Below are positions 1 to 64,000 of a stretch of 64,000 bases of DNA, in pieces. Both the position numbers and the translations under genes were made by a program. The notes under the pieces were generated by a model that did no database searches, was not told the origin of the DNA, and saw only the letters and a program-made list of their open reading frames with translations. The DNA is from Cloacibacillus sp. An23. GTDB lineage: Bacteria; Synergistota; Synergistia; Synergistales; Synergistaceae. Every line of letters begins with the position of its first letter. The stretch's first letter is position 1. The stretch spans positions 186,001-250,000 of the forward strand of contig NZ_NFJQ01000004.1 in the NCBI RefSeq assembly GCF_002159945.1, written 5' to 3'.

Positions 1-369
1 GACCGCAACGTGACGCGGCGCGCCGTAATGGAGGCGAAGGCCGTGCGCGAGCAGGACAAAATAGCGCTAGAACAGAAGGAGCTCGACATAAAATCCGAGG
101 TCGAGACGGCGTGGACGGAGATAGAGACGAACCGCGAAAATCTCGCCGCATCGGAGGAGGCGCTGCGCCTCGCGCGCGAATCGCTGCGCCTCGCCGAAGT
201 CGGCTACCGCGAAGGGGTAACGCCGCAGCTCGACCTGCTGACGGCGCAGTCCGACCTCACGGCGGCGCAGCTCGAATACAACCGCGCGCAGTACAACTGC
301 ATAATAGCCGCCGTCGCGCTCAAAATGACGGAGGGGACGATAACAAAGTGGAACGGGGAGAGCATATGA
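1..369 (+). CDS. Outer membrane efflux protein, TolC family (C-terminal part)
   Basis: The 5' end is cut off by the window; the frame is open from base 1 to the TGA at 367-369. About 122 residues remain, rich in Glu/Ala/Leu heptads, with the LAEVGYREGVTPQLDLLTAQ segment that marks the last coiled-coil hairpin of TolC-type outer membrane factors, followed by an AQLEYNRAQYN helix. The product would form the periplasmic tunnel and outer-membrane channel of a tripartite exporter. It lies one base before an adaptor (MFP) gene, so the two are co-transcribed. The substrate cannot be told from this fragment. Confidence 0.85.
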   Translation, partial: DRNVTRRAVMEAKAVREQDKIALEQKELDIKSEVETAWTEIETNRENLAASEEALRLARESLRLAEVGYREGVTPQLDLLTAQSDLTAAQLEYNRAQYNCIIAAVALKMTEGTITKWNGESI

Positions 370-370
370 G

Positions 371-1540
371 ATGAAAATACAGAAACGCCCGCGATTCGGA
401 AAGGCCGCGGCGATAACGGCGCTGCTAGTCGCGGTAACGGCGGCGGCCTGGATCTACAGCCGCAGGGAGACGCTCTTCGACAAGCCGGCGGACCCGTCGC
501 TGCTGACGCCGATAGTGAAGACCGAGATAGTCAGAGGCGACGGCACGATATCGAGCCGCATAATCCAGAACATGCAGATAGACGCGCGCGACCGCGTCGA
601 GCTGCTGCCGCGCGTCACGGGGCGGCTCCTCTCGCTCTCCGTCAAACAGGGCGACCGCGTCAAGAAAGGGCAGATAGTCGCGACGCTCGAACACGAGCAG
701 CAGGACGCGCTGATACTCTCCACGATGGCGCAGGCCGCCTCCGCGCGCGCCGACAGCGAGAAGGCGCACGCCGAGATGCTCAACGCGAAGACGGAGCTCG
801 ACCGCTACAGCCGCCTCGTAAAAGAGGGCTTCAGCACGCAGCAGCAGTACGACGCCGTGCAGACGCAGTACACCAGCGCCGAAGCCTCCTACCGCGCCGC
901 GCTTGCGAAGGAACGCCAGTACGAGGCCGAGGAGAAGCGCGTGAAGTCCGAGAAGAACGACTACATAATCCGCGCGCCGATAGACGGCGTCGTGCTCGAC
1001 GACTACTCCTTGACGCCCGGCGCGATGATTTCTCCCTCGTCGCCGATACTCGACATCGCCGACCCGCGTATGCTGAAAGCGACGCTGCGCGTGCCCGAAC
1101 TCAAAATATTCAACGTCGAGGTCGGGATGCCGGTGACGCTGCGCTTCGACGCGCTGCCCGGCGAGACCTTCGACGGCAGCGTGACGCGCATAGACCAGTA
1201 CGTCGACCCCGCGACGCGCACGAGCGCCGTCGAAATTGCGCTCGACAACGAAAAGCAAGCCGGCGGCAGGCTGCGTCCCGGAATGTTCGGACAGGCCGCA
1301 ATCGTCGAAAAGGAATACAAAAACTCGCTGACTGTGCCAGAGGGCGCGCTCCACGCGAGCGAGGACGGTTTTTACGTCTACGTCGTGAAGGATGGCAAAG
1401 CCGAGGCGCGCCGCGTGACTGCCGGCATCAGGGAGAGCGGGCGCGTGCGCATAGACGAAGGACTCGCCGCGGGCGACGAGGTCGTCGTCTTCGGCGGCAA
1501 CAACCTGCGCGACGGAGAGGCCGTGACGGTCAGAAACTGA
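371..1540 (+). CDS. Efflux RND/ABC periplasmic adaptor subunit (HlyD/MFP family)
   Basis: 389 residues. An N-terminal membrane anchor (about residues 13-29) follows a basic MKIQKRPRFGK start. Then come the first half of a lipoyl/barrel-sandwich domain (PRVTGRLLSLSVKQGDRVKKG, about 80-100), a long coiled-coil hairpin (about 115-190), the second lipoyl half (IRAPIDGVVLDD, about 200) and beta-barrel plus membrane-proximal domains to the end. This order is that of MexA/AcrA-type adaptors, which bridge an inner-membrane pump and a TolC-like channel. It is tightly coupled to the upstream outer-membrane gene. No inner-membrane pump gene is visible; it may lie left of the window. Confidence 0.88.
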   Translation: MKIQKRPRFGKAAAITALLVAVTAAAWIYSRRETLFDKPADPSLLTPIVKTEIVRGDGTISSRIIQNMQIDARDRVELLPRVTGRLLSLSVKQGDRVKKGQIVATLEHEQQDALILSTMAQAASARADSEKAHAEMLNAKTELDRYSRLVKEGFSTQQQYDAVQTQYTSAEASYRAALAKERQYEAEEKRVKSEKNDYIIRAPIDGVVLDDYSLTPGAMISPSSPILDIADPRMLKATLRVPELKIFNVEVGMPVTLRFDALPGETFDGSVTRIDQYVDPATRTSAVEIALDNEKQAGGRLRPGMFGQAAIVEKEYKNSLTVPEGALHASEDGFYVYVVKDGKAEARRVTAGIRESGRVRIDEGLAAGDEVVVFGGNNLRDGEAVTVRN

Positions 1541-1545
1541 CGCGA

Positions 1546-2214
1546 ATGACGAACGCCCAAAGCCAGACGTCCGACTCTTACCGCGTCGGGATACTGCTCG
1601 CCGCGGCGGGCGGCTTCCTCGACGCCTACACTTTTCTCTGCCGCGGCCACGTCTTCGCTAACGCGCAGACCGGCAACATGGTGCTGCTCGGCGTCAGCCT
1701 CGCGCGCGGCGACCTCGGCGGCGCGGGCTACTACCTGCTGCCGATAACCGCCTTCTTCGCGGGCATCCTGCTCGCGGAGCTCGTCAAGGAATCCATGCGC
1801 GAAAGCCGCTTTATACACTGGCGTCAGGTGATAATAGCCGCGGAAGTGCTCTTCCTGCTCTGCGTCGCCTTCACGCCATCCGGGGAATTTTACGACATGT
1901 GCGCCAACGCCGCCGTCTCGTTCATCTGCTCGCTGCAGGTCGAGGCCTTCCGCAAGGTCCACGGACGCGCCTACGCGACGACGATGTGTACCGGCAACCT
2001 GCGCAGCGCGACGGAAAACCTCTACAAATACCGCAGCACGGGCGACCGCGAGAAACTGCGCTCCAGCGTCGAATACTTCGGGATAATCCTCTTCTTCATA
2101 ATCGGAGCAGCGATAGGCGCCGTCGTGACGGCGGCGTTCTCGACGAAAGCCGCCCTCGTCCCCGCCGCCGCGCTCGCCGCGGTGTTCGTCCTCATGTTCC
2201 GCGAAAAGCTCTAA
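1546..2214 (+). CDS. DUF1275 (YoaK-type) integral membrane protein
   Basis: 222 residues, mostly hydrophobic, with about six transmembrane segments. The N-terminal stretch GGFLDAYTFLCRGHVFANAQTGNMV is the hallmark of the DUF1275/YoaK family, whose function is not established. It starts 5 bases after the efflux adaptor stop, so it is probably the last gene of that operon. A transport role is possible but not shown by the sequence. Confidence 0.85.
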   Translation: MTNAQSQTSDSYRVGILLAAAGGFLDAYTFLCRGHVFANAQTGNMVLLGVSLARGDLGGAGYYLLPITAFFAGILLAELVKESMRESRFIHWRQVIIAAEVLFLLCVAFTPSGEFYDMCANAAVSFICSLQVEAFRKVHGRAYATTMCTGNLRSATENLYKYRSTGDREKLRSSVEYFGIILFFIIGAAIGAVVTAAFSTKAALVPAAALAAVFVLMFREKL

Positions 2215-2225
2215 ACGCCGCACCG

Positions 2226-2334
2226 TGCGGAAAAGTGTATCTCACACAACACTTTTTTTGCAAAAAAGTGTATCGCGCGGCACACTTTTCCGCAAAACAT
2301 AAATGTAGTAATATATCTGCAAAGACAAGGAGGG
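2226..2334 (+). promoter_or_regulatory. Nested palindromes, -10 and RBS upstream of the toxin-antitoxin pair
   Basis: A perfect 13-bp inverted repeat (TGCGGAAAAGTGT at 2226-2238, its complement at 2282-2294) encloses a second palindrome (CACTTTTTTT at 2250-2259 against AAAAAAGTG at 2262-2270). A -10-like TAATAT lies at 2309-2314 and a strong AAGGAGGG ribosome site at 2327-2334. The repeats may be operators for autoregulation by the antitoxin-toxin complex, as is usual for such pairs, or a terminator for the upstream operon; both readings fit. Confidence 0.6.
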
Positions 2335-2340
2335 AGCGCA

Positions 2341-2607
2341 ATGGGCATAACGACGGTGACAAGCAGAGAGTTTAACCAATATGCCGGAGAGGCGAAGAAA
2401 GCCGCTAACAACGGCCCCGTATTCATCACGGACAGGGGAAAGCCCTCACACGTGCTGCTGAGCTTCGAGGAATACCAAAGGCTGACGCGCAGCGGCCGCA
2501 GCATAGCGGAGGCTCTCGCTATGCCCGGCGTCGAAGATGTCGAATTTGAGCCTCCGAAAGCTTCGATAACAGCGGCGGAGGTCGATTTGCCCGATGTTCG
2601 TGCTTGA
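2341..2607 (+). CDS. Phd/YefM-family antitoxin
   Basis: 88 residues. The N-terminal VTSREFNQYAGEAKKAANNGPVFITDRGKPSHVLLSFEEYQRL is the Phd/YefM fold, which binds operator DNA as a dimer; the tail (about 55-88) is the toxin-neutralising part. The start is fixed by an AAGGAGGG site 6 bases upstream. The 3' end overlaps the toxin start by 14 bases, typical of translationally coupled antitoxin-toxin pairs. Palindromes upstream are candidate operators. Confidence 0.88.
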   Translation: MGITTVTSREFNQYAGEAKKAANNGPVFITDRGKPSHVLLSFEEYQRLTRSGRSIAEALAMPGVEDVEFEPPKASITAAEVDLPDVRA

Positions 2608-3019
2608 TACTAACGTCGTCTCCGAGCTGCGCAAAGCTGCCGCCGGAAAGGCGGACGCAAACGTCGCGGCATGGGCGGCCGAAGTCGACGCTTCGGAGCT
2701 TTTCATATCGGCGATAACCGTCATGGAGCTTGAGATAGGCGTCATGCGGATAGAGCGGCGCGATGAAGCGCAGGGCGCCCTTCTGCGCCGGTGGCTTGAA
2801 ACGCGCGTCCTGCCGGCATTTGAAGAAAGGATTCTTCCGATAGACGCCCGCGTCGCGCGCCGCTGCGCCAGGCTGCACGTTCCGGACATGCGTTCAGAAC
2901 GCGACGCGCTCATAGCGGCTACGGCGCTGACGCACCGCATGGCCGTCGTCACCCGCAACACTGCGGACTTCGCCGCCACCGGAGTTACTCTTATAAATCC
3001 GTGGCTTCCGCGCCGGTAA
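2594..3019 (+). CDS. PIN-domain ribonuclease toxin (VapC/FitB-like)
   Basis: 141 residues. PIN-domain acidic residues are visible: Asp5 in FVLDTN, Glu in SAITVMELEIG (about 43), Asp in SERDALIAATALTH (about 101) and the TRNTADFA motif (about 119). Such proteins cut RNA, often tRNA, and are held inactive by the partner antitoxin. Pairing of a PIN toxin with a Phd/YefM-type antitoxin is a known combination. A rho-independent terminator follows directly. Confidence 0.88.
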   Translation: MFVLDTNVVSELRKAAAGKADANVAAWAAEVDASELFISAITVMELEIGVMRIERRDEAQGALLRRWLETRVLPAFEERILPIDARVARRCARLHVPDMRSERDALIAATALTHRMAVVTRNTADFAATGVTLINPWLPRR

Positions 3020-3042
3020 GCGCTGAGACACAAAGACGGCAA

Positions 3043-3072
3043 AGGCCGGAGCTTTTCGCTCCGGCCTTTTTA
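3043..3072 (+). terminator. Rho-independent terminator after the toxin gene
   Basis: Arms AGGCCGGAGC (3043-3052) and GCTCCGGCCT (3058-3067) with a TTTTC loop and a T-run. It ends the toxin-antitoxin transcript and separates it from the convergent alcohol dehydrogenase. Confidence 0.85.
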
Positions 3073-3129
3073 CGGCTCCTGCCGCGATTTTGTTGGGAGA
3101 TTTTTATGCATACGCCGTGTGCCAGGCGG

Positions 3130-4323
3130 TTATTTTTTCACGGTCTCCTTGTCGAAGTAGCAGCTCTTCAGCAGCTCCGCCATCTGCTCCGGCGTTATCT
3201 TGCGCGGGTTGGAGCCGGTGCAGGCGTCGCCGACCGCGAGCTCCGCGACGTGCGGCAGCTTCTCCATGAATTCTTTTTCGTCTATTATGCCGCCCTCGTA
3301 GTCCTTGATGCGCGACGGTATATTCAGCTCGGCGTTCATCTCGTTGATGCGATTTACGAGAGCCGCGACGAGTTCTTCCGTCGTATCGCCCTTGAGGTGG
3401 ATGAAGCGCGCTATCTGAGCGTAGCGCTCCGCCGCCTCGGGCTCGACGGCGTTGAAGCGGATGACCTTCGGCAGGTACATGGCGTTCGCCGCGCCGTGTA
3501 CGATGTGGCCGCCGCTGAACGCCGCGCCGGTCTTGTGCGCCATCGAGTGAGTGATGCCGAGCAGCGCGTTGGAGAAGGCCATGCCGGCCAGGCACTGCGC
3601 GTCGTGCATCTTCGCGCGCGCCGCCATGTCGCCGTTGTAGGACTTGACGAGGTTCGCGTTAATAAGCTCAATCGCGTGCAGCGCGAGCGGGTCGGTGTAT
3701 TCGCAGTGCATCGTCGAGACATAGGACTCGATGGCGTGGGTCATCGCGTCCATGCCGGTGTTGGCGGTAAGTTTCTTCGGCATCGTCTCGGCAAGCTCCG
3801 GGTCTACGATGGCGACGTCCGGCGTGATGTTGAAGTCGGCGAGCGGATATTTGACGCCCTTCGCGTTGTCGGTGATGACCGCGAACGACGTCACCTCGGT
3901 AGCTGTGCCGGAGGTCGAAGGGATAGCGCAGAAGCGCGCCTTCGTGCGCAGCGTCGGGAAGCTGAAGGGCACGCAGAGCTGCTCGAAGGTCACTTCGGGA
4001 TGCTCGTAGAAGACCCACATCGCTTTCGCCGCGTCTATCGGCGAACCGCCGCCCATCGCGACTATCCAGTCCGGCTGGAACTCGCGCATCGCCGCCGCGC
4101 CGCGCATGACCGTCTCGACCGACGGATCGGACTCCACTCCCTCGTAAAGGCGCACTTCCATGCCGGCCTCTTTAAGATACTGCTCCGCTTTATCGAGGAA
4201 GCCGAAGCGCTTCATGCTTCCGCCGCCGACAACGACGAAAGCCCTTTTGCCCTTAAGACTGCGAAGCTCGGCGAGAGCTCCCTTTCCGTGATACAGATCG
4301 CGCGGTAATGTGAATCTTGCCAT
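3130..4323 (-). CDS. Iron-containing (group III) alcohol dehydrogenase
   Basis: 397 residues, full family length. The nucleotide-binding VVVGGGSMKRFG and the AMGGGSPIDAAKA motif (about residues 88-100) mark the N-terminal Rossmann-like half. The metal-site region has NTGMDAMTHAIESY (Asp and His ligands, about 192-205) and two later His-rich segments, ITHSMAHKTGAAF and GGHIVHGAANA. It would interconvert aldehydes or ketones and alcohols with NAD(P)H in the cytoplasm, a fermentative redox role; the precise substrate is unknown. It stands alone, with its own 5' region shared divergently with the phosphoglycerate mutase gene. Confidence 0.9.
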   Translation of the reverse strand: MARFTLPRDLYHGKGALAELRSLKGKRAFVVVGGGSMKRFGFLDKAEQYLKEAGMEVRLYEGVESDPSVETVMRGAAAMREFQPDWIVAMGGGSPIDAAKAMWVFYEHPEVTFEQLCVPFSFPTLRTKARFCAIPSTSGTATEVTSFAVITDNAKGVKYPLADFNITPDVAIVDPELAETMPKKLTANTGMDAMTHAIESYVSTMHCEYTDPLALHAIELINANLVKSYNGDMAARAKMHDAQCLAGMAFSNALLGITHSMAHKTGAAFSGGHIVHGAANAMYLPKVIRFNAVEPEAAERYAQIARFIHLKGDTTEELVAALVNRINEMNAELNIPSRIKDYEGGIIDEKEFMEKLPHVAELAVGDACTGSNPRKITPEQMAELLKSCYFDKETVKK

Positions 4324-4412
4324 AATCTATCTCTCCTTCCGACGCGCGGGTTCTATGTCCGCTGCGTTCGTTATCTCGTTCACGTTTATTATTCTAGGAC
4401 GGCGGCAAAAAT

Positions 4413-4426
4413 TTAGTAGATACTAA
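4413..4426. promoter_or_regulatory. Palindrome in the divergent adh-gpmA region
   Basis: TTAGTA-GA-TACTAA is a 6-bp inverted repeat in the 233-bp AT-rich gap between the alcohol dehydrogenase and gpmA. It sits about 90 bases upstream of the dehydrogenase start and could be an operator; the binding protein is unknown. Confidence 0.4.
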
Positions 4427-4479
4427 AAAGAAATATCGCTATACCGTTATCGATATATCCGTATCAAATGTTCGCCGCC

Positions 4480-4508
4480 TTGACAAGCCGCGCGCGCAGT
4501 CGGACAAT
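4480..4508 (+). promoter_or_regulatory. Likely sigma70-type promoter of gpmA
   Basis: TTGACA at 4480-4485, a 17-base spacer and GACAAT at 4503-4508 (4 of 6 to consensus), about 50 bases before the gpmA start. Confidence 0.6.
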
Positions 4509-4556
4509 GTTGCGCATAATCGCACGAAATAGACGCTCGATACGGAGGTGCCTGAT

Positions 4557-5306
4557 ATGCACAAGCTTGTACTGATAAGACACGGCGAAAGCTCGTGGAA
4601 TAAAGAGAACCGCTTCACGGGATGGCAGGACGTCCCGCTCTCGGAGAAGGGGCTCGCAGAGGCGAAGGCCGCGGGCGAGCTTTTGAAGAAAGAGGGCTAC
4701 GTCTTCGACAAAGCCTACACGTCGGTGCTGCGCCGCGCGATAAAGACGCTATGGTGCGTGCTCGAGGAGACCGACCTGATGTGGATACCGGTCGAAAAGT
4801 CGTGGAAGCTCAACGAACGCCACTACGGCGCGCTGCAGGGGCTCAACAAGGCGGAGACCGCGGCGAAGTTCGGCGACGCGCAGGTGAAGATATGGCGGCG
4901 CAGCTACGCGACGCGCCCGCCGCTCCTCGACAGGAGCGACGAACGCTGGCCCGGCAACGAAGCGCGCTACGCCTCGATACCGGCGGACGAGCTTCCGCTC
5001 GGAGAGTGCCTCGCCGACACCGTCGCGCGCGTCGTGCCCTACTGGGAGGACGTCATAGCCCCGGACATCCGCGCGGGAAAGCGCATAATAATCGCGGCGC
5101 ACGGCAACAGCCTGCGCGCGCTCGTGAAATACCTCGACGGAGTGTCTGAGCAGGACATCGTGGAGCTCAACATCCCGACCGGCGTGCCGCTCGTCTACGA
5201 GCTCGACGGCGATCTGAAGCCTATAAATCATTACTATCTCGGAGACGCCGAGGCGATAGCCGCGGCGCAGGCCGCAGTCGCGAATCAGGGAAAGGCGAGA
5301 CAATAA
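4557..5306 (+). CDS. gpmA: 2,3-bisphosphoglycerate-dependent phosphoglycerate mutase
   Basis: 249 residues, the usual GpmA length. The phosphohistidine motif [10 protein letters not shown] starts at residue 6 (catalytic His9); [30 protein letters not shown] and the second catalytic-site [16 protein letters not shown] follow. It interconverts 3- and 2-phosphoglycerate in glycolysis. An in-frame GTG at 4548 overlaps the GGAGG ribosome site (4544-4548), so the ATG at 4557, eight bases behind that site, is chosen. It is monocistronic, between its own promoter and a strong terminator. Confidence 0.95.
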
Positions 5307-5340
5307 ACGCCGCCGCACTGCAGGCCAACGGACAGACACA

Positions 5341-5379
5341 CAGACGCGCCGTCTTTTCGGGAGGCGCGTCTGTTTTTTT
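5341..5379 (+). terminator. Rho-independent terminator of gpmA
   Basis: Arms CAGACGCGCC (5341-5350) and GGCGCGTCTG (5363-5372) followed by eight T. Confidence 0.9.
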
Positions 5380-5475
5380 GCGCGCGCGGCTGCGCGGCTC
5401 CGAGCGCGGCCGCTTCTTGGTTTTTTAATATAAACTAGGCAGACGTTCGAAAACCTGAAAGAAAGGAAAACCGAC

Positions 5476-6315
5476 ATGAATTTTACCATTATGACGATCG
5501 AAGGCTATCTGCAAAAGCTCGCGGAAGACGAGCGGAGCGCAGCGACGATAGACAAATACCGGCGCGACCTTCTCCGTTTCCGCGATTTTCTGCATGGAAG
5601 CAAACATCTGGATAAAAACGCCGTGCTGCGGTGGAAGGAATCGCTGATCGAAGCGGGGTACGCAAGTTCCTCGATAAACGTGATGCTCGCTCCGGTCAAC
5701 GGGATGCTGTCGTTCGCCGGACGCCCGGAACTGCGCGTGAAGTTTCTGAAGCGCCAGCGCTCCGCTTTCCGGGACGAACGCCGCGAGCTCGGGCGCGCCG
5801 AATATATAAAGCTTCTCAAGACGGCTCGCAGAGAAAAAAACGACCGCCTCGGCCTTATCCTGGAAACTATATGTTCGACCGGCATACGGGTATCCGAACT
5901 GGCCTTCGTAACCGTAGAAGCGGCGCGCGCCGGACGGGCCGAGCTGATGCTCAAGGGCAAATGCCGGCGCATACTCTTCCCAGCCGCGCTCGTAAACAAG
6001 CTGCTGAGCTACTCCGCAAGGCTCGGGCTTACGCGCGGCTTCATATTCAAGACGAAGAACGGAGCGCCGGTGAGCCGTAACTGGATATGGAAAGAGATGA
6101 AAAAGTTGGGCGCGAGGGCCGGCGTGGCCGCGAGCAAAGTGTTCCCGCACAATCTGCGCCACCTTTTCGCGAAGATATTTTATGAACTCGACCGCGACAT
6201 TTCAAAGCTCGCCGATCTTCTGGGACACAGCAGCATAGAGACGACGCGGATATATATCGCCACCGACGGCGGCGAACACCGGCGCCAACTAAATAAAATG
6301 AGGCTGATAATGTAA
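5476..6315 (+). CDS. Tyrosine recombinase, probable DNA invertase of the adjacent switch
   Basis: 279 residues. An N-terminal SAM-like core-binding domain (about 1-90) precedes a catalytic domain with all active-site residues visible: Arg in CSTGIRVSELA (about 137), Lys in MLKGKCRR (about 158), His-x-x-Arg in FPHNLRHLFAK (about 220), His in LGHSSIETT (about 243) and the nucleophile Tyr in TTRIYIAT (about 252). Such XerC/FimB-like enzymes exchange strands at short inverted sites. Its stop codon (6313-6315) lies inside the left 20-bp inverted repeat, so the gene keeps an intact end whichever way the segment lies. This placement suggests it flips the promoter segment upstream of the tpsB/tpsA genes. 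No phage genes are nearby. Confidence 0.88.
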   Translation: MNFTIMTIEGYLQKLAEDERSAATIDKYRRDLLRFRDFLHGSKHLDKNAVLRWKESLIEAGYASSSINVMLAPVNGMLSFAGRPELRVKFLKRQRSAFRDERRELGRAEYIKLLKTARREKNDRLGLILETICSTGIRVSELAFVTVEAARAGRAELMLKGKCRRILFPAALVNKLLSYSARLGLTRGFIFKTKNGAPVSRNWIWKEMKKLGARAGVAASKVFPHNLRHLFAKIFYELDRDISKLADLLGHSSIETTRIYIATDGGEHRRQLNKMRLIM

Positions 6316-6331
6316 TTTCGCTTACGTTGCC
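6312..6331 (+). repeat. Left inverted repeat (IRL) of the invertible segment
   Basis: A 20-bp site that is the exact reverse complement of 6615-6634; it begins GTAATTTCGC and ends TTACGTTGCC. It overlaps the recombinase stop codon. The flanking bases differ, so the match is limited to the 20 bp, as expected of a recombination site. Confidence 0.9.
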
Positions 6332-6614
6332 ATAGTCGCGCTGACGGCGCGGCGCAATATGGCAGGAAGGTGATAAAAAACGGCTAAATATTCGTTTTAT
6401 AAAAGGCGGGGAAAACTCCCCCAGGCGGGCTGTATCCCTCGTAACCGGGAAAACGGCGTCAGGCGCGCGCGGTTCATCGCCCCGACGCAGAGGAAAGAAG
6501 CGTTATTTCACGCTGAATGCCGTTCGGGAACTTGATTTTTTGTGCATGGTAATGTTATAGGGGATGTTGCGTACAATATATTTTTATATTAAAATGCTTC
6601 ACAATAACTTTTCA
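6332..6614. other. Predicted invertible promoter segment (283 bp)
   Basis: No gene is visible here. The right third (about 6530-6614) is AT-rich and holds several -10-like hexamers pointing toward tpsB. The left part has an AT-rich patch (6373-6404) and a GGGG-AAAACT-CCCC hairpin at 6408-6421 that, read leftward, is followed by a short T-rich run. In the orientation shown, promoters at the right end would drive tpsB-tpsA (ON); after inversion they would point back into the recombinase gene and leave the adhesin silent (OFF). Confidence 0.75.
6567..6595 (+). promoter_or_regulatory. Candidate promoter inside the invertible segment
   Basis: TTGCGT at 6567-6572, a 17-base spacer and TAAAAT (5 of 6) at 6590-6595. 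TACAAT at 6572-6577 and TATATT at 6585-6590 are alternative -10 elements. All point toward tpsB and lie within 45 bases of the right inverted repeat, the layout of known phase-variable promoters. Confidence 0.5.
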
Positions 6615-6634
6615 GGCAACGTAAGCGAAATTAC
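6615..6634 (-). repeat. Right inverted repeat (IRR) of the invertible segment
   Basis: Exact 20-bp reverse complement of the site at 6312-6331. It lies 116 bases upstream of the tpsB start. The leader that follows (6635-6750) holds a GC-rich hairpin (arms about 6638-6646 and 6671-6679) and the tpsB ribosome site. Confidence 0.9.
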
Positions 6635-6750
6635 GTGCGCCGCGCCGCCTTTCTCAAATAAAAAACGCCGGGCGCGGCGGACGCAGCGAGCGCAAATACA
6701 CCTGATGGGGCGTGTTTAATAAAAAATTTCATGACAGGAAGGTGCCAAAC

Positions 6751-8415
6751 GTGAAGAGAAACGTATCCATGCTGCTTTTCCTCTTCATCCTAACCGCCTC
6801 GCCTCCGGCGTTCGGAGACTCGCCTCTGCCGACCTTCGACAAGGAAGCGGTGGAGACCTATCCGTACATGCGGACGGGAGACATGAACATCATGGTGGAC
6901 GACCCTGATATAAGGCCGCCGGCCGGATACAGGGGCGGCAACACCGGGACGGAGGACGAGCCGGCGTTTTTCGTCAGGTCGATCAGGCTCACCGGCTATC
7001 AGGTGCTTCGGGGGAGCGGACTTGACGAGATACTCGCCCGCTACAGCGGGCGGAACGTCAAAGTCAAAGAGCTTCCGCTGCTCACCGCCGCGATCACGGA
7101 ATACTGCCGCGAACGCGGCTACACGATACCGCTCGCCGCCATCCCGGAACAGGAGGTAAAAGACGGCGTGCTGGAGGTAAGGATCTACACAGCGACCTAC
7201 GACGGCGTAGAGATAACTGCCAATTCGTCTGACATTTACGACAAGACGCTCCGCCGCTACGTGAGCTGCCTCAAGCGCGGCGACGTAATCACAGACCGGC
7301 GGCTCGAGACCGCAGTCAACAACCTCAACGACCTTCCAGGCGTGCAGGCGCGCGCGGTACTCAAGCCCGGCTCTAAGCCGGGCACTACGAAAATCGACAT
7401 AGAGGTGCGGAAACGAAAGGTCTGGAACAACTACGTCTTCGCCGACAACGGCGGCAGCGAATACTCCGGCCGCTACCGCTTCGGCTTCAACACGGAAATA
7501 AACAACCCTTCGCGCACAGGCGACAAAATCATAATAAGCGGCATGATAACGGACGAAGAGACCAAGAATTACAGCGTCCGCTACGAGACGCCGCTGGGCA
7601 GCCGCGGCACGCGCGCCGGCGTCGCGTTCAGCCAGACGAACTACGACTTTGCCAACACCGCGTTCAGCGCCCCCGGCTTCAACCTCGACAGCTCGGGAGA
7701 ATCGCGCGGCGTCAGCGTCTACGGCATGACGCCGCTCTACCGAAGCAAGGCCGCGCGAGTGACGCTCATATACGGCTACGACCGCCGCGACATAGAGGAA
7801 GAGCTTCGCTGGCGCGAGTACGGGCTGAAACTCTCCGAGGCGGATAAGGACGCCAACGTCTGGCACATAGGCATTACCGGAAGCTGCTACGAGCCGAACG
7901 AGTTCCTTCAATACAGCCTCGTCTACTGGTACGGCGATATATCCACCGACGGCGGAGCCTACTACGACGGAAGCTATCAGAAGCTCACCGCCGACTTCCT
8001 CAAGATATGGTACGCGGGACGCTTCAACTACCGCATACGCGCCAAAGGACAGCTCGCAAGCCGCGCGCTCGACGGCAGCGAGCAGTTCTTCCTCGGCGGC
8101 ATAAACGGCGTGCGCGCTTACGCGAACGGCGACGGCTACGGCGACACGGCCTACACCGCGACGGGCGAAGTCCGTTACGGCCTCGGCGTTCCGGGGCTCG
8201 AGCTCGCCGCCTTCATAGACGCCGGAGCGGCGAAAAACCTCGAAAGCGGCGTCACAGACCACCTCGCAGGCTGGGGCGTCGGCCTGCGGTACTCGAAGCC
8301 GAACGACTGGCACGCGCAGCTCGACTACGCCCACAAGATAGACGGCCGTCCCGACAGGACGGAAGAGGGCGACGACGACGGCAGGATATGGTTCCAGCTC
8401 TACAAGATGTTCTGA
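6751..8415 (+). CDS. Two-partner secretion outer-membrane transporter (TpsB, ShlB/FhaC/HecB family)
   Basis: 554 residues from the GTG at 6751, chosen because AGGAAGG lies eight bases upstream and a clean signal peptide follows (MKRNVSMLLFLFILTASPPAFG). Two POTRA domains (about 60-215; FFVRSIRLTGYQVL, LEVRIYTATYDGVEI, LNDLPGVQARAVL) precede a beta-barrel. The barrel starts at the DNGGSEYSGRYRFG strand; FFLGGINGVRAYANGDGYGD near 455 is the VRGY-type loop motif, and the protein ends in Phe as barrel proteins do. It moves its TpsA partner across the outer membrane. tpsA starts 53 bases downstream. Expression appears to depend on the invertible segment upstream. Confidence 0.9.
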   Translation: MKRNVSMLLFLFILTASPPAFGDSPLPTFDKEAVETYPYMRTGDMNIMVDDPDIRPPAGYRGGNTGTEDEPAFFVRSIRLTGYQVLRGSGLDEILARYSGRNVKVKELPLLTAAITEYCRERGYTIPLAAIPEQEVKDGVLEVRIYTATYDGVEITANSSDIYDKTLRRYVSCLKRGDVITDRRLETAVNNLNDLPGVQARAVLKPGSKPGTTKIDIEVRKRKVWNNYVFADNGGSEYSGRYRFGFNTEINNPSRTGDKIIISGMITDEETKNYSVRYETPLGSRGTRAGVAFSQTNYDFANTAFSAPGFNLDSSGESRGVSVYGMTPLYRSKAARVTLIYGYDRRDIEEELRWREYGLKLSEADKDANVWHIGITGSCYEPNEFLQYSLVYWYGDISTDGGAYYDGSYQKLTADFLKIWYAGRFNYRIRAKGQLASRALDGSEQFFLGGINGVRAYANGDGYGDTAYTATGEVRYGLGVPGLELAAFIDAGAAKNLESGVTDHLAGWGVGLRYSKPNDWHAQLDYAHKIDGRPDRTEEGDDDGRIWFQLYKMF

Positions 8416-8468
8416 CGCGCGCCCGGCGCACTGCCGCCGGACGTATTGGAAAGGAAGGAACGACACTG

Positions 8469-11400
8469 ATGATAAAGCAAAAACTGAAAAAGGCCGCGGC
8501 CTTCGCCGTGCTTTTCTGCTTCACGTCGCTCACGGGCGCTCAGCCGCTCTACGCGATACCGGCGAACACGCAGCTGCCGACCGTTGACAATTCGTTCACT
8601 CCCATAGGTGGCGTGAATATACCGGGCATCAACGAAATTCAAAACAACACAATGAACATCACGCAGACGGATATAACCTCCGTCATAAAATGGGAAAATT
8701 TCTCAATAGGCGCTGACGCGACTGTGAACTTCACAGGGCCGAAAGACGGCTTCAACTCGCTGAACTTTGTCAACAGCGGCGCTGTTTCTGAAATCTACGG
8801 GCAGCTCAACGCGCTCGGCGGCAACATATTCATAGCGAACCCCGCAGGCGTGAGCATAGGCAACTCCGCGCAGATAAACGTAGGAAGCCTCTACGTGACG
8901 AACAGGGAAATCGACGAAAGAGCGTTGCTCAACACGCTCACGGGCACGTCCGGCACCGACGATATAAGGGCGTTTATCGCAAAGCAGAACGCTCAGGGAA
9001 CGGCCGAACTGATGAGCCTCGGCAGCATCATCAGCACGAACAACAAAGTCACCTTCGACGGCGACAGGATAGTCATAGACGCCGACCGCCTCTACACAAA
9101 ATCAGACGGGACGAAGATGATGAACGTGGAAACAAACGCAATCACGGGCCTCACAGTCCATACGAGCGACGCTGACAAGCTCATACTCGGTTACTCGGCG
9201 TATGACGGCAGCACATACGCGAACAAGGACAAGACCTTCACGCTGAATGTAAATTCGACGGCAAACGGAGCAAAGTCAAACAGCGCGCAGGGCTACATGT
9301 GGGTCGAAAACGCCGAACAGCTCCAGGCGATGAATACGAACCTGAACGGCTGGTACGCCCTGCGCAATTCGATAGACGCGAACGCGACGGCGAACTTCAC
9401 ATCGATAGGAACAGCATACAATTCAGCGTTTTCCGGACGCCTTGACGGCCTCGATTACAGTATATTCGGGCTGAATATATCGGTCGCCGGCAATGGTCCA
9501 GCAGGGCTTTTCGGTTACACAAACGGCGCTCATATACGAAACTTTACTCTTAATTCCGGTTCAGTGTCGGGCAATACTCTAGTCGGTTCAGCCGTGGGGC
9601 ATGCGCGCGGCGGCGTTATAGAAAATATTACAAACACACTGACAGTAAGCGGCAATCGTCAGGTTGGCGGTATCGTCGGATATACCGATAATGTCGCGAT
9701 GTCCAATCTCATCAACACGGGGACAGTAACAGGAGACATCAGCGGCAATTCGATAGGCGGCATCGTCGGATACATGTACGGCGGCGCCCTCGGCGGGACT
9801 ACCTACAACCTCGGCGGCGTCAGCGGCGGTCACGACGTCGGCGGAATCGTTGGTTACGCATACGGCGCGACTATAGGAGGCGGCGAGTTCCGGATATACA
9901 ACCAGCTCAACGTGACGGGACAGTACGACGCCGGCGGAATCGTCGGCAACTTGGAGAACGGCACGGTGACGAACACCGCGAACTACGGCAGCGTGACGGC
10001 GAACGGCTGGACGGAAGACACATACAGATACCACACGGCTGAAACAGACAAAAATTCGGCCAACCTCAACGGAGCTGAGCTCTCTGACGGCGTCGCGTCC
10101 ATAAACGTCAACGCCGCGAACGCGGGCGGCATCGCCGGAAAATCGAACGGCGGCACGATAACGAACGTCACGAACGAGGGCAGCGTGACCGCCGGACAAG
10201 GCACTCTTGACGGCGGCGCGAAATACTACACCGCTGGCAATGTCGGCGGTATCGTCGGACGCGCGGAAAACACGGCCATAACAAAAGCCGAAAACAAAGA
10301 AAACACAGTTGCGGGCGCGCATAACGCCGGCGGCATCGCGGGCTACCTTACGGGGAGCAGCTCGATAGACGGCGGCGTCAACAACGGCGGCGACATCACG
10401 GCGACAGGCGCGCGCAAGTACGGAGACATCGGCTTCGCCACGGAGTACGTTCGTTCGGACGCCGGCGCCAACGAAAAATTCATCGTCGGCAATATCGGCG
10501 GCATTGCCGGCTACGTCGAGGGCGGCAACGCGAAGGTGAGCAGCTCCGGCAACCGCGGCACTGTACATTCTGCTTACATAGACGGAGACGTAGTGCCGGA
10601 TACCGCCAAAGCCGCGAACGTCGGAGGCGTAGTCGGGAAGATCGACAGCGACACGACGGGGACGGAAGAAATTCTCGATTCCATAAAAGGCGATTACGGC
10701 AACGCGACCGTCTCCAACTCCTACAACACGGGAGACGTGCAGGGCTACACGGGAGTCGGCGGCGTAGTCGGCATGATGTACAACGGCTCAGTCGCGGGGT
10801 CGTACAACCTCGGCTCGGTAAGCACCACGCGTCAGATCGCTGCAAGCGGCGGAACCAACATTGAGCCGCTCAACATGGGCGGCGTAGTCGGCGACACGAC
10901 GGAACAGACGGACGCGCAGGCCGTCATCTACGACGTGTACAACGCGGGGCAGATAGGCGACGAGAACTTCACATACTTCGCGCGCCACGCCGGCGGCGTC
11001 GTAGGCCGCCTCTCGGGCTATCTCGAAAAGGCCTACAACACCGGCGACATATACAACAAGGACACGACCGTCGGAGGCGTCGTCGGCTGGTGGTACAACG
11101 GCGGCATAAAGGACGTATTCAACACCGGCAACATAACCGTCCGAGCCGGCACGGAGCTTCAGGTAGGCGGAATAGTCGGCGCGTCCAGCGCACAGAGCGG
11201 CTTAGAGCTTTCAAACGCATACAACCTCGGCACGATAAGGGGCTTTCAGGACTCCGGCGCAGCGATTATGGTGGGCGGCATAATCGGCAGGGTGCGCGGC
11301 GGCTACAACACTACCATCAGCAACGTCTACGCACTCGGCAACATCTATGCGGCGACACGCAATGCCGATGACAATTACCAGTCTACCGGGACGGGGCTGG

Positions 11401-14400
11401 GCGCGATATACGGCATAGGCGCGGGACAGAACATTGACGGCTACACTCCGAATCTTTCACACGCGAACTACATAAAGCCGGAAACCACCGGCACGGGGAA
11501 CGACCAGTTCCGCAACCTCAGCAACAGCAACGGCAATAACGTCAAAATAATAGAATACGCGGACAGAGGCGACGCCGATAAATACGACCTCACCAAATTA
11601 GAAAAGCTCGACGGCGACGACTGGAGCGTAAACGACGGCGACTGGCGCATCTACGCAAACGGCACGCCGATACTGAACGCCTTCACGCCGAACATGGCGG
11701 CAAGCGACGGCTGGAAGGATACGGAAGGCATTACCGGCGTCCAGTACGGCACCGCCTATAACCCGTTGCTGACGATACTGAATGTCAGCGATAACGTCAG
11801 CTTCAACTGGGGCGGCCTCGGCCTGACGAGCGCGGGCGGCCTCGCGGTCTACGGCGGCGGCCTGACGCTCGACGGCTTCACCTCGGGCGGCGCCGGGCGT
11901 TATTTCGGCGGCACGCTCTACAGCGACGGAGCGCTTAATGTGAGCGGTACGAGCGGCGGATTCTTCAACCTCGGCAGCGCGGCGCGGCTCTACGGCTCGT
12001 CCGTAACGCTCGACTCGCAAGGCGGAGACATTACGTTATACGGCTCCGTGACCTCGACTAACGGCGGCATAACGATAAACGGCGGCGGCGTCGAGATACT
12101 CGGCTCGCTCACAGCGTCGAAGATCGGCAAAGATACGACGGTAAACGGCATAGCCGCAGGCGCGGAAATCAAGCACGACGACACCTCCGGCCTAAGCACC
12201 CCAGACAACGCGATGACGTCCGTCTCCGACATGCACTCCTTAACTGTAAAGGGAGATAAAGACGGCGACATCACAGTCAGCGCGCAGGGCGGCGCGGAGA
12301 TTCTCTACGGCAACCTCGGAACCGGAAGCGTATCGGCTGGCGGTAATCTCTCCGTGACGAGCGCAAACGGAGCCGTATATGCCGACTCCGACGTAAGCGG
12401 CGTGAACGGGAACATCTCGCTCGAGGCCGGCGGCGAAGCCCTGCTCGACATCACGAACGTGGCGAAGGCCAACGCCGGCGAAGACGACCCGAACGGCACG
12501 AACGCGCTGCATACGTTCCTGGACAACTACAGCGGCGAGAACGGCAAAACGATAACGCTCAAAAGCGCCAACGACGACGTAATAATAGCGATAGACATGT
12601 GGGAAGACAGTGAGGGCGCGTTCGGCCTCGGCAAGTACGACATAACCGGCGGCGCGAAACTGACGGACGCACTGAGCGATCTCAACCTCGGCGGGCTGAA
12701 AGCGGAAGAAGCCGTCCGCATCTGGGTCGGCGACGCGGAACAGCTCAAGGGCATACAGACTTACGCGGAAAGCAACAAAGACAGCAAAATTCTCGGCTAC
12801 AATTTCGCGCTCAGGGACAACATCGACGCGAGCGCGCTCACAGGCTTCACGTCAATCGGCAAGGACGCGGCGAACGGCTTCTCCGGCGTATTCGACGGGC
12901 GCGGCTTCCGCGTCATCGGGCTGACCGCCGAGGGAGAAAACGCCGGCATATTCGACACGCTGACAGGCACGGTGCATGACCTCCGCGTCTACTCCTCCAC
13001 GTTCAGCGGCACGGACAACGCGGGCGCGATAGCGGGCGTCAACAAGGGCGAGATAACCGGCGTCACGACCTTCGGCAACCACGTCGAAGCCGCAGGCGCG
13101 GCGGGCGGCATAGCGGGCGTCAACTCAGGCACGATAGCCGCATCCAACGCCTCCGACTCCGTGATCGCTAACGGCGCAAATGCCTCCGCTGGCGGCGTCG
13201 CCGGTATCAACAATGAGAAGGGCGAGATAGGCGCGGACGGCTCACAGGTAACGGCGGACAGCGCGGTAACGTCCGGCGCAAACGGCGCGGCGGCCCTCGG
13301 CGGCGTCGCCGGCGACAACAAAGGCAGCGTGCTGCTCGCCAACAGCCTCGGCGTGACCAACGGCGCGGGCGCGGACAACATCGGCGGCATAGCCGGCGTC
13401 AACTCCGGCGAGATGAAAAGCCTCTACAACGAAAGCATAGTGACCGGTAAAACCGACACAGGCGGCGTCGCCGGAACCAACAGCGGCACGATAACCAACG
13501 CCGTCAACGCGACGAACGTCACCGGCACGGAAGAAAACACCGGCGGCCTCGTCGGGAAAAACTCCGGCACGGTGGACAGCGGCCGCAACGCGGGCGTTGT
13601 AACCGGCGTCAAGAACGTAGGCGGCATGGTCGGCCACAACGCGGACAAGGGCGCGGCGCTTAAGAACCTATCCAACGCCATAAACGCCTCGATAAACGGG
13701 CAGACCAACGTCGGGGGAATAGCCGGAACCAACGACGGAACGATCAACAACGAAAACGCGCTCGTCAACGAAGGCACCGTAACGGGAACTACGAACGTCG
13801 GCGGCATCGCGGGGATGAACAACGGCACTATACAGAACGTAGATAACCAGACGCTCGTCCTAGAAACCGACGGCGCCGGGGGGCAATACTTCGGCGGCAT
13901 CGCGGGCGTCAACAACGGCACAATAACAGACGCGACGAACACGAGCAGCGTTACCGCGAGCGGCGCGGCGTTCGTCGGCGGAATCGCCGGACAGAACGGA
14001 GAAGACGGACTGCTTCTCGGCGAGCTGACCAACGAAGGCAGCGTCACCGGCAAAGGCAGCGTAGGCGGCCTCGTAGGCTCGAACAGCAACGATGAGCTGC
14101 TCAAGGGCACGGCGGGCAAGCGCATCACCGTCACCAACAAGGGCACCGTAACCGCAACCGAAGGCAGCGCGGGCGGCATATTCTACGAGAACACGGGAAA
14201 CATAGAATACGCCGACCTAACGAACACCGGCACAGTCATCGGGAAGCAGCAGTCCAACACGGGCGGCCTCTTCGGAATCAACAGAGGAAACATCACAAAT
14301 TCGACGCTCGCCAACAGCGGCACGGTTGAAGGCGGCAAAAACACCGGCGGCCTCATAGGCAGCAACAGCGGAAACGTGTCGAGCTCCACGCTGATAAACA

Positions 14401-16376
14401 CAGCGGACGCCGTAGTCAACGGCGGCGATAACACCGGCGGACTGATAGGCTGCAATACAGGCGAGATAGCGGGCGGACGCAACGAGAATGATACTATGTA
14501 CGCCGACCGCATCGTCAACAACGGAAACGTCAAAGGCGGCGACAGCACCGGCGGCCTCATCGGCTACAACGCGGAAGACGGCTCGCTCTACGCGGCTTAC
14601 AACACCGGCGGCGTGAAGGGCGATAACAACGTAGGCGGCGTCGTAGGGACTAACGCGGGAACCGTCAGTTCCGTATTCAACACGATAATGACGAAGGACG
14701 GACAGGGCGAAGAAGTCGCGGGCGCGTCGAACGCCGGCGGCATCGTCGGGAACAACAGCGGCACGCTGACCGATGCCTACAACACGACCGCGGTCGCGGC
14801 GAACGGCACGAAAGGCAGCGCAGTCGGCGAAAACAGCGGCACCATAAAGAACGTCTACGCGACGAACACGGACGGAAAGCTCATAGGCCAGACGACCGAC
14901 GGCGGGAGTGCGCAAAACGTCTACACCTTCGCCGCGGACGACGGCTCCGCGGCATACATAGGCGGCGACGCGCAGAAGCAGAGCGGAAGCTACGACGGCT
15001 TCGACTTCACCGGAACGTGGAAAAACTACGACGGCTGGTCGATGCCGATGCTCGCCGTGTTCCTGACGAAAGCCCAGTACAACGACAATAGCGACCTCAC
15101 ATACAACGCGGGCGAACAGAAGGCCGACGGCAGTTTCACGGCGGCGGACGGACTGACAGCCAATGAGAACACCGGAAACCAGCTTCTTCTACAGACCGCC
15201 CACAAGGACGCAGGTCAGCATATGGCTTATTATTCGAGCCAGATAGCCTCTTCCACCGACGATGATGGAACATTCAACCCCAACAACCTCGGCTATGACA
15301 TCGATAATAACAGCTATACGATAAAGAAGGCGCAGCTCGACGTAATCCTCAACGACATTTACCGCACGTATGGAGACGCCGCGATGTACGATAAAGACGG
15401 CAATGCGACGGACTACGGCCTCTCGCTCAGAACGGGGCTTAACGAGGCGATGCTGGCCGAGCTTGCCGGAGGGCTCTCTATGTCTGATGTCATCGACGGC
15501 GCAGTCCACGGCCTCGCAAACGGCAAAACCACTAACAACGCAGGGACATACGCTTGGAGCGCCCTCGTAACGCTGGCTCAAAGCCTCACAAAGAATTACC
15601 AGCTTGACGCGAACGGGGCCAGTTCCATGCGGGCCGGCGGCGGCAGCTCTTACGTCAACAAGGCCGGCGTAACAATCAGCGTCAATGACGCCTCAACGAC
15701 CTACGGAACGGCGTTCGACAAGAACGGCTATGGGCTGACCTTCGGCGGATTGGTAAACGGCGACACGGCGGACGGTCTGCTCACGGAAATCGGCGACGTG
15801 GAATACACTAACACTGCGGCGCTCGGCGGCACGGATGGGAAATGGACGGCGAACGCCGGAGACCATGAAAACGCTGTTGGTGTAACCGGCGTCGGCGAGC
15901 TCAAGAATTACAATATCGTCGAGATAAACAACGGCGACGCACACATTGAAAAGGCATCGCTCACGATCACCGCCGACGACCAGAACGTCATGCCAGGCGT
16001 CAAGCCGTCGTATACCGGAACGACGCCGGAGCGGCTCGCCGCAATGCTCGTGAACGGCGACAAACCCGGCGGATTCAGCTACGTTTTCGGCGTCGCGGAC
16101 GAGAGCATCGAAGGGCTTCCGGGCTTCTATCCCGGCGCCGTCGGGCTGTTCGCCGGCGGAGATTTCTACGGCGGCGGCGTTTACGACTGGAGCGCGCTCA
16201 GCCCCGTATTCGCAAACTACGACGTGACAGTGGTCCCTGGCTCGCTGACAGTCGTCGCGCCCTACAATCACGGACACCTCCACGGCAACGGATGGAGCCG
16301 CATAATCAATTTCGCCGAGCGCAAAGCCGAAATACATTTCCGCGACGGCGGCATGCTATACGACTCCGGCATCTAG
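8469..16376 (+). CDS. Giant TpsA adhesin with haemagglutinin, GLUG and MBG repeats
   Basis: 2635 residues from the ATG at 8469, behind an AAGGAAGGAA site. Signal peptide about 1-29. TPS/haemagglutination-activity domain about 45-165, with GGNIFIANPAGVSIGNSAQINVGSLYV (NPAG in place of the common NPNG). Two long blocks of GLUG-like repeats (about 340-1000 and 1480-2145), each with a GG(I/V)(V/A)G core, should form a beta-helix-like fibre. A separate beta-rich stretch lies about 1090-1400. Near the C-terminus are MBG-like modules (YRTYGDAAMYD about 2297; ASTTYGTAFDKNGYGL about 2407). It is the secreted substrate of the upstream TpsB, a surface adhesin. No membrane anchor is seen. The many near-identical GG(I)(V)G segments could recombine. 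Confidence 0.9.
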   Translation: MIKQKLKKAAAFAVLFCFTSLTGAQPLYAIPANTQLPTVDNSFTPIGGVNIPGINEIQNNTMNITQTDITSVIKWENFSIGADATVNFTGPKDGFNSLNFVNSGAVSEIYGQLNALGGNIFIANPAGVSIGNSAQINVGSLYVTNREIDERALLNTLTGTSGTDDIRAFIAKQNAQGTAELMSLGSIISTNNKVTFDGDRIVIDADRLYTKSDGTKMMNVETNAITGLTVHTSDADKLILGYSAYDGSTYANKDKTFTLNVNSTANGAKSNSAQGYMWVENAEQLQAMNTNLNGWYALRNSIDANATANFTSIGTAYNSAFSGRLDGLDYSIFGLNISVAGNGPAGLFGYTNGAHIRNFTLNSGSVSGNTLVGSAVGHARGGVIENITNTLTVSGNRQVGGIVGYTDNVAMSNLINTGTVTGDISGNSIGGIVGYMYGGALGGTTYNLGGVSGGHDVGGIVGYAYGATIGGGEFRIYNQLNVTGQYDAGGIVGNLENGTVTNTANYGSVTANGWTEDTYRYHTAETDKNSANLNGAELSDGVASINVNAANAGGIAGKSNGGTITNVTNEGSVTAGQGTLDGGAKYYTAGNVGGIVGRAENTAITKAENKENTVAGAHNAGGIAGYLTGSSSIDGGVNNGGDITATGARKYGDIGFATEYVRSDAGANEKFIVGNIGGIAGYVEGGNAKVSSSGNRGTVHSAYIDGDVVPDTAKAANVGGVVGKIDSDTTGTEEILDSIKGDYGNATVSNSYNTGDVQGYTGVGGVVGMMYNGSVAGSYNLGSVSTTRQIAASGGTNIEPLNMGGVVGDTTEQTDAQAVIYDVYNAGQIGDENFTYFARHAGGVVGRLSGYLEKAYNTGDIYNKDTTVGGVVGWWYNGGIKDVFNTGNITVRAGTELQVGGIVGASSAQSGLELSNAYNLGTIRGFQDSGAAIMVGGIIGRVRGGYNTTISNVYALGNIYAATRNADDNYQSTGTGLGAIYGIGAGQNIDGYTPNLSHANYIKPETTGTGNDQFRNLSNSNGNNVKIIEYADRGDADKYDLTKLEKLDGDDWSVNDGDWRIYANGTPILNAFTPNMAASDGWKDTEGITGVQYGTAYNPLLTILNVSDNVSFNWGGLGLTSAGGLAVYGGGLTLDGFTSGGAGRYFGGTLYSDGALNVSGTSGGFFNLGSAARLYGSSVTLDSQGGDITLYGSVTSTNGGITINGGGVEILGSLTASKIGKDTTVNGIAAGAEIKHDDTSGLSTPDNAMTSVSDMHSLTVKGDKDGDITVSAQGGAEILYGNLGTGSVSAGGNLSVTSANGAVYADSDVSGVNGNISLEAGGEALLDITNVAKANAGEDDPNGTNALHTFLDNYSGENGKTITLKSANDDVIIAIDMWEDSEGAFGLGKYDITGGAKLTDALSDLNLGGLKAEEAVRIWVGDAEQLKGIQTYAESNKDSKILGYNFALRDNIDASALTGFTSIGKDAANGFSGVFDGRGFRVIGLTAEGENAGIFDTLTGTVHDLRVYSSTFSGTDNAGAIAGVNKGEITGVTTFGNHVEAAGAAGGIAGVNSGTIAASNASDSVIANGANASAGGVAGINNEKGEIGADGSQVTADSAVTSGANGAAALGGVAGDNKGSVLLANSLGVTNGAGADNIGGIAGVNSGEMKSLYNESIVTGKTDTGGVAGTNSGTITNAVNATNVTGTEENTGGLVGKNSGTVDSGRNAGVVTGVKNVGGMVGHNADKGAALKNLSNAINASINGQTNVGGIAGTNDGTINNENALVNEGTVTGTTNVGGIAGMNNGTIQNVDNQTLVLETDGAGGQYFGGIAGVNNGTITDATNTSSVTASGAAFVGGIAGQNGEDGLLLGELTNEGSVTGKGSVGGLVGSNSNDELLKGTAGKRITVTNKGTVTATEGSAGGIFYENTGNIEYADLTNTGTVIGKQQSNTGGLFGINRGNITNSTLANSGTVEGGKNTGGLIGSNSGNVSSSTLINTADAVVNGGDNTGGLIGCNTGEIAGGRNENDTMYADRIVNNGNVKGGDSTGGLIGYNAEDGSLYAAYNTGGVKGDNNVGGVVGTNAGTVSSVFNTIMTKDGQGEEVAGASNAGGIVGNNSGTLTDAYNTTAVAANGTKGSAVGENSGTIKNVYATNTDGKLIGQTTDGGSAQNVYTFAADDGSAAYIGGDAQKQSGSYDGFDFTGTWKNYDGWSMPMLAVFLTKAQYNDNSDLTYNAGEQKADGSFTAADGLTANENTGNQLLLQTAHKDAGQHMAYYSSQIASSTDDDGTFNPNNLGYDIDNNSYTIKKAQLDVILNDIYRTYGDAAMYDKDGNATDYGLSLRTGLNEAMLAELAGGLSMSDVIDGAVHGLANGKTTNNAGTYAWSALVTLAQSLTKNYQLDANGASSMRAGGGSSYVNKAGVTISVNDASTTYGTAFDKNGYGLTFGGLVNGDTADGLLTEIGDVEYTNTAALGGTDGKWTANAGDHENAVGVTGVGELKNYNIVEINNGDAHIEKASLTITADDQNVMPGVKPSYTGTTPERLAAMLVNGDKPGGFSYVFGVADESIEGLPGFYPGAVGLFAGGDFYGGGVYDWSALSPVFANYDVTVVPGSLTVVAPYNHGHLHGNGWSRIINFAERKAEIHFRDGGMLYDSGI

Positions 16377-16401
16377 TCCCCGCCGGCGGTCAGAAACGAC
16401 G

Positions 16402-16437
16402 AAAAAATCCGTCCGCGTAAATGCGGGCGGATTTTTT
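16402..16437. terminator. Bidirectional-type terminator after tpsA
   Basis: Arms at 16402-16416 and 16423-16437 (AAAAAATCCG...CGGATTTTTT) with one internal mismatch; A- and T-runs flank both sides. Confidence 0.88.
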
Positions 16438-16501
16438 GCGCGCGCCGCCGGAAACTGTAAGATATAATAACGGCGACATGCCTGCGAAGGGGGACGCGCT
16501 T

Positions 16502-17026
16502 ATGAAGCGAGGCGTAAAGCTCTGCAACCTGATACTTCCGATATGGCTGCTGTGGCTCGTCCCGACGGCGTGGATTTTCATACTTCCGGCGAATTTCGTC
16601 ATCGACCTGACAGTTTCGGCGCTCGCGCTGCGTTTATCCGGCGTGGGCGGAATCGGAAAAGTTTTGAAAGTTTCCATCCTGCGCACGTGGCTCTGCGGCT
16701 TCGCCGCGGATTTCGCCGGGACGGCGCTGATGCTGTCGCCGCTGATAATAAGCGAGACCGCCCTGAAAAACGCGCCGGGCTGTGAATGGGCCGGGAAGCT
16801 GGCATATCGTCTGACGGTAAACCCTTTCGGCGGCGCGCTCCCGCTGCTATGGACTTTCGCTTCCGTCGCGCTCGCGGCCTTCGTCATTTACAGGCTGAAC
16901 TATAAATTCTGCTTCCGCCGCGCGGAGATGAGCGACGCACAGCGCGGGCGCGTATCGCTCGCGCTCGCTGCGTTCACCGCGCCGTGGCTCTTTTTCCTGC
17001 CAGCGTCCTGGCTGTACGGATTTTAG
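16502..17026 (+). CDS. Small multi-pass membrane protein of unknown function
   Basis: 174 residues from the ATG at 16502, which has AAGGGGG about nine bases upstream and lies 33 bases after a perfect TATAAT (16463-16468). Three or four hydrophobic segments are visible (about 8-32, 62-88, 113-130, 152-172) with basic loops between them. No family motif is recognised. It is flanked by the tpsA terminator and the hydrogenase-sensor operon and looks monocistronic. Confidence 0.65.
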   Translation: MKRGVKLCNLILPIWLLWLVPTAWIFILPANFVIDLTVSALALRLSGVGGIGKVLKVSILRTWLCGFAADFAGTALMLSPLIISETALKNAPGCEWAGKLAYRLTVNPFGGALPLLWTFASVALAAFVIYRLNYKFCFRRAEMSDAQRGRVSLALAAFTAPWLFFLPASWLYGF

Positions 17027-17180
17027 GATGCGGGGCGCGCCAACCGTAAGCAGCGCGCCGCCGCGTCCGCTCCGCCGAAACCTCGCGGACTTGACGGAAC
17101 GCGCGAGGCTCATGTAAACGCGCGGACGAGGGCGCGCGTTATTCCCTTTCGTGTGAATTTAGTAACTATACGGATTTTTC

Positions 17181-17189
17181 TGTTAAAAT
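17181..17189 (+). promoter_or_regulatory. Extended -10 promoter of the hydrogenase-sensor operon
   Basis: TG-T-TAAAAT is an extended -10 element about 30 bases upstream of the AGCGGAGGG ribosome site of the first gene. No good -35 is seen, as is usual for extended -10 promoters. Confidence 0.45.
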
Positions 17190-17229
17190 ACATACGGGGT
17201 ACATTCTTTTCAAAGCGGAGGGAAACGGT

Positions 17230-17475
17230 TTGACAGAAGTAGTAATCTGCGTCGGAAGTTCCTGCCATATAAAGGGCGCGCGCCGCGTCGTCGAAGGGCT
17301 GACCAAGCTCGTCAAAGAGAGCGGAATGTCCGACCTCATAAAGCTCTCCGGCTCGTTCTGCATGGGAAGGTGCGAGGAGCCCGGCGTTTCGGTCAAGGTG
17401 AACGGCGAGATACACTTCGTCGATCCCGACCGTGTGGAGGAATTTTTCAGAGACGTTATCGTGGGGAGTCTGTGA
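17230..17475 (+). CDS. Thioredoxin-like [2Fe-2S] ferredoxin
   Basis: 81 residues from a TTG start at 17230, supported by GGAGGG about eight bases upstream. Four cysteines, Cys7 and Cys12 (ICVGSSCHIKGA) plus Cys44 and Cys48 (SFCMGRCEEPG), match the [2Fe-2S] site of NuoE/HydC-type thioredoxin-like ferredoxins. It overlaps the next gene in an ATGA junction, so it probably passes electrons to or from the HydS-like protein. Confidence 0.85.
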   Translation: MTEVVICVGSSCHIKGARRVVEGLTKLVKESGMSDLIKLSGSFCMGRCEEPGVSVKVNGEIHFVDPDRVEEFFRDVIVGSL

Positions 17476-19202
17476 TGAAATATATCAACGTGGCGGAAGC
17501 CAACTGCAAGAACTGCTACAGATGCCTGAAGGTCTGCCCGGTCAAGTCTATCAAGTTTATGAACAACAAGGTCGAGGTGATCCAGAACGAGTGCATACTC
17601 TGCGGCCGCTGCATCCGCAACTGTCCGCAGCACGCTAAATCCCTCGTCCACGACATAAGCGGCATAAAGCAGATAGTCAAGAACAGCGCGCGCAAGAAGA
17701 TAGCCGCGCTGGCCCCGTCGTACATAACCTCGTTCGGCGCTGAGAACCGCCATAAGCTCGCCGGAGCGCTCCAGCGGCTCGGCTTTTACGCAGTCGAGGA
17801 GACGTCCGTCGGCGCGCACGCGGTGACGAAGGAATATGCGAGGATCTTGGCGAGCGACACGATGGACAACATGATTACGACATGCTGCCCGTCTATAGTA
17901 TTCCTCGTGCAGAAGCATTTTCCGACGCTGACGCAGTATCTCGCGCCGGTGCTTTCGCCGATGGAGGCCCACGGCGCGTTTCTGCGCAAAAAGTACGGCG
18001 GCGACGCTTTCATAGTGTTCTTCGCGCCCTGCATCTCTAAGATAGAGGAGGCGCGCCTTTCCGAGAAGCGCTATATAGACGCCGTCGTCACCTTCAAACA
18101 GCTCGCCGCGTGGTTCGGCGAGGAGGGCGTGAACCTCGCGGAGACGCAGGAGGGCTATTTCGGCAACGACCCGAGCTCGTCGGCGATCTATCCGATATTC
18201 GAGGGCATCGTGAAGGACGTGAAGGCGAATCTGCCGGAGGACTCGGACGTCTTCAGGCAGTACACCTTCCTCAGCAAACAGGGGGCGAAGGACGTTTTCG
18301 AGCTCTTCACCGAGATGAGCGAGGGGCGGCTGCACCACTGCTTCATCGAGACGAGCGCATGTTACGGGAGCTGCATCAACGGCCCGGAGAAGCTCGACGA
18401 CGGCTATTACCCCGTCAGCAACGGCATGAACATGATGCGCTACCTGCGCGCCGAAAAAAACATACGCGAGACGGACCTGTCCGGCATCGACCTGCGCCGC
18501 GATATACGCCCCGCGCCTCCTAAGCGCGACATCCCGGACGAGGAGACGATACGAGCGATACTGGCGCAGATAGGCAAGACGAAGCCTGAACACGAAATAA
18601 ACTGCGGGAGCTGCGGCTACCGCACATGCCGCGACAAGGCCATCGCCGTTTATCAGGGCAAGGCCGAGCTGCACATGTGCCTGCCCTACATGAGCCAGAT
18701 ATCTGAAACGCTCGCGAACGTCACGCTCTCCGTCAGTCCCGACTACATCATCGCCGTAGACCGCGACCTCCGCGTCAAGGAGTGCAATCTGGCGGCACAG
18801 CATCTGCTCAAGGTGACGCGCAGCGAGATAACGGGGCGGCGTATCGAAGATTTCCTCGACCCGGTCGACTTCGCCGTCGCGGTCGGCGAAGAACGCAGCA
18901 TCCCGCTGCACAAGGTATGCTACGACGACCGCGGAATAATAGTAAACCAGACGGTCATATTCATACCGGAACAGGGACTCGCGATAGCCTTCCTCCACGA
19001 CATAACGGAACAGGAACAGAAAGCGGACGCTCTGAACAAACTCAAGATGGAAACGATGGAAATGGCGCAGAACGTCATCGACAAGCAGATGACGGTCGCG
19101 CAGGAGATAGCGAGCCTGCTCGGCGAAACGACCGCCGAGACCAAAGTGACTCTTACCAAGCTCAAGGATCTGATAGTGTACGATGGAAACGACAACGACT
19201 GA
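17475..19202 (+). CDS. HydS-like sensory [FeFe]-hydrogenase with PAS domain
   Basis: 575 residues. Two [4Fe-4S] ferredoxin motifs (CKNCYRCLKVCP and CILCGRCIRNCP, about 11-52) precede an [FeFe]-hydrogenase large-subunit domain. The four H-cluster cysteines appear in degenerate motifs: TTCCPSIV (about 136), FAPCISKIEE (about 185) and ETSACYGSCINGP (about 296-300). A further Fe-S module (CGSCGYRTCRDKA, about 377) and a PAS domain (about 415-510) follow. The architecture and the phosphatase gene behind it match the sensory (group D, HydS) class, thought to sense H2 or redox state rather than turn over H2. Start ATG 17475 overlaps the previous stop. Confidence 0.85.
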   Translation: MKYINVAEANCKNCYRCLKVCPVKSIKFMNNKVEVIQNECILCGRCIRNCPQHAKSLVHDISGIKQIVKNSARKKIAALAPSYITSFGAENRHKLAGALQRLGFYAVEETSVGAHAVTKEYARILASDTMDNMITTCCPSIVFLVQKHFPTLTQYLAPVLSPMEAHGAFLRKKYGGDAFIVFFAPCISKIEEARLSEKRYIDAVVTFKQLAAWFGEEGVNLAETQEGYFGNDPSSSAIYPIFEGIVKDVKANLPEDSDVFRQYTFLSKQGAKDVFELFTEMSEGRLHHCFIETSACYGSCINGPEKLDDGYYPVSNGMNMMRYLRAEKNIRETDLSGIDLRRDIRPAPPKRDIPDEETIRAILAQIGKTKPEHEINCGSCGYRTCRDKAIAVYQGKAELHMCLPYMSQISETLANVTLSVSPDYIIAVDRDLRVKECNLAAQHLLKVTRSEITGRRIEDFLDPVDFAVAVGEERSIPLHKVCYDDRGIIVNQTVIFIPEQGLAIAFLHDITEQEQKADALNKLKMETMEMAQNVIDKQMTVAQEIASLLGETTAETKVTLTKLKDLIVYDGNDND

Positions 19203-20373
19203 AAGCCTCTGCATAGACGCATGCTATAACAGCCTGATAAAGAAGAACGAAGAGCTCTGCGGCGACCGCGTGGAAGTCATAGACACGCCGGAAAGCACGC
19301 TGCTCGTGCTCTCCGACGGCCTCGGCAGCGGCGTCAAGGCCAACATCCTTTCGACGCTCACGTCGAAGATAATCTCGACGATGATAAGCCGCGGCGCGTC
19401 CATCGAAGACACCGTGGACACGATAGCCCACACCCTTCCGGTCTGCAAGGTGCGCGGCATCGCCTACTCCACCTTCATGATACTGCACATCAGCAAAGAC
19501 GGCAAAGGCTACGTGGTCGAGTACGACAACCCGCCGTGTATGCTGATACGCGGCGGGCGGCACATACCGTTCGACTACGACGAAAAAACAATAGAAGGCA
19601 AACTCGTGCGCGAAAGCCGCTTCACGGCGCAGCCCGGCGACTACTTCGTGATAGTCAGCGACGGAGTGACGCAGGCCGGCATGGGCGAAACGCTCGCCTT
19701 CGGCTGGGGCTGCGACGAGGTCGCGGAATTCCTCTGCGGCCCGTGCGGCGAAAAGCTCTCCGCGCCGCGCGTCATAGAGCGCGTGCTCGACGTGGCGAAG
19801 GACCTCTACCTCGGCAAACCCGGCGACGACACCACAGTCTCCGTCGCGCACATAATGGTGCCTCAGACAGTCAGCCTCTTCTCAGGCCCGCCCAAAAACC
19901 CGGAAGACGACTCGCGTCTCGTGCGCGAATACATCGAGACGCCGGGCCTCCACGTCGTAAGCGGCGGCACAAGCTCCGAAATACTCTCGCGCGAACTCAA
20001 GCGCCCGCTGCGCGTCAACATCGACTACACGGACATGGACATACCGCCGACCGCGACGATAGAGGGGATAGACCTCGTCACCGAAGGAGTAATGACGTTA
20101 AAGCGCGTCATAGAACTAGTGGAGGAATACCGCATGCGCCCGGCCGCGCCGGAATTCACGGCGGAGCTCGACAATGAACACGGAGCCGCGAAACTGGCGA
20201 AAATACTGATAGAGCGGTGCACGCACCTCAAGCTCTTCATCGGCAAGGCGGTCAACCCGGCGCACCAGAACGCCGACTTTCCAACCGAGCTGCGCGTAAA
20301 ATTCCGCCTCCTCGACGACCTGGCTGAATCGATGACGAAACTGGGCCGCCACGTCGAAAAGAGATACTATTAG
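19183..20373 (+). CDS. SpoIIE-type PP2C serine phosphatase
   Basis: 396 residues. Metal-binding Asp motifs of the PP2C/SpoIIE fold are visible in LVLSDGLGSGVKA (about 44-55), FVIVSDGVTQAG (about 156-167) and GDDTTVSVAH (about 216-225). The C-terminal ~170 residues carry no motif I recognise. It overlaps the HydS-like gene by 20 bases, so the two are translationally coupled; the likely job is to dephosphorylate a serine/threonine-phosphorylated target as output of the hydrogenase sensor. No anti-sigma or kinase partner is in the window. Confidence 0.85.
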   Translation: METTTTESLCIDACYNSLIKKNEELCGDRVEVIDTPESTLLVLSDGLGSGVKANILSTLTSKIISTMISRGASIEDTVDTIAHTLPVCKVRGIAYSTFMILHISKDGKGYVVEYDNPPCMLIRGGRHIPFDYDEKTIEGKLVRESRFTAQPGDYFVIVSDGVTQAGMGETLAFGWGCDEVAEFLCGPCGEKLSAPRVIERVLDVAKDLYLGKPGDDTTVSVAHIMVPQTVSLFSGPPKNPEDDSRLVREYIETPGLHVVSGGTSSEILSRELKRPLRVNIDYTDMDIPPTATIEGIDLVTEGVMTLKRVIELVEEYRMRPAAPEFTAELDNEHGAAKLAKILIERCTHLKLFIGKAVNPAHQNADFPTELRVKFRLLDDLAESMTKLGRHVEKRYY

Positions 20374-20387
20374 ACGAAACGCAAAAA

Positions 20388-20420
20388 ACGCCGCTCCGCG
20401 CAAACGGGGCGGCGGCTTTT
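20388..20420 (+). terminator. Terminator of the hydrogenase-sensor operon
   Basis: GCCGCTCCG paired with CGGGGCGGC (about 20390-20416) followed by TTTT. Confidence 0.7.
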
Positions 20421-20502
20421 CATAAACGCGAGCGATTCCGCAAAAGCGCGCCGCGCGGTAAAATCAGAGCCTACTCTTCAAAACGACCTCGAGGTGATAA
20501 AT

Positions 20503-21258
20503 TTGTCCGAGCTCTTCCGATTTCTGGCGAAATACGCCGCGCGCGGCGCGCCGTCCGCGATAACCGGCGGCGGAGGAAAAACGTCGCTGCTCTACGGCCT
20601 CGGCGCGGAGCTTGAAAAACACGGGCGCGTACTGCTCACGACCACGACCAAAATTTTCCGTCCGAAGCCCGAAGAATGCCGCGGCGTCTTCATCGGCCCC
20701 GCGCGGCTCTGCGCGGAATTCCTGCGGGCCGCGCCGGAACGCTCCAAACTCACCGCCGCATCCGGAGAAAAAGACGGCAAGCTCATAGGCTACGCGCCGG
20801 AAGAAATAGACGCGCTCGCACGATGCGGCGCGGCGGACTTCGCTGTAGCCGAATGCGACGGCTCGCGCGGACGGCCGCTCAAATTTTACGAAGAATGGGA
20901 GCCTCCCGTGCCGGAGACCAGCGCCGCCGTATTCGCCGTAATGGGAGCGTACGCCGCCGGCGCCGCGATAAACGACGAAAACATCTTCCGCGCGGACAAA
21001 TTCCGCGAACTGCACGGCGCGCATGAAAAAGCCGCCTCGTTAAAGACGCTGCTGTCATACCTGCTCCACGCCGAAGGGCCGCTGAAAAACGCGCCGCGCG
21101 CGGCGAAAAAAATACTAATCATAAACAAATGGGAAACGCTGGACGAAAAGCGCGCCGCTGAGACAGAGGCCATATTCCCGGCTCTGCTTGAAAAATACGA
21201 CGCCGTCTGCGCAGCGTCGGCGCGGCGCGGCGAACTCTACGCCGTAAAGGAGAAATAA
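20503..21258 (+). CDS. yqeC: YqeC-family protein (selenium-dependent molybdenum hydroxylase maturation)
   Basis: 251 residues. ITGGGGKTSLLYGL near the start is a P-loop, and VLLTTTTKIFRP and FAVAECDGSRGRPLK are typical of YqeC proteins, which accompany selenium-dependent molybdenum hydroxylases. An in-frame GTG at 20494 lies within the GAGGTGA ribosome site, so the TTG at 20503 is preferred. A MocA-like transferase follows 2 bases later, supporting a cofactor role. No hydroxylase subunit genes are in the window. Confidence 0.75.
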   Translation: MSELFRFLAKYAARGAPSAITGGGGKTSLLYGLGAELEKHGRVLLTTTTKIFRPKPEECRGVFIGPARLCAEFLRAAPERSKLTAASGEKDGKLIGYAPEEIDALARCGAADFAVAECDGSRGRPLKFYEEWEPPVPETSAAVFAVMGAYAAGAAINDENIFRADKFRELHGAHEKAASLKTLLSYLLHAEGPLKNAPRAAKKILIINKWETLDEKRAAETEAIFPALLEKYDAVCAASARRGELYAVKEK

Positions 21259-21260
21259 CG

Positions 21261-21875
21261 ATGGACGCGATACTGCTCGCAGCCGGCCTGTCCAAACGCA
21301 TGGGCCGCCAAAAGCTGCTGCTCCCCTTCGGAAACAAAACAGTGCTCGAAACAGTGATAGACAACCTGCGCGGCGCGGGAATAGAAAAAATACACGCCGT
21401 CATCTCGCGCGAAGTCGCAGCCGCGCTGTCCAACCTTCCGCCGTGCGTCGAGACGCGCGTCAACGAAGCGCCCGAACGCGGACAATCGAGCTCGCTCGCC
21501 ATAGGTTTGGAAATGCTCGGCGAAAGCGGCGACTTCCTCATAATGCTCGGGGATCTCCCACTCGCCGCGTCCGAAGCGATAGCCGCGCTAGCGCGCCGCT
21601 TCGACGCGCTTCCGCCCGAAAAAACGCTGCTCGCCCCCTGCCGCGCGGGAATCTTCGGCCACCCGATGTTCTACCGCGCCGTCTGGCGCGAACGCTTCCG
21701 CGGCGCGCAGGGCGACGCAGGCGGCAGAAAAATCGTAACGCAATACGAACATGAAATAGAACGCATCGAAGCCCCCGACTGCCACTTCAAAGACATGGAC
21801 ACGCCGGAAGAATACGAGGAAAGAGTGCGCCAGGCGATAAGTGGCGCGAACGTGCGGGGAGAGAGTATAATATAG
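21261..21875 (+). CDS. Molybdenum cofactor cytidylyltransferase-like protein (MocA/MobA-like NTP transferase)
   Basis: 204 residues. The nucleotide-binding start ILLAAGLSKRMGRQKLLLPFGNKTVLE and the metal-site LIMLGDLPLAASE are those of MocA/MobA-type transferases that add CMP or GMP to molybdopterin. It forms an operon with yqeC. The last codons contain a perfect TATAAT (21866-21871) that appears to serve a small RNA gene downstream rather than this gene. Confidence 0.8.
   Translation: MDAILLAAGLSKRMGRQKLLLPFGNKTVLETVIDNLRGAGIEKIHAVISREVAAALSNLPPCVETRVNEAPERGQSSSLAIGLEMLGESGDFLIMLGDLPLAASEAIAALARRFDALPPEKTLLAPCRAGIFGHPMFYRAVWRERFRGAQGDAGGRKIVTQYEHEIERIEAPDCHFKDMDTPEEYEERVRQAISGANVRGESII
21866..21871 (+). 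promoter_or_regulatory. -10 element of the crRNA-like RNA upstream of cas3
   Basis: Perfect TATAAT, placed so that transcription would start at about 21878, on the first bases of the degenerate repeat (21877). It overlaps the mocA-like stop codon. No consensus -35 is visible. Confidence 0.55.
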
Positions 21876-21876
21876 C

Positions 21877-21951
21877 GTCGCGTTTTCGCGTTTTGTTGAA
21901 ACCATATTGAATTGGTAAAGGCTGCTCATACAGATAGGAGCGGTCTTTTTT
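21877..21951 (+). ncRNA. Candidate Cas-regulating crRNA-like RNA (CreR type): degenerate repeat, short spacer, terminator
   Basis: 21877-21902 is a 26-nt degenerate CRISPR repeat: it starts GTCGCG, has a CGCG-TTTT-CGCG stem-loop and ends GTTGAAAC, the last eight bases of the array repeats in crRNA sense. The next 17 bases, CATATTGAATTGGTAAA (21903-21919), match 15 of 17 to a site in the cas3 promoter (minus strand, 22001 to 21985) that has a TTC PAM, with mismatches only at positions 9 and 12. Bases 21917-21948 fold into an 11-bp stem (two G-U pairs, 10-nt loop) followed by a T-run, an intrinsic terminator. The RNA would be about 75 nt. By analogy with CreR/CreA RNAs it would guide Cascade to repress cas transcription without cleavage because the match is partial. 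Confidence 0.75.
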
Positions 21952-21984
21952 ATGTGCCCGTATAGGAATAATTTATTATTAAAT

Positions 21985-22017
21985 TTTACTAAATCAATAT
22001 GGAATATATGATATAAT
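21985..22017 (+). promoter_or_regulatory. cas operon promoter overlapping a TTC-PAM pseudo-protospacer
   Basis: TTTACT (21985-21990, 4 of 6 to -35), 16-base spacer and TATGAT (22007-22012); a perfect TATAAT lies at 22012-22017. The minus strand reads TTC (22004-22002) followed by CATATTGATTTAGTAAA (22001-21985), the match for the crRNA-like RNA upstream. Cascade bound here would cover the -35 region. The whole gap is AT-rich. Confidence 0.65.
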
Positions 22018-22051
22018 AATTACAGAAAAAACAACGAAAAGGTGATTTGTC

Positions 22052-24337
22052 ATGGAACGTTACGCCCACATCAGTAAAGACTTCAGAACGCAGACGCTTG
22101 ACGAACATCTGAGAGGAACCGCGGAACTCTCGGCAAAATTTGCAGCCGTTGCAGGCATGGAGCGACTCGCAAAAATATTAAGCAAACAACATGACGCAGG
22201 GAAAAACTCGCATGGCTGGCAATGCTATCTCAAGAAGAGCTCCGGCTTCGATACAAGCATACCTGATGCCGAATGCGACAAAGGCTCCCATTCTGACGCA
22301 GGGGCCGTTTATATGCTGAAAAATTTCCCGAAGCCTCTGAACCTTCTGCTTGCGTACGTCATAGCCGGACATCATGCCGGTCTTCCGGATTTTTACGGCA
22401 GCGGACACGGCAAGGGACTTCTTGAACGATTTTTCGACGACGGCGAACGACTCAAAACAGAGCTGCTCGACGCGGCGGGAGAATACGCGAACATGCCTCT
22501 GCCTGAATGGTGTACGCCGTACGAACTAACCAGATTTTATAAAGAATATACGAAAGAATATATTCACATGTGGGGGCGATTCCTTTTCTCGTGTCTCGTC
22601 GATGCAGACTGGCTCGACACGGAACGTTTTATGAAGCCGGAGGATTTCGCCGCCCGCCGCGAACCGATGGGGCTCGACGAACTGAAGCGGCGATTCGACG
22701 TTTACATTGAATCAAAGCGCCGCTCAGCGCCCGACAGCCGCGTGAACCGGATAAGAAATAAGATTCTTGAGCGCTGTATCGAAGCCGGCGGCATCGCGCC
22801 CGGCTTCTTCTCGCTTACAGTGCCTACAGGCGGAGGAAAGACGCTCTCGTCGCTCGCGTTCGCGCTCGTACACGCTCTGGCACACGGCAAGAGGCGCATA
22901 ATCATAGCGGAACCCTACACGAGCATCATCGAACAGATCGCCAAGGTCTTAAAATACGGCACGGACGACGAAGAAGAGATAAAGCAGATGAAGGAGCGCG
23001 GAGAATGTCTGTTCGGGGAAGAGAACGTGCTCGAACACCACAGCAGCGTAGACCCCGACAAAGAGCTTTATACTAACCGTCTCGCAGCGCAGAACTGGGA
23101 CGCTCCGATAGTAGTCACGACGAACGTGCAGCTGTTCGAGTCTCTTCTAGCGGCGTCGCCAGCGCGCTGCCGCAAGCTGCACAACATCGCGGACAGCATA
23201 ATAATCCTCGACGAAGCGCAAAAGATCCCGGCTGAACACCTGAGCGCCGTCCTGTCGTCGCTGAAGGCGCTCGTCAAACATTTCGGCGTAACCGTGCTTC
23301 TATGTACAGCTACGCAGCCGGCGCTCAACGGCGAAATAGGCGGCGGTTCCGCCATCGTCGAAGGCATAGAAGAATGTACCGAAATAATTCCGGATACCGC
23401 TGGATTGTACGATTCGCTGAAGCGCGTAGAATACCGCGTTTATAAAGACGACATAACCAAAAAGGCGTCATGGGAAGAGATAGCCGGAGAACTTTCAAAA
23501 AAGTCTCAGGTTCTGTGCATCGTCAACAAACGCAAAGACTGCCGCGAGCTGGCGAAGCTGATGCCCAAAGGCACAATCCAGTTGTCCGGCTTTATGTGCG
23601 GCGAGGAGATAAGCGAACTTATCTCCGAAATAAAGCGGCGTCTGAAACTCGGCGACGACGTCCGGGTCATATCGACGCAGCTTATAGAGGCGGGCGTCGA
23701 CGTGGATTTTCCCAGCGTATGGCGCGCGCTCGCACAGCTCGACTCTATAGCGCAGGCGGCCGGACGCAGCAACCGCGAAGGCAGACTGGAAAAAGGAGAA
23801 ATCGTCATATTCAATCCCGAATCCGAGCCTTTCGGCGAAATAAAAATCGGAGCACAGGTCACGACGACTTTCGTGTCGAGGCCGGGATTCTTCGCAGAAC
23901 TTTCGCCCAAGTCGTTCTACAGGTACTTCAGGAAGTTTTACGGTGATATGCACAGCCTAGACAAAAGCAGGTACACAGAACTTCTCGTAAAAGAAGCCGC
24001 AGAGGGACGCATACAGTTCCGCGAATTTGCCGAAGGATTCAAGCTGGTGGACACTTCGGGACAAAAGACTGTATTCGTACCGTACGGAGAAAACGGCAAA
24101 CTGGGGCCGGAACTTATCGAAAGGCTCCGAGCCGAAGGCCCGAGCCGCGAACTGATGGCGTCTCTTCAGCGTTTTACGGTCAATATACCGGAGAGGCTGC
24201 TGAATGAGATCTACGCCAAAGGCGGTATAGAAGACGTGCACGGCTACTATGTGCTGAATAAAATCTTTTACAAACCCGGAGAAGGCATTATTACAGATTC
24301 ATTGTATAATTATGATAAGGATAATTTCATTTACTAA
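22052..24337 (+). CDS. cas3: CRISPR-associated helicase/nuclease Cas3 (type I-C)
   Basis: 761 residues. HD nuclease part: His19, His47-Asp48 (KQHDAGK), His84-type HSDAGAV and IAGHHAGLPD (about 107). Helicase part: Walker A VPTGGGKT (about 257), DEAQ box in IILDEAQKIP (about 386), LCTATQPAL, and STQLIEAGVDVDFP...QAAGRSNREG (about 545-575). It is recruited by target-bound Cascade to unwind and degrade foreign DNA. It is the first gene of the cas operon, with an AAAAGGTGA ribosome site. Its promoter overlaps a predicted crRNA-like RNA target. Confidence 0.95.
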   Translation: MERYAHISKDFRTQTLDEHLRGTAELSAKFAAVAGMERLAKILSKQHDAGKNSHGWQCYLKKSSGFDTSIPDAECDKGSHSDAGAVYMLKNFPKPLNLLLAYVIAGHHAGLPDFYGSGHGKGLLERFFDDGERLKTELLDAAGEYANMPLPEWCTPYELTRFYKEYTKEYIHMWGRFLFSCLVDADWLDTERFMKPEDFAARREPMGLDELKRRFDVYIESKRRSAPDSRVNRIRNKILERCIEAGGIAPGFFSLTVPTGGGKTLSSLAFALVHALAHGKRRIIIAEPYTSIIEQIAKVLKYGTDDEEEIKQMKERGECLFGEENVLEHHSSVDPDKELYTNRLAAQNWDAPIVVTTNVQLFESLLAASPARCRKLHNIADSIIILDEAQKIPAEHLSAVLSSLKALVKHFGVTVLLCTATQPALNGEIGGGSAIVEGIEECTEIIPDTAGLYDSLKRVEYRVYKDDITKKASWEEIAGELSKKSQVLCIVNKRKDCRELAKLMPKGTIQLSGFMCGEEISELISEIKRRLKLGDDVRVISTQLIEAGVDVDFPSVWRALAQLDSIAQAAGRSNREGRLEKGEIVIFNPESEPFGEIKIGAQVTTTFVSRPGFFAELSPKSFYRYFRKFYGDMHSLDKSRYTELLVKEAAEGRIQFREFAEGFKLVDTSGQKTVFVPYGENGKLGPELIERLRAEGPSRELMASLQRFTVNIPERLLNEIYAKGGIEDVHGYYVLNKIFYKPGEGIITDSLYNYDKDNFIY

Positions 24338-24362
24338 CACAATAAATTAGGGAGGGATGTCT

Positions 24363-25067
24363 ATGGAGTATCACGACCCGTTGTACTGCCTCGAAGTGTG
24401 GGGGGATTACGCATGTTTTACGCGGCCGGAGCTCAAGGTCGAGCGCGTGAGCTATGACGTGATTACGCCGTCCGCCGCGAGGATGATCTTCCAGGCCGTC
24501 TTCTGGAAGCCCGCGATACGCTGGCAGGTCGAGCGCATCGACGTGCTGAGTCCGATACGCTGGGTCTCTGTGCGCCGCAACGAAACGGCTAAGCTCTGTT
24601 CGCCTAGCGGCAAGAGCTTCTTCATAGAGGATACGCGCCAGCAGAAGGCGGGGCTTTTCCTGCGCGACGTCAAATACAGGCTTTTCGCGCGGCAGATTTA
24701 TCTGCCGCCTGACAAAAGGCCGAAGCTTTCGCGCGCCGCTTACGAGGATTACGCCGACGCGGAAGAGAAGACGGAGCGCGGAAAGGACGAGAATCCAGGC
24801 AAATATCACGCGATGTTCGAGCGCCGCGCAAAAAAGGGGCAATGCCTTTTCCAGCCTTATCTCGGCTGCCGCGAGTTCAGCTGCCACTGCAAGTTCGTCA
24901 CTGAGCCGTACGGCGCGCATAGCGGCGAAACACGCGAACTCGGCCTCATGCTCTACGATATGGACTACAGCGACGAGGCTGACATCAAACCGATGTTCTT
25001 CCGTGCAAGGCTGGAGAACGGCACGATAAACGTGCCCGCGCCGGAAAGCGGGGAGATTTTCAGATGA
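24363..25067 (+). CDS. cas5c: Cas5c (Cas5d), pre-crRNA endonuclease of type I-C Cascade
   Basis: 234 residues. The RAMP-fold start YCLEVWGDYACFTRPELKVERVSYDVITPSAARMI and GCREFSCHCKFV are typical of the I-C Cas5d family. In this subtype, which lacks cas6, Cas5d cuts the repeat and keeps the 11-nt 5' handle (here TGAGTTGAAAC). Two ATGs compete; 24357 touches the GGAGGG site directly, so 24363 is chosen. It overlaps cas8c in an ATGA junction. Confidence 0.93.
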   Translation: MEYHDPLYCLEVWGDYACFTRPELKVERVSYDVITPSAARMIFQAVFWKPAIRWQVERIDVLSPIRWVSVRRNETAKLCSPSGKSFFIEDTRQQKAGLFLRDVKYRLFARQIYLPPDKRPKLSRAAYEDYADAEEKTERGKDENPGKYHAMFERRAKKGQCLFQPYLGCREFSCHCKFVTEPYGAHSGETRELGLMLYDMDYSDEADIKPMFFRARLENGTINVPAPESGEIFR

Positions 25068-26881
25068 TTTTGCAGTCGCTCGCGAACTACTATATCCGAA
25101 AGTCACGAAATCCAAGCCCGGAAAGCCGCGTAGCCCCGTACGGCATGGAATACAAGGAGATAAAATTCATCATCGAGATAGACGACGACGGGAGCTTCGT
25201 CAACCTCGCCGATTTACGCGACGATAAAAAACGTGGTAAAACTCTGCTAGTACCGAAATCCGTCGGTCGCTCCGGCTCGGCAAGCTGGCAGACGGCGAAT
25301 CTGCTCTGGGACCATTACGGCTACGTTCTCGGCCAATCGAAGGCCGGGACGGAAAATCAGAACGCGGAAGGACAGCTTCGATCTTTCATCGCAAAAATAG
25401 AAAGCCTGCCCGAAGAGCTGAAAAGCGAGGAAGATATAGCCGCCGTCATTAAATGCTATCAAAGAGGCGAATATAAGAAAGTCCTGGAAAGCCCCAACTG
25501 GCCCGAATGCAATAAAATACCGGGCTGCAACATGACGTTCCGGCTTTTTTACGAAAGCCGCGCGGTTACGGAGAACAGGAAACTCATAGACTGGGCCGCG
25601 TCGGCGGTGAACGATGCGCCTGAAAAGGGCGGAGTCGTCGGGCGCTGCCTCGTGACCGGCGAAATAGGCGAGATAGCGCGCACGCACGCCAAGGTAGGCG
25701 TCGGAGGCAGCCAGGCTAACCTTGTCGGTTTTCAGAAAAACAGCGGATACGACTCGTACGGCAAGGAGCAGGGATACAACGCTCCGGTGTCTAAAAAAGC
25801 CGAGTTCTTCTACACGACGGCGCTGAATATACTGCTGAAGTCCCCAAGCAACAGGGCTCTCTTTCTAGACTCGAAGAAAAATATCCGCGTGGCGCTTCTC
25901 TTCTGGGCCGAGCCGCATTCCATTTCTGAAGACGACGCGGCGGACGCCGAACTGGCAGTACGCGCGCTGATATACGGTTCGAGCGGCGAGAGCGGCGATG
26001 ATGCCGACACAGGGATTAAAAACGCTAAAAATATTTTCAAATCTATCTTCAACGGCAGCGTGCCGACTACGACAAAGGACAGATTCTGTGTGCTCGGCAT
26101 CGCTCCGAATAAGGCACGCATCAGCGTCGTATTCTGGACACGCGGAACGCTGAAAGAAATCGCCCAAAATATCTATGAGTATGTGAAAGATGTAAATCTT
26201 GAAAACCGCGTAAATACAATAACTCCCTCCGTCTATGACATCCTGCGCTCCTCCGAATACCAGGGAAAGATGGAAAACGTCCCGTCGAACATGATCCCCG
26301 CGATGGTCTATTCGATTTTCAACGGAACGCCGTTTCCGTCCTCCGTATTCGGTCACGTCATGGCGAGAATACGCGCGGAACACAATCCGAGCAGCGTGCG
26401 CGTCGCGTTTCTCAAAGCATATTTGAACAGAAAATACCGGAACACAAAAGGAGCTGAGCTACAAGTGGCGCTTGATAAGAATAACGCAAACACGGCATAC
26501 AGGCTCGGAAGACTTCTCGCCGTACTACAGAAATTACAGGAAGAGGCGAATCCGGGCATCAACGCGACGTTGATGGACAGGTTTTACAGTTCCATGTCGT
26601 CGACGCCCGCGGCGGTGATTCCGACGCTGCTCCGCCTAAAAACGCACCATCTTGCAAAACTGCCGGTAGGCAGAAAAATCTTTTTCGAAAAAGTATTCAC
26701 GGAGATATTCTCCAATCTCAAACAGGGCGGCATTCCAAAACACATGTCGCTTGAACAGCAGGCCGATTTCGCCGTCGGGTACTATCACCAGCGCGAGGAC
26801 TTGTTCAAGGAAAAAGATAAGGATGCGTCAAACGGCAATAACGAGAGCGCGAACGGTACGAAAAGCGAAGACCAAAACTAA
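25064..26881 (+). CDS. cas8c: Cas8c (Csd1), large subunit of type I-C Cascade
   Basis: 605 residues, the usual Csd1 length. MILQSLANYYIRKSRNPSPESRVAPYGMEYKEIKFII, LLVPKSVGRSGSASWQTANLLWDHYGYVLG and GEIARTHAKVGVGGSQANLVGFQKNSGYDSYGKEQGYNAPVS are classic family stretches. It recognises the PAM and completes the surveillance complex; in I-C systems an internal start also yields a small subunit (Cas11c), which could arise from the C-terminal third here, though I cannot fix its start. The C-terminal tail is polar and Asn/Lys-rich. Confidence 0.95.
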   Translation: MILQSLANYYIRKSRNPSPESRVAPYGMEYKEIKFIIEIDDDGSFVNLADLRDDKKRGKTLLVPKSVGRSGSASWQTANLLWDHYGYVLGQSKAGTENQNAEGQLRSFIAKIESLPEELKSEEDIAAVIKCYQRGEYKKVLESPNWPECNKIPGCNMTFRLFYESRAVTENRKLIDWAASAVNDAPEKGGVVGRCLVTGEIGEIARTHAKVGVGGSQANLVGFQKNSGYDSYGKEQGYNAPVSKKAEFFYTTALNILLKSPSNRALFLDSKKNIRVALLFWAEPHSISEDDAADAELAVRALIYGSSGESGDDADTGIKNAKNIFKSIFNGSVPTTTKDRFCVLGIAPNKARISVVFWTRGTLKEIAQNIYEYVKDVNLENRVNTITPSVYDILRSSEYQGKMENVPSNMIPAMVYSIFNGTPFPSSVFGHVMARIRAEHNPSSVRVAFLKAYLNRKYRNTKGAELQVALDKNNANTAYRLGRLLAVLQKLQEEANPGINATLMDRFYSSMSSTPAAVIPTLLRLKTHHLAKLPVGRKIFFEKVFTEIFSNLKQGGIPKHMSLEQQADFAVGYYHQREDLFKEKDKDASNGNNESANGTKSEDQN

Positions 26882-26893
26882 GGAGGAACTGTA

Positions 26894-27835
26894 ATGACCG
26901 AGCTTAAGAACAAATACGACTTTTTATTCTTCTTCGACGTCAAAGACGGAAACCCGAACGGCGACCCCGACGCAGGAAATCTGCCGCGCATCGACGCTGA
27001 GACCGGCGACGGACTTGTCACCGACGTCTGCATAAAACGCAAGATACGCAACTACTTCCAGATAACGGCGCAGGACAAGCCGGGGTTCGACATTTTCGTG
27101 AAAGAAAAGGCCGTCCTCAATAACATGATAGCGGCGATGTACGACGAGCAGAACGGCGGAAAGACGCCCGATACCCCCGCGGAGACACAGGAGTTCGAGG
27201 ACAAGACGCAGGCCGGAATGTGCCGCAAGTACTTCGACATAAGAGCCTTCGGAGCCGTCATGAGCACCGGCAATAAAGAGGAAGCTGACACAGGCGAAGC
27301 GGAACAGGCAGAAGAAAGCGGCAAAAAGAAAAAGGCCAAGACTAAAATCGTCAAAAAAGCAGGACAGGTGCGCGGCCCTGTGCAGCTCACCTTCTCCCGC
27401 TCCGTTGAACCGATCATCGCGCAGGAACATGCGATAACGCGAATGGCTGTCACAAATGAAAAAGACGCGGAGAAAGAACGCACTATCGGACGCAAGTACA
27501 CTGTGCCGTACGGTCTCTACCGCGGCTGCGGATTCGTTTCGCCATACTTTGCGAAGAAAACAGGCTTCTCCGAGGAGGACTTGAAAGAACTCTGGAAAGC
27601 GATGGAAAATATGTTCGAGTTCGACCATTCTGCGGCACGCGGCATGATGAGCCTGCGCAAGCTCATTGTATTCAGGCACGATTCGGCGCTCGGCGACCGC
27701 CCTGCCTATGAACTTTTCGACAGGGTACAGTGCCGCCGCGTCACGGAAGGGCCTGCGCGCGGATATGAAGACTATTCCATCACGATAGACGGCAAGGAAG
27801 CCGAAGGAATTTTCGTCGAGCTTCCGGCAAAATAG
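26894..27835 (+). CDS. cas7c: Cas7c (Csd2), backbone subunit of type I-C Cascade
   Basis: 313 residues. YDFLFFFDVKDGNPNGDPDAGNLPRID at the N-terminus is the diagnostic Csd2 start; GPVQLTFSRSVEPIIAQEHAITRMAV and YTVPYGLYRGCGFVSPYFA follow. Several copies would wrap the crRNA spacer. A Lys/Glu-rich insertion (about 133-157, KKKKAKTKIVKK) stands out. A strong AAGGAGGA ribosome site precedes it. Confidence 0.95.
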   Translation: MTELKNKYDFLFFFDVKDGNPNGDPDAGNLPRIDAETGDGLVTDVCIKRKIRNYFQITAQDKPGFDIFVKEKAVLNNMIAAMYDEQNGGKTPDTPAETQEFEDKTQAGMCRKYFDIRAFGAVMSTGNKEEADTGEAEQAEESGKKKKAKTKIVKKAGQVRGPVQLTFSRSVEPIIAQEHAITRMAVTNEKDAEKERTIGRKYTVPYGLYRGCGFVSPYFAKKTGFSEEDLKELWKAMENMFEFDHSAARGMMSLRKLIVFRHDSALGDRPAYELFDRVQCRRVTEGPARGYEDYSITIDGKEAEGIFVELPAK

Positions 27836-27837
27836 CC

Positions 27838-28536
27838 ATGAACAGCGACGACGCCGAGCTTCTCATCTCCGGCCTTCAGCATCTTACTTTCTGCGAGAAG
27901 CAGTGGGCGCTGATACATCTTGAGGGGCTCTGGGAGGAGAACGTGCTCACGGCGGAGGGCTCGCACCTTCACGAGCGGGTGCATAAAATCGGGAGAGAGA
28001 GCCGCGGCGAGGTAAAGCTCGCGACAGGGCTTGAACTCAGCTCCGCGAGGCTCGGGCTGTACGGCGTCGCGGACATGGTCGAGTTCCGTCACGACGAGGA
28101 GCGCGGCGTCCGCGTCGCGGCCTTCGGCGGGCGGCGCAGGTGGCTGCCCTACCCCGTCGAGTACAAACACGGGCGCAAACGTCCGGACACGGCCGACGAG
28201 ATGCAGCTCTGCGCGCAGGCCGTCTGCCTTGAAGAAATGCTCGGCGTCGAGATACCTTCGGGCGCGGTCTACTACGGCGAGCCTAAACGCCGCACGGAAA
28301 TAGAGCTTACGCCGGCGCTGCGCGCGAAGCTCGAGGAAAAATGCGCGCGCGCCCGCGCGATCATGAGCGGCGAGGCCGCGCCTGAATATAACGTGGGCAA
28401 ACACTGCAAAAGCTGCTCGATGAACAAATTCTGCATGCCGGAGAAGACGGGCGGCCGCGACCGTTCAGCGCGCTACGTCGCCGGGCTCTTCCGGCTGCTT
28501 TCCGAAAATACCGGCGACGAGGAGGGCGGACTATGA
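27838..28536 (+). CDS. cas4: Cas4 exonuclease of the adaptation module
   Basis: 232 residues. The RecB-like nuclease motifs are visible: Cys19 in LTFCEKQWALI, GVADMVEF (Asp), and YPVEYKHGRKRP (Glu/Lys) followed by DEMQLCAQAVCLEEM (QxxxY-like region). The iron-sulfur cysteines close the protein in HCKSCSMNKFCMP (about 189-199). It trims and selects PAM-bearing prespacers with Cas1-Cas2. It starts 2 bases after cas7 and overlaps cas1 by 4 bases. Confidence 0.95.
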   Translation: MNSDDAELLISGLQHLTFCEKQWALIHLEGLWEENVLTAEGSHLHERVHKIGRESRGEVKLATGLELSSARLGLYGVADMVEFRHDEERGVRVAAFGGRRRWLPYPVEYKHGRKRPDTADEMQLCAQAVCLEEMLGVEIPSGAVYYGEPKRRTEIELTPALRAKLEEKCARARAIMSGEAAPEYNVGKHCKSCSMNKFCMPEKTGGRDRSARYVAGLFRLLSENTGDEEGGL

Positions 28537-29567
28537 GACGTATGCTCAACAGCCTGTTCATAACGACGCAGGGCGCGTGGCTCTCGCTGCGCAACGGCAA
28601 CATAGTCGTAAACGTTGACGGCGAAGAAAAGGCTTCGTTTCCCGCGATAAACTTCGGCTCCATACTCTGCTTCGGCCGCGTCAACGCGACGCCGCCGCTC
28701 ATGGGCTTCTGCGCGGACAACGGGGTGTCTCTGTCGTTTTTCAAGGAAAACGGGCGCTTTCTCGCGCGCGTGCAGGGGCCAGTCCACGGCAACGTGCTGC
28801 TGCGTCGCGCGCAGTACAGGCTGGCGGACGACGAGAAGGCGTCCGCGGAAATCGCGCGCGACGTGCTGATCGGCAAACTGGCGAACACGCGTACAGTCCT
28901 CCGGCGCTTTCTGCGCGACCATCCGCAGGAAGGAGAGGCGGCAGAAAAATTCCGCTCCGCGCTCTCCGTGACGGAGGCGCTCGCGCCGCAGCTCAAAGCC
29001 GCAAAAGATACGGAAGAGCTGCGCGGCTACGAAGGCACGGCGGCGCGCGCATACTTCGACGCCTTCGACGGAATGATCCTGCATCAGAAAGAACACTTCA
29101 AATTCACGGAACGCACGCGCCGCCCGCCGCGCGACGCGGTCAACGCGATGCTCTCGTACATATATTCGATACTTGCGAGCGAGGCCGCCTCGGCGCTCGA
29201 AGGCGCAGGCCTCGACCCCGCCGTGGGATTCCTGCACAAGGACAGGCCCGGCCGCCCGAGCCTCGCGCTCGACCTAATGGAAGAATTCCGCACATGGCTC
29301 GCGGACAGGCTCGTCCTGTCGATGATAAACATGAAACAGGTGAAGCCCGAGGATTTCAGGACGAGCGAAAGCGGCGCGGTGGAAATGGACGGCGGCGCGA
29401 AGAAAAAGCTGATAGCCGAATGGCAGTCGCGCAAGCAGGACGAAATAACACACCCGTACACAGGCGAGAAAATGCCGATAGGCATGGTCCCGCACATGCA
29501 GGCGATGCTCCTCGCGCGGCGCATACGCGGCGACATGAGGGAATATCCGCCCTTCGTCTGGAAATAG
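28533..29567 (+). CDS. cas1: Cas1 integrase
   Basis: 344 residues. RRMLNSLFITTQGAWLSLRNGNIVV starts the N-terminal beta domain. The active-site region of the helical domain is AMLSYIYSILASEAASALEGAGLDPAVGFLH (Glu and His) with RPGRPSLALDLMEEFR (Asp/Glu, about 240-255). It inserts new spacers at the leader-repeat junction together with Cas2. Start ATG overlaps the cas4 stop. Confidence 0.96.
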   Translation: MRRMLNSLFITTQGAWLSLRNGNIVVNVDGEEKASFPAINFGSILCFGRVNATPPLMGFCADNGVSLSFFKENGRFLARVQGPVHGNVLLRRAQYRLADDEKASAEIARDVLIGKLANTRTVLRRFLRDHPQEGEAAEKFRSALSVTEALAPQLKAAKDTEELRGYEGTAARAYFDAFDGMILHQKEHFKFTERTRRPPRDAVNAMLSYIYSILASEAASALEGAGLDPAVGFLHKDRPGRPSLALDLMEEFRTWLADRLVLSMINMKQVKPEDFRTSESGAVEMDGGAKKKLIAEWQSRKQDEITHPYTGEKMPIGMVPHMQAMLLARRIRGDMREYPPFVWK

Positions 29568-29579
29568 GAGGCGTGCAAA

Positions 29580-29870
29580 ATGCTTGTTGTGGTAAGCTAC
29601 GACGTGAACACGCAGAGCGAAGGCGGACAGAAGCGGCTGCGCCGCGTCGCGAAGCTCTGCGAAAAGTACGGCCAGCGCGTGCAGTTCTCCGTCTTTGAAT
29701 GCCTCGTAGACCCGGTGCAGTGGACGGAGCTGAAATTTCAGCTCGAAAAAATGATAGACAAAGAGACGGACAGTCTGCGCTACTACTTCCTCGGCGCGAA
29801 CTGGAAGAAGCGCGTAGAACACTGCGGCGCGAAAGAGCCCTACGACCCGCAGGGCGTGCTGATATTGTAA
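29580..29870 (+). CDS. cas2: Cas2
   Basis: 96 residues. MLVVVSYDVNTQSEGGQKRLRRVAKLCEKYGQRVQFSVFEC is the Cas2 ferredoxin-fold start with the conserved Asp8. It is the structural partner of Cas1 in spacer integration. It is the last gene of the cas operon; only 15 bases later a diverged repeat begins, so no normal leader separates cas2 from the relic array. Confidence 0.96.
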   Translation: MLVVVSYDVNTQSEGGQKRLRRVAKLCEKYGQRVQFSVFECLVDPVQWTELKFQLEKMIDKETDSLRYYFLGANWKKRVEHCGAKEPYDPQGVLIL

Positions 29871-29885
29871 AATCAAGATAGCGAA

Positions 29886-30365
29886 AAGCCGCCCGCTTTA
29901 GCGGGCGTGAGTTGAAACCGAGAGGGAAACGGGCGAAGCATAAGGATATGGCTCGACCATATTTTGAAGACTGAGCTGAAAAAGGTCGTCGATTGGAGCC
30001 GCGTAGACAAGGACGATTATCTGCTAGCTATGGAACGCAGTCCTATAAAGGACGTGGAAATCAAGGCGCTGCTCAAAGCCGCGCTGACGGACAAAATCGA
30101 CGACAGAGATACGTACATGAAGGGCGTGGACGCAAGCTACAGCTACGAAGGGTACGGCGTCTACAAAACGCGCGATTTGAGCGGAAACCGGTAAAGTTCG
30201 CCGCCGCGCGCGGCGTGAGTTGAAACTGCGGACACGGGAGGCAGGTCGTGAAGTAATCGTGTCGCCCGAAATTTTCGGACGTGAGTTGAAACTTGTCGCG
30301 GAATCACTCGTTCCATATCAGGTTGTATACCGCCGGTGCGTTTGCCTGCCGGCGCGGATTGAAAC
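29886..30365 (+). CRISPR. Relic CRISPR array with four diverged repeats downstream of cas2
   Basis: Repeat-like units end at 29918, 30226, 30292 (each GTGAGTTGAAAC) and 30365 (GCGGATTGAAAC), so the crRNA sense is the plus strand. Upstream of each handle the bases differ but remain self-complementary: GCCCGC/GCGGGC, CGCCGC/GCGGCG, CCGAAA/TTTCGG and a weaker CCGG stem. Units 2 and 3 are separated by a normal 34-nt spacer (30227-30260); units 3 and 4 by about 40 nt; units 1 and 2 by 275 nt holding a fic gene fragment. No leader is seen. The array looks decayed and no longer grows, while the two distant arrays carry uniform repeats. Confidence 0.7.
29919..30194 (+). pseudogene. fic/doc-family 3' fragment between two relic repeats
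   Basis: The frame opens at the first base after repeat 1 and ends at its own TAA (30192-30194), immediately before repeat 2. The translation begins REGNGRSIRIWLDHILK, the anion-binding loop of Fic AMP-transferases (HPFxxGNGRxxR) but without the HPF triplet that supplies the catalytic His. It ends with SPIKDVEIKALLKAALTDKI and YMKGVDASYSYEGYG, the usual C-terminus of this Fic group. The upstream half is absent; the codon before is AAC and the one before that a TGA within the repeat. It should be inactive. Confidence 0.75.
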
Positions 30366-30417
30366 GGCTAACAGGAACAATGGGCCGATTATCGTTATTT
30401 TCTATTAAAGATGCGAA

Positions 30418-30443
30418 AAGGCGCGGCGTTCAGGCCGCGCCTT
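30418..30443 (-). terminator. Terminator of the minus-strand dehydrogenase gene
   Basis: Arms AAGGCGCGGC (30418-30427) and GCCGCGCCTT (30434-30443); read on the minus strand the stem is followed by a TTTT run. It also bounds the relic array on its right. Confidence 0.75.
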
Positions 30444-30480
30444 CAATTCGTCGGTGTTTCGCAGTTTTCCCGCCGCTTCC

Positions 30481-31362
30481 CTACTCCTCCTGCGGGTCGT
30501 ACAGGCAGTACAGAGACTGCGTGCCTTTGTTTTCGTAGCCGCCTTCGGCGAGTTCTTCGTAGAGCTCGCGCGTGAGGGTGAGGGCTGGGAGGTCTAGTTC
30601 CATCGCGTCGGCGGCTTCTTCGGCCAGTTTCATGTCTTTGATGTAGTGTTTGACGAAGAAGCCCGGCTCGAAGTCGCCTTTGAGGATACGCGGGCCGTAG
30701 TTGGCGAGGCTCCACGTCGCCGCCGAGCCGCCGCCTACCGCTTCGATGAATTCTTTGAGGTCGAGGCCGCACGATTTCGCGAAGGCGAGCGCTTCGCACA
30801 TTCCGGTCATCGTTCCGGCTATGACTATCTGGTTGCCGAGTTTCGCGTTCTGTCCGTCGCCCGCGCCGCCCATTAGTTTTATCGTGCGGCCCATCTCTTT
30901 GAAGTAGGGCAGCGCCTTTTCAAAATCTTCTTTGTCGCCGCCTGCGAATATGGTGAGCGTAGCTTCGCGCGCGCCTTTGTCGCCGCCTGTTACGGGCGCG
31001 TCGAGTATGCCGAGGCCGCGTTTTTTGCCGGCGGCGTAGATTTTGCGCGCAAGGCTCGGGCTCGAGGTCGTCATGTCGATGAGCAGAGCGCCCTCTTTCG
31101 CGTTTTCGACGAGGCCGTTTTTGCCGAGGTAGGTTTCTTCCACGTCTTTTGGAAAGCCGACCATCGTGAAAACGACGTCGCATTTCTTCGCTATCTCGGC
31201 GGGCGAGTCTTCCCATATCGCGCCGCGCGAGACTAGTTCGTCCGTCTTGGACTTTGTGCGGTTGTAGACGTGAAGCTCCCAGCCCGCGTCGAGCAGGTGT
31301 CCCGCCATGCTGTGGCCCATGACGCCTATTCCTATGAATCCGAGTATTTTTTTGTCAGCCAT
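30481..31362 (-). CDS. Beta-hydroxyacid dehydrogenase (tartronate semialdehyde reductase / 3-hydroxyisobutyrate dehydrogenase family)
   Basis: 293 residues. GFIGIGVMGHSMAGHLLDAGWELHVYNRT is the dinucleotide-binding start; DAPVTGGDKGARE (about 121-133) is the substrate loop and GDGQNAKLGNQIV holds the catalytic Lys (about 173). It reduces a small 2-hydroxy- or 3-hydroxy-acid semialdehyde with NAD(P)H. The nearby glycerate kinase, GntP and CdaR genes make tartronate semialdehyde reductase attractive, but 3-hydroxyisobutyrate dehydrogenase cannot be excluded. It follows the MscS gene by 5 bases. Confidence 0.85.
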   Translation of the reverse strand: MADKKILGFIGIGVMGHSMAGHLLDAGWELHVYNRTKSKTDELVSRGAIWEDSPAEIAKKCDVVFTMVGFPKDVEETYLGKNGLVENAKEGALLIDMTTSSPSLARKIYAAGKKRGLGILDAPVTGGDKGAREATLTIFAGGDKEDFEKALPYFKEMGRTIKLMGGAGDGQNAKLGNQIVIAGTMTGMCEALAFAKSCGLDLKEFIEAVGGGSAATWSLANYGPRILKGDFEPGFFVKHYIKDMKLAEEAADAMELDLPALTLTRELYEELAEGGYENKGTQSLYCLYDPQEE

Positions 31363-31367
31363 TTATA

Positions 31368-32210
31368 TCACTCCGTTTTTAAGATTGTTTCCGTCGATAG
31401 AGTTTCGCCCCGGCGCATGCGGACGTTTACGACCGGCGGGCGCATTTCGATGCCGTGTTCGGCGTAAGCTCCGGGGATCGCGTCTATTATGTCGAAATAG
31501 AGCTCCCAGTAGTCGTCGGTCCTGCACCATACGCGCACGGCGTATTCGACCTGTTCTTCGTAGGCGCGCACGCGGATGAACGGCTCCGGCTCTTTCAGCA
31601 CTTTCGGGAATTTCGCCACGGCGGAGCGAAGCGCCGCCTTGACGGTCTCCGCGGGATAGGCGTAGTCGGCCTTGAATATCAGGTCTACGCGCCTGTTTTC
31701 CTGCTCCGTGTAGTTGATTATCTTCGAGGTGGACACTTCGTTGTTCGGGATGTATATCACGCGGCGGTCGAAGGTCGTGAGCTGCGTGTTCATGAAGCCT
31801 ATCTCGCTGACCGTGCCGCTCACGCCGCCGACTTCCACGTAGTCGCCGACTTTGAACGGCTTGACGGAGAGCAGCATCAGACCGCACGAGACGCTTGATA
31901 GCACGCTTTGGAGCGAGAGGGATATCGCGAGGCCCGCGACGCTCAGCAGCGCGACGAGCGACGTTATCGGCACGCCGAGCACGCCGGCTACAGTGACGAA
32001 AAGGACGAAGTAGAGCACGAGGCGCGTCGAGGCCAGGATGAAGCGGTGGAGCGTCTGGTCTATCGACGATTTGGCGAGAGCCTTCGCCGCGGCCGCCATG
32101 ACGAGGCGTATGATGACGAGTCCCGCGGCGAGGAACAGGATTGCCGGCAGCAGCGACGCGAGCGTGACTTTTTCGAGCATCATGGAGAGTCCGTCAAAGT
32201 TGAAATTCAC
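31368..32210 (-). CDS. Small-conductance mechanosensitive channel (MscS family)
   Basis: 280 residues. Three N-terminal membrane segments (about 17-40, 58-80, 83-110) end in the pore helix SVAGLAISLSLQSVLSSVSCGLMLL. The beta domain KPFKVGDYVEVGGVSGTVSEIGFMNTQLTTFDRRVIYIPNN follows, and then the vestibule domain. It releases osmolytes under membrane tension. It is upstream of the dehydrogenase gene on the same strand and probably shares its transcript. Confidence 0.92.
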   Translation of the reverse strand: MNFNFDGLSMMLEKVTLASLLPAILFLAAGLVIIRLVMAAAAKALAKSSIDQTLHRFILASTRLVLYFVLFVTVAGVLGVPITSLVALLSVAGLAISLSLQSVLSSVSCGLMLLSVKPFKVGDYVEVGGVSGTVSEIGFMNTQLTTFDRRVIYIPNNEVSTSKIINYTEQENRRVDLIFKADYAYPAETVKAALRSAVAKFPKVLKEPEPFIRVRAYEEQVEYAVRVWCRTDDYWELYFDIIDAIPGAYAEHGIEMRPPVVNVRMRRGETLSTETILKTE

Positions 32211-32305
32211 AGCCGCATCCCCTTTCCGTCAAAGCCGCGCGGACGCGCGGCGTTTTCCGGTTTCATTCTATATTCTGGGCTGGGCTTTTGCAATGAGCGC
32301 ACACT

Positions 32306-32335
32306 AAAAAGCCCGTCCAACAACTTGGACGGGCT
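32306..32335 (-). terminator. Terminator downstream of tRNA-Asn
   Basis: Arms AGCCCGTCCAA (32310-32320) and TTGGACGGGCT (32325-32335); on the minus strand five T follow. It lies nine bases past the tRNA end. Confidence 0.85.
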
Positions 32336-32343
32336 GGAATATC

Positions 32344-32419
32344 TGGCTCCCCGACGAGGACTCGAACCTCGAACCTAGTGATTAACAGTCACCCGCGCTG
32401 CCGATTGCGCCATCGGGGA
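32344..32419 (-). tRNA. tRNA-Asn (anticodon GTT)
   Basis: 76 nt with an encoded CCA end. The acceptor stem is TCCCCGA / TCGGGGA, the anticodon loop reads CTGTTAA with anticodon GTT, and the T-loop GGTTCGAGTCC-type sequence is present. A terminator follows on the same strand. Confidence 0.95.
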
Positions 32420-32512
32420 ATAACCGCCGAAAATCTCAACAGGGGATATTATAGCACGCTTTCCTGTTTTGACAAGCCTTTTTTGCCGCGCCTGTTTATC
32501 CGGCCTTTTTTG

Positions 32513-33124
32513 TTACCGGCCGCAGCTTTCGCAGTAGCGTATTATCGTCTCTACCGCGCCGTCTACGCCGCACTTGTCGGTGCAGATGCAGAGGTCGTAG
32601 TCCTCCATGCGTCCCCATTTGCGGTCGGTGTAGAACTCGTGGTACTTGGCGCGCTTTTTGTCTACGTCGATGATGCGCTTGCGTATCTCGTCCTTCGTGA
32701 AGTCGAGCCCTTCGGGCACCATCGCCATTTTTCTCTTGACGCGCTCTTCGAGGCTCGCGTAGATGAAGCAGTTTATCGGGTTCATGTTGCGCAGGATGTA
32801 GTCCGCGCACCGGCCTATGACGACGCACGGGCCGCGCTCCGCGAGGCTGCGTATGAGCTTCGACTGCCCTTTGTAGATGAGGTCGGAGGGCAGGTCCTGA
32901 TAGAATACCGGCATGGCGAAGCCCGGCATGACTGGGCATATCGGCGGCGAGCATTTCTCCTCGTGCGCTTCGATGAAACTCGCGTCGTATTTTCCGTCCT
33001 TTGCCAGGAGGTCTACGAGCTCCTTGTCGTAGAACTTCACGCCGAGGCGCTTCGCGAGCTTGACGCCTATCTCGTGTCCGCCGCTCCCGAACTGGCGGCT
33101 GATCGTTATTATCCGGCTGCTCAT
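32513..33124 (-). CDS. Cytidylate kinase-like family protein
   Basis: 203 residues. SRIITISRQFGSGGHEIGVKLAKRLGVKFYDKELV carries a P-loop variant of the cytidylate-kinase-2 family, and GPCVVIGRCADYIL plus ASLEERVKRKM fit a nucleoside-monophosphate-kinase fold. It lacks the classic lid of Cmk, so its phosphoryl acceptor is uncertain. It stands alone upstream of tRNA-Asn on the minus strand. Confidence 0.82.
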   Translation of the reverse strand: MSSRIITISRQFGSGGHEIGVKLAKRLGVKFYDKELVDLLAKDGKYDASFIEAHEEKCSPPICPVMPGFAMPVFYQDLPSDLIYKGQSKLIRSLAERGPCVVIGRCADYILRNMNPINCFIYASLEERVKRKMAMVPEGLDFTKDEIRKRIIDVDKKRAKYHEFYTDRKWGRMEDYDLCICTDKCGVDGAVETIIRYCESCGR

Positions 33125-33300
33125 GCCATCACGTCCTTTCGCTTTACTTTATCAGTATTATACCGTCATTGAAGCCGCAGCGCGCGGGCGATTTGACGCA
33201 AAAAACGCGAATGTGCGGAGGCCGTTCGCTAACCGCGTCTTGTAAGCTCTCCGCCGCGGTGATAGACTAAAGGCATTTCATGAGATCCGGGTGAGACGGT

Positions 33301-33807
33301 ATGATATATCTGAAGGAGGCCAACCTCGAGGACGCCGCTAAGGAGTACGCCTTTATCCGCGAACTGCCGCCGTGCGAGAACGGCTTTACGAATTTCTGCT
33401 TCGGCATGTCGGAGGAGGAATTTACCGCGCGCGCTCTGCCGCGGATGATGGATTTCGCGCGCGGAGCCGGGCTGCCCGTGGGGTATGTGCCGGAGACGAA
33501 TCTTTTTCTATGGGAAGACGGCGAGGTCGTCGGCCTTTTCCGCCTGCGCCACGCGCTTACGGAATGGCTGCGCGTCGGCGCGGGGCATATCGGCTACGCG
33601 ATAGCGAAGCCGCACCGCGGGCGCGGCCTCGCGACGCGCGGGCTGGCTCTCGCGCTCGAATACGCGCGCGGCGTCGTGCGCGAGGACGAGATATACATGT
33701 CCGTCAGCAGGACGAACGCCGCGTCGCTGCGCGCGCAGCAGAAGAACGGCGCGTATATCCACCACTCAGACGGCGAGTGGCACTATACGCGCATAAAGCT
33801 TTCGTAG
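33301..33807 (+). CDS. GNAT-family N-acetyltransferase
   Basis: 168 residues. The acetyl-CoA-binding motif A is HIGYAIAKPHRGRGLATRGLALALEYAR (about 100-127), followed by MSVSRTNAASLRAQQKNGAYI, a typical motif B. The substrate is unknown. The start is the ATG at 33301 behind GGGTGAG. Confidence 0.85.
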   Translation: MIYLKEANLEDAAKEYAFIRELPPCENGFTNFCFGMSEEEFTARALPRMMDFARGAGLPVGYVPETNLFLWEDGEVVGLFRLRHALTEWLRVGAGHIGYAIAKPHRGRGLATRGLALALEYARGVVREDEIYMSVSRTNAASLRAQQKNGAYIHHSDGEWHYTRIKLS

Positions 33808-33851
33808 AACGCGGGCCGGACGCCCCCGTCCGCGGCCAGCGCGATACGCCG

Positions 33852-34433
33852 TCAGGCGTAGATATTTTTGCCGAACAGATAAGCCTCTTCGAGGTGGTCC
33901 GTTTTGTCGATCTGCGGGGCGCCGTTCGTGTCGCCGCAGCCTCCGGCGAGCAGCGTCCCCATGTCACGGAAGCCTATGTAGTTTACGACCGCGAGGCGGT
34001 AGTACGATACTGCGGCCTCGAAAGTCCAGAAAAAGTCGTCCGCGGCGGTCATCAGCAGCGCACAGTCTTTCTCGGGATATTTCTCGTATCTTCCGAACGG
34101 CGGTGCCGGGTCGTACCGCGCGACGCAGTAGAACCTCTCGATGAACGCCTTGAGCCGCGCCGTTATCGTCCAGAAATAGAGCGGCGACGCGAACGCGAGC
34201 AGGTCAGCCTCCGTCATCTTCGGAACGATGGAGTTGAAGGCGTCCTTCTGCACGCACGGTTTGCCGTAGCGGCACATGTTGCAGCCTATGCAGCCCTTCA
34301 CCTCGTTTTTTATCAGAGAGATTATCTCGACCTCGTGTCCCGCATCGCGCGCGCCGCGGGCGAAGCTCTCGACGAGCTGCGCCGTGTTGCCGCGCGGACG
34401 TCCGCCTCCCTGGATAACCAGAATTTTTTTCAT
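33852..34433 (-). CDS. Flavodoxin-like NAD(P)H-dependent FMN reductase / iron-sulfur flavoprotein
   Basis: 193 residues from the ATG at 34433, chosen over an upstream frame start because GGAGGGG lies just before it. KKILVIQGGGRPRGNTAQLVESF is the FMN phosphate-binding loop, and FASPLYFWTITARLKAFIERF the second flavin loop. The cysteines of GCIGCNMCRYGKPC (about 66-79) are arranged as in iron-sulfur flavoproteins. A general redox role is likely. Confidence 0.82.
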   Translation of the reverse strand: MKKILVIQGGGRPRGNTAQLVESFARGARDAGHEVEIISLIKNEVKGCIGCNMCRYGKPCVQKDAFNSIVPKMTEADLLAFASPLYFWTITARLKAFIERFYCVARYDPAPPFGRYEKYPEKDCALLMTAADDFFWTFEAAVSYYRLAVVNYIGFRDMGTLLAGGCGDTNGAPQIDKTDHLEEAYLFGKNIYA

Positions 34434-34525
34434 TTCTTCCCCTCCGTGCAACTTTTCCCAAGCGCGGGCAATGTCCCGCACGGCCGGTATTATGACGCCG
34501 CCGTATAAAAAATATATAAAAGAAG

Positions 34526-34550
34526 GGCCGGAACGCGGCGCGTCCCGGCC
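34526..34550 (-). terminator. Terminator of the glycerate kinase gene
   Basis: GGCCGGAACG (34526-34535) pairs with CGTCCCGGCC (34541-34550) with one mismatch; on the minus strand a CTTCTTTTAT tail follows. Confidence 0.7.
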
Positions 34551-34574
34551 TCCGATATTTTTTAGCTTTCCGCG

Positions 34575-35810
34575 TTATCTGCGGATCAGCAGCACCGTGA
34601 GGTCGTTGACGTTCGTTCCGGTCGGGCCGGTGATTATGAGGCCTCCGCATTCTTTGAGCGCGTGGTAGGCGTCGTTGCCGGCGAGCACCGCCGTCACGTC
34701 GATCCCCTTTTCGCGCAGGACGGACATAGTTTCGCCGTCGCAGTAGCCGCCGGCCGCGTCGGTCGGGCCGTCTGTGCCGTCGGAGCCGACGGAGAATACC
34801 GCCGCGTCTTTGAGGCCGTCGAGCAGAGGGGCCGCCGCGAGCGCTATTTCCTGGTTGCGTCCGCCGAGCCCCTTGCCGGTGAGGTGGACGACGGTCTCGC
34901 CGCCCGCGATATAGGCGAGCGATTTTTCCGAGTCTTTATGCGTGCGCGCTATCGCGCCGAGGAAGCTGCCAGCGTCGCGCGCGGTGCAGCAAAGTTCGGC
35001 GGTAAGGACGATAGGCTCGTAGCCGAGAGCCGAGCAGACTTTTTCCGCCGCGGCGCAGAGCTGGCGCACGCTGCCCGTGATCTGCGTCTCGACGTTGTCG
35101 AGGCTCTTCGGCGTCTCCTGCGAGAGAAGTTTCTGCGCGTTTTCGGAAAGTTTAAGGCCGTAGCGCTTCACTATCGCCTGCGCCTGCCCGCAGGTCGAGC
35201 CGTCGGGGTAGGCCGGGCCCGAGGCTATCATGTCGAGAGGATCTCCGATGATGTCCGAGAGGACGACGGAGAAAACTTTCGCCGGCGCGCAGAGCTGAGC
35301 GAAACGTCCGCCCTTGACCGCCGAGAGGCGCTTGCGCAGCGTGTTCATCTCGACGATGTTCGCGCCGCAGGCGAGGAGCTGCTTCGTTATATCCTCAAGC
35401 TCTTCCGCCGGGATGAGCGGCTTCTCGAAAAGCGCCGAGCCGCCGCCGGAGAGCAGGAAGAGCACCGTGTCCTCCGCCGTCAGCCCCTCCACGAGCTTTA
35501 TCGCCTCGGCGGTCGCGGCGAATGAGTTCGCGTCGGGGACGGGATGGCCCGCTTCGAATATGCGCGTGTGCGGAAGCTCTCCTTTTGAGTGCCCGTACTT
35601 CGTTATGACCACGCCGTCGTCTATCCTGTCGCCGAGTATCGCGCATGCGGTGCTCGCCATCTGCCACGCCGCCTTGCCGACGGCGACCATGACGAGGCGG
35701 CCGGCGCCGAACTCGCGTCCTTCCAGCGCCTTCGCGACCGCCGTGTCGGGCAGCGCCGCGCGCAGCGCTTCGGCTATGATTTTATCCGCGTCTTCTCTGA
35801 TTCTGCTCAT
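34575..35810 (-). CDS. Glycerate kinase (GckA/TtuD, MOFRL family)
   Basis: 411 residues from the ATG at 35810 (MSRIREDADKIIAEAL); the longer frame upstream has no support. VMVAVGKAAWQMA, FLLSGGGSALFEKP and VVLSDIIGDPLDMIASGPAYPDGST are characteristic, and the C-terminal MOFRL part holds GGRNQEIALAAAP and SVGSDGTDGPTDAAGG. It phosphorylates D-glycerate, commonly to 2-phosphoglycerate, feeding glycolysis. It lies behind the GntP permease, but a terminator (35881-35903) sits between them, so its expression may be partly separate. Confidence 0.92.
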   Translation of the reverse strand: MSRIREDADKIIAEALRAALPDTAVAKALEGREFGAGRLVMVAVGKAAWQMASTACAILGDRIDDGVVITKYGHSKGELPHTRIFEAGHPVPDANSFAATAEAIKLVEGLTAEDTVLFLLSGGGSALFEKPLIPAEELEDITKQLLACGANIVEMNTLRKRLSAVKGGRFAQLCAPAKVFSVVLSDIIGDPLDMIASGPAYPDGSTCGQAQAIVKRYGLKLSENAQKLLSQETPKSLDNVETQITGSVRQLCAAAEKVCSALGYEPIVLTAELCCTARDAGSFLGAIARTHKDSEKSLAYIAGGETVVHLTGKGLGGRNQEIALAAAPLLDGLKDAAVFSVGSDGTDGPTDAAGGYCDGETMSVLREKGIDVTAVLAGNDAYHALKECGGLIITGPTGTNVNDLTVLLIRR

Positions 35811-35880
35811 TTTGAAAAATGCGTCTCCCTTCGTAAAATCCGCGTGAGCGGCATAAATTTCCATCAGAATTATAAAATAA

Positions 35881-35904
35881 AAAAGCCGTCCGAAGCGGAC
35901 GGCC
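35881..35904 (-). terminator. Terminator between gntP and the glycerate kinase gene
   Basis: Arms GCCGTCCG (35885-35892) and CGGACGGC (35896-35903); on the minus strand a run of six T follows. Confidence 0.85.
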
Positions 35905-35939
35905 CGTTGTAAATACATTGTAAATTTTGCCGATTTCAC

Positions 35940-37277
35940 CTAGACGAGGAACAGCGAAATTATGTAGATGATCACGATGAGCGTGATGCCCATGACTGCG
36001 GTCATGCCGGTCTGGCAGCGGTAGGCGTCGCTCGGCTTCATGTCGGAGAACTGCGAGACGACCCAGAAGTAGGAGTCGTTCGCGTGCGAAGCGACCATCG
36101 AGCCCGCGCCTATCGCCATGACTACGAGGACGCGCCCGAGCGGGCTGCCGTAGCCCATCGTCTCGATGAGCGGGGCCATCATGGCGGAGACGGTTATCAT
36201 GGCGACGGTCGAAGCGCCCATCGCGAGCTTCATTATCATAGCGATGAGGAACGGCACTATGACGCCGAGTCCGGAGGCGAGCAGGCCGGTGGTGGCGTCC
36301 GCTATCGGCAGCAGGCTCAGTATCGCGCCGAAGGAACCGCCAGCGCCCGTGATGGCGATTATCGCGGCGGAGTCGCTGACGCCCTGCGTGACCCATTTGA
36401 GAGTGTTCTGCTTTTCGCTCTTCGGAATGAGCGTCATTGCGAGGAATACGCCGAGCATGAGCGCGACGACCGGGTTGCCTATAAAGTTGAAGAACTTGAA
36501 GGCGAAGCCCTCGCCGAGCGGGCGGCTCGGGAAGGAGACTACAGAGGCGACGCCTATGAGGATTATCGGAAGGAATATCGGCGAGAAGCTGTGAAGCACT
36601 CCCGGAAGCTTCCCGTATTTTTTGATGAGCTCTTCCATCGTGTACTCAGAGTTCGCCGGGATGTCTACCTTGCTGGATATTTTGCTCGCATATAGAATCG
36701 CTACCGCCACCGCGGGGACGGAGAGGATAAGGCCGACGATTATCGTGAGGCCGAGGTCCGCTCCGAGCGTGCCCGCCATCGCTATCGGTCCCGGCGTCGG
36801 CGGGACGAGGCAGTGGGTGGCGTAAAGGCCGCCGGAGAGCGCTGTCGCCATGACGGCGAGGGACTTGTTGCTCTGCTGGGCGAGAGCGCGGCTGATTGGC
36901 GAGAGGACGACGAAGCCCGAGTCGCAGAAGACAGGAATGCCAGTCACATAGCCCATAGCGCCCATCGTGAGTACGCTGCGTTTTTTGCCGACGACGTTCA
37001 GTATGCTGTTCGCCATCGTGAGGGCCGCGCCGGTCTTCTCAAGGATCGTACCGATTATCGTTCCGCAGAGGATGACGATACCGATGTTCGCCAGGATGCT
37101 GCCGAAGCCGCTCTTGACGGTGTTGATTACCTTCACCGCGTCGAAGCCGCAGACGAGCCCCATCGCTATAGCGATGACGACCATCACTATAAACGGATGG
37201 ATGTTGAACTTGGAGATGGCGATTATCATCGCCACCACGGCGATAAAAATAACGCCGAACATGAATAACGCTGACAT
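35940..37277 (-). CDS. GntP-family sugar-acid permease (probable glycerate/gluconate transporter)
   Basis: 445 residues with about 12 hydrophobic segments. ATHCLVPPTPGPIAMAGTLGADLG is the family signature. It imports gluconate-type hydroxy acids with protons; the adjacent glycerate kinase and CdaR-type regulator point to glycerate. A second GntP paralogue occurs at 63072. It starts 22 bases after the regulator stop. Confidence 0.9.
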   Translation of the reverse strand: MSALFMFGVIFIAVVAMIIAISKFNIHPFIVMVVIAIAMGLVCGFDAVKVINTVKSGFGSILANIGIVILCGTIIGTILEKTGAALTMANSILNVVGKKRSVLTMGAMGYVTGIPVFCDSGFVVLSPISRALAQQSNKSLAVMATALSGGLYATHCLVPPTPGPIAMAGTLGADLGLTIIVGLILSVPAVAVAILYASKISSKVDIPANSEYTMEELIKKYGKLPGVLHSFSPIFLPIILIGVASVVSFPSRPLGEGFAFKFFNFIGNPVVALMLGVFLAMTLIPKSEKQNTLKWVTQGVSDSAAIIAITGAGGSFGAILSLLPIADATTGLLASGLGVIVPFLIAMIMKLAMGASTVAMITVSAMMAPLIETMGYGSPLGRVLVVMAIGAGSMVASHANDSYFWVVSQFSDMKPSDAYRCQTGMTAVMGITLIVIIYIISLFLV

Positions 37278-37299
37278 GTTGCTCTTCCTCCCTGTTGGG

Positions 37300-38454
37300 T
37301 TAAATTAAAGGCGTTCGCAGCCTTAACTGCCTGTGATATAAAATGCAGAGACGCAGCAGATATTCGCGCTCGAACGAGCCGGCGAGTCCCGGGCAGCACG
37401 CCTCCCATAGACGCTTCATGCGGTACTGGAGCGTGTTCTTGTGGACGTGCAGAGCCTCGGCGGCCTTCGTTACGCTGCCGCCGTGGCCGTAGTACGCCTC
37501 TGCGGTCGAAAGCATAGTCTCAAGCTCCCGTCCGCTGAAGCTGTCGCACAGCTCGCGGTACATCCTGCCGACGAACTCTTCTTCGCGCTTCGCCGTGCGC
37601 CGCATGAGATACGAAAAACGGCAGCCCGCCTCAGTTATGTCGAATACCCCGCTCTCCCCCGCCTCGCCTAGCGTCAGCGCCTCGCCGCCCGACGAACGCG
37701 CATCCTCCGCCGAGGCGCAGAGATGCCCGGCGCACAGCCGCACAGGCGCGGCGCAGGCGTCCTCCGCGCACGAAAGCGCGCGGGACAGATAATTCCGGCA
37801 GTCGCCGGCGCAGCTCTTAAGCACCAGCAGCCTGTCGTCGAGCACGGCCCATACGTCGCGCTCCGGATCTATGAACCGCTGCGACTGCAGCTCCTCCGCC
37901 GCGCGGCTCAGAAGCTGCTGGCGCGTCAGCGAATCCGCCGCCCCGTCTACCGAAAAAGCGAGCATCCTCACAGGAAACGCGAGCTTGAGATTCAGCGCCC
38001 CGGCGAGCTCCGCGAGGCGCTCTCCGCCGCCCGCCGAGAGATTCATCAGAATCCGTATATAGTCCGAGCGAAGGCCGTCCGATATACGGCTCTGCCGCTC
38101 TATGGCCTTCTGGCGGAAAAACTGCTCCGTATAGGCCTGGAGGATATAGGCGCTGTCGCGCACCTCCTCCGGCACACCGTAGACGCCGACGACGGCCATC
38201 AGATGGTTGTCGCTGAACACCGGAAGGTTGTACCCCTCCCGCGCGCCCGGATAGCGCGGCACATCCGCCTTCTCGATCGCGACGGGGCGGCCCGTGCGGA
38301 CGACCTCGCGCGCGCCCTCGTGCGTCGTGCCGATGCGCTGCGCGTCGGTCGAAGCGACGATGACGCCGGAAGTGTCCATAATGTTCACGATACGTCCGCG
38401 CAGCAGCCTAGACGCGGTGTGGACGAGGTCGCGCGCTATCTCGCCGAAACGCAT
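37300..38454 (-). CDS. CdaR-like sugar-diacid/glycerate utilisation regulator
   Basis: 384 residues. The N-terminal diacid-recognition domain (about 1-135: IVNIMDTSGVIVASTDAQRIGTTHEGAREVV, MAVVGVYGVPEEVRDSAYIL) is followed by a middle region and a C-terminal PucR-type helix-turn-helix (GSVTKAAEALHVHKNTLQYRMKRLWE, about 325-350). This family activates glycerate and glucarate genes on binding the acid. It precedes the permease gene and is probably co-transcribed with it. Confidence 0.9.
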   Translation of the reverse strand: MRFGEIARDLVHTASRLLRGRIVNIMDTSGVIVASTDAQRIGTTHEGAREVVRTGRPVAIEKADVPRYPGAREGYNLPVFSDNHLMAVVGVYGVPEEVRDSAYILQAYTEQFFRQKAIERQSRISDGLRSDYIRILMNLSAGGGERLAELAGALNLKLAFPVRMLAFSVDGAADSLTRQQLLSRAAEELQSQRFIDPERDVWAVLDDRLLVLKSCAGDCRNYLSRALSCAEDACAAPVRLCAGHLCASAEDARSSGGEALTLGEAGESGVFDITEAGCRFSYLMRRTAKREEEFVGRMYRELCDSFSGRELETMLSTAEAYYGHGGSVTKAAEALHVHKNTLQYRMKRLWEACCPGLAGSFEREYLLRLCILYHRQLRLRTPLI

Positions 38455-38461
38455 TTCGCCG

Positions 38462-39292
38462 TCAGCGGATCGCTATGCGGTCCCCAGCCGCCATGTGGCA
38501 GGCAGCCACGTCTCCCGCGGACTTCAGATACGCCTCAGCCGCCGCACCGGAGCAGTGGCTCAGCCCGAGCACCGAAAGCCCCATCGCGCGCAGCTCCGAT
38601 ACGGTCTCCGCAATACGGGCGCCGTCCGCCTCGACGAGATGCGTGCCGCCGAAAACGGCGTATATCGGGCGGGCGAGAGATTCGTGGACCTTCGCCGCCA
38701 TATTGAGAATACCGGGGTGAGAGCATCCGGCCAGCACGACGAGGCCGCGCTCCGTATCCATGGCGAGGCATATCTCGTCCGAAAAATCGTCCGGCACGCA
38801 CTCCGGCGGCTCGCCCTTCACGAACCGCTCCGGAATCGTCTCAAACTTATGGGTACGCGGGAAATCGCCGACGAGCCAGCAGCCGTCCGCGACCTCGAGC
38901 AGTCCGGAGCAGACGCGATGCTCCACACCGTGCGCGGCAAGAAAATCCTCGCCGAAGCCGGCGGAAAGATCCGTGTACTTGATGCCGTTGAGAGCGTACT
39001 TACGCTCCCAAAACCCAGGCCCGGTATAAAGCAGCCTGCCGCCGCAGCCAGCCTCCGCCATGTCGCGGAAACCCGCGGCGTGATCGTAATGGCTGTGCGA
39101 ACAGACGGTGAAATCCGCGCAGGAAAGATCGACCCCAAGCCTGTGCGCGTTGGCAAGCGTGGCCGCGCCCTGCCCGCAGTCGAAAAGAAAACGGCGTCCG
39201 CCGGCCTCGACCCAGTACGAAAGACCGTGCTCCGCGCTCAGCGCCTTATTCTCCGAGGCAACGTTGTCCATAAGAGTAAGAACCTTAATCAA
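38462..39292 (-). CDS. MBL-fold metallohydrolase
   Basis: 276 residues. The metal motif is TVCSHSHYDHAAGF (HxHxDH, about 64-69), with AGCSHPGILN (about 187) and AVFGGTHLVEA (about 215) as later ligands. The arrangement resembles archaeal-type 7,8-dihydropterin-6-methyl-PABA-phosphate synthase-like hydrolases; the substrate is not predictable. It ends 7 bases before the CdaR-like gene and so may head that operon. Confidence 0.82.
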   Translation of the reverse strand: MIKVLTLMDNVASENKALSAEHGLSYWVEAGGRRFLFDCGQGAATLANAHRLGVDLSCADFTVCSHSHYDHAAGFRDMAEAGCGGRLLYTGPGFWERKYALNGIKYTDLSAGFGEDFLAAHGVEHRVCSGLLEVADGCWLVGDFPRTHKFETIPERFVKGEPPECVPDDFSDEICLAMDTERGLVVLAGCSHPGILNMAAKVHESLARPIYAVFGGTHLVEADGARIAETVSELRAMGLSVLGLSHCSGAAAEAYLKSAGDVAACHMAAGDRIAIR

Positions 39293-39540
39293 CAGAAATG
39301 CGCCTCCGTAAAATTAACGAAAAAATCATCAAAACTTCCAAACTGCCTATCATTCTAGCACCGAAAGCCGCGCGGTTCATTGTGACGCATACCAATAATC
39401 GCAGCCAGCACGGCGCGGCTTTTTGTACTACACGAAGAAAAAAATCGACGCGGGCACGCGCGCCCCCTTTCCAACGGAACGGCGCGGCTGTATATTAAAA
39501 GACGGTTTTTACTGACGATTCACGCTTGGAGGGATTACTA

Positions 39541-40341
39541 ATGATATTCTTCTTCGGCAAAAGCCGCGCCGTATTCTACACCGGCATGGCCGCGACCGCG
39601 GCCCTGGCCGTGGCCGTGGCGTTCCGGCGCGCTGACGGCCCAGTGTGGCTCTTCGTCCTCACGGTGGCGCTCGTCGCGCTCGTCGGCAGCGCCGTCACGT
39701 CGCTCGCCGCGAACGTGGCCGCCGCCTCCTGCGAGAGCGCGGCGCTCGCGAAGCTCCACATAGACCTCGAACCGGAGGAATTCATCGGCATATACGAGAA
39801 ACCCGCGCGCGCCCAAAAGCACGGAAGCGCGCAGCGCACGGTCGGAATGGCGAGCCTCGCCGACGGCCTGTGCGCCGCCGGAAACTGGCGCGCCGCGCTG
39901 AAAGCGCTTGAAGAGCCGGGAGAATCCGTGCCGCAGCCGAAGCGCGCGCCGCTCGACGCGCTCGTCAAAAGAAACAGATGCCGCTGCCTGCTGTGGGGAA
40001 GGCAGCATAAAGAAGCGCGCCGGGCCCTCGAGTCCTTCAAGGCCCTGCTCGATACGCTGAAGACCAGCAACCCGAAGCTCGCGGAGAACTTCGGCGCGGA
40101 CGCGAAACTGTACGAGACGTGGCTAGCGCTGCTCGAAGGCAAGACGGCGGACGCCGCCGCGCTCGAGGAGACGATGAAGCGCACGCCGACGAAGCTCGCA
40201 AAATTCGACCTGTGCGAGATGCTCATACTGAACGCGCGAAACGCGCACGACACGGCAGCCGAGGAACGCTTCTCAAGAATGTTCGCCGAAGAAGGCGGAA
40301 ACCTGGCGAGAGCGAAGGAGCTGCGGAAGAGATACGCATAA
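39541..40341 (+). CDS. Membrane-anchored protein of unknown function with TPR-like helices
   Basis: 266 residues from the ATG at 39541; an upstream in-frame TTG overlaps the GGAGGG ribosome site and is rejected. Two membrane segments lie near the N-terminus (about 12-28 and 36-58). The remainder is alpha-helical and Ala/Leu/Lys-rich, with lengths suggestive of tetratricopeptide-like pairs. I do not recognise the family. A promoter is visible upstream: TTTCCA (39468-39473), 17 bases, TATATT (39491-39496); the rest of the 248-bp gap shows nothing else. The gene ends 128 bases before CRISPR array 1. Confidence 0.6.
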   Translation: MIFFFGKSRAVFYTGMAATAALAVAVAFRRADGPVWLFVLTVALVALVGSAVTSLAANVAAASCESAALAKLHIDLEPEEFIGIYEKPARAQKHGSAQRTVGMASLADGLCAAGNWRAALKALEEPGESVPQPKRAPLDALVKRNRCRCLLWGRQHKEARRALESFKALLDTLKTSNPKLAENFGADAKLYETWLALLEGKTADAAALEETMKRTPTKLAKFDLCEMLILNARNAHDTAAEERFSRMFAEEGGNLARAKELRKRYA

Positions 40342-40469
40342 GGCGTCAGCCGGCAAAAGACGCTGCGGAGGAAAGAACCGCGTTCCCACGCGCCCGATAG
40401 GCGTTTGCCCACCCATGCCCCACTATGGACACGACTTGTCCCGTCCCCAGAGCCAAAAGCCGTACCGAG

Positions 40470-42967
40470 GTTTCAACTCACGCGTCCCGCGGGGGACGCG
40501 ACGAGTTCTCTCGCTCATGGGAGGCCGACAATGCCGGTTTCAACTCACGCGTCCCGCGGGGGACGCGACGGGCGCATGAAGGAGTGTGAGACATGGCACA
40601 GCCGTTTCAACTCACGCGTCCCGCGGGGGACGCGACTTCTCCTAGGGCATAACAAGCGTTCACTTTCCAGTTTCAACTCACGCGTCCCGCGGGGGACGCG
40701 ACTATTTTCGAGCGTGATTTGGAGTGGGGTATCAAGTTTCAACTCACGCGTCCCGCGGGGGACGCGACGAGAAGCAGATAAAATGGGCGGCGGAAATCCG
40801 AGGTTTCAACTCACGCGTCCCGCGGGGGACGCGACGCAACGGTATGGTCTGCGATATACCAACCTAGCGTTTCAACTCACGCGTCCCGCGGGGGACGCGA
40901 CGCGCAAGGCAGCCGAGGCCGAGAGCGGTGCACTGTTTCAACTCACGCGTCCCGCGGGGGACGCGACACGATAGTCACGGTCATCCCCGGCTGGGACACC
41001 GTGTTTCAACTCACGCGTCCCGCGGGGGACGCGACTTTGGCGCTTTCGGGGTTCCATAGCTGCATTCCGTTTCAACTCACGCGTCCCGCGGGGGACGCGA
41101 CGCAAAGACGAAAACGTGCCCGACGACACGCCAGAGTTTCAACTCACGCGTCCCGCGGGGGACGCGACGGCGCAGTTGAGCGCGACTGACGGTTCAAGGC
41201 CGTTTCAACTCACGCGTCCCGCGGGGGACGCGACTAGGCATGGGGACGGCAGATTTACGTTATAGAGCTGTTTCAACTCACGCGTCCCGCGGGGGACGCG
41301 ACAGGCAAGCGATACGGCATTTGGAAAGACAACATCGTTTCAACTCACGCGTCCCGCGGGGGACGCGACATTCTTTCAGCTCTGTAATTTCTTCAAAATG
41401 TGGTTTCAACTCACGCGTCCCGCGGGGGACGCGACTTTTAGGGATAAGTCGTACACTATACCTGTATGGTTTCAACTCACGCGTCCCGCGGGGGACGCGA
41501 CGCCGCGCGAGGTGGAGCGTCAGAAGTTGAATCTGTTTCAACTCACGCGTCCCGCGGGGGACGCGACCAACAGTATATTCAATCTGGACACGATTTTTAG
41601 TTTCAACTCACGCGTCCCGCGGGGGACGCGACCCCTTCTCGACGTCATCCGCTCGCTGCCGGAGGAGTTTCAACTCACGCGTCCCGCGGGGGACGCGACG
41701 CGACGTCTTCGCGGAGGACTGCTGTTTCTTCGAGGTTTCAACTCACGCGTCCCGCGGGGGACGCGACGGCGAAGGTGCAGGCGTTTGTGGATTATATCTT
41801 GGTTTCAACTCACGCGTCCCGCGGGGGACGCGACGTGTAATTTACGCTATGACCGCTACCATCTTGGTTTCAACTCACGCGTCCCGCGGGGGACGCGACT
41901 ACATAGACCTCTGCGCCTCGGACACGATAGACGAGTTTCAACTCACGCGTCCCGCGGGGGACGCGACTAAGGTATCCGTCCACTGTATGGCTCTTCTGGA
42001 AGTTTCAACTCACGCGTCCCGCGGGGGACGCGACGATGCAGCAGCAGAAACGTAAGTTTACAGAATTCAGTTTCAACTCACGCGTCCCGCGGGGGACGCG
42101 ACCAATCAAAAATCGTAGGGTGATGCGGATGTTTGTTTCAACTCACGCGTCCCGCGGGGGACGCGACAGTATTTACCGTCGAAGAGCTCAAGCGCCAGTA
42201 CAGTTTCAACTCACGCGTCCCGCGGGGGACGCGACGCAAAAGAAATGAACAGCATGTTTGACTATCGAGTTTCAACTCACGCGTCCCGCGGGGGACGCGA
42301 CTCCTAGTTATCAGTTGCCCGAAGCCATCCCGGTCGTTTCAACTCACGCGTCCCGCGGGGGACGCGACTTGAAAATCGTAATTGTCATGGCAAAACTGAC
42401 AGTTTCAACTCACGCGTCCCGCGGGGGACGCGACGCGGCGATATTGTCTTTTTAACTCTTCGACGGTGTTTCAACTCACGCGTCCCGCGGGGGACGCGAC
42501 GCGGCTAACGGCCTATATGAGCGAGATTACGTCGGTTTCAACTCACGCGTCCCGCGGGGGACGCGACAAAATCAACATGGAGGCGCTGTAAACACTTGTA
42601 GTTTCAACTCACGCGTCCCGCGGGGGACGCGACCCAACTCTCCGCACGTGAATTTGATATGATACCGGTTTCAACTCACGCGTCCCGCGGGGGACGCGAC
42701 GCCGCAGTGCCCCAGTAGTCCGGCCCGCTCTGATGTTTCAACTCACGCGTCCCGCGGGGGACGCGACTAGACGTTGTTGTTCTCATTGTCGGAGGCTCTA
42801 AGTTTCAACTCACGCGTCCCGCGGGGGACGCGACCTGGGGATGTGGGTATATAAGCCGTTTGTTTATCGTTTCAACTCACGCGTCCCGCGGGGGACGCGA
42901 CAACGCAAAAGGATGGAGCATTGACGCCATCGAAGTTTCAACTCACGCGTCCCGCGGGGGACGCGAC
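40470..42967 (-). CRISPR. CRISPR array 1, type I-C: 38 identical 33-nt repeats, 37 spacers
   Basis: I counted 38 repeats, starting at 40470 and then every 65-68 bases to 42935, all apparently identical, with 37 spacers of 32-35 nt. In crRNA sense (minus strand) the repeat is GT + 8-bp stem (CGCGTCCC/GGGACGCG) with a CCGC loop + the 11-nt handle TGAGTTGAAAC, matching type I-C repeats. The leader lies on the right (past 42967), so the newest spacers are at the high-coordinate end. It lies 10.6 kb from the cas operon, on the opposite strand. Open frames through this region are artefacts of the repeats. Confidence 0.97.
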
Positions 42968-43180
42968 GGCATTGCGATTAGACACGGTTATAATAACACT
43001 TTTTCAGCGTTATTACGCGAAGGCGCTTTATGGCGCTCTGCCGATGCGCGCCGTCTAGGTAAAATTCATGGGAATTCTCGATTTGGAGCGAAGCGCGAAA
43101 ACCTTGGGATTTTTATGTGAGCTTAGGGTTCGCGCATATGTTTGGCCGCCGCCGTTTCAGCCGCGCGCTTCGGAAGGACG
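42968..43180 (-). promoter_or_regulatory. Leader of CRISPR array 1
   Basis: No gene lies in 42968-43325. Reading away from the last repeat, CACTTTTTC occurs 29 bases out, exactly as at array 2. Farther out, about 43088-43160 (GGAGCGAAGCGCG... TTTTATG... GGTTCGCG...GCATATGT) resembles the same stretch beside array 2. On the minus strand the near element reads AAAAAGTGTTATTAT, a plausible -10 for array transcription. The shared sequence supports leader position and array direction. Confidence 0.7.
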
Positions 43181-43325
43181 GGCTTGGTAATGGCGGATAT
43201 TTGGGGCCAGCGCCGCCGCGTTTAGAGTATGACGGCGGGGCTGTTTCTCCACGCAACGGAGCGTTTACCCGCGCCTTTCCGCAGCGGCTTCGTGCGTGCG
43301 GCGGCGGGCGGCATGTACCTGTCCG

Positions 43326-44084
43326 CTAATTCCTCGCCTTGTCTACGAGCATGCGGAATATCTCTGCCTGCACCGCGTCGTCGTCGGCCAGGCATTCCGG
43401 ATGCCACTGTACGCCGACGGCCCAGCGGTACGCCGGGGCGATGACGGCCTCTACTACGCCGTCGTCTGTTACGGCTGCGGCCTGCAGGCGCTTCGAGAGC
43501 CGGCCGATCGCCTGATGGTGCATTGAGTTGACGAGCATGGCTCCTCCATTGCGGCTCGGGAAGAGCCACGGCGAAAGTATTTTTACGTCGTGGACGTAGC
43601 CGCGCGTAACGTCCGGACGATTGTGCAGCTTCCACTTTTCGTCAACCGACGGCATGTCCTGTATCAACGCGCCGCCGAGTACGACGTTGAGCAGCTGGCA
43701 GCCGCGGCATATCCCGAGCAGCGGCTTGTCGCGCTCGAGCGCGGCGCGGCAGAGCGCCGTCTCGAAGTGATCGCGCGCGAGGTCGGGCGCGTGGCTTCCG
43801 GCGTTTTCCTCGCCGTAGAATGATGGCGCGATGTCGTGCCCTCCGGCGAATACGAAGCCGTCAAGCCTTGAGGCTAGCTTCGCCGTCTCGCGTTCGTCCT
43901 CCGTCGGCGTGAGCGGCAGCGGCAGGCCGCCGGCGGTGCGCACGGCGCAGATTATCTTTTCGGTGAGGCGCGACAGGAGCCAGAAATATTGCAGTTCCTC
44001 GCCGCCCATGTCCTCGAGCTGCATGTCCGCCCAGCGGCGCTGAAACGGCAGGGTCGGGACGCCGATAAGCGGCCGCCTTTTCAT
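43326..44084 (-). CDS. Peptidase C26 / gamma-glutamyl-GABA hydrolase-like class I amidotransferase
   Basis: 252 residues. RRPLIGVPTLPF, FVFAGGHDIAPSFY and the nucleophile elbow LLGICRGCQLLNVVLGG (Cys about 124) with VNSMHHQAI and GVQWHPE (His-Glu) form a complete triad, as in PuuD-type hydrolases of gamma-glutamyl bonds. The ATG at 44084 is used; a GTG lies one codon earlier. It follows the epimerase gene by about 10 bases and sits between the two CRISPR arrays. Confidence 0.87.
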   Translation of the reverse strand: MKRRPLIGVPTLPFQRRWADMQLEDMGGEELQYFWLLSRLTEKIICAVRTAGGLPLPLTPTEDERETAKLASRLDGFVFAGGHDIAPSFYGEENAGSHAPDLARDHFETALCRAALERDKPLLGICRGCQLLNVVLGGALIQDMPSVDEKWKLHNRPDVTRGYVHDVKILSPWLFPSRNGGAMLVNSMHHQAIGRLSKRLQAAAVTDDGVVEAVIAPAYRWAVGVQWHPECLADDDAVQAEIFRMLVDKARN

Positions 44085-44094
44085 CACGCTGCTT

Positions 44095-45117
44095 TTACTC
44101 CGCTTCCTGTTCGGCGTACCACGCTATCGTCCTGTGCAGAGCCTCGCGCATCCCGGTCTTCGGTTTCCATCCGAAGCGGCTTTCCATCTTTCTGACGGAG
44201 GGCTTGCGGTTCTGCATGTCGTCGTAACTCTTGCCGTAATATACTGAGGAAGGGATTATCTCGAGCTCCGTCGCCTCGGCGGCCCAGCGGAAGCGCGGGA
44301 ACTGCTTCGCTTCGTCTATAAGCATAGCCGCCGTCTCTTTTATCGAGTAGTTGTTATCAGGGTTGCCGATGTTGAATATCTCGTTGTCGCCGCGGTTGTG
44401 GTCGTTGCGGATTATAGCCATGAGGGCTTCGATGCCGTCGCCGACCCAAGTGAAGCTGCGGCGCTGTTCTCCGCCGTTGACGAGCGAGATCTTGCGGCGG
44501 TGTATCATATCGTAGAGCATTTGCGTTACGGAGCGCGCCCGGCGTTCCTCCGCGTCCCTGAATGTGTCGAGCCTCGGCCCGATCCAGTCGAATGGGCGGA
44601 ATATGGTGAACTGCAGCCCGGCCTCCTGCCCGTAGGCGAATATCATGCGGTCCATCATCTGTTTAGCGCAGCTGTATATCCAACGCATCTTTACGACCGG
44701 GCCTGTCGTCATCGGGCTTTCGTCCTCTTTTAGCTCCTCGCCCGCGCTCATGCCGTAGACCTCGGAGGTCGATGGAAATATTATGCGCTTGTTGTGCTTC
44801 ACGCAGAGGCGAACCATCTTGAGATTCTGTTCGAAGTCGAGCTCGAACGTCCACACCGGCTTTTTTACGTAATAGGCCGGCTTCGCTATTCCGGCGAGCG
44901 GAATGACGACATCCGACTTTATTACCTCGGCCTCCAGCGCCTCGTTGTCCTTGAAAATATCCCCGCGGCGGAAAGAGAACTGCGCGTTCCCCTCGTAGGG
45001 CGCGAGGTTCGAAGACGCTATGTCGAAGCCGCTCACCTGCCAGTCAGTTGAAGCGAGCACCGCCCCCAGCAGATGCGTGCCGATAAATCCGTTTATCCCC
45101 GTTACGAACAGTCTCAT
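44095..45117 (-). CDS. NAD-dependent epimerase/dehydratase, ArnA decarboxylase-like
   Basis: 340 residues. LFVTGINGFIGTHLL is the NAD-binding Rossmann motif; FPSTSEVYG and the catalytic IYSCAKQMMDRMI (Tyr-x3-Lys) are those of extended short-chain dehydrogenases. FTIFRPFDWIGPRLD and DGIEALMAIIRN resemble the UDP-glucuronate decarboxylase half of ArnA. The N-terminal formyltransferase half of ArnA is absent. A role in nucleotide-sugar modification for the envelope is likely; the exact reaction is open. Confidence 0.8.
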   Translation of the reverse strand: MRLFVTGINGFIGTHLLGAVLASTDWQVSGFDIASSNLAPYEGNAQFSFRRGDIFKDNEALEAEVIKSDVVIPLAGIAKPAYYVKKPVWTFELDFEQNLKMVRLCVKHNKRIIFPSTSEVYGMSAGEELKEDESPMTTGPVVKMRWIYSCAKQMMDRMIFAYGQEAGLQFTIFRPFDWIGPRLDTFRDAEERRARSVTQMLYDMIHRRKISLVNGGEQRRSFTWVGDGIEALMAIIRNDHNRGDNEIFNIGNPDNNYSIKETAAMLIDEAKQFPRFRWAAEATELEIIPSSVYYGKSYDDMQNRKPSVRKMESRFGWKPKTGMREALHRTIAWYAEQEAE

Positions 45118-45218
45118 CGAGAACCTCTCCTTCCAGCTGCTCCACCGCGCGCCGCGCGGGCAATATATCGCGCCGCCGTACCAACGGCTGTAATTTTCGA
45201 TTTTTTTATTATAAAGCT

Positions 45219-45265
45219 CAACGCCGTTTTTGTCCTGACCGGCGGGCCTGGCAAAAACGGCGTTG
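45219..45265. repeat. Perfect 14-bp inverted repeat between permease and epimerase genes
   Basis: CAACGCCGTTTTTG (45219-45232) and CAAAAACGGCGTTG (45252-45265) enclose 19 bases. It could be a second-stage terminator of the permease gene or a regulatory hairpin in the epimerase upstream region. Confidence 0.6.
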
Positions 45266-45272
45266 GAATAAA

Positions 45273-45292
45273 AAAGAGGCTTTCGCCTCTTT
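45273..45292 (-). terminator. Terminator of the nucleobase permease gene
   Basis: AAAGAGGC (45273-45280) pairs with GCCTCTTT (45285-45292); the minus strand continues into a T-run. Confidence 0.8.
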
Positions 45293-45317
45293 CATAAAAT
45301 CAGTTGAAAATTTACAT

Positions 45318-46733
45318 TTACGCGCGCGGACGCTTCACGTTCTCCTGCGACTCTTCGACGCCTGAGGCTATGCCGCGCTCAACCGTCGTGCCGGGGATAA
45401 GGTTGTCACAAATCGCAGCCAGGACGCCAGCGACAGCCATCGGAGTCTTCAGCACGGCCCACACCATGCCGCCGGCGGTCGTGCCGAGCGCGCCAGTGAA
45501 GAGAGCCTGGTTCGGCTCGACCCATCCGGGCAGGCCGAGCGCCATAAGGAACGAGAAGCCGACTATGAGTATGTTGCGCTGGCTGCCCATGTCGGCGCGC
45601 ATAAGGTTTTGAATGCCGAGCGCGCCTATCGTGCCGAAGAGCGTAATATACGCGCCGCCGATGACAGGCGTCGGCATCGTCGCTATGAGAGCGCCGAGCT
45701 TGCCTATAAGCGACAGCAGTATAAGTATAACGGCGCCGGCGCGCACGACGTAACGGCTTGCTACGCCAGTCAGCCCGATAAGCCCGATGTTCTCCGTGTA
45801 CGACGTCGTGCCGACCGAGCCGAGGATTCCCGAGAGCGCGCAGCACATGCCCTCCGCGCCTATGCCGCGGTTGATCTGCGGCACCGTAGGATCGTTGATG
45901 CCGGCGGCGTAGGAGCAGTTATGATAGTCGCCGATGGACTCTATCATCACGCAGAAAAATCCCGCCGCGATAGCGCCGATGGCGAGGCCTGAGAATTTCG
46001 GCGCGCCCCACGGCATGAAGAGATTCAGGCGAAGCCACGGCGCGTCGATGATGCTCTGGAGATTTATATAAGCCGCATGGCCCGGCGCGAAAACGCCAGC
46101 GAGCGACAGCGCGAGGCAGAGCAGATAGGCGATGACTATCGAGCCGAGAACGGCGAAGATGTTGAAATATTTATTCTTGCTCACGAGGCTGAAGAAAAAA
46201 ACGAGGACGACGACCAGCAGCGAAACGGGCCAGTAATTCGCCGCGTTGAACTGGATGGCGGTCGGCGCGAGCGAAAAGCCTATAGCCATGATAGTCGGCC
46301 CGATGACGACCGGCGTGATTATCTTGCGTATACGCCCGATGAGCCGTCCGTATCCGAGCGCCGAAAGCGCGACGCCGCCGACGATGAGCGAGCCGCCGAC
46401 GTACTGCATCACGACGTCAGGCCCCATGCTCTTGTACGCGCCGATGATTGTCATGATGGGCGGTATGAAACTGAAGCTCGAGCCCTGAACTATCGGAAGC
46501 CCGGAGCCGAGCTTCGGATGCGTCTGAATGAGCGTAGCGATGCCCATGCCGAAGTAGACGCAGCCGATGAACGCTCCCATCTGCGCCGTAGTCATCCCCA
46601 TCGCCGGCCCGAGCACGAGCGGCACGAGCGTAGTCGCGCCGAAGAGCGTCAGCACATGCTGCGCCCCCGCAAGCACGAGTATCGGCAGCGGCGGCTTATC
46701 GTTGATTCCGTAAACAAGTTGCTTTCTCGCCAT
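45318..46733 (-). CDS. Uracil-xanthine permease (NCS2 family)
   Basis: 471 residues, about 14 membrane helices. ILVLAGAQHVLTLFGATTLVPLVLG is the NCS2 start, GSGLPIVQGSSFSFIPP the conserved loop and IGAEGMCCALSGILGSVGTTSYTENIGLIGLTGVASR the signature region (helix 10 motif). It imports uracil, xanthine or a related base with protons. A LacI/PurR-type operator lies in its 5' region, consistent with purine control. Confidence 0.9.
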   Translation of the reverse strand: MARKQLVYGINDKPPLPILVLAGAQHVLTLFGATTLVPLVLGPAMGMTTAQMGAFIGCVYFGMGIATLIQTHPKLGSGLPIVQGSSFSFIPPIMTIIGAYKSMGPDVVMQYVGGSLIVGGVALSALGYGRLIGRIRKIITPVVIGPTIMAIGFSLAPTAIQFNAANYWPVSLLVVVLVFFFSLVSKNKYFNIFAVLGSIVIAYLLCLALSLAGVFAPGHAAYINLQSIIDAPWLRLNLFMPWGAPKFSGLAIGAIAAGFFCVMIESIGDYHNCSYAAGINDPTVPQINRGIGAEGMCCALSGILGSVGTTSYTENIGLIGLTGVASRYVVRAGAVILILLSLIGKLGALIATMPTPVIGGAYITLFGTIGALGIQNLMRADMGSQRNILIVGFSFLMALGLPGWVEPNQALFTGALGTTAGGMVWAVLKTPMAVAGVLAAICDNLIPGTTVERGIASGVEESQENVKRPRA

Positions 46734-46754
46734 AGTTCGTTCCCCCCAAGGATC

Positions 46755-46794
46755 TTTGCAATCGGTTGCAAAATTAAATGCCGCGCGTATTATA
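46755..46794 (-). promoter_or_regulatory. Promoter and LacI/PurR-type operator of the permease
   Basis: TTTGCAATCGGTTGCAAA (46755-46772) is an 18-bp palindrome fitting the LacI-family core GCAAnCGnTTGC. On the minus strand a perfect TATAAT (46794-46789) lies upstream, putting the operator just after the start of transcription, a roadblock position. Confidence 0.65.
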
Positions 46795-46912
46795 GACGAA
46801 AATCGCAGAAATTACTAGGAGAGGCGGGAAACCGGCGGAGGGAGATAGAAATCGCCGCGCCCTCGACGTGGCGCGACACCGCGAATGGCTGATTTTCCAG
46901 CACGAAATCGAC

Positions 46913-48330
46913 GTTTCGACTCACGTGCTCGCGAGGAGCGCGACATATATCGTTATACATATACTTGACCACATCACGGTTTCAACTCACGCGCTCGCGA
47001 GGAGCGCGACGCAAAAAAGCGCTGACGGGTCATTCGTGTACCCGTTTCAACTCACGCGCTCGCGAGGAGCGCGACACCGGCACCCACGCCGGTCGTACAG
47101 AGCAGTTTGCAGTTTCAACTCACGCGCTCGCGAGGAGCGCGACTGAGGCCGTCGCTGTAGTTCTTGAGGTAGCTTATGTTTCAACTCACGCGCTCGCGAG
47201 GAGCGCGACTCGATGAGTTTTTCGAGGTCTGCCGGTGAGTAGGGGTTTCAACTCACGCGCTCGCGAGGAGCGCGACTAGGCCGCGGCGTATGGCGAGGCC
47301 GCCGCTTAATGGTTTCAACTCACGCGCTCGCGAGGAGCGCGACCTCTGGGGCACGTACCTCTTCAAGCGCCGTGGGTTTCAACTCACGCGCTCGCGAGGA
47401 GCGCGACCGCGCACGAGGCCGCGATAAACAAGCATAACAGGTTTCAACTCACGCGCTCGCGAGGAGCGCGACGGATGCTCTTTAGTATTTATGGCCGGAG
47501 AGACAAGTTTCAACTCACGCGCTCGCGAGGAGCGCGACACGGATGCTTTAGCAGTATCTATAGACGACACGGTTTCAACTCACGCGCTCGCGAGGAGCGC
47601 GACGCGCAGCGGCCCTTCACGAGTCGGAACAGAGCAGTTTCAACTCACGCGCTCGCGAGGAGCGCGACGAAGGTACAGGCGCGTATCTAGCAGTGGATGG
47701 CGTTTCAACTCACGCGCTCGCGAGGAGCGCGACAAAATTCGCCCGACACGGATATTATACCACAGGAGGTTTCAACTCACGCGCTCGCGAGGAGCGCGAC
47801 TGCGTTTCGCAATAGGTCTATAGTCCCATTTGATGTTTCAACTCACGCGCTCGCGAGGAGCGCGACAAAAAAGGCGAGCGCGGCATGGCGCGCGGCTATG
47901 GTTTCAACTCACGCGCTCGCGAGGAGCGCGACGGCGAGACGACGACACAGTACCTTTTAGCGCCTGGTTTCAACTCACGCGCTCGCGAGGAGCGCGACCA
48001 GTCACAAGTCAAAAAGTTGTGCCTTGACGGCAGTTTCAACTCACGCGCTCGCGAGGAGCGCGACGGCTCCTGACCCGCGAAGCGCACGAAGCCGGCCGGT
48101 TTCAACTCACGCGCTCGCGAGGAGCGCGACTCCTTGCGCCGCTCAGCGATAAGCCCCTTAGAACGTTTCAACTCACGCGCTCGCGAGGAGCGCGACGCTT
48201 TTTCGCTCATAACTTCACCTCCTCACCACACTGTTTCAACTCACGCGCTCGCGAGGAGCGCGACCGAGCACGCTGTTCCGCTGTCCCGTCAGGCTCTTGT
48301 TTCAACTCACGCGCTCGCGAGGAGCGCGAC
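46913..48330 (-). CRISPR. CRISPR array 2, type I-C: 22 repeats of 32 nt, 21 spacers
   Basis: I counted 22 repeats from 46913 to 48299 with 21 spacers of 32-36 nt. In crRNA sense the repeat is GT + CGCGCTC/GAGCGCG stem + handle TGAGTTGAAAC; the handle equals that of array 1 but the stem differs on both sides. The first repeat on the left (46913-46944) carries two changes (GTTTCG, ACGTG), marking the leader-distal end, and a weaker repeat-like end (GCGCGAC at 46871-46877, 35 bases further left) suggests another decayed unit. Transcription is therefore from the right, minus strand. Confidence 0.97.
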
Positions 48331-48527
48331 TGTACTATAAATAAGTACGGACATGATAGCACTTTTTCGATATTTTGCGCGAAGCGCAGGCTTCGGCGGT
48401 TTTCATTGTGCCTGTGTTTCAACGATTTTCCGTTTTTCTCGGACGCGGCGCGGAGCGCGAAGCTTCGTGGAATTTTATGCGCGCTTCAGGTTCGCGGGCG
48501 CGCATGTGTGCGGCCCGCGCGTTTGGT
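48331..48527 (-). promoter_or_regulatory. Leader of CRISPR array 2
   Basis: CACTTTTTC begins 29 bases beyond the last repeat, as in array 1. The stretch about 48445-48520 (GGAGCGCGAAGC... TTTTATGCG... GGTTCGCG...GCATGTGT) parallels the array 1 leader. No gene is present. On the minus strand AAAAAGTGCTATCAT is the counterpart of the putative -10 at array 1. Confidence 0.7.
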
Positions 48528-48980
48528 CTACTCCAGGTGATCTTTAATGGTTCGGCGCAGTATCTGTTCGAGGCGCGCCGCGAAGCGTCCGTCGTCTTCT
48601 TTCGTCCTTTTCGGCGGGCCTTTGGTGCGACCGCCGGAGCGGCGGTGCTTCGCCTTTATTTCGCGTTCTTCGAGCGCGGCGGCTATCGTATCCTCGCGGT
48701 ATTCGAAGCCGCACGGATTGAGCGCGGCGCATTTTTTGCCGAGCACCGCGGCGGCGAGTCCGATGTCCTGCGTTACGACGGCGTCGCCAGACTGCGCAAG
48801 GTTTATTATTTTTATGTCGGCCTCCTGAGGGCCGTCGCCGACTGTCACGTGCTCGGGCGATTCGATTACGTGGTCGAAGCCGGCGACGGTGACGAGCCTG
48901 ACGCCGAAGCGCGCGGCGAGAGACAGCGCGGAGGCGAGCGCGCCGCGCGGGCATGCGTCGGCATCTACGATTATTTTCAA
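48528..48980 (-). CDS. YaiI/YqxD family protein (UPF0178, DUF188)
   Basis: 150 residues. KIIVDADACPRGALA opens the family signature, followed by DAVVTQDIGLAAAVLGKKCAALNP and the basic RRSGGRTKGPPKR segment. It has a PIN-like fold by family knowledge, function not established. It overlaps the upstream small gene by 4 bases and its 3' end abuts the CRISPR leader. Confidence 0.9.
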   Translation of the reverse strand: MKIIVDADACPRGALASALSLAARFGVRLVTVAGFDHVIESPEHVTVGDGPQEADIKIINLAQSGDAVVTQDIGLAAAVLGKKCAALNPCGFEYREDTIAAALEEREIKAKHRRSGGRTKGPPKRTKEDDGRFAARLEQILRRTIKDHLE

Positions 48981-49348
48981 TTATTTTGCAGGCAGCCGCA
49001 GATCTCGGTGTTGCGCCCGTCCGAAGGCTCGGCTTTGATTTCCGTGATTTTTATCGCGCCATGGCGGTGGAGCGCGAGCGCGAGCGAGATTATCGTCGCG
49101 GGCGTGACGCCGATGGTTTTCGCGAGAGCTTCAGGGTCTATGGCTCCCTTCTCTTCGACGGCGCGCGTGAGCTCGCCGCCGAGGCAGCCGACCCATTCGG
49201 CGAAGAGCGCCTGCATTTCGGGCGTCGCCGAACCTGCGAGCTGCCCCGCGCGCACTACGGAGTCGAGCACGCGCGCTGAGACGAGCTCGAGAGATTTGAC
49301 GAGCTGGCGCATGTCCTGGTCGCCGAGGTTTTTTATGTCGAGTTCCAT
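48977..49348 (-). CDS. Small protein with a possible winged-helix segment, unknown family
   Basis: 123 residues from ATG 49348 with a GGAGGG ribosome site. The first ~65 residues are helical. DPEALAKTIGVTPATIISLALALHRHGAIKI (about 70-100) reads like a helix-turn-helix plus wing, so DNA binding is possible. Two cysteines lie near the C-terminus (CGCLQNN). It is translationally coupled to the YaiI-like gene. I do not recognise a named family. Confidence 0.6.
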   Translation of the reverse strand: MELDIKNLGDQDMRQLVKSLELVSARVLDSVVRAGQLAGSATPEMQALFAEWVGCLGGELTRAVEEKGAIDPEALAKTIGVTPATIISLALALHRHGAIKITEIKAEPSDGRNTEICGCLQNN

Positions 49349-49391
49349 TAAATAGCCCTCCTTGCGGTTTATCTTTCCAGCCGCTCTGAAT

Positions 49392-49397
49392 TATAAT
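49392..49397 (+). promoter_or_regulatory. -10 element of the YfcE-like operon
   Basis: Perfect TATAAT in the 84-bp divergent gap, about 36 bases before the TTG start of the phosphodiesterase gene. Confidence 0.5.
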
Positions 49398-49432
49398 ATA
49401 AACCGTCATTCTAAGAGAAGGGATGGATAGGT

Positions 49433-50005
49433 TTGTCCGTTTACGTCATAGAAGACAGTAAAATAGGTATTCTCTCGGACACGCACGGCAGCCTTCCGGC
49501 GTGGCGGCGGGCGCTCGCGCTTTTCGGCCCGGAGACGAGGACGGTGTTTCACGCAGGCGACGTGCTTTACCACGGGCCGCGCAACAGCATCCCGGGCGGC
49601 TATACGCCCGCCGACCTCGCCGAGGCGATAAACGATTTTTATTTCGACGGCGGCAGGGTGCTCATCTCAACGGGCAACTGCGACGCGCCGGTGGATATGA
49701 TGGTGCTGAAGCCCGAGTTCCGTCAGATAGTGTCGGCGACGTGGCGCGGCAGGAAGATTCTCATGATGCACGGGGACAATTTCCCGCTGCTGCGCGAGCT
49801 GGCGCTTTACAATAAGGTTGATCTCGCGATATCCGGGCACACTCACGTCGGCTCGCTAGTGCGCGAGGAGGGGACGATTTTCCTCAACCCGGGCTCGACG
49901 ACGATTCCGAAGGGGCGCGATCCCGAGAGCGCCGCTTTCGCAACGGACGAAGGCATTTGGATAATGACGCTGGACGGAGAGGAACTGCATTTTGAGAGGT
50001 GGTAA
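49433..50005 (+). CDS. Metallophosphoesterase, YfcE/MJ0936 family
   Basis: 190 residues from a TTG start at 49433. IGILSDTHGS (Asp-x-His), FHAGDVLYHG, ISTGNCDAP, MMHGDN and ISGHTHVG supply the two-metal site of YfcE-type phosphodiesterases. It hydrolyses small phosphodiesters in the cytoplasm; the physiological substrate is unknown. It heads a run of co-directional genes up to the amidase. Confidence 0.9.
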   Translation: MSVYVIEDSKIGILSDTHGSLPAWRRALALFGPETRTVFHAGDVLYHGPRNSIPGGYTPADLAEAINDFYFDGGRVLISTGNCDAPVDMMVLKPEFRQIVSATWRGRKILMMHGDNFPLLRELALYNKVDLAISGHTHVGSLVREEGTIFLNPGSTTIPKGRDPESAAFATDEGIWIMTLDGEELHFERW

Positions 50006-50804
50006 GCGCAGGACGGCGCCGGTCTTCAGGCCGCGCCGCTTTTGGCCCTCGGCGCTGTGGGTGGTTTTTCTCGCCGCGGGGTCGGTCTTCAGCTGCGTTT
50101 TCGACTCTTTTCCCTTTTTCACGGCGTTTCTGGTGGCCTCATTCATCGGACTGAACGAGGCGGGGCGGTGGCCTTATAAGACGAATCTCGTCATCTGCGC
50201 CGGCTCCGCCGTAGTCGTCGCTGTCGCCGGCGTTTTTACGTGGCTGGAGGCTGCGTCGGTATTCGTGCTGTTCTTTACTATCAGCGCCTATCTCTTTTAT
50301 TTCAGGGACAGGGCGAGGCGAGTGATTCCGGCGTTTGAGGATTTCGCCTCGCACGTCGCGCAGGCTCCCGACTACCAGTCGTTCATCGACCGAGCGTGGG
50401 AGGAGCTTCAGAATATGGCGCCGGACGACGCCGTTTTTATAATTCTGGCGAACCGCGAAGGCGGGCTGTATCTCCCAGCGCATCTCGGCGAGCAGCCGCG
50501 CCGTCTGAGGCGGAGCGGAGGCACGCCGTGGAAGGTTTACGCCTCGGGCAAGCCGATGGTGGTCGGCCGCGTCTCTACGGCGCACGATCAGCCGATAGAC
50601 CGCGACGCCGCGTCTATAGTTTCCGTTCCGGTTTCAGCGCACGGCGAAAAGCTCGGAGTGCTCCAGCTCGAGTCCGCGTCGGCCGGAGCCTTTACGCAGG
50701 AGGACGCGGCGAAACTTTCTCTCGCGGCGATGATTTTCGGCCACGAGCTTTATATGTTTGAAACAGACGATACGCCGGAGGGGACTGATTATGATGTTGA
50801 TTGA
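49992..50804 (+). CDS. Membrane protein with C-terminal GAF domain
   Basis: 270 residues from a TTG at 49992, 14 bases inside the previous gene, with GGAGAGGAA upstream. Three membrane segments (about 19-37, 40-54, 64-98) precede a GAF-like domain (about 125-260) ending in SIVSVPVSAHGEKLGVLQLESASAGAFTQEDAAKLSLAA. No catalytic output domain is attached, so it may sense a ligand or partner. No named function. Confidence 0.72.
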   Translation: MRGGKRRTAPVFRPRRFWPSALWVVFLAAGSVFSCVFDSFPFFTAFLVASFIGLNEAGRWPYKTNLVICAGSAVVVAVAGVFTWLEAASVFVLFFTISAYLFYFRDRARRVIPAFEDFASHVAQAPDYQSFIDRAWEELQNMAPDDAVFIILANREGGLYLPAHLGEQPRRLRRSGGTPWKVYASGKPMVVGRVSTAHDQPIDRDAASIVSVPVSAHGEKLGVLQLESASAGAFTQEDAAKLSLAAMIFGHELYMFETDDTPEGTDYDVD

Positions 50805-51615
50805 TATGCATGTTCACAGCCGTTTTTCAGACGGCAGGTATTCCCCGGCGCAGCTCGCAGCGGCGGCCAAGCGGCGCGGGCTCGCGCTGCTGGCGCTGAC
50901 CGACCACGACACGACCTCGGGGCTGCCGGATTTTAAAGCGGCGTGCGAGAAAGACGGCGTGCGCGGCCTTTGCGGTATAGAGCTGTCGGCGGCGGCGCCA
51001 TATACGCTCCACATACTGGGCTACAGGATAACGCCCGGGGCCGAGCCTCTTGAGAAACGGCTCGAGGATATAAGAGAGAAGCGCAATGAGCGCAACGCGG
51101 CTATTTTTGAAAAACTGCGCAAGCTCGGCGTCAAGGTCCGCATCGAGGAGGCCGAGGAGCTCGCGGGCGGAGAGGTGCTAGCGCGTCCGCATATCGCGAA
51201 GCTGCTGGTGAACAAGGGCTACGCGCTCTCGATCGGCGACGCTTTTATGAAGTATCTCGACAGGGGGGCGGCGGCCTATGTGCCGCGCGAAAGGCTCTCA
51301 GCTGAGGAATGTATAGCTCTTATAAAGGAGGCCGGCGGCTTGGCCGTACTCGCACACCCGGCGCAGTGCCGGCTGGACGGCGACGGGCTCGCCGCGCTCG
51401 TGACGCGCCTCAAGGACGCGGGGCTGTGGGGGATAGAGGCCGTCTACGGCTCCAACGACCCGGAGACGACGTTCCGCCATCTCGCGCTCGCAAAACGCTT
51501 CGGCCTTTACGCGACGGCGGGGAGCGACTTCCACGGCATCTCCGGGCAGGATATAGAGCTAGGCATGGCTGTGAGCGACGATTTCCTGCCGTGGGCGAGG
51601 CTGGGCATAAGGTAG
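50791..51615 (+). CDS. PHP-domain phosphoesterase
   Basis: 274 residues from ATG 50791, behind GGAGGGG. The PHP metal motifs are LIDMHVHSRFSDG, LALTDHDTTSG, CGIELSA, RPHIAKLLV, LAVLAHPAQ and ATAGSDFHG. The layout matches small PHP proteins such as the YciV/RnaseAM-like 5'-3' exonucleases and 3',5'-nucleoside bisphosphatases. The start overlaps the GAF gene end by 14 bases. Confidence 0.88.
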   Translation: MMLIDMHVHSRFSDGRYSPAQLAAAAKRRGLALLALTDHDTTSGLPDFKAACEKDGVRGLCGIELSAAAPYTLHILGYRITPGAEPLEKRLEDIREKRNERNAAIFEKLRKLGVKVRIEEAEELAGGEVLARPHIAKLLVNKGYALSIGDAFMKYLDRGAAAYVPRERLSAEECIALIKEAGGLAVLAHPAQCRLDGDGLAALVTRLKDAGLWGIEAVYGSNDPETTFRHLALAKRFGLYATAGSDFHGISGQDIELGMAVSDDFLPWARLGIR

Positions 51616-51669
51616 ATTTTCGGCGGCCTTCGCGCCGCTTTATAAAAATTTCCGAACGGAGGACAAACG

Positions 51670-52707
51670 ATGCACAAGATCATGGATTTCAGAAGCGACA
51701 CCGTAACGAGACCGTCCGACGAAATGCGCGAGGTTATAGCGCACGCGGAGGTCGGAGACGACATATACGGCGACGACCCGTCGTCGAACGCCCTCTGCGA
51801 ATACGCTGCCGAGATAACGGGTAAAGAGGCTGCTATATTCGCCTGCTCCGGCACTATGGGCAACCTGCTCGCCTTCGTCGCGGCGGGACACCATGGCGAG
51901 AGCATACTCGCGGGCAAGCGCTCGCACGTGTGGTGCTCAGAGGTCGGCGGCCTGTCCGCGATAGCGGGACTCTGCCCCTATCCGCTCGACGACGGCAGCG
52001 GCATCCCCGCGCCCGAGGAGCTCGCGCCGGCCAACAGAGCCGACGGCGACATCCACCACGCCGAGACGACGATGCTCGCGCTCGAAAACACGCACAACTA
52101 CACGGGCGGCATCGCCGTATCGCCGGAGCGCTTCGCGCGCACGGCCCGAGAGGGACGCAGGCTCGGCTTCCACGTCCACCTCGACGGCGCGCGCATCTTC
52201 AACGCCGCGGTCAAGTACGGCGTCGAAGTTTCCGAATATACAAAAGAAGTCGATTCCGTGCAGTTCTGCCTCTCGAAGGGGCTCGGCGCGCCGCTCGGCT
52301 CGATGCTCTGCGGCACGCGTGACTTCATAGAAAAGGCGAAGAAATGGCGCAAACGCCTCGGCGGAGCGCAGCGCCAGGTCGGCATCGCGGCCGCCGCGGG
52401 GCTTTACGCGCTCAAGAACAATGTAGCGCGCCTAGCCGAAGACCACGAGAACGCACGTCTGCTCGCGGAGCTGCTGCGCAAGGCCGGAATAGCCGTCGAG
52501 GATACGCCCGACATGACGAACATGGTCTTCTTCCCGCTCGGAGAGGGCGACGTGAGCGACGCGGAGTTCGAGAAGCGCTGCTTCGACAAAGGCATGCTCG
52601 TCCACATGGTCTCGCCGCGCCGAGCGCGTTTCGTGACGCACATGGACGTGGACCGCGAGGACGTTGAGCGCGCCGCGGCCATAGTGGCGGAGGTAATACG
52701 GGCGTGA
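51670..52707 (+). CDS. ltaE: Low-specificity L-threonine aldolase
   Basis: 345 residues. DFRSDTVTRPSDEMREVIAHAEVGDDIYGDDPS is the family start; ALENTHNYTGGIAVS, LGFHVHLDGARIFNAAV and FCLSKGLGAPLGS (PLP Lys, about 200) follow. It splits threonine to glycine and acetaldehyde with PLP. The next gene starts within its stop codon region (GTGA overlap). Confidence 0.92.
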   Translation: MHKIMDFRSDTVTRPSDEMREVIAHAEVGDDIYGDDPSSNALCEYAAEITGKEAAIFACSGTMGNLLAFVAAGHHGESILAGKRSHVWCSEVGGLSAIAGLCPYPLDDGSGIPAPEELAPANRADGDIHHAETTMLALENTHNYTGGIAVSPERFARTAREGRRLGFHVHLDGARIFNAAVKYGVEVSEYTKEVDSVQFCLSKGLGAPLGSMLCGTRDFIEKAKKWRKRLGGAQRQVGIAAAAGLYALKNNVARLAEDHENARLLAELLRKAGIAVEDTPDMTNMVFFPLGEGDVSDAEFEKRCFDKGMLVHMVSPRRARFVTHMDVDREDVERAAAIVAEVIRA

Positions 52708-54065
52708 CGGGATTTCTTTCACACGAGGAAGTCGAGGCACTCGCCGCGCACGCTCTGGACGAGGCCCTGCGTCTAGGAGCCTGCGGCGCGGACGTGCTCT
52801 ACAGCGAAGGCTGCGCCAACGGCCTGACGCTGAAGGACGGCGAAATAGAGGAATCCACCTGCGGCTCGTCCGCGGGCCTCGGCATACGCACGATACTCTC
52901 CGACGGGCGTCAGGGCATAGCCTACGGCAACAGGCTCGACCGGGCCTCCGTCGATTCGCTCATCGAATGGAGCCTGCACAACGCGCGCGCCTCGGAGCCT
53001 GAGGAGGGCGTCGCTCTCTACGATGGGCCGCTCGTCCGCTGCCCGGAGCTTGAGGCCGAGGACGAAGCGATACGGGCTATAACTCCGGCCCGGCGCATGG
53101 AATACTGCAAACTCATGACGGAAACGGCAAGGAGCGCCGACGCGCGGATAATCTCGGTGCGCTCCGCGGCGTGGCGCGACGGCTGGGGAGCTTCATTCTT
53201 CGCCACGACGAAAGGGCTTTCGGGCTGGGAGCACGGATCGAGCGCCAACTGCGGCGTCGCCGTCCTCGCGCAGTCCGGCGAGTTCACGGAGATGGGAGGC
53301 TACGGCATGGACGCTCTGCGCCTCTGCGAGCTCGACGCTGAAAAATGCGCGCGCAGGGCGGTAAAGCAGACCGTCGCGGCGCTCGGCGGGACGCAGCTCG
53401 AGACCGGAACGTACACGATAGTCATCGACCCCGAGGCCGTGGCGCCGCTCGTAGACGTGATCGGGAGCCTCTTCTGCGCTTCGGACGTTCACCGCGGGCG
53501 TTCGCTGATGAAGGGGCGCATAGGCGACGCCGTCGCGTCCCGGTGCGTGAGCCTCACGGACGACGGACGCGTGCCGTGGAAGCCCGGCAGTTCGTCCTGG
53601 GACTCCGAGGGAGTGCCGACATCGCGCACCGAGCTTATAAAGGACGGCGTCGCGTCAGCCTTCCTCTACAACCTTCAGTACGCGGCGAAGGACGGCGTGA
53701 AATCGACGGGCAACTGTTCGCGCGGCATGTCTTCTCTGCCCGACGTAGGCACGACGAACCTGATACTCGAGCCCGGGACTGAAAGCCCTCAGTCGCTGAT
53801 CTCGCGCGTGACGAGCGGCATGTACGTCACCGAATTCATGGGGCTGCACACTATAGACCCGGTGAGCGGCGACTTCTCGATAGGGGCCAAGGGGCACAGG
53901 ATAATAAACGGCGAGCTCACGACTCCCGTCAGCGGCGTCACGATAGCCTCGAATCTTCTTGAATTCATGAAAAACATCGCGGCGGCGGGGAACGACCTCA
54001 CCTATTCATACGCGACCGCCGCCCCGACATTGGTGGTAGATAATGTTGTCATCGCAGGTAAATAG
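52704..54065 (+). CDS. pmbA: TldD/PmbA-family metallopeptidase
   Basis: 453 residues from GTG 52704. The N-terminal half (GADVLYSEGCANGLTLKDGEIEESTCGSSAGLGIRTI) and the C-terminal half (GNCSRGMSSLPDVGTTNLILEPG, VTSGMYVTEFMGLHTIDPVSGDFSIGAKGHRI) are those of PmbA, which lacks the TldD HExxxH zinc site but partners with it. No tldD gene is adjacent. The protein may take part in peptide maturation or turnover. Confidence 0.9.
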   Translation: MTGFLSHEEVEALAAHALDEALRLGACGADVLYSEGCANGLTLKDGEIEESTCGSSAGLGIRTILSDGRQGIAYGNRLDRASVDSLIEWSLHNARASEPEEGVALYDGPLVRCPELEAEDEAIRAITPARRMEYCKLMTETARSADARIISVRSAAWRDGWGASFFATTKGLSGWEHGSSANCGVAVLAQSGEFTEMGGYGMDALRLCELDAEKCARRAVKQTVAALGGTQLETGTYTIVIDPEAVAPLVDVIGSLFCASDVHRGRSLMKGRIGDAVASRCVSLTDDGRVPWKPGSSSWDSEGVPTSRTELIKDGVASAFLYNLQYAAKDGVKSTGNCSRGMSSLPDVGTTNLILEPGTESPQSLISRVTSGMYVTEFMGLHTIDPVSGDFSIGAKGHRIINGELTTPVSGVTIASNLLEFMKNIAAAGNDLTYSYATAAPTLVVDNVVIAGK

Positions 54066-55365
54066 AACGAAATACATAATCATGGCGGCGCTGTCGGCGC
54101 TGCTGCTCTTCGCGCTTCCGGCCTTCGCGGAGGAGCGGATAGAGCTGTGGAACGGAGGCATCAAAAAGGGCGCGGTCAGCACGCGCATGAACGGCACGAT
54201 ACGCGAGATGGCGATAGACGAGGTCGTCTCGGCGCTCGGCTTCGCGCCCAAAAAGGACGGCACGTCGCTTATCGTAACGATGGACGGCAAAAAGATAGAA
54301 TTCTGGAACGGCTCGAACATCGTGCGCGCCGCCGGAACGATAATCAGCTTCTCGACGCCGGTCGTCACGCAGGACGGACACTGGTGGGGCGAGGGACGCG
54401 GGCTGCTATCCGCCTTCGGACAGTTCTACAAAGCCATAGGCCAGAAGGCCGATTTCCGATGGGGCGCGGTAAGCGCGGCGGCCGCCGCGCCGGCGCCGAA
54501 GAAACAGGCCCAGCCTAAGCCGAAGCCGGCAGAACAGACGAAAAAGGCCGAGCCTGCGAAAAAAACGCAGACGGAGCCGGCGCCGCAGAAGGCCGGGCCG
54601 AAGCAGGAGGCCAAAGCCCCGGCACAGACGCAGACGCAAGCGCCCGCTCCGAAGGTCAAGAGCAACAGAAAGCCCATAGTAGTAATCGACGCGGGCCACG
54701 GCGGCCACGACCCGGGCGCGTCGGCCAACAAGGTACGCGAAAAGGACGTTAACCTCAAGGCCGCAGTGCAGCTCGGCAAGATACTGAAGGAGCGCGGCGT
54801 CGACGCGCGCCTGACGCGCAGCACGGACGTATACCTCAAGCTCGCGGAGCGCACCGCCTTCGCGAACAAGAACAACGCCGACGTCTTCATCAGCCTGCAC
54901 TGCAACTCCATGCCAAAGGGGCACAGCAAAGTCGCCGGCTTCGAGATATACATCATGGCCCTGCCATCCGACAAGGACGCGATGAACCTAGCCATAGTTG
55001 AAAACAGGGAAATATCCGGCGACGCCCACAGCGCGGCGGAGATACAGAAGGCCGACAAAAAGACTCAGCTCCTGCTCAAAATCCTAGGCGACATGCAGCA
55101 GAACAACAAGATAGGCGAAAGCACCGCGCTCACCGAGGTGCTCAACGCGAGAGCAAAGAAATCCGGCCTGCCGATGCGCAAGGTCGCGCAGGCGCCGTTC
55201 TTCGTGCTGCGGGGCGCGGCGATGCCGGCCGTCCTCGTCGAGATGGGCTACCTGACGAACGCGGCGGAGGCCCAGCGCCTCAACACGGCGGCATACCGCG
55301 ACAAGATATGCCGCAGCCTCGCCGACGGCATAATAGAGTACATAGAGACGCACCGCGCACAGTAG
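54043..55365 (+). CDS. N-acetylmuramoyl-L-alanine amidase (Amidase_3), exported
   Basis: 440 residues. A signal peptide (KYIIMAALSALLLFALPAFA) is followed by a beta-rich N-terminal module with two copies of an ELWNGG-/EFWNGS-like motif (about 30-130), a Pro/Ala/Lys/Gln linker (about 145-208), and the zinc amidase domain: VVIDAGHGGHDPGA (His), REKDVNLKA (Glu), VFISLHCNS (His) and VLVEMGYLTN (catalytic Glu). It cuts the amide between MurNAc and the stem peptide in the periplasm. It overlaps pmbA by 23 bases and is followed by a terminator. Confidence 0.92.
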   Translation: MLSSQVNRTKYIIMAALSALLLFALPAFAEERIELWNGGIKKGAVSTRMNGTIREMAIDEVVSALGFAPKKDGTSLIVTMDGKKIEFWNGSNIVRAAGTIISFSTPVVTQDGHWWGEGRGLLSAFGQFYKAIGQKADFRWGAVSAAAAAPAPKKQAQPKPKPAEQTKKAEPAKKTQTEPAPQKAGPKQEAKAPAQTQTQAPAPKVKSNRKPIVVIDAGHGGHDPGASANKVREKDVNLKAAVQLGKILKERGVDARLTRSTDVYLKLAERTAFANKNNADVFISLHCNSMPKGHSKVAGFEIYIMALPSDKDAMNLAIVENREISGDAHSAAEIQKADKKTQLLLKILGDMQQNNKIGESTALTEVLNARAKKSGLPMRKVAQAPFFVLRGAAMPAVLVEMGYLTNAAEAQRLNTAAYRDKICRSLADGIIEYIETHRAQ

Positions 55366-55372
55366 CGCGGAA

Positions 55373-55405
55373 GTCCCGCGCCTGCGACACGCGCGGGACG
55401 TTTTT
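55373..55405 (+). terminator. Terminator of the ltaE-pmbA-amidase run
   Basis: GTCCCGCG (55373-55380) pairs with CGCGGGAC (55392-55399), followed by five T. Confidence 0.88.
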
Positions 55406-55459
55406 GGCATATAATACGAAACCGCCGCGAAAGCGGACACCGCCATTGGGGGACGACGA

Positions 55460-56335
55460 ATGAGAGAACCGGAAGAAAGACAGCGCCATTTTGTGATACG
55501 CGACAAGAAGGACGAAAACTACGACCAGCCGGCGGTGCGCCGCCGCGGCCTGATGCGCGAGGAAGAGGACGAACGCGGCGAACAGGACGAAAAGCCCCGC
55601 AAGCCGCGCGCGCGCCGCACTCTGCGCGAGCGCGAAATGGAGGAGGAGGAAGAGGCGCGTTCGCTGCGCGGCGGCCGCAGGCGCAAAGCGATGAAGCGCG
55701 CAGACTTCGACGACGAAGACGATTACGAGGATGACGACGACTACAGCCGCCCGCGCGCGCCGAAAATCGTACGCATATTCGCGTGGATAGCGCTCGTCGT
55801 CATACTCTTCACCTGCGGCTACGTCGCCACGAACTACTTCTTCTCGTGGTCGGACAAAAAAGGCGGAGAGCGCATAGGCAACGTCTACGGCAGCGGAGCG
55901 GAGATAACCGAAAGCGCGGCGACGGCGGAGAACGCCCCGTCGAACGCGAAATACAGCATATATGTACCAGACGGCTCATCCTTCCAGACACGCTCCATAG
56001 AAATAAAGCCGGGAGGCACGCGCGAGGAGGACATCCAGAAGGTGCTCTCCATGTACATAGACAGCCTAAAAGAAACGAAGGCGATGGACACCGCCGCGGC
56101 CGTCAACAGCGTCTTCCACGGAGGCGACTGGCTCTACGTGGACATGACTCCTGCCTTCCAGAGCTCGATAAAGAAGCTCGGCAAAGAAAAGGCGGCGCAG
56201 GTACTCAACGGCATGCTGAACACGATGCGCGACAACTTCCCGCCCATCAAAAAAATAAAATTCTACGTCAACTCGAAAGAAATCACGGACAAAACGCCCG
56301 TAGACCTCACGGGACCGTGGGAGGAGGGGCGCTAG
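55460..56335 (+). CDS. Membrane-anchored GerMN-domain protein
   Basis: 291 residues. A long charged cytoplasmic N-terminus (about 1-105, Arg/Glu/Asp-rich, with a [11 protein letters not shown] cluster) leads to one membrane helix ([25 protein letters not shown]). The outside part ends in a GerMN domain ([13 protein letters not shown]... [29 protein letters not shown]). GerMN domains occur in envelope proteins in spore formers and non-spore formers alike. It lies directly before rph. Confidence 0.82.
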
Positions 56336-56336
56336 G

Positions 56337-57098
56337 ATGGAGGCAGCACGCATAGACGGGCGCGCGCCCGGCGGACTGCGCCCGATAACCATTGAACGCG
56401 GCGTCAACAGATACGCGGAAGGCTCCGCTCTGATCCGCTGGGGAGACACGCACGTCCTCTGCACCGCCACGGTCGAAGAGAAAGTCCCGCCCTTCCTGCG
56501 CGGCTCCGGCAGCGGCTGGATAACGGCGGAATACGCCATGCTTCCGCGCTCGACCCAGAGCCGCATGCAGCGCGAGATAAACCGCGGAAAGCGCGACGCG
56601 CGCGGCAGCGAGATACAGCGGCTCATAGGCCGTTCGCTGCGCGCCGCCGTGGACATGCCGCGCCTCGGCGAACGCACGATAACGATAGACTGCGACGTGC
56701 TGCAGGCCGACGGCGGCACGAGGACGGCATCCATATCGGCGGGCTTCGTCGCGCTCTTCGACGCACTGCGGACGCTCAAGGCCGACGGCAGACTCGCAGA
56801 GATACCGCTGAAGGATCAGATAGCCGCCGTCAGCGTAGGGAAATCCGGCGGCGCGCTCGTCCTCGACCTGCGCTACGAAGAAGACTCGTCCGCCGACGTA
56901 GACGCCAACGTCGTCATGACGGGGCGCGGCGGCATAGTCGAAATACAGGGCACGGGCGAGGGCGCGGCCTTCTCGCGCGCGGAGCTCGGACAGATGCTCG
57001 ACCTCGCTGCATCAGGAATCGCCGAAATTCAGCGTAGGCAGCTTGAAGTCCTCGGACTGACCGAAGACGAACGGAGGCTCTTCGAGACATGCGCATAG
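56337..57098 (+). CDS. rph: Ribonuclease PH
   Basis: 253 residues. [57 protein letters not shown] and [19 protein letters not shown] are the core phosphorolytic motifs. It trims tRNA 3' tails with phosphate. A GGAGGGG site lies at 56322-56328. It overlaps rdgB by 10 bases, a common pairing. Confidence 0.95.
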
Positions 57099-57673
57099 TC
57101 TTCGCGAGCGGGAACAGAGGCAAATACAGAGAGATGAAGGCGCAGCTCGAGCCGGCCGGCGTGGAGCTGCTCTTCGGCGGCGACATGGAAGGGCCGCACG
57201 AAATCGAAGAGAACGGCGAGACCTACGCGGAAAACGCGCTCATCAAAGCACGCGCGTGGGCCGAGGCTACCGGCCTTCCGGCTCTCGCCGACGACAGCGG
57301 CCTCGAGGCCCGCGCGCTCGGCGGACTGCCCGGCGTGCGTTCCGCCCGCATAGTTGAAGGCGGCGACGCGGACAGGACGCGCTGGCTGCTCGGCGAGCTC
57401 GCGGACAAAGAGGACAGGCGCGGACGCTTCGCCTGCGCGATAGCCGTCGTCCTCGCGCCCGGCAAAAAGCCGCTCGTCGTGACGAGGTACTGCCCCGGCA
57501 CGATAATACGCAAGCCGCGCGGAGAATCCGGCTTCGGCTACGACCCCGTATTCGTCCCGGAGGGCTTCGACAAAACCTTCGCGGAGCTCGGCGACGAGAT
57601 AAAAAATAAAATTTCCCACCGCGCGCTCGCAGTCAAAGGTATAGCCCAAAAGCTCAAGGATATGATAGAATAA
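57089..57673 (+). CDS. rdgB: XTP/dITP diphosphatase (RdgB/HAM1)
   Basis: 194 residues. [55 protein letters not shown] and [17 protein letters not shown] are diagnostic. It removes pyrophosphate from non-canonical purine NTPs. It is co-transcribed with rph. Confidence 0.95.
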
Positions 57674-57706
57674 TACGCTGTACGCAGTATGTAACGGCGA
57701 AGTCAC

Positions 57707-57730
57707 AGCAAAGCAAAAGCTTTGCTTTTT
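57707..57730 (+). terminator. Terminator of the rph-rdgB transcript
   Basis: AGCAAAG (57707-57713) pairs with CTTTGCT (57720-57726) over a CAAAAG loop, followed by TTTT. Confidence 0.8.
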
Positions 57731-57756
57731 ACTAGAAAAATTTGGAGGTGTAGTTT

Positions 57757-57984
57757 GTGAGAATCCTTTTGGGAGTCATTCACATACTCGTTTGCGCAGC
57801 GTTGATAGCCGTCGTAATGATGCAGAAAAGAAAATCCGGCGGATTCACCGGAGCGTTCGGCGGCGGCGGCACGCAGGCCGATATGAGCGGCACGTGGCAG
57901 CGCATGAGCGGCCTGACTAAGGTAACGGCGTGCCTCATGGCGGCCTTCATGGTCATCTCCATCATCCAGGTACTCGTCAGATAG
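57757..57984 (+). CDS. secG: Preprotein translocase subunit SecG
   Basis: 75 residues from GTG 57757 with a GGAGGTG site. Two membrane helices (about 3-21 and 53-72) flank the loop VVMMQKRKSGGFTGAFGGGG, the SecG signature. It assists SecYE-dependent export. Confidence 0.93.
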   Translation: MRILLGVIHILVCAALIAVVMMQKRKSGGFTGAFGGGGTQADMSGTWQRMSGLTKVTACLMAAFMVISIIQVLVR

Positions 57985-57995
57985 CGGATAAAGCC

Positions 57996-59039
57996 ATGAC
58001 CATCAAGCCTCTGGACAGCCAGAAAGACATAGCCTCATACAAGGGCGAGGAGGGACGCCTCTTCTCCGCCACCCACGAGGAGATACTCGAAGGCTGGACT
58101 ACGGACATATATTTCCTCAAGACACGCGACGTCCTGCGCTCGGCGGGACTCCTCGACACCCCGGTCGTCGCCGAGGTGTTCACACGCAAAAGCGGGATAT
58201 TCTGCGGCTCCGAAGAAGTCCTCAACCTCTTCCGCCGCCTTCCGAACCCGCCGCAGGTCGAAGCTCTCGCAGAGGGAGACAGCTTCGAAGCGAAGGAAGT
58301 CCTCATGCGCATAACCGGCACATACGAGTCCTTCGGCATCTACGAAACCGTCCTCCTCGGAATGCTCGCCTCCTCCACCGGCTGGGCGACAGCCGCCAGG
58401 GAATGCGTCGAAGCCGCCGAAGGACGCAGCGTCCTCTGCTTCGGGGCGCGCCACGTACACCCGGCGATAGCTCCAGTCATGGAGCGCGCGGCGAAAATCG
58501 CTGGCTGCAGCGCCATGAGCTGCATACTCGCAGCAAAGCTCTGCGGCGAAGAGCCGAAAGGCACCGTACCGCATGCGGCGATACTCATGGTTGGAGACAC
58601 CGTAAAGCTCGCCAAGCTCTATGACGCGCAGGTACCGCAGGAAGAGCCGCGCATCGTCCTCGTCGATACCTTCAAGGACGAATGCGAGGAAGCTCTGCGC
58701 GTCGCCGACGCGCTCGGAGACAAACTCTCCGGCATACGCCTAGACACGCCGGGCGAGCGCGGCGGAGTCACGCCCGATCTTGTGCGCGAAATGCGTTGGA
58801 GGCTGGACGCGGCGGGATTCAACAAAGTACAGATAATAGCTACCGGCGGACTCACGCCGGAGCGCATAAGGGTCATGAACGAAGCGGGCGCGGACGTCTA
58901 CGGCGTAGGCAGCTACATAACCAGCGGCGCGCAGCGCGACATGACGATGGACATAAAAATGGTAGACGGCAGGCCGATAGCCAAGCGCGGCCGTCTACCG
59001 GGGATAATCCCGAACCCGAGACTTAAACGCGTGCTCTAA
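57996..59039 (+). CDS. pncB: Nicotinate phosphoribosyltransferase (short form)
   Basis: 347 residues from ATG 57996, 11 bases after secG. FGARHVHPAIAPVMERAAKIAG, PKGTVPHAAI and the phosphate-binding VQIIATGGLTPERIRVMNEAGADVYGVGSYITSGAQRDMTMDIKMVDGRPIAKRGR fit the short nicotinate phosphoribosyltransferase group rather than quinolinate PRT. It salvages nicotinate into NAD. The ribosome site is weak, suggesting coupling to secG. Confidence 0.88.
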   Translation: MTIKPLDSQKDIASYKGEEGRLFSATHEEILEGWTTDIYFLKTRDVLRSAGLLDTPVVAEVFTRKSGIFCGSEEVLNLFRRLPNPPQVEALAEGDSFEAKEVLMRITGTYESFGIYETVLLGMLASSTGWATAARECVEAAEGRSVLCFGARHVHPAIAPVMERAAKIAGCSAMSCILAAKLCGEEPKGTVPHAAILMVGDTVKLAKLYDAQVPQEEPRIVLVDTFKDECEEALRVADALGDKLSGIRLDTPGERGGVTPDLVREMRWRLDAAGFNKVQIIATGGLTPERIRVMNEAGADVYGVGSYITSGAQRDMTMDIKMVDGRPIAKRGRLPGIIPNPRLKRVL

Positions 59040-59203
59040 GCGCCGCGCCCTGCCGCCGTCCCCCACAGCCGGCGGCAGGGCGTTCCCGGCGGCGGGCGGG
59101 CCTGTGTTACGGCGGGCGCGCCTCGCGGACGGGATGGGCGCGGAGACGCTTTGAGCGATAAATCACAACTATGAACAACCACGTCTTCTAAGGAGGAAGA
59201 TCC

Positions 59204-59638
59204 ATGATAGGCACTCGTTCCTACATGGCCAAGGGCGAAGAAGTAGAGCGCAAGTGGTATCTCATCGACGCCACCGACAAGCATCTTGGCCGTCTCGCAG
59301 TACAGGTAGCCCGCATCCTTTCGGGCAAGCATAAGCCCACATATACGCCGCACGTCGACACCGGCGATTTCGTCGTCCTCATCAACGCGGACAAGGTCGG
59401 GCTCACCGGCAAAAAACTCATCCAGTCCACGATACGCCGCCACACGGGACATCCCGGCGGCCTCAAGTCGCTCACCTATAAGGAAGTCCTCGAGCGCCGT
59501 CCCGAGCGCCTTATCGAGCGCGTCGTCTGGGGCATGCTTCCCAAGACGAAGCTCGGACGCGACATGTACCGCAAGCTCAAGGTCTACGCCGGCCCGGCTC
59601 ATCCGCACGCGGCGCAGAAACCCGAGCAGATAGACTAA
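59204..59638 (+). CDS. rplM: 50S ribosomal protein L13
   Basis: 144 residues. [49 protein letters not shown] is the L13 core and [23 protein letters not shown] the conserved C-terminal part. An AAGGAGGA site precedes it. The 164 bases upstream hold a GC-rich hairpin (about 59048-59079, CCCTGCCGCC/GGCGGCAGGG) that probably ends the pncB transcript. It forms the usual pair with rpsI. Confidence 0.97.
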
Positions 59639-59656
59639 GGAGAGGGGTGGAATAAC

Positions 59657-60058
59657 ATGGCAGAGAAAAAATCGGCTTTCCTCTGGGGAACCGGAAGAAG
59701 AAAGAACGCGATAGCCCGCGTCCGCATATGCGAAGGCACGGGACAGTTCCTCATCAACAACCGTGAAGTCAAGGACTACCTCCCGCGCTTCTACTGGTCC
59801 TCGATGGCTGTACAGCCCCTCGCAGTAGCCGGCGTCGAAGGCAAGATCGACGTATTCGTCAACGCCCACGGCGGCGGACTTACCGGCCAGGCCGGAGCCA
59901 TCCGCCTCGGCGTCGCCCGCGCGATCCTCAAGATGTACCCGAACGCGCGCCCGGCGCTCAAAAAAGCAGGCTTCCTAACGCGCGATCCGCGCATGGTCGA
60001 ACGCAAGAAGGTCGGCCTCAAAGGCGCCCGCGCCAACAAGCAGTTCTCTAAGCGTTAA
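59657..60058 (+). CDS. rpsI: 30S ribosomal protein S9
   Basis: 133 residues. [28 protein letters not shown] at the start and the C-terminal [25 protein letters not shown] (ending in the conserved KR) define S9. It sits 18 bases after rplM. Confidence 0.97.
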
Positions 60059-60083
60059 TCCGCGGGAGTTCAAAAAACACAGA

Positions 60084-60114
60084 CAACCGCCGTTCATACG
60101 GCGGTTGCCTTTTA
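60084..60114. terminator. Terminator between rpsI and the LysR remnant, usable both ways
   Basis: CAACCGCCGT (60084-60093) pairs with ACGGCGGTTG (60098-60107); TTTT follows to the right and, on the minus strand, a TTTTTT run to the left. Confidence 0.88.
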
Positions 60115-60167
60115 TGCCTGCACAAACAACAAGAGTCAACGGCATCGCGCCGAAACAGTCTCGCATA

Positions 60168-61123
60168 TCATACGCCTGCGGCAACGCTGTAGCTCCAGAC
60201 TATATCTTCGATCTTATCAAAACAATCCAGGACGAAACGCGGATAGCGCGGCATACCGTTGTAAATCAGCTCAAAACGGAGAGAGCCGCCGAGACCCATG
60301 ACAGGCATGGCAAACAGCCGCTCGTCTTCCCCGCAGCGCTCGTTGCCCTTGAGCATCGACTGGATGAAAAACTGCGGCGCGCAAAGCGCCGCAAGGCCGG
60401 TGCGGCAGATTTTCTCCGAAATGTCGTAGTCGCTGACGGAAAGCACATTCTCGACCGAAATGTCGTTCGACGCCATGAACTGCGCGACGAGCTGATATGT
60501 CGTACTCTTTGGATAATTCATCACAAACGACTGTCCGCTGAAATAACGCAGGTCGATCTCCTGCTCCGATACCGGCGACTCGGACACCTCAATCCCGGCA
60601 CGCTCGCGCAGATAGGCGCGCGACGCAACTAGATATATCCCTTCGTTCGCCAGCGCGCGCACGCGCATATCCGGCGGCGTGACGGCGTTGACGCCGAGAA
60701 AACACTCCAGCTTCCCCTTTTCAAAAGCTCCTGCATCGTCAGAGTCTCTTCAAGCGTCAGCTCTATCTTCACGTTCGGGTACTTCATGCGGCACCATCTG
60801 AAAAGCTCCGGCACTATTATCTTCGCGCGAGTGTAGTTCATGCCAAGCCGCAGTGTTCCCGAAGCGCCGCGCTGGATCTCCGACAGCTCTGCGTCTAGTC
60901 CCTGCTCTATATTCCTGACCGCGAGCAGTGACCGCTGCACCGCACGCCCCGCATCCGTAAGTTCGACGGCGGGACGCCGCGTGAAAAGGCTCACGCCATA
61001 ATGATCTTCGAGCCGCTTGATGTGGTCGCTCAGACTCTGCTGGCTGATGAAAGATTTCCTTGCGGCCCGTCCGAAGTTCAGCTCCTCCGCCAGAACCAGA
61101 AACAACCTTTCCCCGTTAGTCAA
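60168..61123 (-). pseudogene. LysR-family regulator interrupted by a frameshift
   Basis: Two minus-strand frames together encode one LysR protein. The first (61123 or 61141 down to about 60725) has the winged helix LTNGERLFLVLAEELNFGRAARKSFISQQSLSDHIKRLEDHYGVSLFTRR and the linker plus start of the effector domain. The second (about 60722 to 60168) continues EKGKLECFLGVNAV... through the rest of the effector domain. The shift lies at a four-T run (plus-strand AAAA, 60723-60726): one added base restores the expected LLEKGKLECFLGVN reading. A TTG at 61123 behind AAGGGGGG is a likely start. It is divergent from the dehydratase gene and would have controlled it. It could be a real inactivation or a base-calling error. 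Confidence 0.82.
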
Positions 61124-61154
61124 ACGACCGCCCCCCTTCAAAACAAGATTAACA

Positions 61155-61266
61155 CGAAATTTTCACATCCACAATCTAAATACTGTTAATATATCGGATT
61201 TAACTGTTTCCATTATGTCGTTCGAAGACTTATAGTATATGGCATAAGAGAAAGACGAAATTTTCA
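61155..61266. promoter_or_regulatory. Divergent regulatory region with a 12-bp direct repeat
   Basis: ACGAAATTTTCA occurs at 61155-61166 and again at 61255-61266, exactly 100 bases apart, in an AT-rich gap between the LysR remnant and the dehydratase gene. The first copy is near the LysR start, the second just before the dehydratase ribosome site. They are candidate binding sites for that regulator. Confidence 0.5.
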
Positions 61267-61303
61267 TAAATGTAAAAATTGATAAGCAAAAGGTGTGGAC
61301 AAA

Positions 61304-62959
61304 ATGAGCAGTCACAATATCAACGATCCAACTCAGGCTTATTACGTAGGGTTGATGAATTCGTGCGGTTATTCGGAGAAAGATCTTGGCAAACCCGTCA
61401 TCGGTATCGTTAACTCATATACCGACGCAAACCCGGGGCACAAGCCGCTGCGCGAACTGGCCCAGCGCGTCGCCGAAGGGGTATGGGCTGCGGGCGGAAC
61501 GCCGGCTGAGTTCAACGTACCGGCTCCGTGCGACGGCATGGCTCAGGGGCTCGGGATGCACTACATACTGCCATCGCGCGACCTCATCGCCGGGGCGGCG
61601 GAATGTATGGCGCGCGCGCACGATTTCGACGGACTCGTATTCCTCTGCTCGTGCGACAAAATAGTCCCGGGCATGCTCATGGCGGCGGCCTCGCTCGACA
61701 AACCGTGCCTTTTCCTCACGGCAGGATGCATGGTGCCATACGACGACGGCGAGCGCGTATATGTGACGCCCGACCTGAAGGAATCCATCGGCGCGTACAG
61801 GGCGGAGAAGATAACGGCCGACGAATTCAGCCGCTTCAAACACAGCATCTGCCATTCGTGCGGAACATGTTCGATGTACGGAACGGCGAACACGATGGGC
61901 GTATTCGCCGAAGCGATAGGCATCGCCCCCTTCGACTCGACGACCATGCTCTTCTGCTCGGCGGAAAAAGTACGGCAGGCGCGCGCCGTCGGAGAGAGAG
62001 CCGTCGAACTCGTGCGCGAGGGGACATGCTTCTCCGACATCGTGACGAAGAACTCCATAATCAACGGCCTGCGCCACGTCTCCGCGACCGGAGGGTCGAG
62101 CAACGCGCAGATACACGTATGCGCCCTCGCGCGCGTCATGGGAATAGACCTGACGCTCAAGGAGTTCGACGAAATTCAGAAAGACATCCCCGTAATAGCG
62201 AAATTCAAGCCGTCGTCGAAATACAACATCAGCGACTACCACAAGGCCGGCGGTGTCGGCGCGACGCTCAAAGCTATAAAACGCCATCTTAATCTCAACG
62301 AGAAACTCGCGATGGGCGGAACGCTCGGCGAATATCTCGACGCATACAGCCGCCGCGTCGACCCCGAAATAATCCACGGCGAAGACGACCCGCTCTACCC
62401 CGACGGATGCTACGCGGTTCTCTACGGCAATGTCGCGCCCGGCGGCTGCGTCATAAAGAAAAGCGGCGTCGTGCCGGAGATGTTCAAACACACAGGCCCC
62501 GCCGTCTGCTTCGACTCGGAAGAAGAGCTGCGCGACTTCATGGTGAACAAGGACATAAAGCCCGGCTGCGTCCTCGTCATACGCTATGAGGGGCCAAAGG
62601 GCGGCCCGGGAATGCGCGAGATGTCCATCCCCGCCGCTATGCTCGTCGGCATGGGGCTGCACACCAGCGTCGCGATGATAACCGACGGACGCTACTCGGG
62701 CGCGACGCGCGGCCCGTGCGTCGGACACATCTCCCCAGAGGCCTGGGACGGCGGCCCGATAGCGGCGATACAGGACGGCGATATGATAACGATAGACATC
62801 GACGCGAAAACCATCAACGTCGCCCTCACTGACGAAGAAATAGCGGAACGGCTGAAACACGTAAAACGCCCCGACCACCCCGCCCCCGGTGTGCTGTCAG
62901 CGTACAGGCTCGGAGTTTCCGGGCCGGATGAAGGAGCGCTCTGGCTCTACCGTAAATAG
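61304..62959 (+). CDS. IlvD/Edd-family dehydratase, probably for a sugar acid
   Basis: 551 residues from ATG 61304, behind AAAGGTG; a GTG three codons earlier is less likely. [43 protein letters not shown] and [23 protein letters not shown] carry the three Fe-S cysteines. [14 protein letters not shown] and the C-terminal [33 protein letters not shown] complete the family. It removes water from a 2,3-dihydroxy acid. The neighbouring GntP permease and LysR regulator favour a sugar acid over branched-chain amino acid synthesis. Confidence 0.88.
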
Positions 62960-63017
62960 CCCTCGTCACCAATAAGCAAAAACACGGAACGTTTTTAAGC
63001 GTGCGGCCGTGAAATTC

Positions 63018-63045
63018 GGGAGGCCGTACTGGTCTCCCTTTTTTT
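63018..63045 (+). terminator. Terminator or attenuator between the dehydratase and gntP genes
   Basis: GGGAGGCC (63018-63025) pairs with GGTCTCCC (63031-63038), with one G-U, followed by seven T. It lies only 27 bases before the permease start, so read-through would be limited. Confidence 0.8.
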
Positions 63046-63071
63046 GCAAAAATTCCAAAGGAGGAAAAACA

Positions 63072-64000
63072 ATGACAAATCTTATCATTTTCATCGTCGG
63101 ACTCGCCATAATGCTTTTCCTGATGATGAAGACAAAGCTCGGGCCTTTCGCATGTATGCTTCTCGCTGGGCTCGGCATAGGAATGGCCTGCGGCCTCGAC
63201 AGCATGAAGGCGATAAACACGCTTGTGGACGGTTTCGCCGGGACATGCAAAAGCATCGGACTTCTTGTAATTTTCGGTACGATACTCGGTATTTATCTTG
63301 AAAAATCGAACGCCTGCCTCCGCATCGCAACGACGCTGCTCCGCGTGGTAGGCAACAAAAATTCAAGCGCAGCGCTCGCCACAACCGGATACCTCGTCGC
63401 CATACCGGTCTTCAGCGACGTCGCAATGGTGCTTCTCGCTCCGCTCGTCAAATCGGTCGCGAAGAAAAGCGGCAAAAGCCCTTACGCGCTTGGCACGGTG
63501 ACAGCCTGTTCTCTGCTCTCGACAAACGCTTTCGTAGCGCCCACCCCCGCACCGCTCGCGGTCATAGCGGTGCTCGGGCTCGACATAGGCACATCGATAC
63601 TGTGGGGGCTTCCCGCCGCTCTCTTCATCACGATATGCGTCTGGATATTCGGCGAATTCTATCTTATGCGCAAACCAGCCTCGTGGTTCACGCCGCTTGA
63701 GAGCGAAAAAGCAGACAGCGGCGTTATGCCTGACGAGAGCACGCTTCCGTCATTCATAGTCTCAATAATGCCGATACTGCTTCCGGTCGTGCTCATACTC
63801 TGCGCGTCGGTCGGCGGCCAGCTTCTTGAAAAAGGGACTTTCCTGACCGTCCTGAACTTCCTCGGAGACAAAAACATCGCCCTCGTGCTCGGCATAGTAG
63901 TCTCCATACTTTTCCTCGCACCGTATCTTCCTGAAAAAGAGCGTTACGCTCCGATGACGGACGCGCTGAAAATCTCGGGCCCGATAGTATTCATCACAGC
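63072..64000 (+). CDS. GntP-family permease, second copy (cut by window end)
   Basis: 309 residues are visible and the frame is open at base 64000. The start ATG 63072 has AAAGGAGG upstream. NLIIFIVGLAIMLFLMMKTKLGPF begins the first helix, and STNAFVAPTPAPLAVIAVLGLDIG corresponds to the family motif (HCLVPPTPGP in the other copy). Hydrophobic segments follow regularly. It probably imports the acid that the upstream dehydratase uses. Confidence 0.9.
   Translation, partial: MTNLIIFIVGLAIMLFLMMKTKLGPFACMLLAGLGIGMACGLDSMKAINTLVDGFAGTCKSIGLLVIFGTILGIYLEKSNACLRIATTLLRVVGNKNSSAALATTGYLVAIPVFSDVAMVLLAPLVKSVAKKSGKSPYALGTVTACSLLSTNAFVAPTPAPLAVIAVLGLDIGTSILWGLPAALFITICVWIFGEFYLMRKPASWFTPLESEKADSGVMPDESTLPSFIVSIMPILLPVVLILCASVGGQLLEKGTFLTVLNFLGDKNIALVLGIVVSILFLAPYLPEKERYAPMTDALKISGPIVFIT

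Follow-up and report, generated by a model that had tools for sequence, protein, structure and literature searches.

A probable CreR-type guide RNA gene matching the promoter of a type I-C cas operon in Cloacibacillus sp. An23

The type I-C locus and a crRNA-like gene outside its arrays

The window, a 64,000-nucleotide stretch of the Cloacibacillus sp. An23 genome (Synergistales), carries a complete type I-C set, identified with curated models in the order cas3-cas5c-cas8c-cas7-cas4-cas1-cas2. On the plus strand, cas3 (22052..24337), the first gene of the putatively repressed operon, is followed by cas5c (24357..25067; TIGR01876), cas8c/csd1 (25064..26881; TIGR01863), cas7/csd2 (26894..27835; TIGR02589), cas4 (27838..28536; TIGR00372), cas1c (28533..29567; TIGR03640) and cas2 (29580..29870; TIGR01573). 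Two canonical CRISPR arrays, both on the minus strand, are separated from the cas genes by more than 10 kb: array 1 at 40470..42941, with a 33-nt repeat, and array 2 at 46979..48305, with a 32-nt repeat. Their repeats, GTCGCGTCCCCCGCGGGACGCGTGAGTTGAAAC and GTCGCGCTCCTCGCGAGCGCGTGAGTTGAAAC, differ in stem sequence and length and have an identical handle. The crRNAs of subtype I-C are made by Cas5c rather than by Cas6, and the product of cas5c is expected to be the crRNA-processing nuclease here. Just 3' of cas2, at 29888-30365, there are four degenerate repeats with irregular spacing that look like a decaying cas-proximal array. Elsewhere in the window, a 2789-aa ORF (8007-16376) with many glycine-rich repeats and a weak Pfam match to Peptidase_M26_N, below cut-off, probably encodes a secreted adhesin-like protein.

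Between a mocA-like gene and the cas3 start at 22052 stands a crRNA-like gene, which we call creR. It lies outside the arrays, on the plus strand, and its repeat is a degenerate form of the one used by this I-C system. A first-pass annotation, made from the sequence alone, had described a TATAAT, a degenerate repeat, a guide and an 11-bp hairpin with a T-run in this interval, and all of these elements were found in place. The TATAAT (21866..21871) would serve as the -10 element and falls within the final bases of the mocA-like gene, which ends at 21875; the -35 is weak or absent, leaving the -10 as the only convincing part of this promoter. The degenerate repeat, or psi-repeat, GTCGCGTTTTCGCGTTTTGTTGAAAC (21877..21902, 26 nt), was assigned by comparison with the array repeats and by folding. 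It consists of a 4-bp CGCG stem and a handle of 11-12 nt ending in GTTGAAAC, so that it keeps the GTCGCG start and the GTTGAAAC end of the array repeats but has a stem of 4 bp in place of 8 bp. The guide, or psi-spacer, CATATTGAATTGGTAAA follows directly (21903..21919, 17 nt), and an 11-bp terminator hairpin with a T-run (21917..21951) closes the gene, standing where a second repeat would be. The stem arms of this hairpin occupy 21917-21927 and 21938-21948, and the RNA fold has an energy of -13.8 kcal/mol (z -3.85). An Rfam search returned no match.

Pairing at the cas promoter and in other type I-C loci

The guide has partial complementarity to a site in the cas operon promoter that adjoins a valid PAM. 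Read on the minus strand, the target (21985..22001) is CATATTGATTTAGTAAA and is preceded by TTC (22002..22004), a PAM documented for type I-C in Xanthomonas (PMC8406640). Fifteen of the 17 positions pair, with mismatches only at 9 and 12, and the handle and the PAM set exactly the same register: guide position 1, directly behind the handle, lines up with the base directly behind the PAM. This is the pairing that the first-pass annotation had read on the minus strand from 22004, with positions 1-8 paired. None of 20,000 dinucleotide shuffles of 21920-22051 contained an equally good TTC-flanked match, and a perfect 7-position seed with the PAM alone arose in 16 of 20,000. A pattern search of the 2.9-Mb genome found TTC followed by CATATTGA at just two sites, one of them the cas promoter. 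Because the best promoter match upstream of cas3, by consensus alone, is TTTACT-N16-TATGAT (21985..22012, plus strand), the target would cover the -35, as had been claimed, and most of the promoter spacer as well. From the predicted start of cas transcription to the cas3 ATG there are only ~33 nt (22019-22051). With the thresholds used, neither the array spacers nor the four degenerate repeats beyond cas2 gave a PAM-flanked seed match elsewhere in the window.

Similar pairs recur. The regions upstream of type I-C cas3 genes were sampled from Synergistales, from 80 named genomes and from a draw of the phylum to which Cohnella belongs (Bacillota). In the Synergistales sample, the cas3 of G084 (L150) has the same score as that of L054, a record from an uncultured Synergistales bacterium. 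In a first scan, the 17 nt following a handle-like heptamer were matched to a PAM-flanked site near the locus's own cas3 start, and the null model paired the guides of one locus with the promoters of other loci. At a score of at least 13, seven of 158 I-C loci were recovered against 0.05 expected from the swaps: the host locus (L022), L152, L151, L170, L218, L144 and L145, with L037 as a weaker eighth. A second scan did not require a PAM and weighted all 17 positions equally; 15 loci reached at least 14/17 (~1.2 expected), and nine of the 15 have TTC or TTT at the flank, including L061 (Desulfobacula), L176 and L030. When the handle was exactly TTGAAAC, six loci reached at least 14/17, all six with TTC or TTT, while exact matches to six control heptamers yielded at most one such locus in the same PAM-free scan. 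Except in the congeners L144 and L145, the guides are unrelated sequences from locus to locus. Pairs occur in Synergistales and Bacillota, to which the PAM-free scan adds Desulfobacula. Within Synergistales the element is present in only ~7 of 29 surveyed I-C loci, and G019, the closest cas3 relative (48% identity), is without it. Two further candidates were set aside: an array spacer at L131 with a TTA flank, a weak case from a handle search extending up to 22 kb, was not counted, and L002 (C2:177179), the second place in the genome with a double TTGAAAC, is a tRNA-Leu/integrase attachment region and not a Cre element.

The mismatches in these pairs are not evenly spread. In the nine TTC- or TTT-flanked pairs of the PAM-free scan, 12 of the 16 mismatches within positions 1-14 fall on position 6 or 12 (binomial p ~1e-7, or ~4e-7 with the congener pair counted once). 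An eight-pair tally, with mismatches in 12/16 cells at positions 6 and 12 versus 5/96 elsewhere, is the weaker statement because it includes pairs from a score that ignored 6 and 12. Tolerance at every sixth position is typical of Cascade, and the host's mismatch at 12, already attributed to this rule by the first-pass annotation, fits the pattern of the nine pairs; its mismatch at 9 is extra. Experiments with the H. hubeiense CreA likewise found positions 6 and 12 dispensable and positions 1-5 and 7-11 needed (PMC8501985). This 6/12 signature favors recognition of the Cascade type and disfavors a simple DNA duplication.

Co-variation of guide and promoter within the genus

The corresponding locus in a second genome of the genus, G004, was located by DNA search of the family. 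The same upstream genes are followed by TATAAT at a similar spacing to the repeat, a degenerate repeat ending in GTGAGTTGAAAT, the guide AATATCGTATCAGTGAA and a terminator hairpin; handle and hairpin are retained, and the stem bases of the hairpin have changed. Relative to the host, the G004 guide differs at positions 1, 6, 8, 11, 12 and 15. The G004 contig ends in ...CACAGATACGA, which on the minus strand matches guide positions 5-11 and 13-16, a match equaled in only 4 of 200,000 shuffled contig tails. At 6, 8, 11 and 15 the target carries the same alterations as the guide, so that leaving position 12 aside, 4/4 of the readable guide changes are mirrored. Neither genome pairs at position 12, and position 9 is paired only in G004. 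A second G004 contig starts 51 bp ahead of a cas3; the two contigs are taken to be neighbors on the model of the host genome's layout, and the PAM and the target bases for guide positions 1-4 fall in the gap between them. A pattern search for sequence across this gap had the guide itself as its sole match.

Guide and promoter therefore co-vary in G004, as is characteristic of a pairing maintained by selection, with the PAM and positions 1-4 lying in the contig gap. Conservation of the pairing in relatives had been named beforehand as a check on the CreR reading, and the G004 locus passes it. Because the Cas3 proteins of the two genomes are only about one-third identical, guide and target have stayed paired even as the effector diverged or was replaced by another.

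Could the element be a non-functional relic, a stray or decaying repeat beside the cas genes whose likeness to the promoter reflects chance or an old DNA duplication? The repeat is degenerate, and further degenerate repeats do lie 3' of cas2 (29888-30365). Chance is rejected by the shuffles and the locus swaps, however, and a duplication would leave unexplained the concentration of mismatches at 6 and 12, the mirrored changes in G004, the PAM abutting the guide register and the preserved terminator. We regard a relic as very unlikely.

Proposed autorepression and its place among known systems

Based on the anatomy, the pairing, its co-variation and the 6/12 signature, we propose that creR is very probably a CreR-type autorepressor of the subtype I-C cas operon, acting through Cascade at Cascade's own promoter. 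The first-pass annotation had arrived at this core reading, which the G004 locus, the recurrence in other I-C loci and the I-C operon models now support. Transcription of creR would yield a short crRNA-like RNA composed of psi-repeat, 17-nt guide and terminator hairpin, which the I-C Cascade (Cas5c, Cas8c and Cas7) is expected to load. Guide positions 1-8, 10-11 and 13-17, together with the TTC PAM, would direct the complex onto the -35 of the cas3-led operon, where it would obstruct RNA polymerase. The complementarity stops at ~17 nt and should be insufficient for cutting. By occupying the cas promoter, Cascade would restrict its own production. This repressor could be titrated by crRNAs that the two arrays supply in abundance, or disabled by anti-CRISPR proteins, and in either case cas expression would rise. 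The earlier proposal that the operon de-represses when crRNA is scarce has the direction reversed: in published CreR biology it is an excess of crRNAs that competes with CreR for Cas proteins and so derepresses cas, and anti-CRISPRs act likewise, in keeping with the anti-CRISPR clause of that proposal (PMC12737573). Several features count against the CreR assignment: the weak -35 of creR, the short 4-bp repeat stem and the host mismatch at position 9, since haloarchaeal CreA function is lost by single changes in positions 1-5 or 7-11 (PMC8501985). The contig gap in G004, the lack of an element in G019 and its presence in a minority of the Synergistales I-C loci also weigh against it.

The RNA might instead pair with the cas promoter and act independently of Cascade, for instance as an antisense to the cas leader RNA, or another regulator might bind at the promoter site; this reading, too, is very unlikely. 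The target is close to the likely cas start site, and small RNAs can be antisense; but the target sits at the -35, ahead of where transcription is predicted to begin, and would be absent from the cas mRNA, and the repeat handle, the TTC PAM and the 6/12 pattern are hallmarks of recognition by Cascade. An addiction module of the CreTA or CrePA kind, whose guide would act on more than cas by repressing a small toxin gene or a toxin RNA, follows the same logic and may seem suggested by L061 and L030, relatives with a small ORF between target and cas3, but it is scarcely credible at the host locus, where the ~33 nt between the predicted cas start and the cas3 ATG leave no room for a toxin gene.

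The anatomy and mismatch signature of creR are those of CreR, as is its function in so far as sequence predicts it. CreR has been described for types I-B, I-E and V-A (review PMC13131331). CreR (Liu et al., 2023), as outlined in PMC13131331 and PMC12737573, shares with creR the ectopic degenerate repeat, the short guide, the PAM, the partial complementarity to the cas promoter, the predicted Cascade-dependent autorepression and the absence of a toxin; here, no toxin gene stands under the repressed promoter, whose leader runs ~33 nt to cas3. The creR gene differs in subtype (I-C as against I-B, I-E and V-A) and in its Synergistales host. CreA of the CreTA modules (H. hispanica, H. hubeiense) has in common the TTC PAM and the indifference to positions 6 and 12, and the H. 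hispanica gene has a single psi-repeat closed by a terminator (PMC8501985). CreA represses a toxin RNA (PMC8501985), whereas the predicted target unit here is cas3 and the operon behind it; no toxin RNA gene fits in the space between the targeted promoter and cas3. Nor does that space hold any ORF that could be a small protein toxin of the kind found in CrePA (Shu et al., 2025, cited in PMC13131331), which shares Cascade-guided repression relieved by anti-CRISPRs and differs in repressing a protein toxin, one that the host locus is without. In type II-A autorepression by the long form of tracrRNA, Cas9 also uses a natural guide against the operon that encodes it, and anti-CRISPRs lift the repression, but the effector is different, the guide derives from tracrRNA and the origin is independent (PMC11417352; Workman et al., 2024, in PMC13131331). 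The solitary phage or prophage repeat that defines a Racr (RNA anti-CRISPR) does not describe creR, which lies between a conserved mocA and cas3, also in G004.

As far as the reviewed literature shows, what is new is the subtype, I-C with its Cas5c-processed crRNAs, the lineage and the co-variation within a genus; Liu et al. (2023) may already predict I-C members. The assignment would extend RNA-guided cas self-repression to type I-C, which is both common and widely used among CRISPR subtypes. Guide and promoter have changed together between two species of one genus, which amounts to a natural co-variation experiment. The guide/target pairs can be used to test I-C Cascade binding without cutting, and they bear on the tuning of cas expression against phage anti-CRISPRs. 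More broadly, we lean slightly toward the view that I-C Cascade has repeatedly come to carry guide RNAs that evolve fast and target promoters, across three or more phyla and in several layouts (separate creR, leader creR, and creA with a small hydrophobic ORF resembling a toxin-antitoxin pair), with guide and promoter co-evolving while effectors diverge or are swapped. The same parts may have become toxin modules in relatives.

The layouts vary among the sampled loci. In Desulfobacula sp. SM1_1_2 (L061), the interval from ~430 to 70 nt upstream of cas3 holds a creA-like guide, whose TTC-flanked target lies at the guide's own promoter, and then a small hydrophobic ORF of 43 residues (MEVSFQDVISFLQNNKIETLIYCFILYFLFKADITIKYPRKKN), for which a Pfam search gave no match. 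Its close sister L064 is without the ~330-bp insert that carries guide and ORF, and L061 is possibly a CrePA/CreTA-like toxin-antitoxin module within a type I-C locus. At L164/L134 (G014), the guide TTTGTGTTATATGTATT, a psi-repeat GTCGTGCCTTTTAGGCACGTTAGTTGAAAC and a terminator lie ~520 to 150 nt upstream of cas3, and the targeted promoter precedes cas3 by ~385 nt, with perhaps a small ORF between the two; this is a lead for either a CreR or a toxin module. At L144 (G156) and L145 (G158), creR sits in the cas leader, 3' of the targeted promoter, and its terminator hairpin precedes cas3. The guide gene's own promoter appears to be the target there, and the cas genes may be expressed through read-through from this self-repressed promoter. 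At L176 (G436), degenerate repeats also lie upstream of cas3, and the guide differs from its TTT-flanked target exactly at positions 6 and 12.
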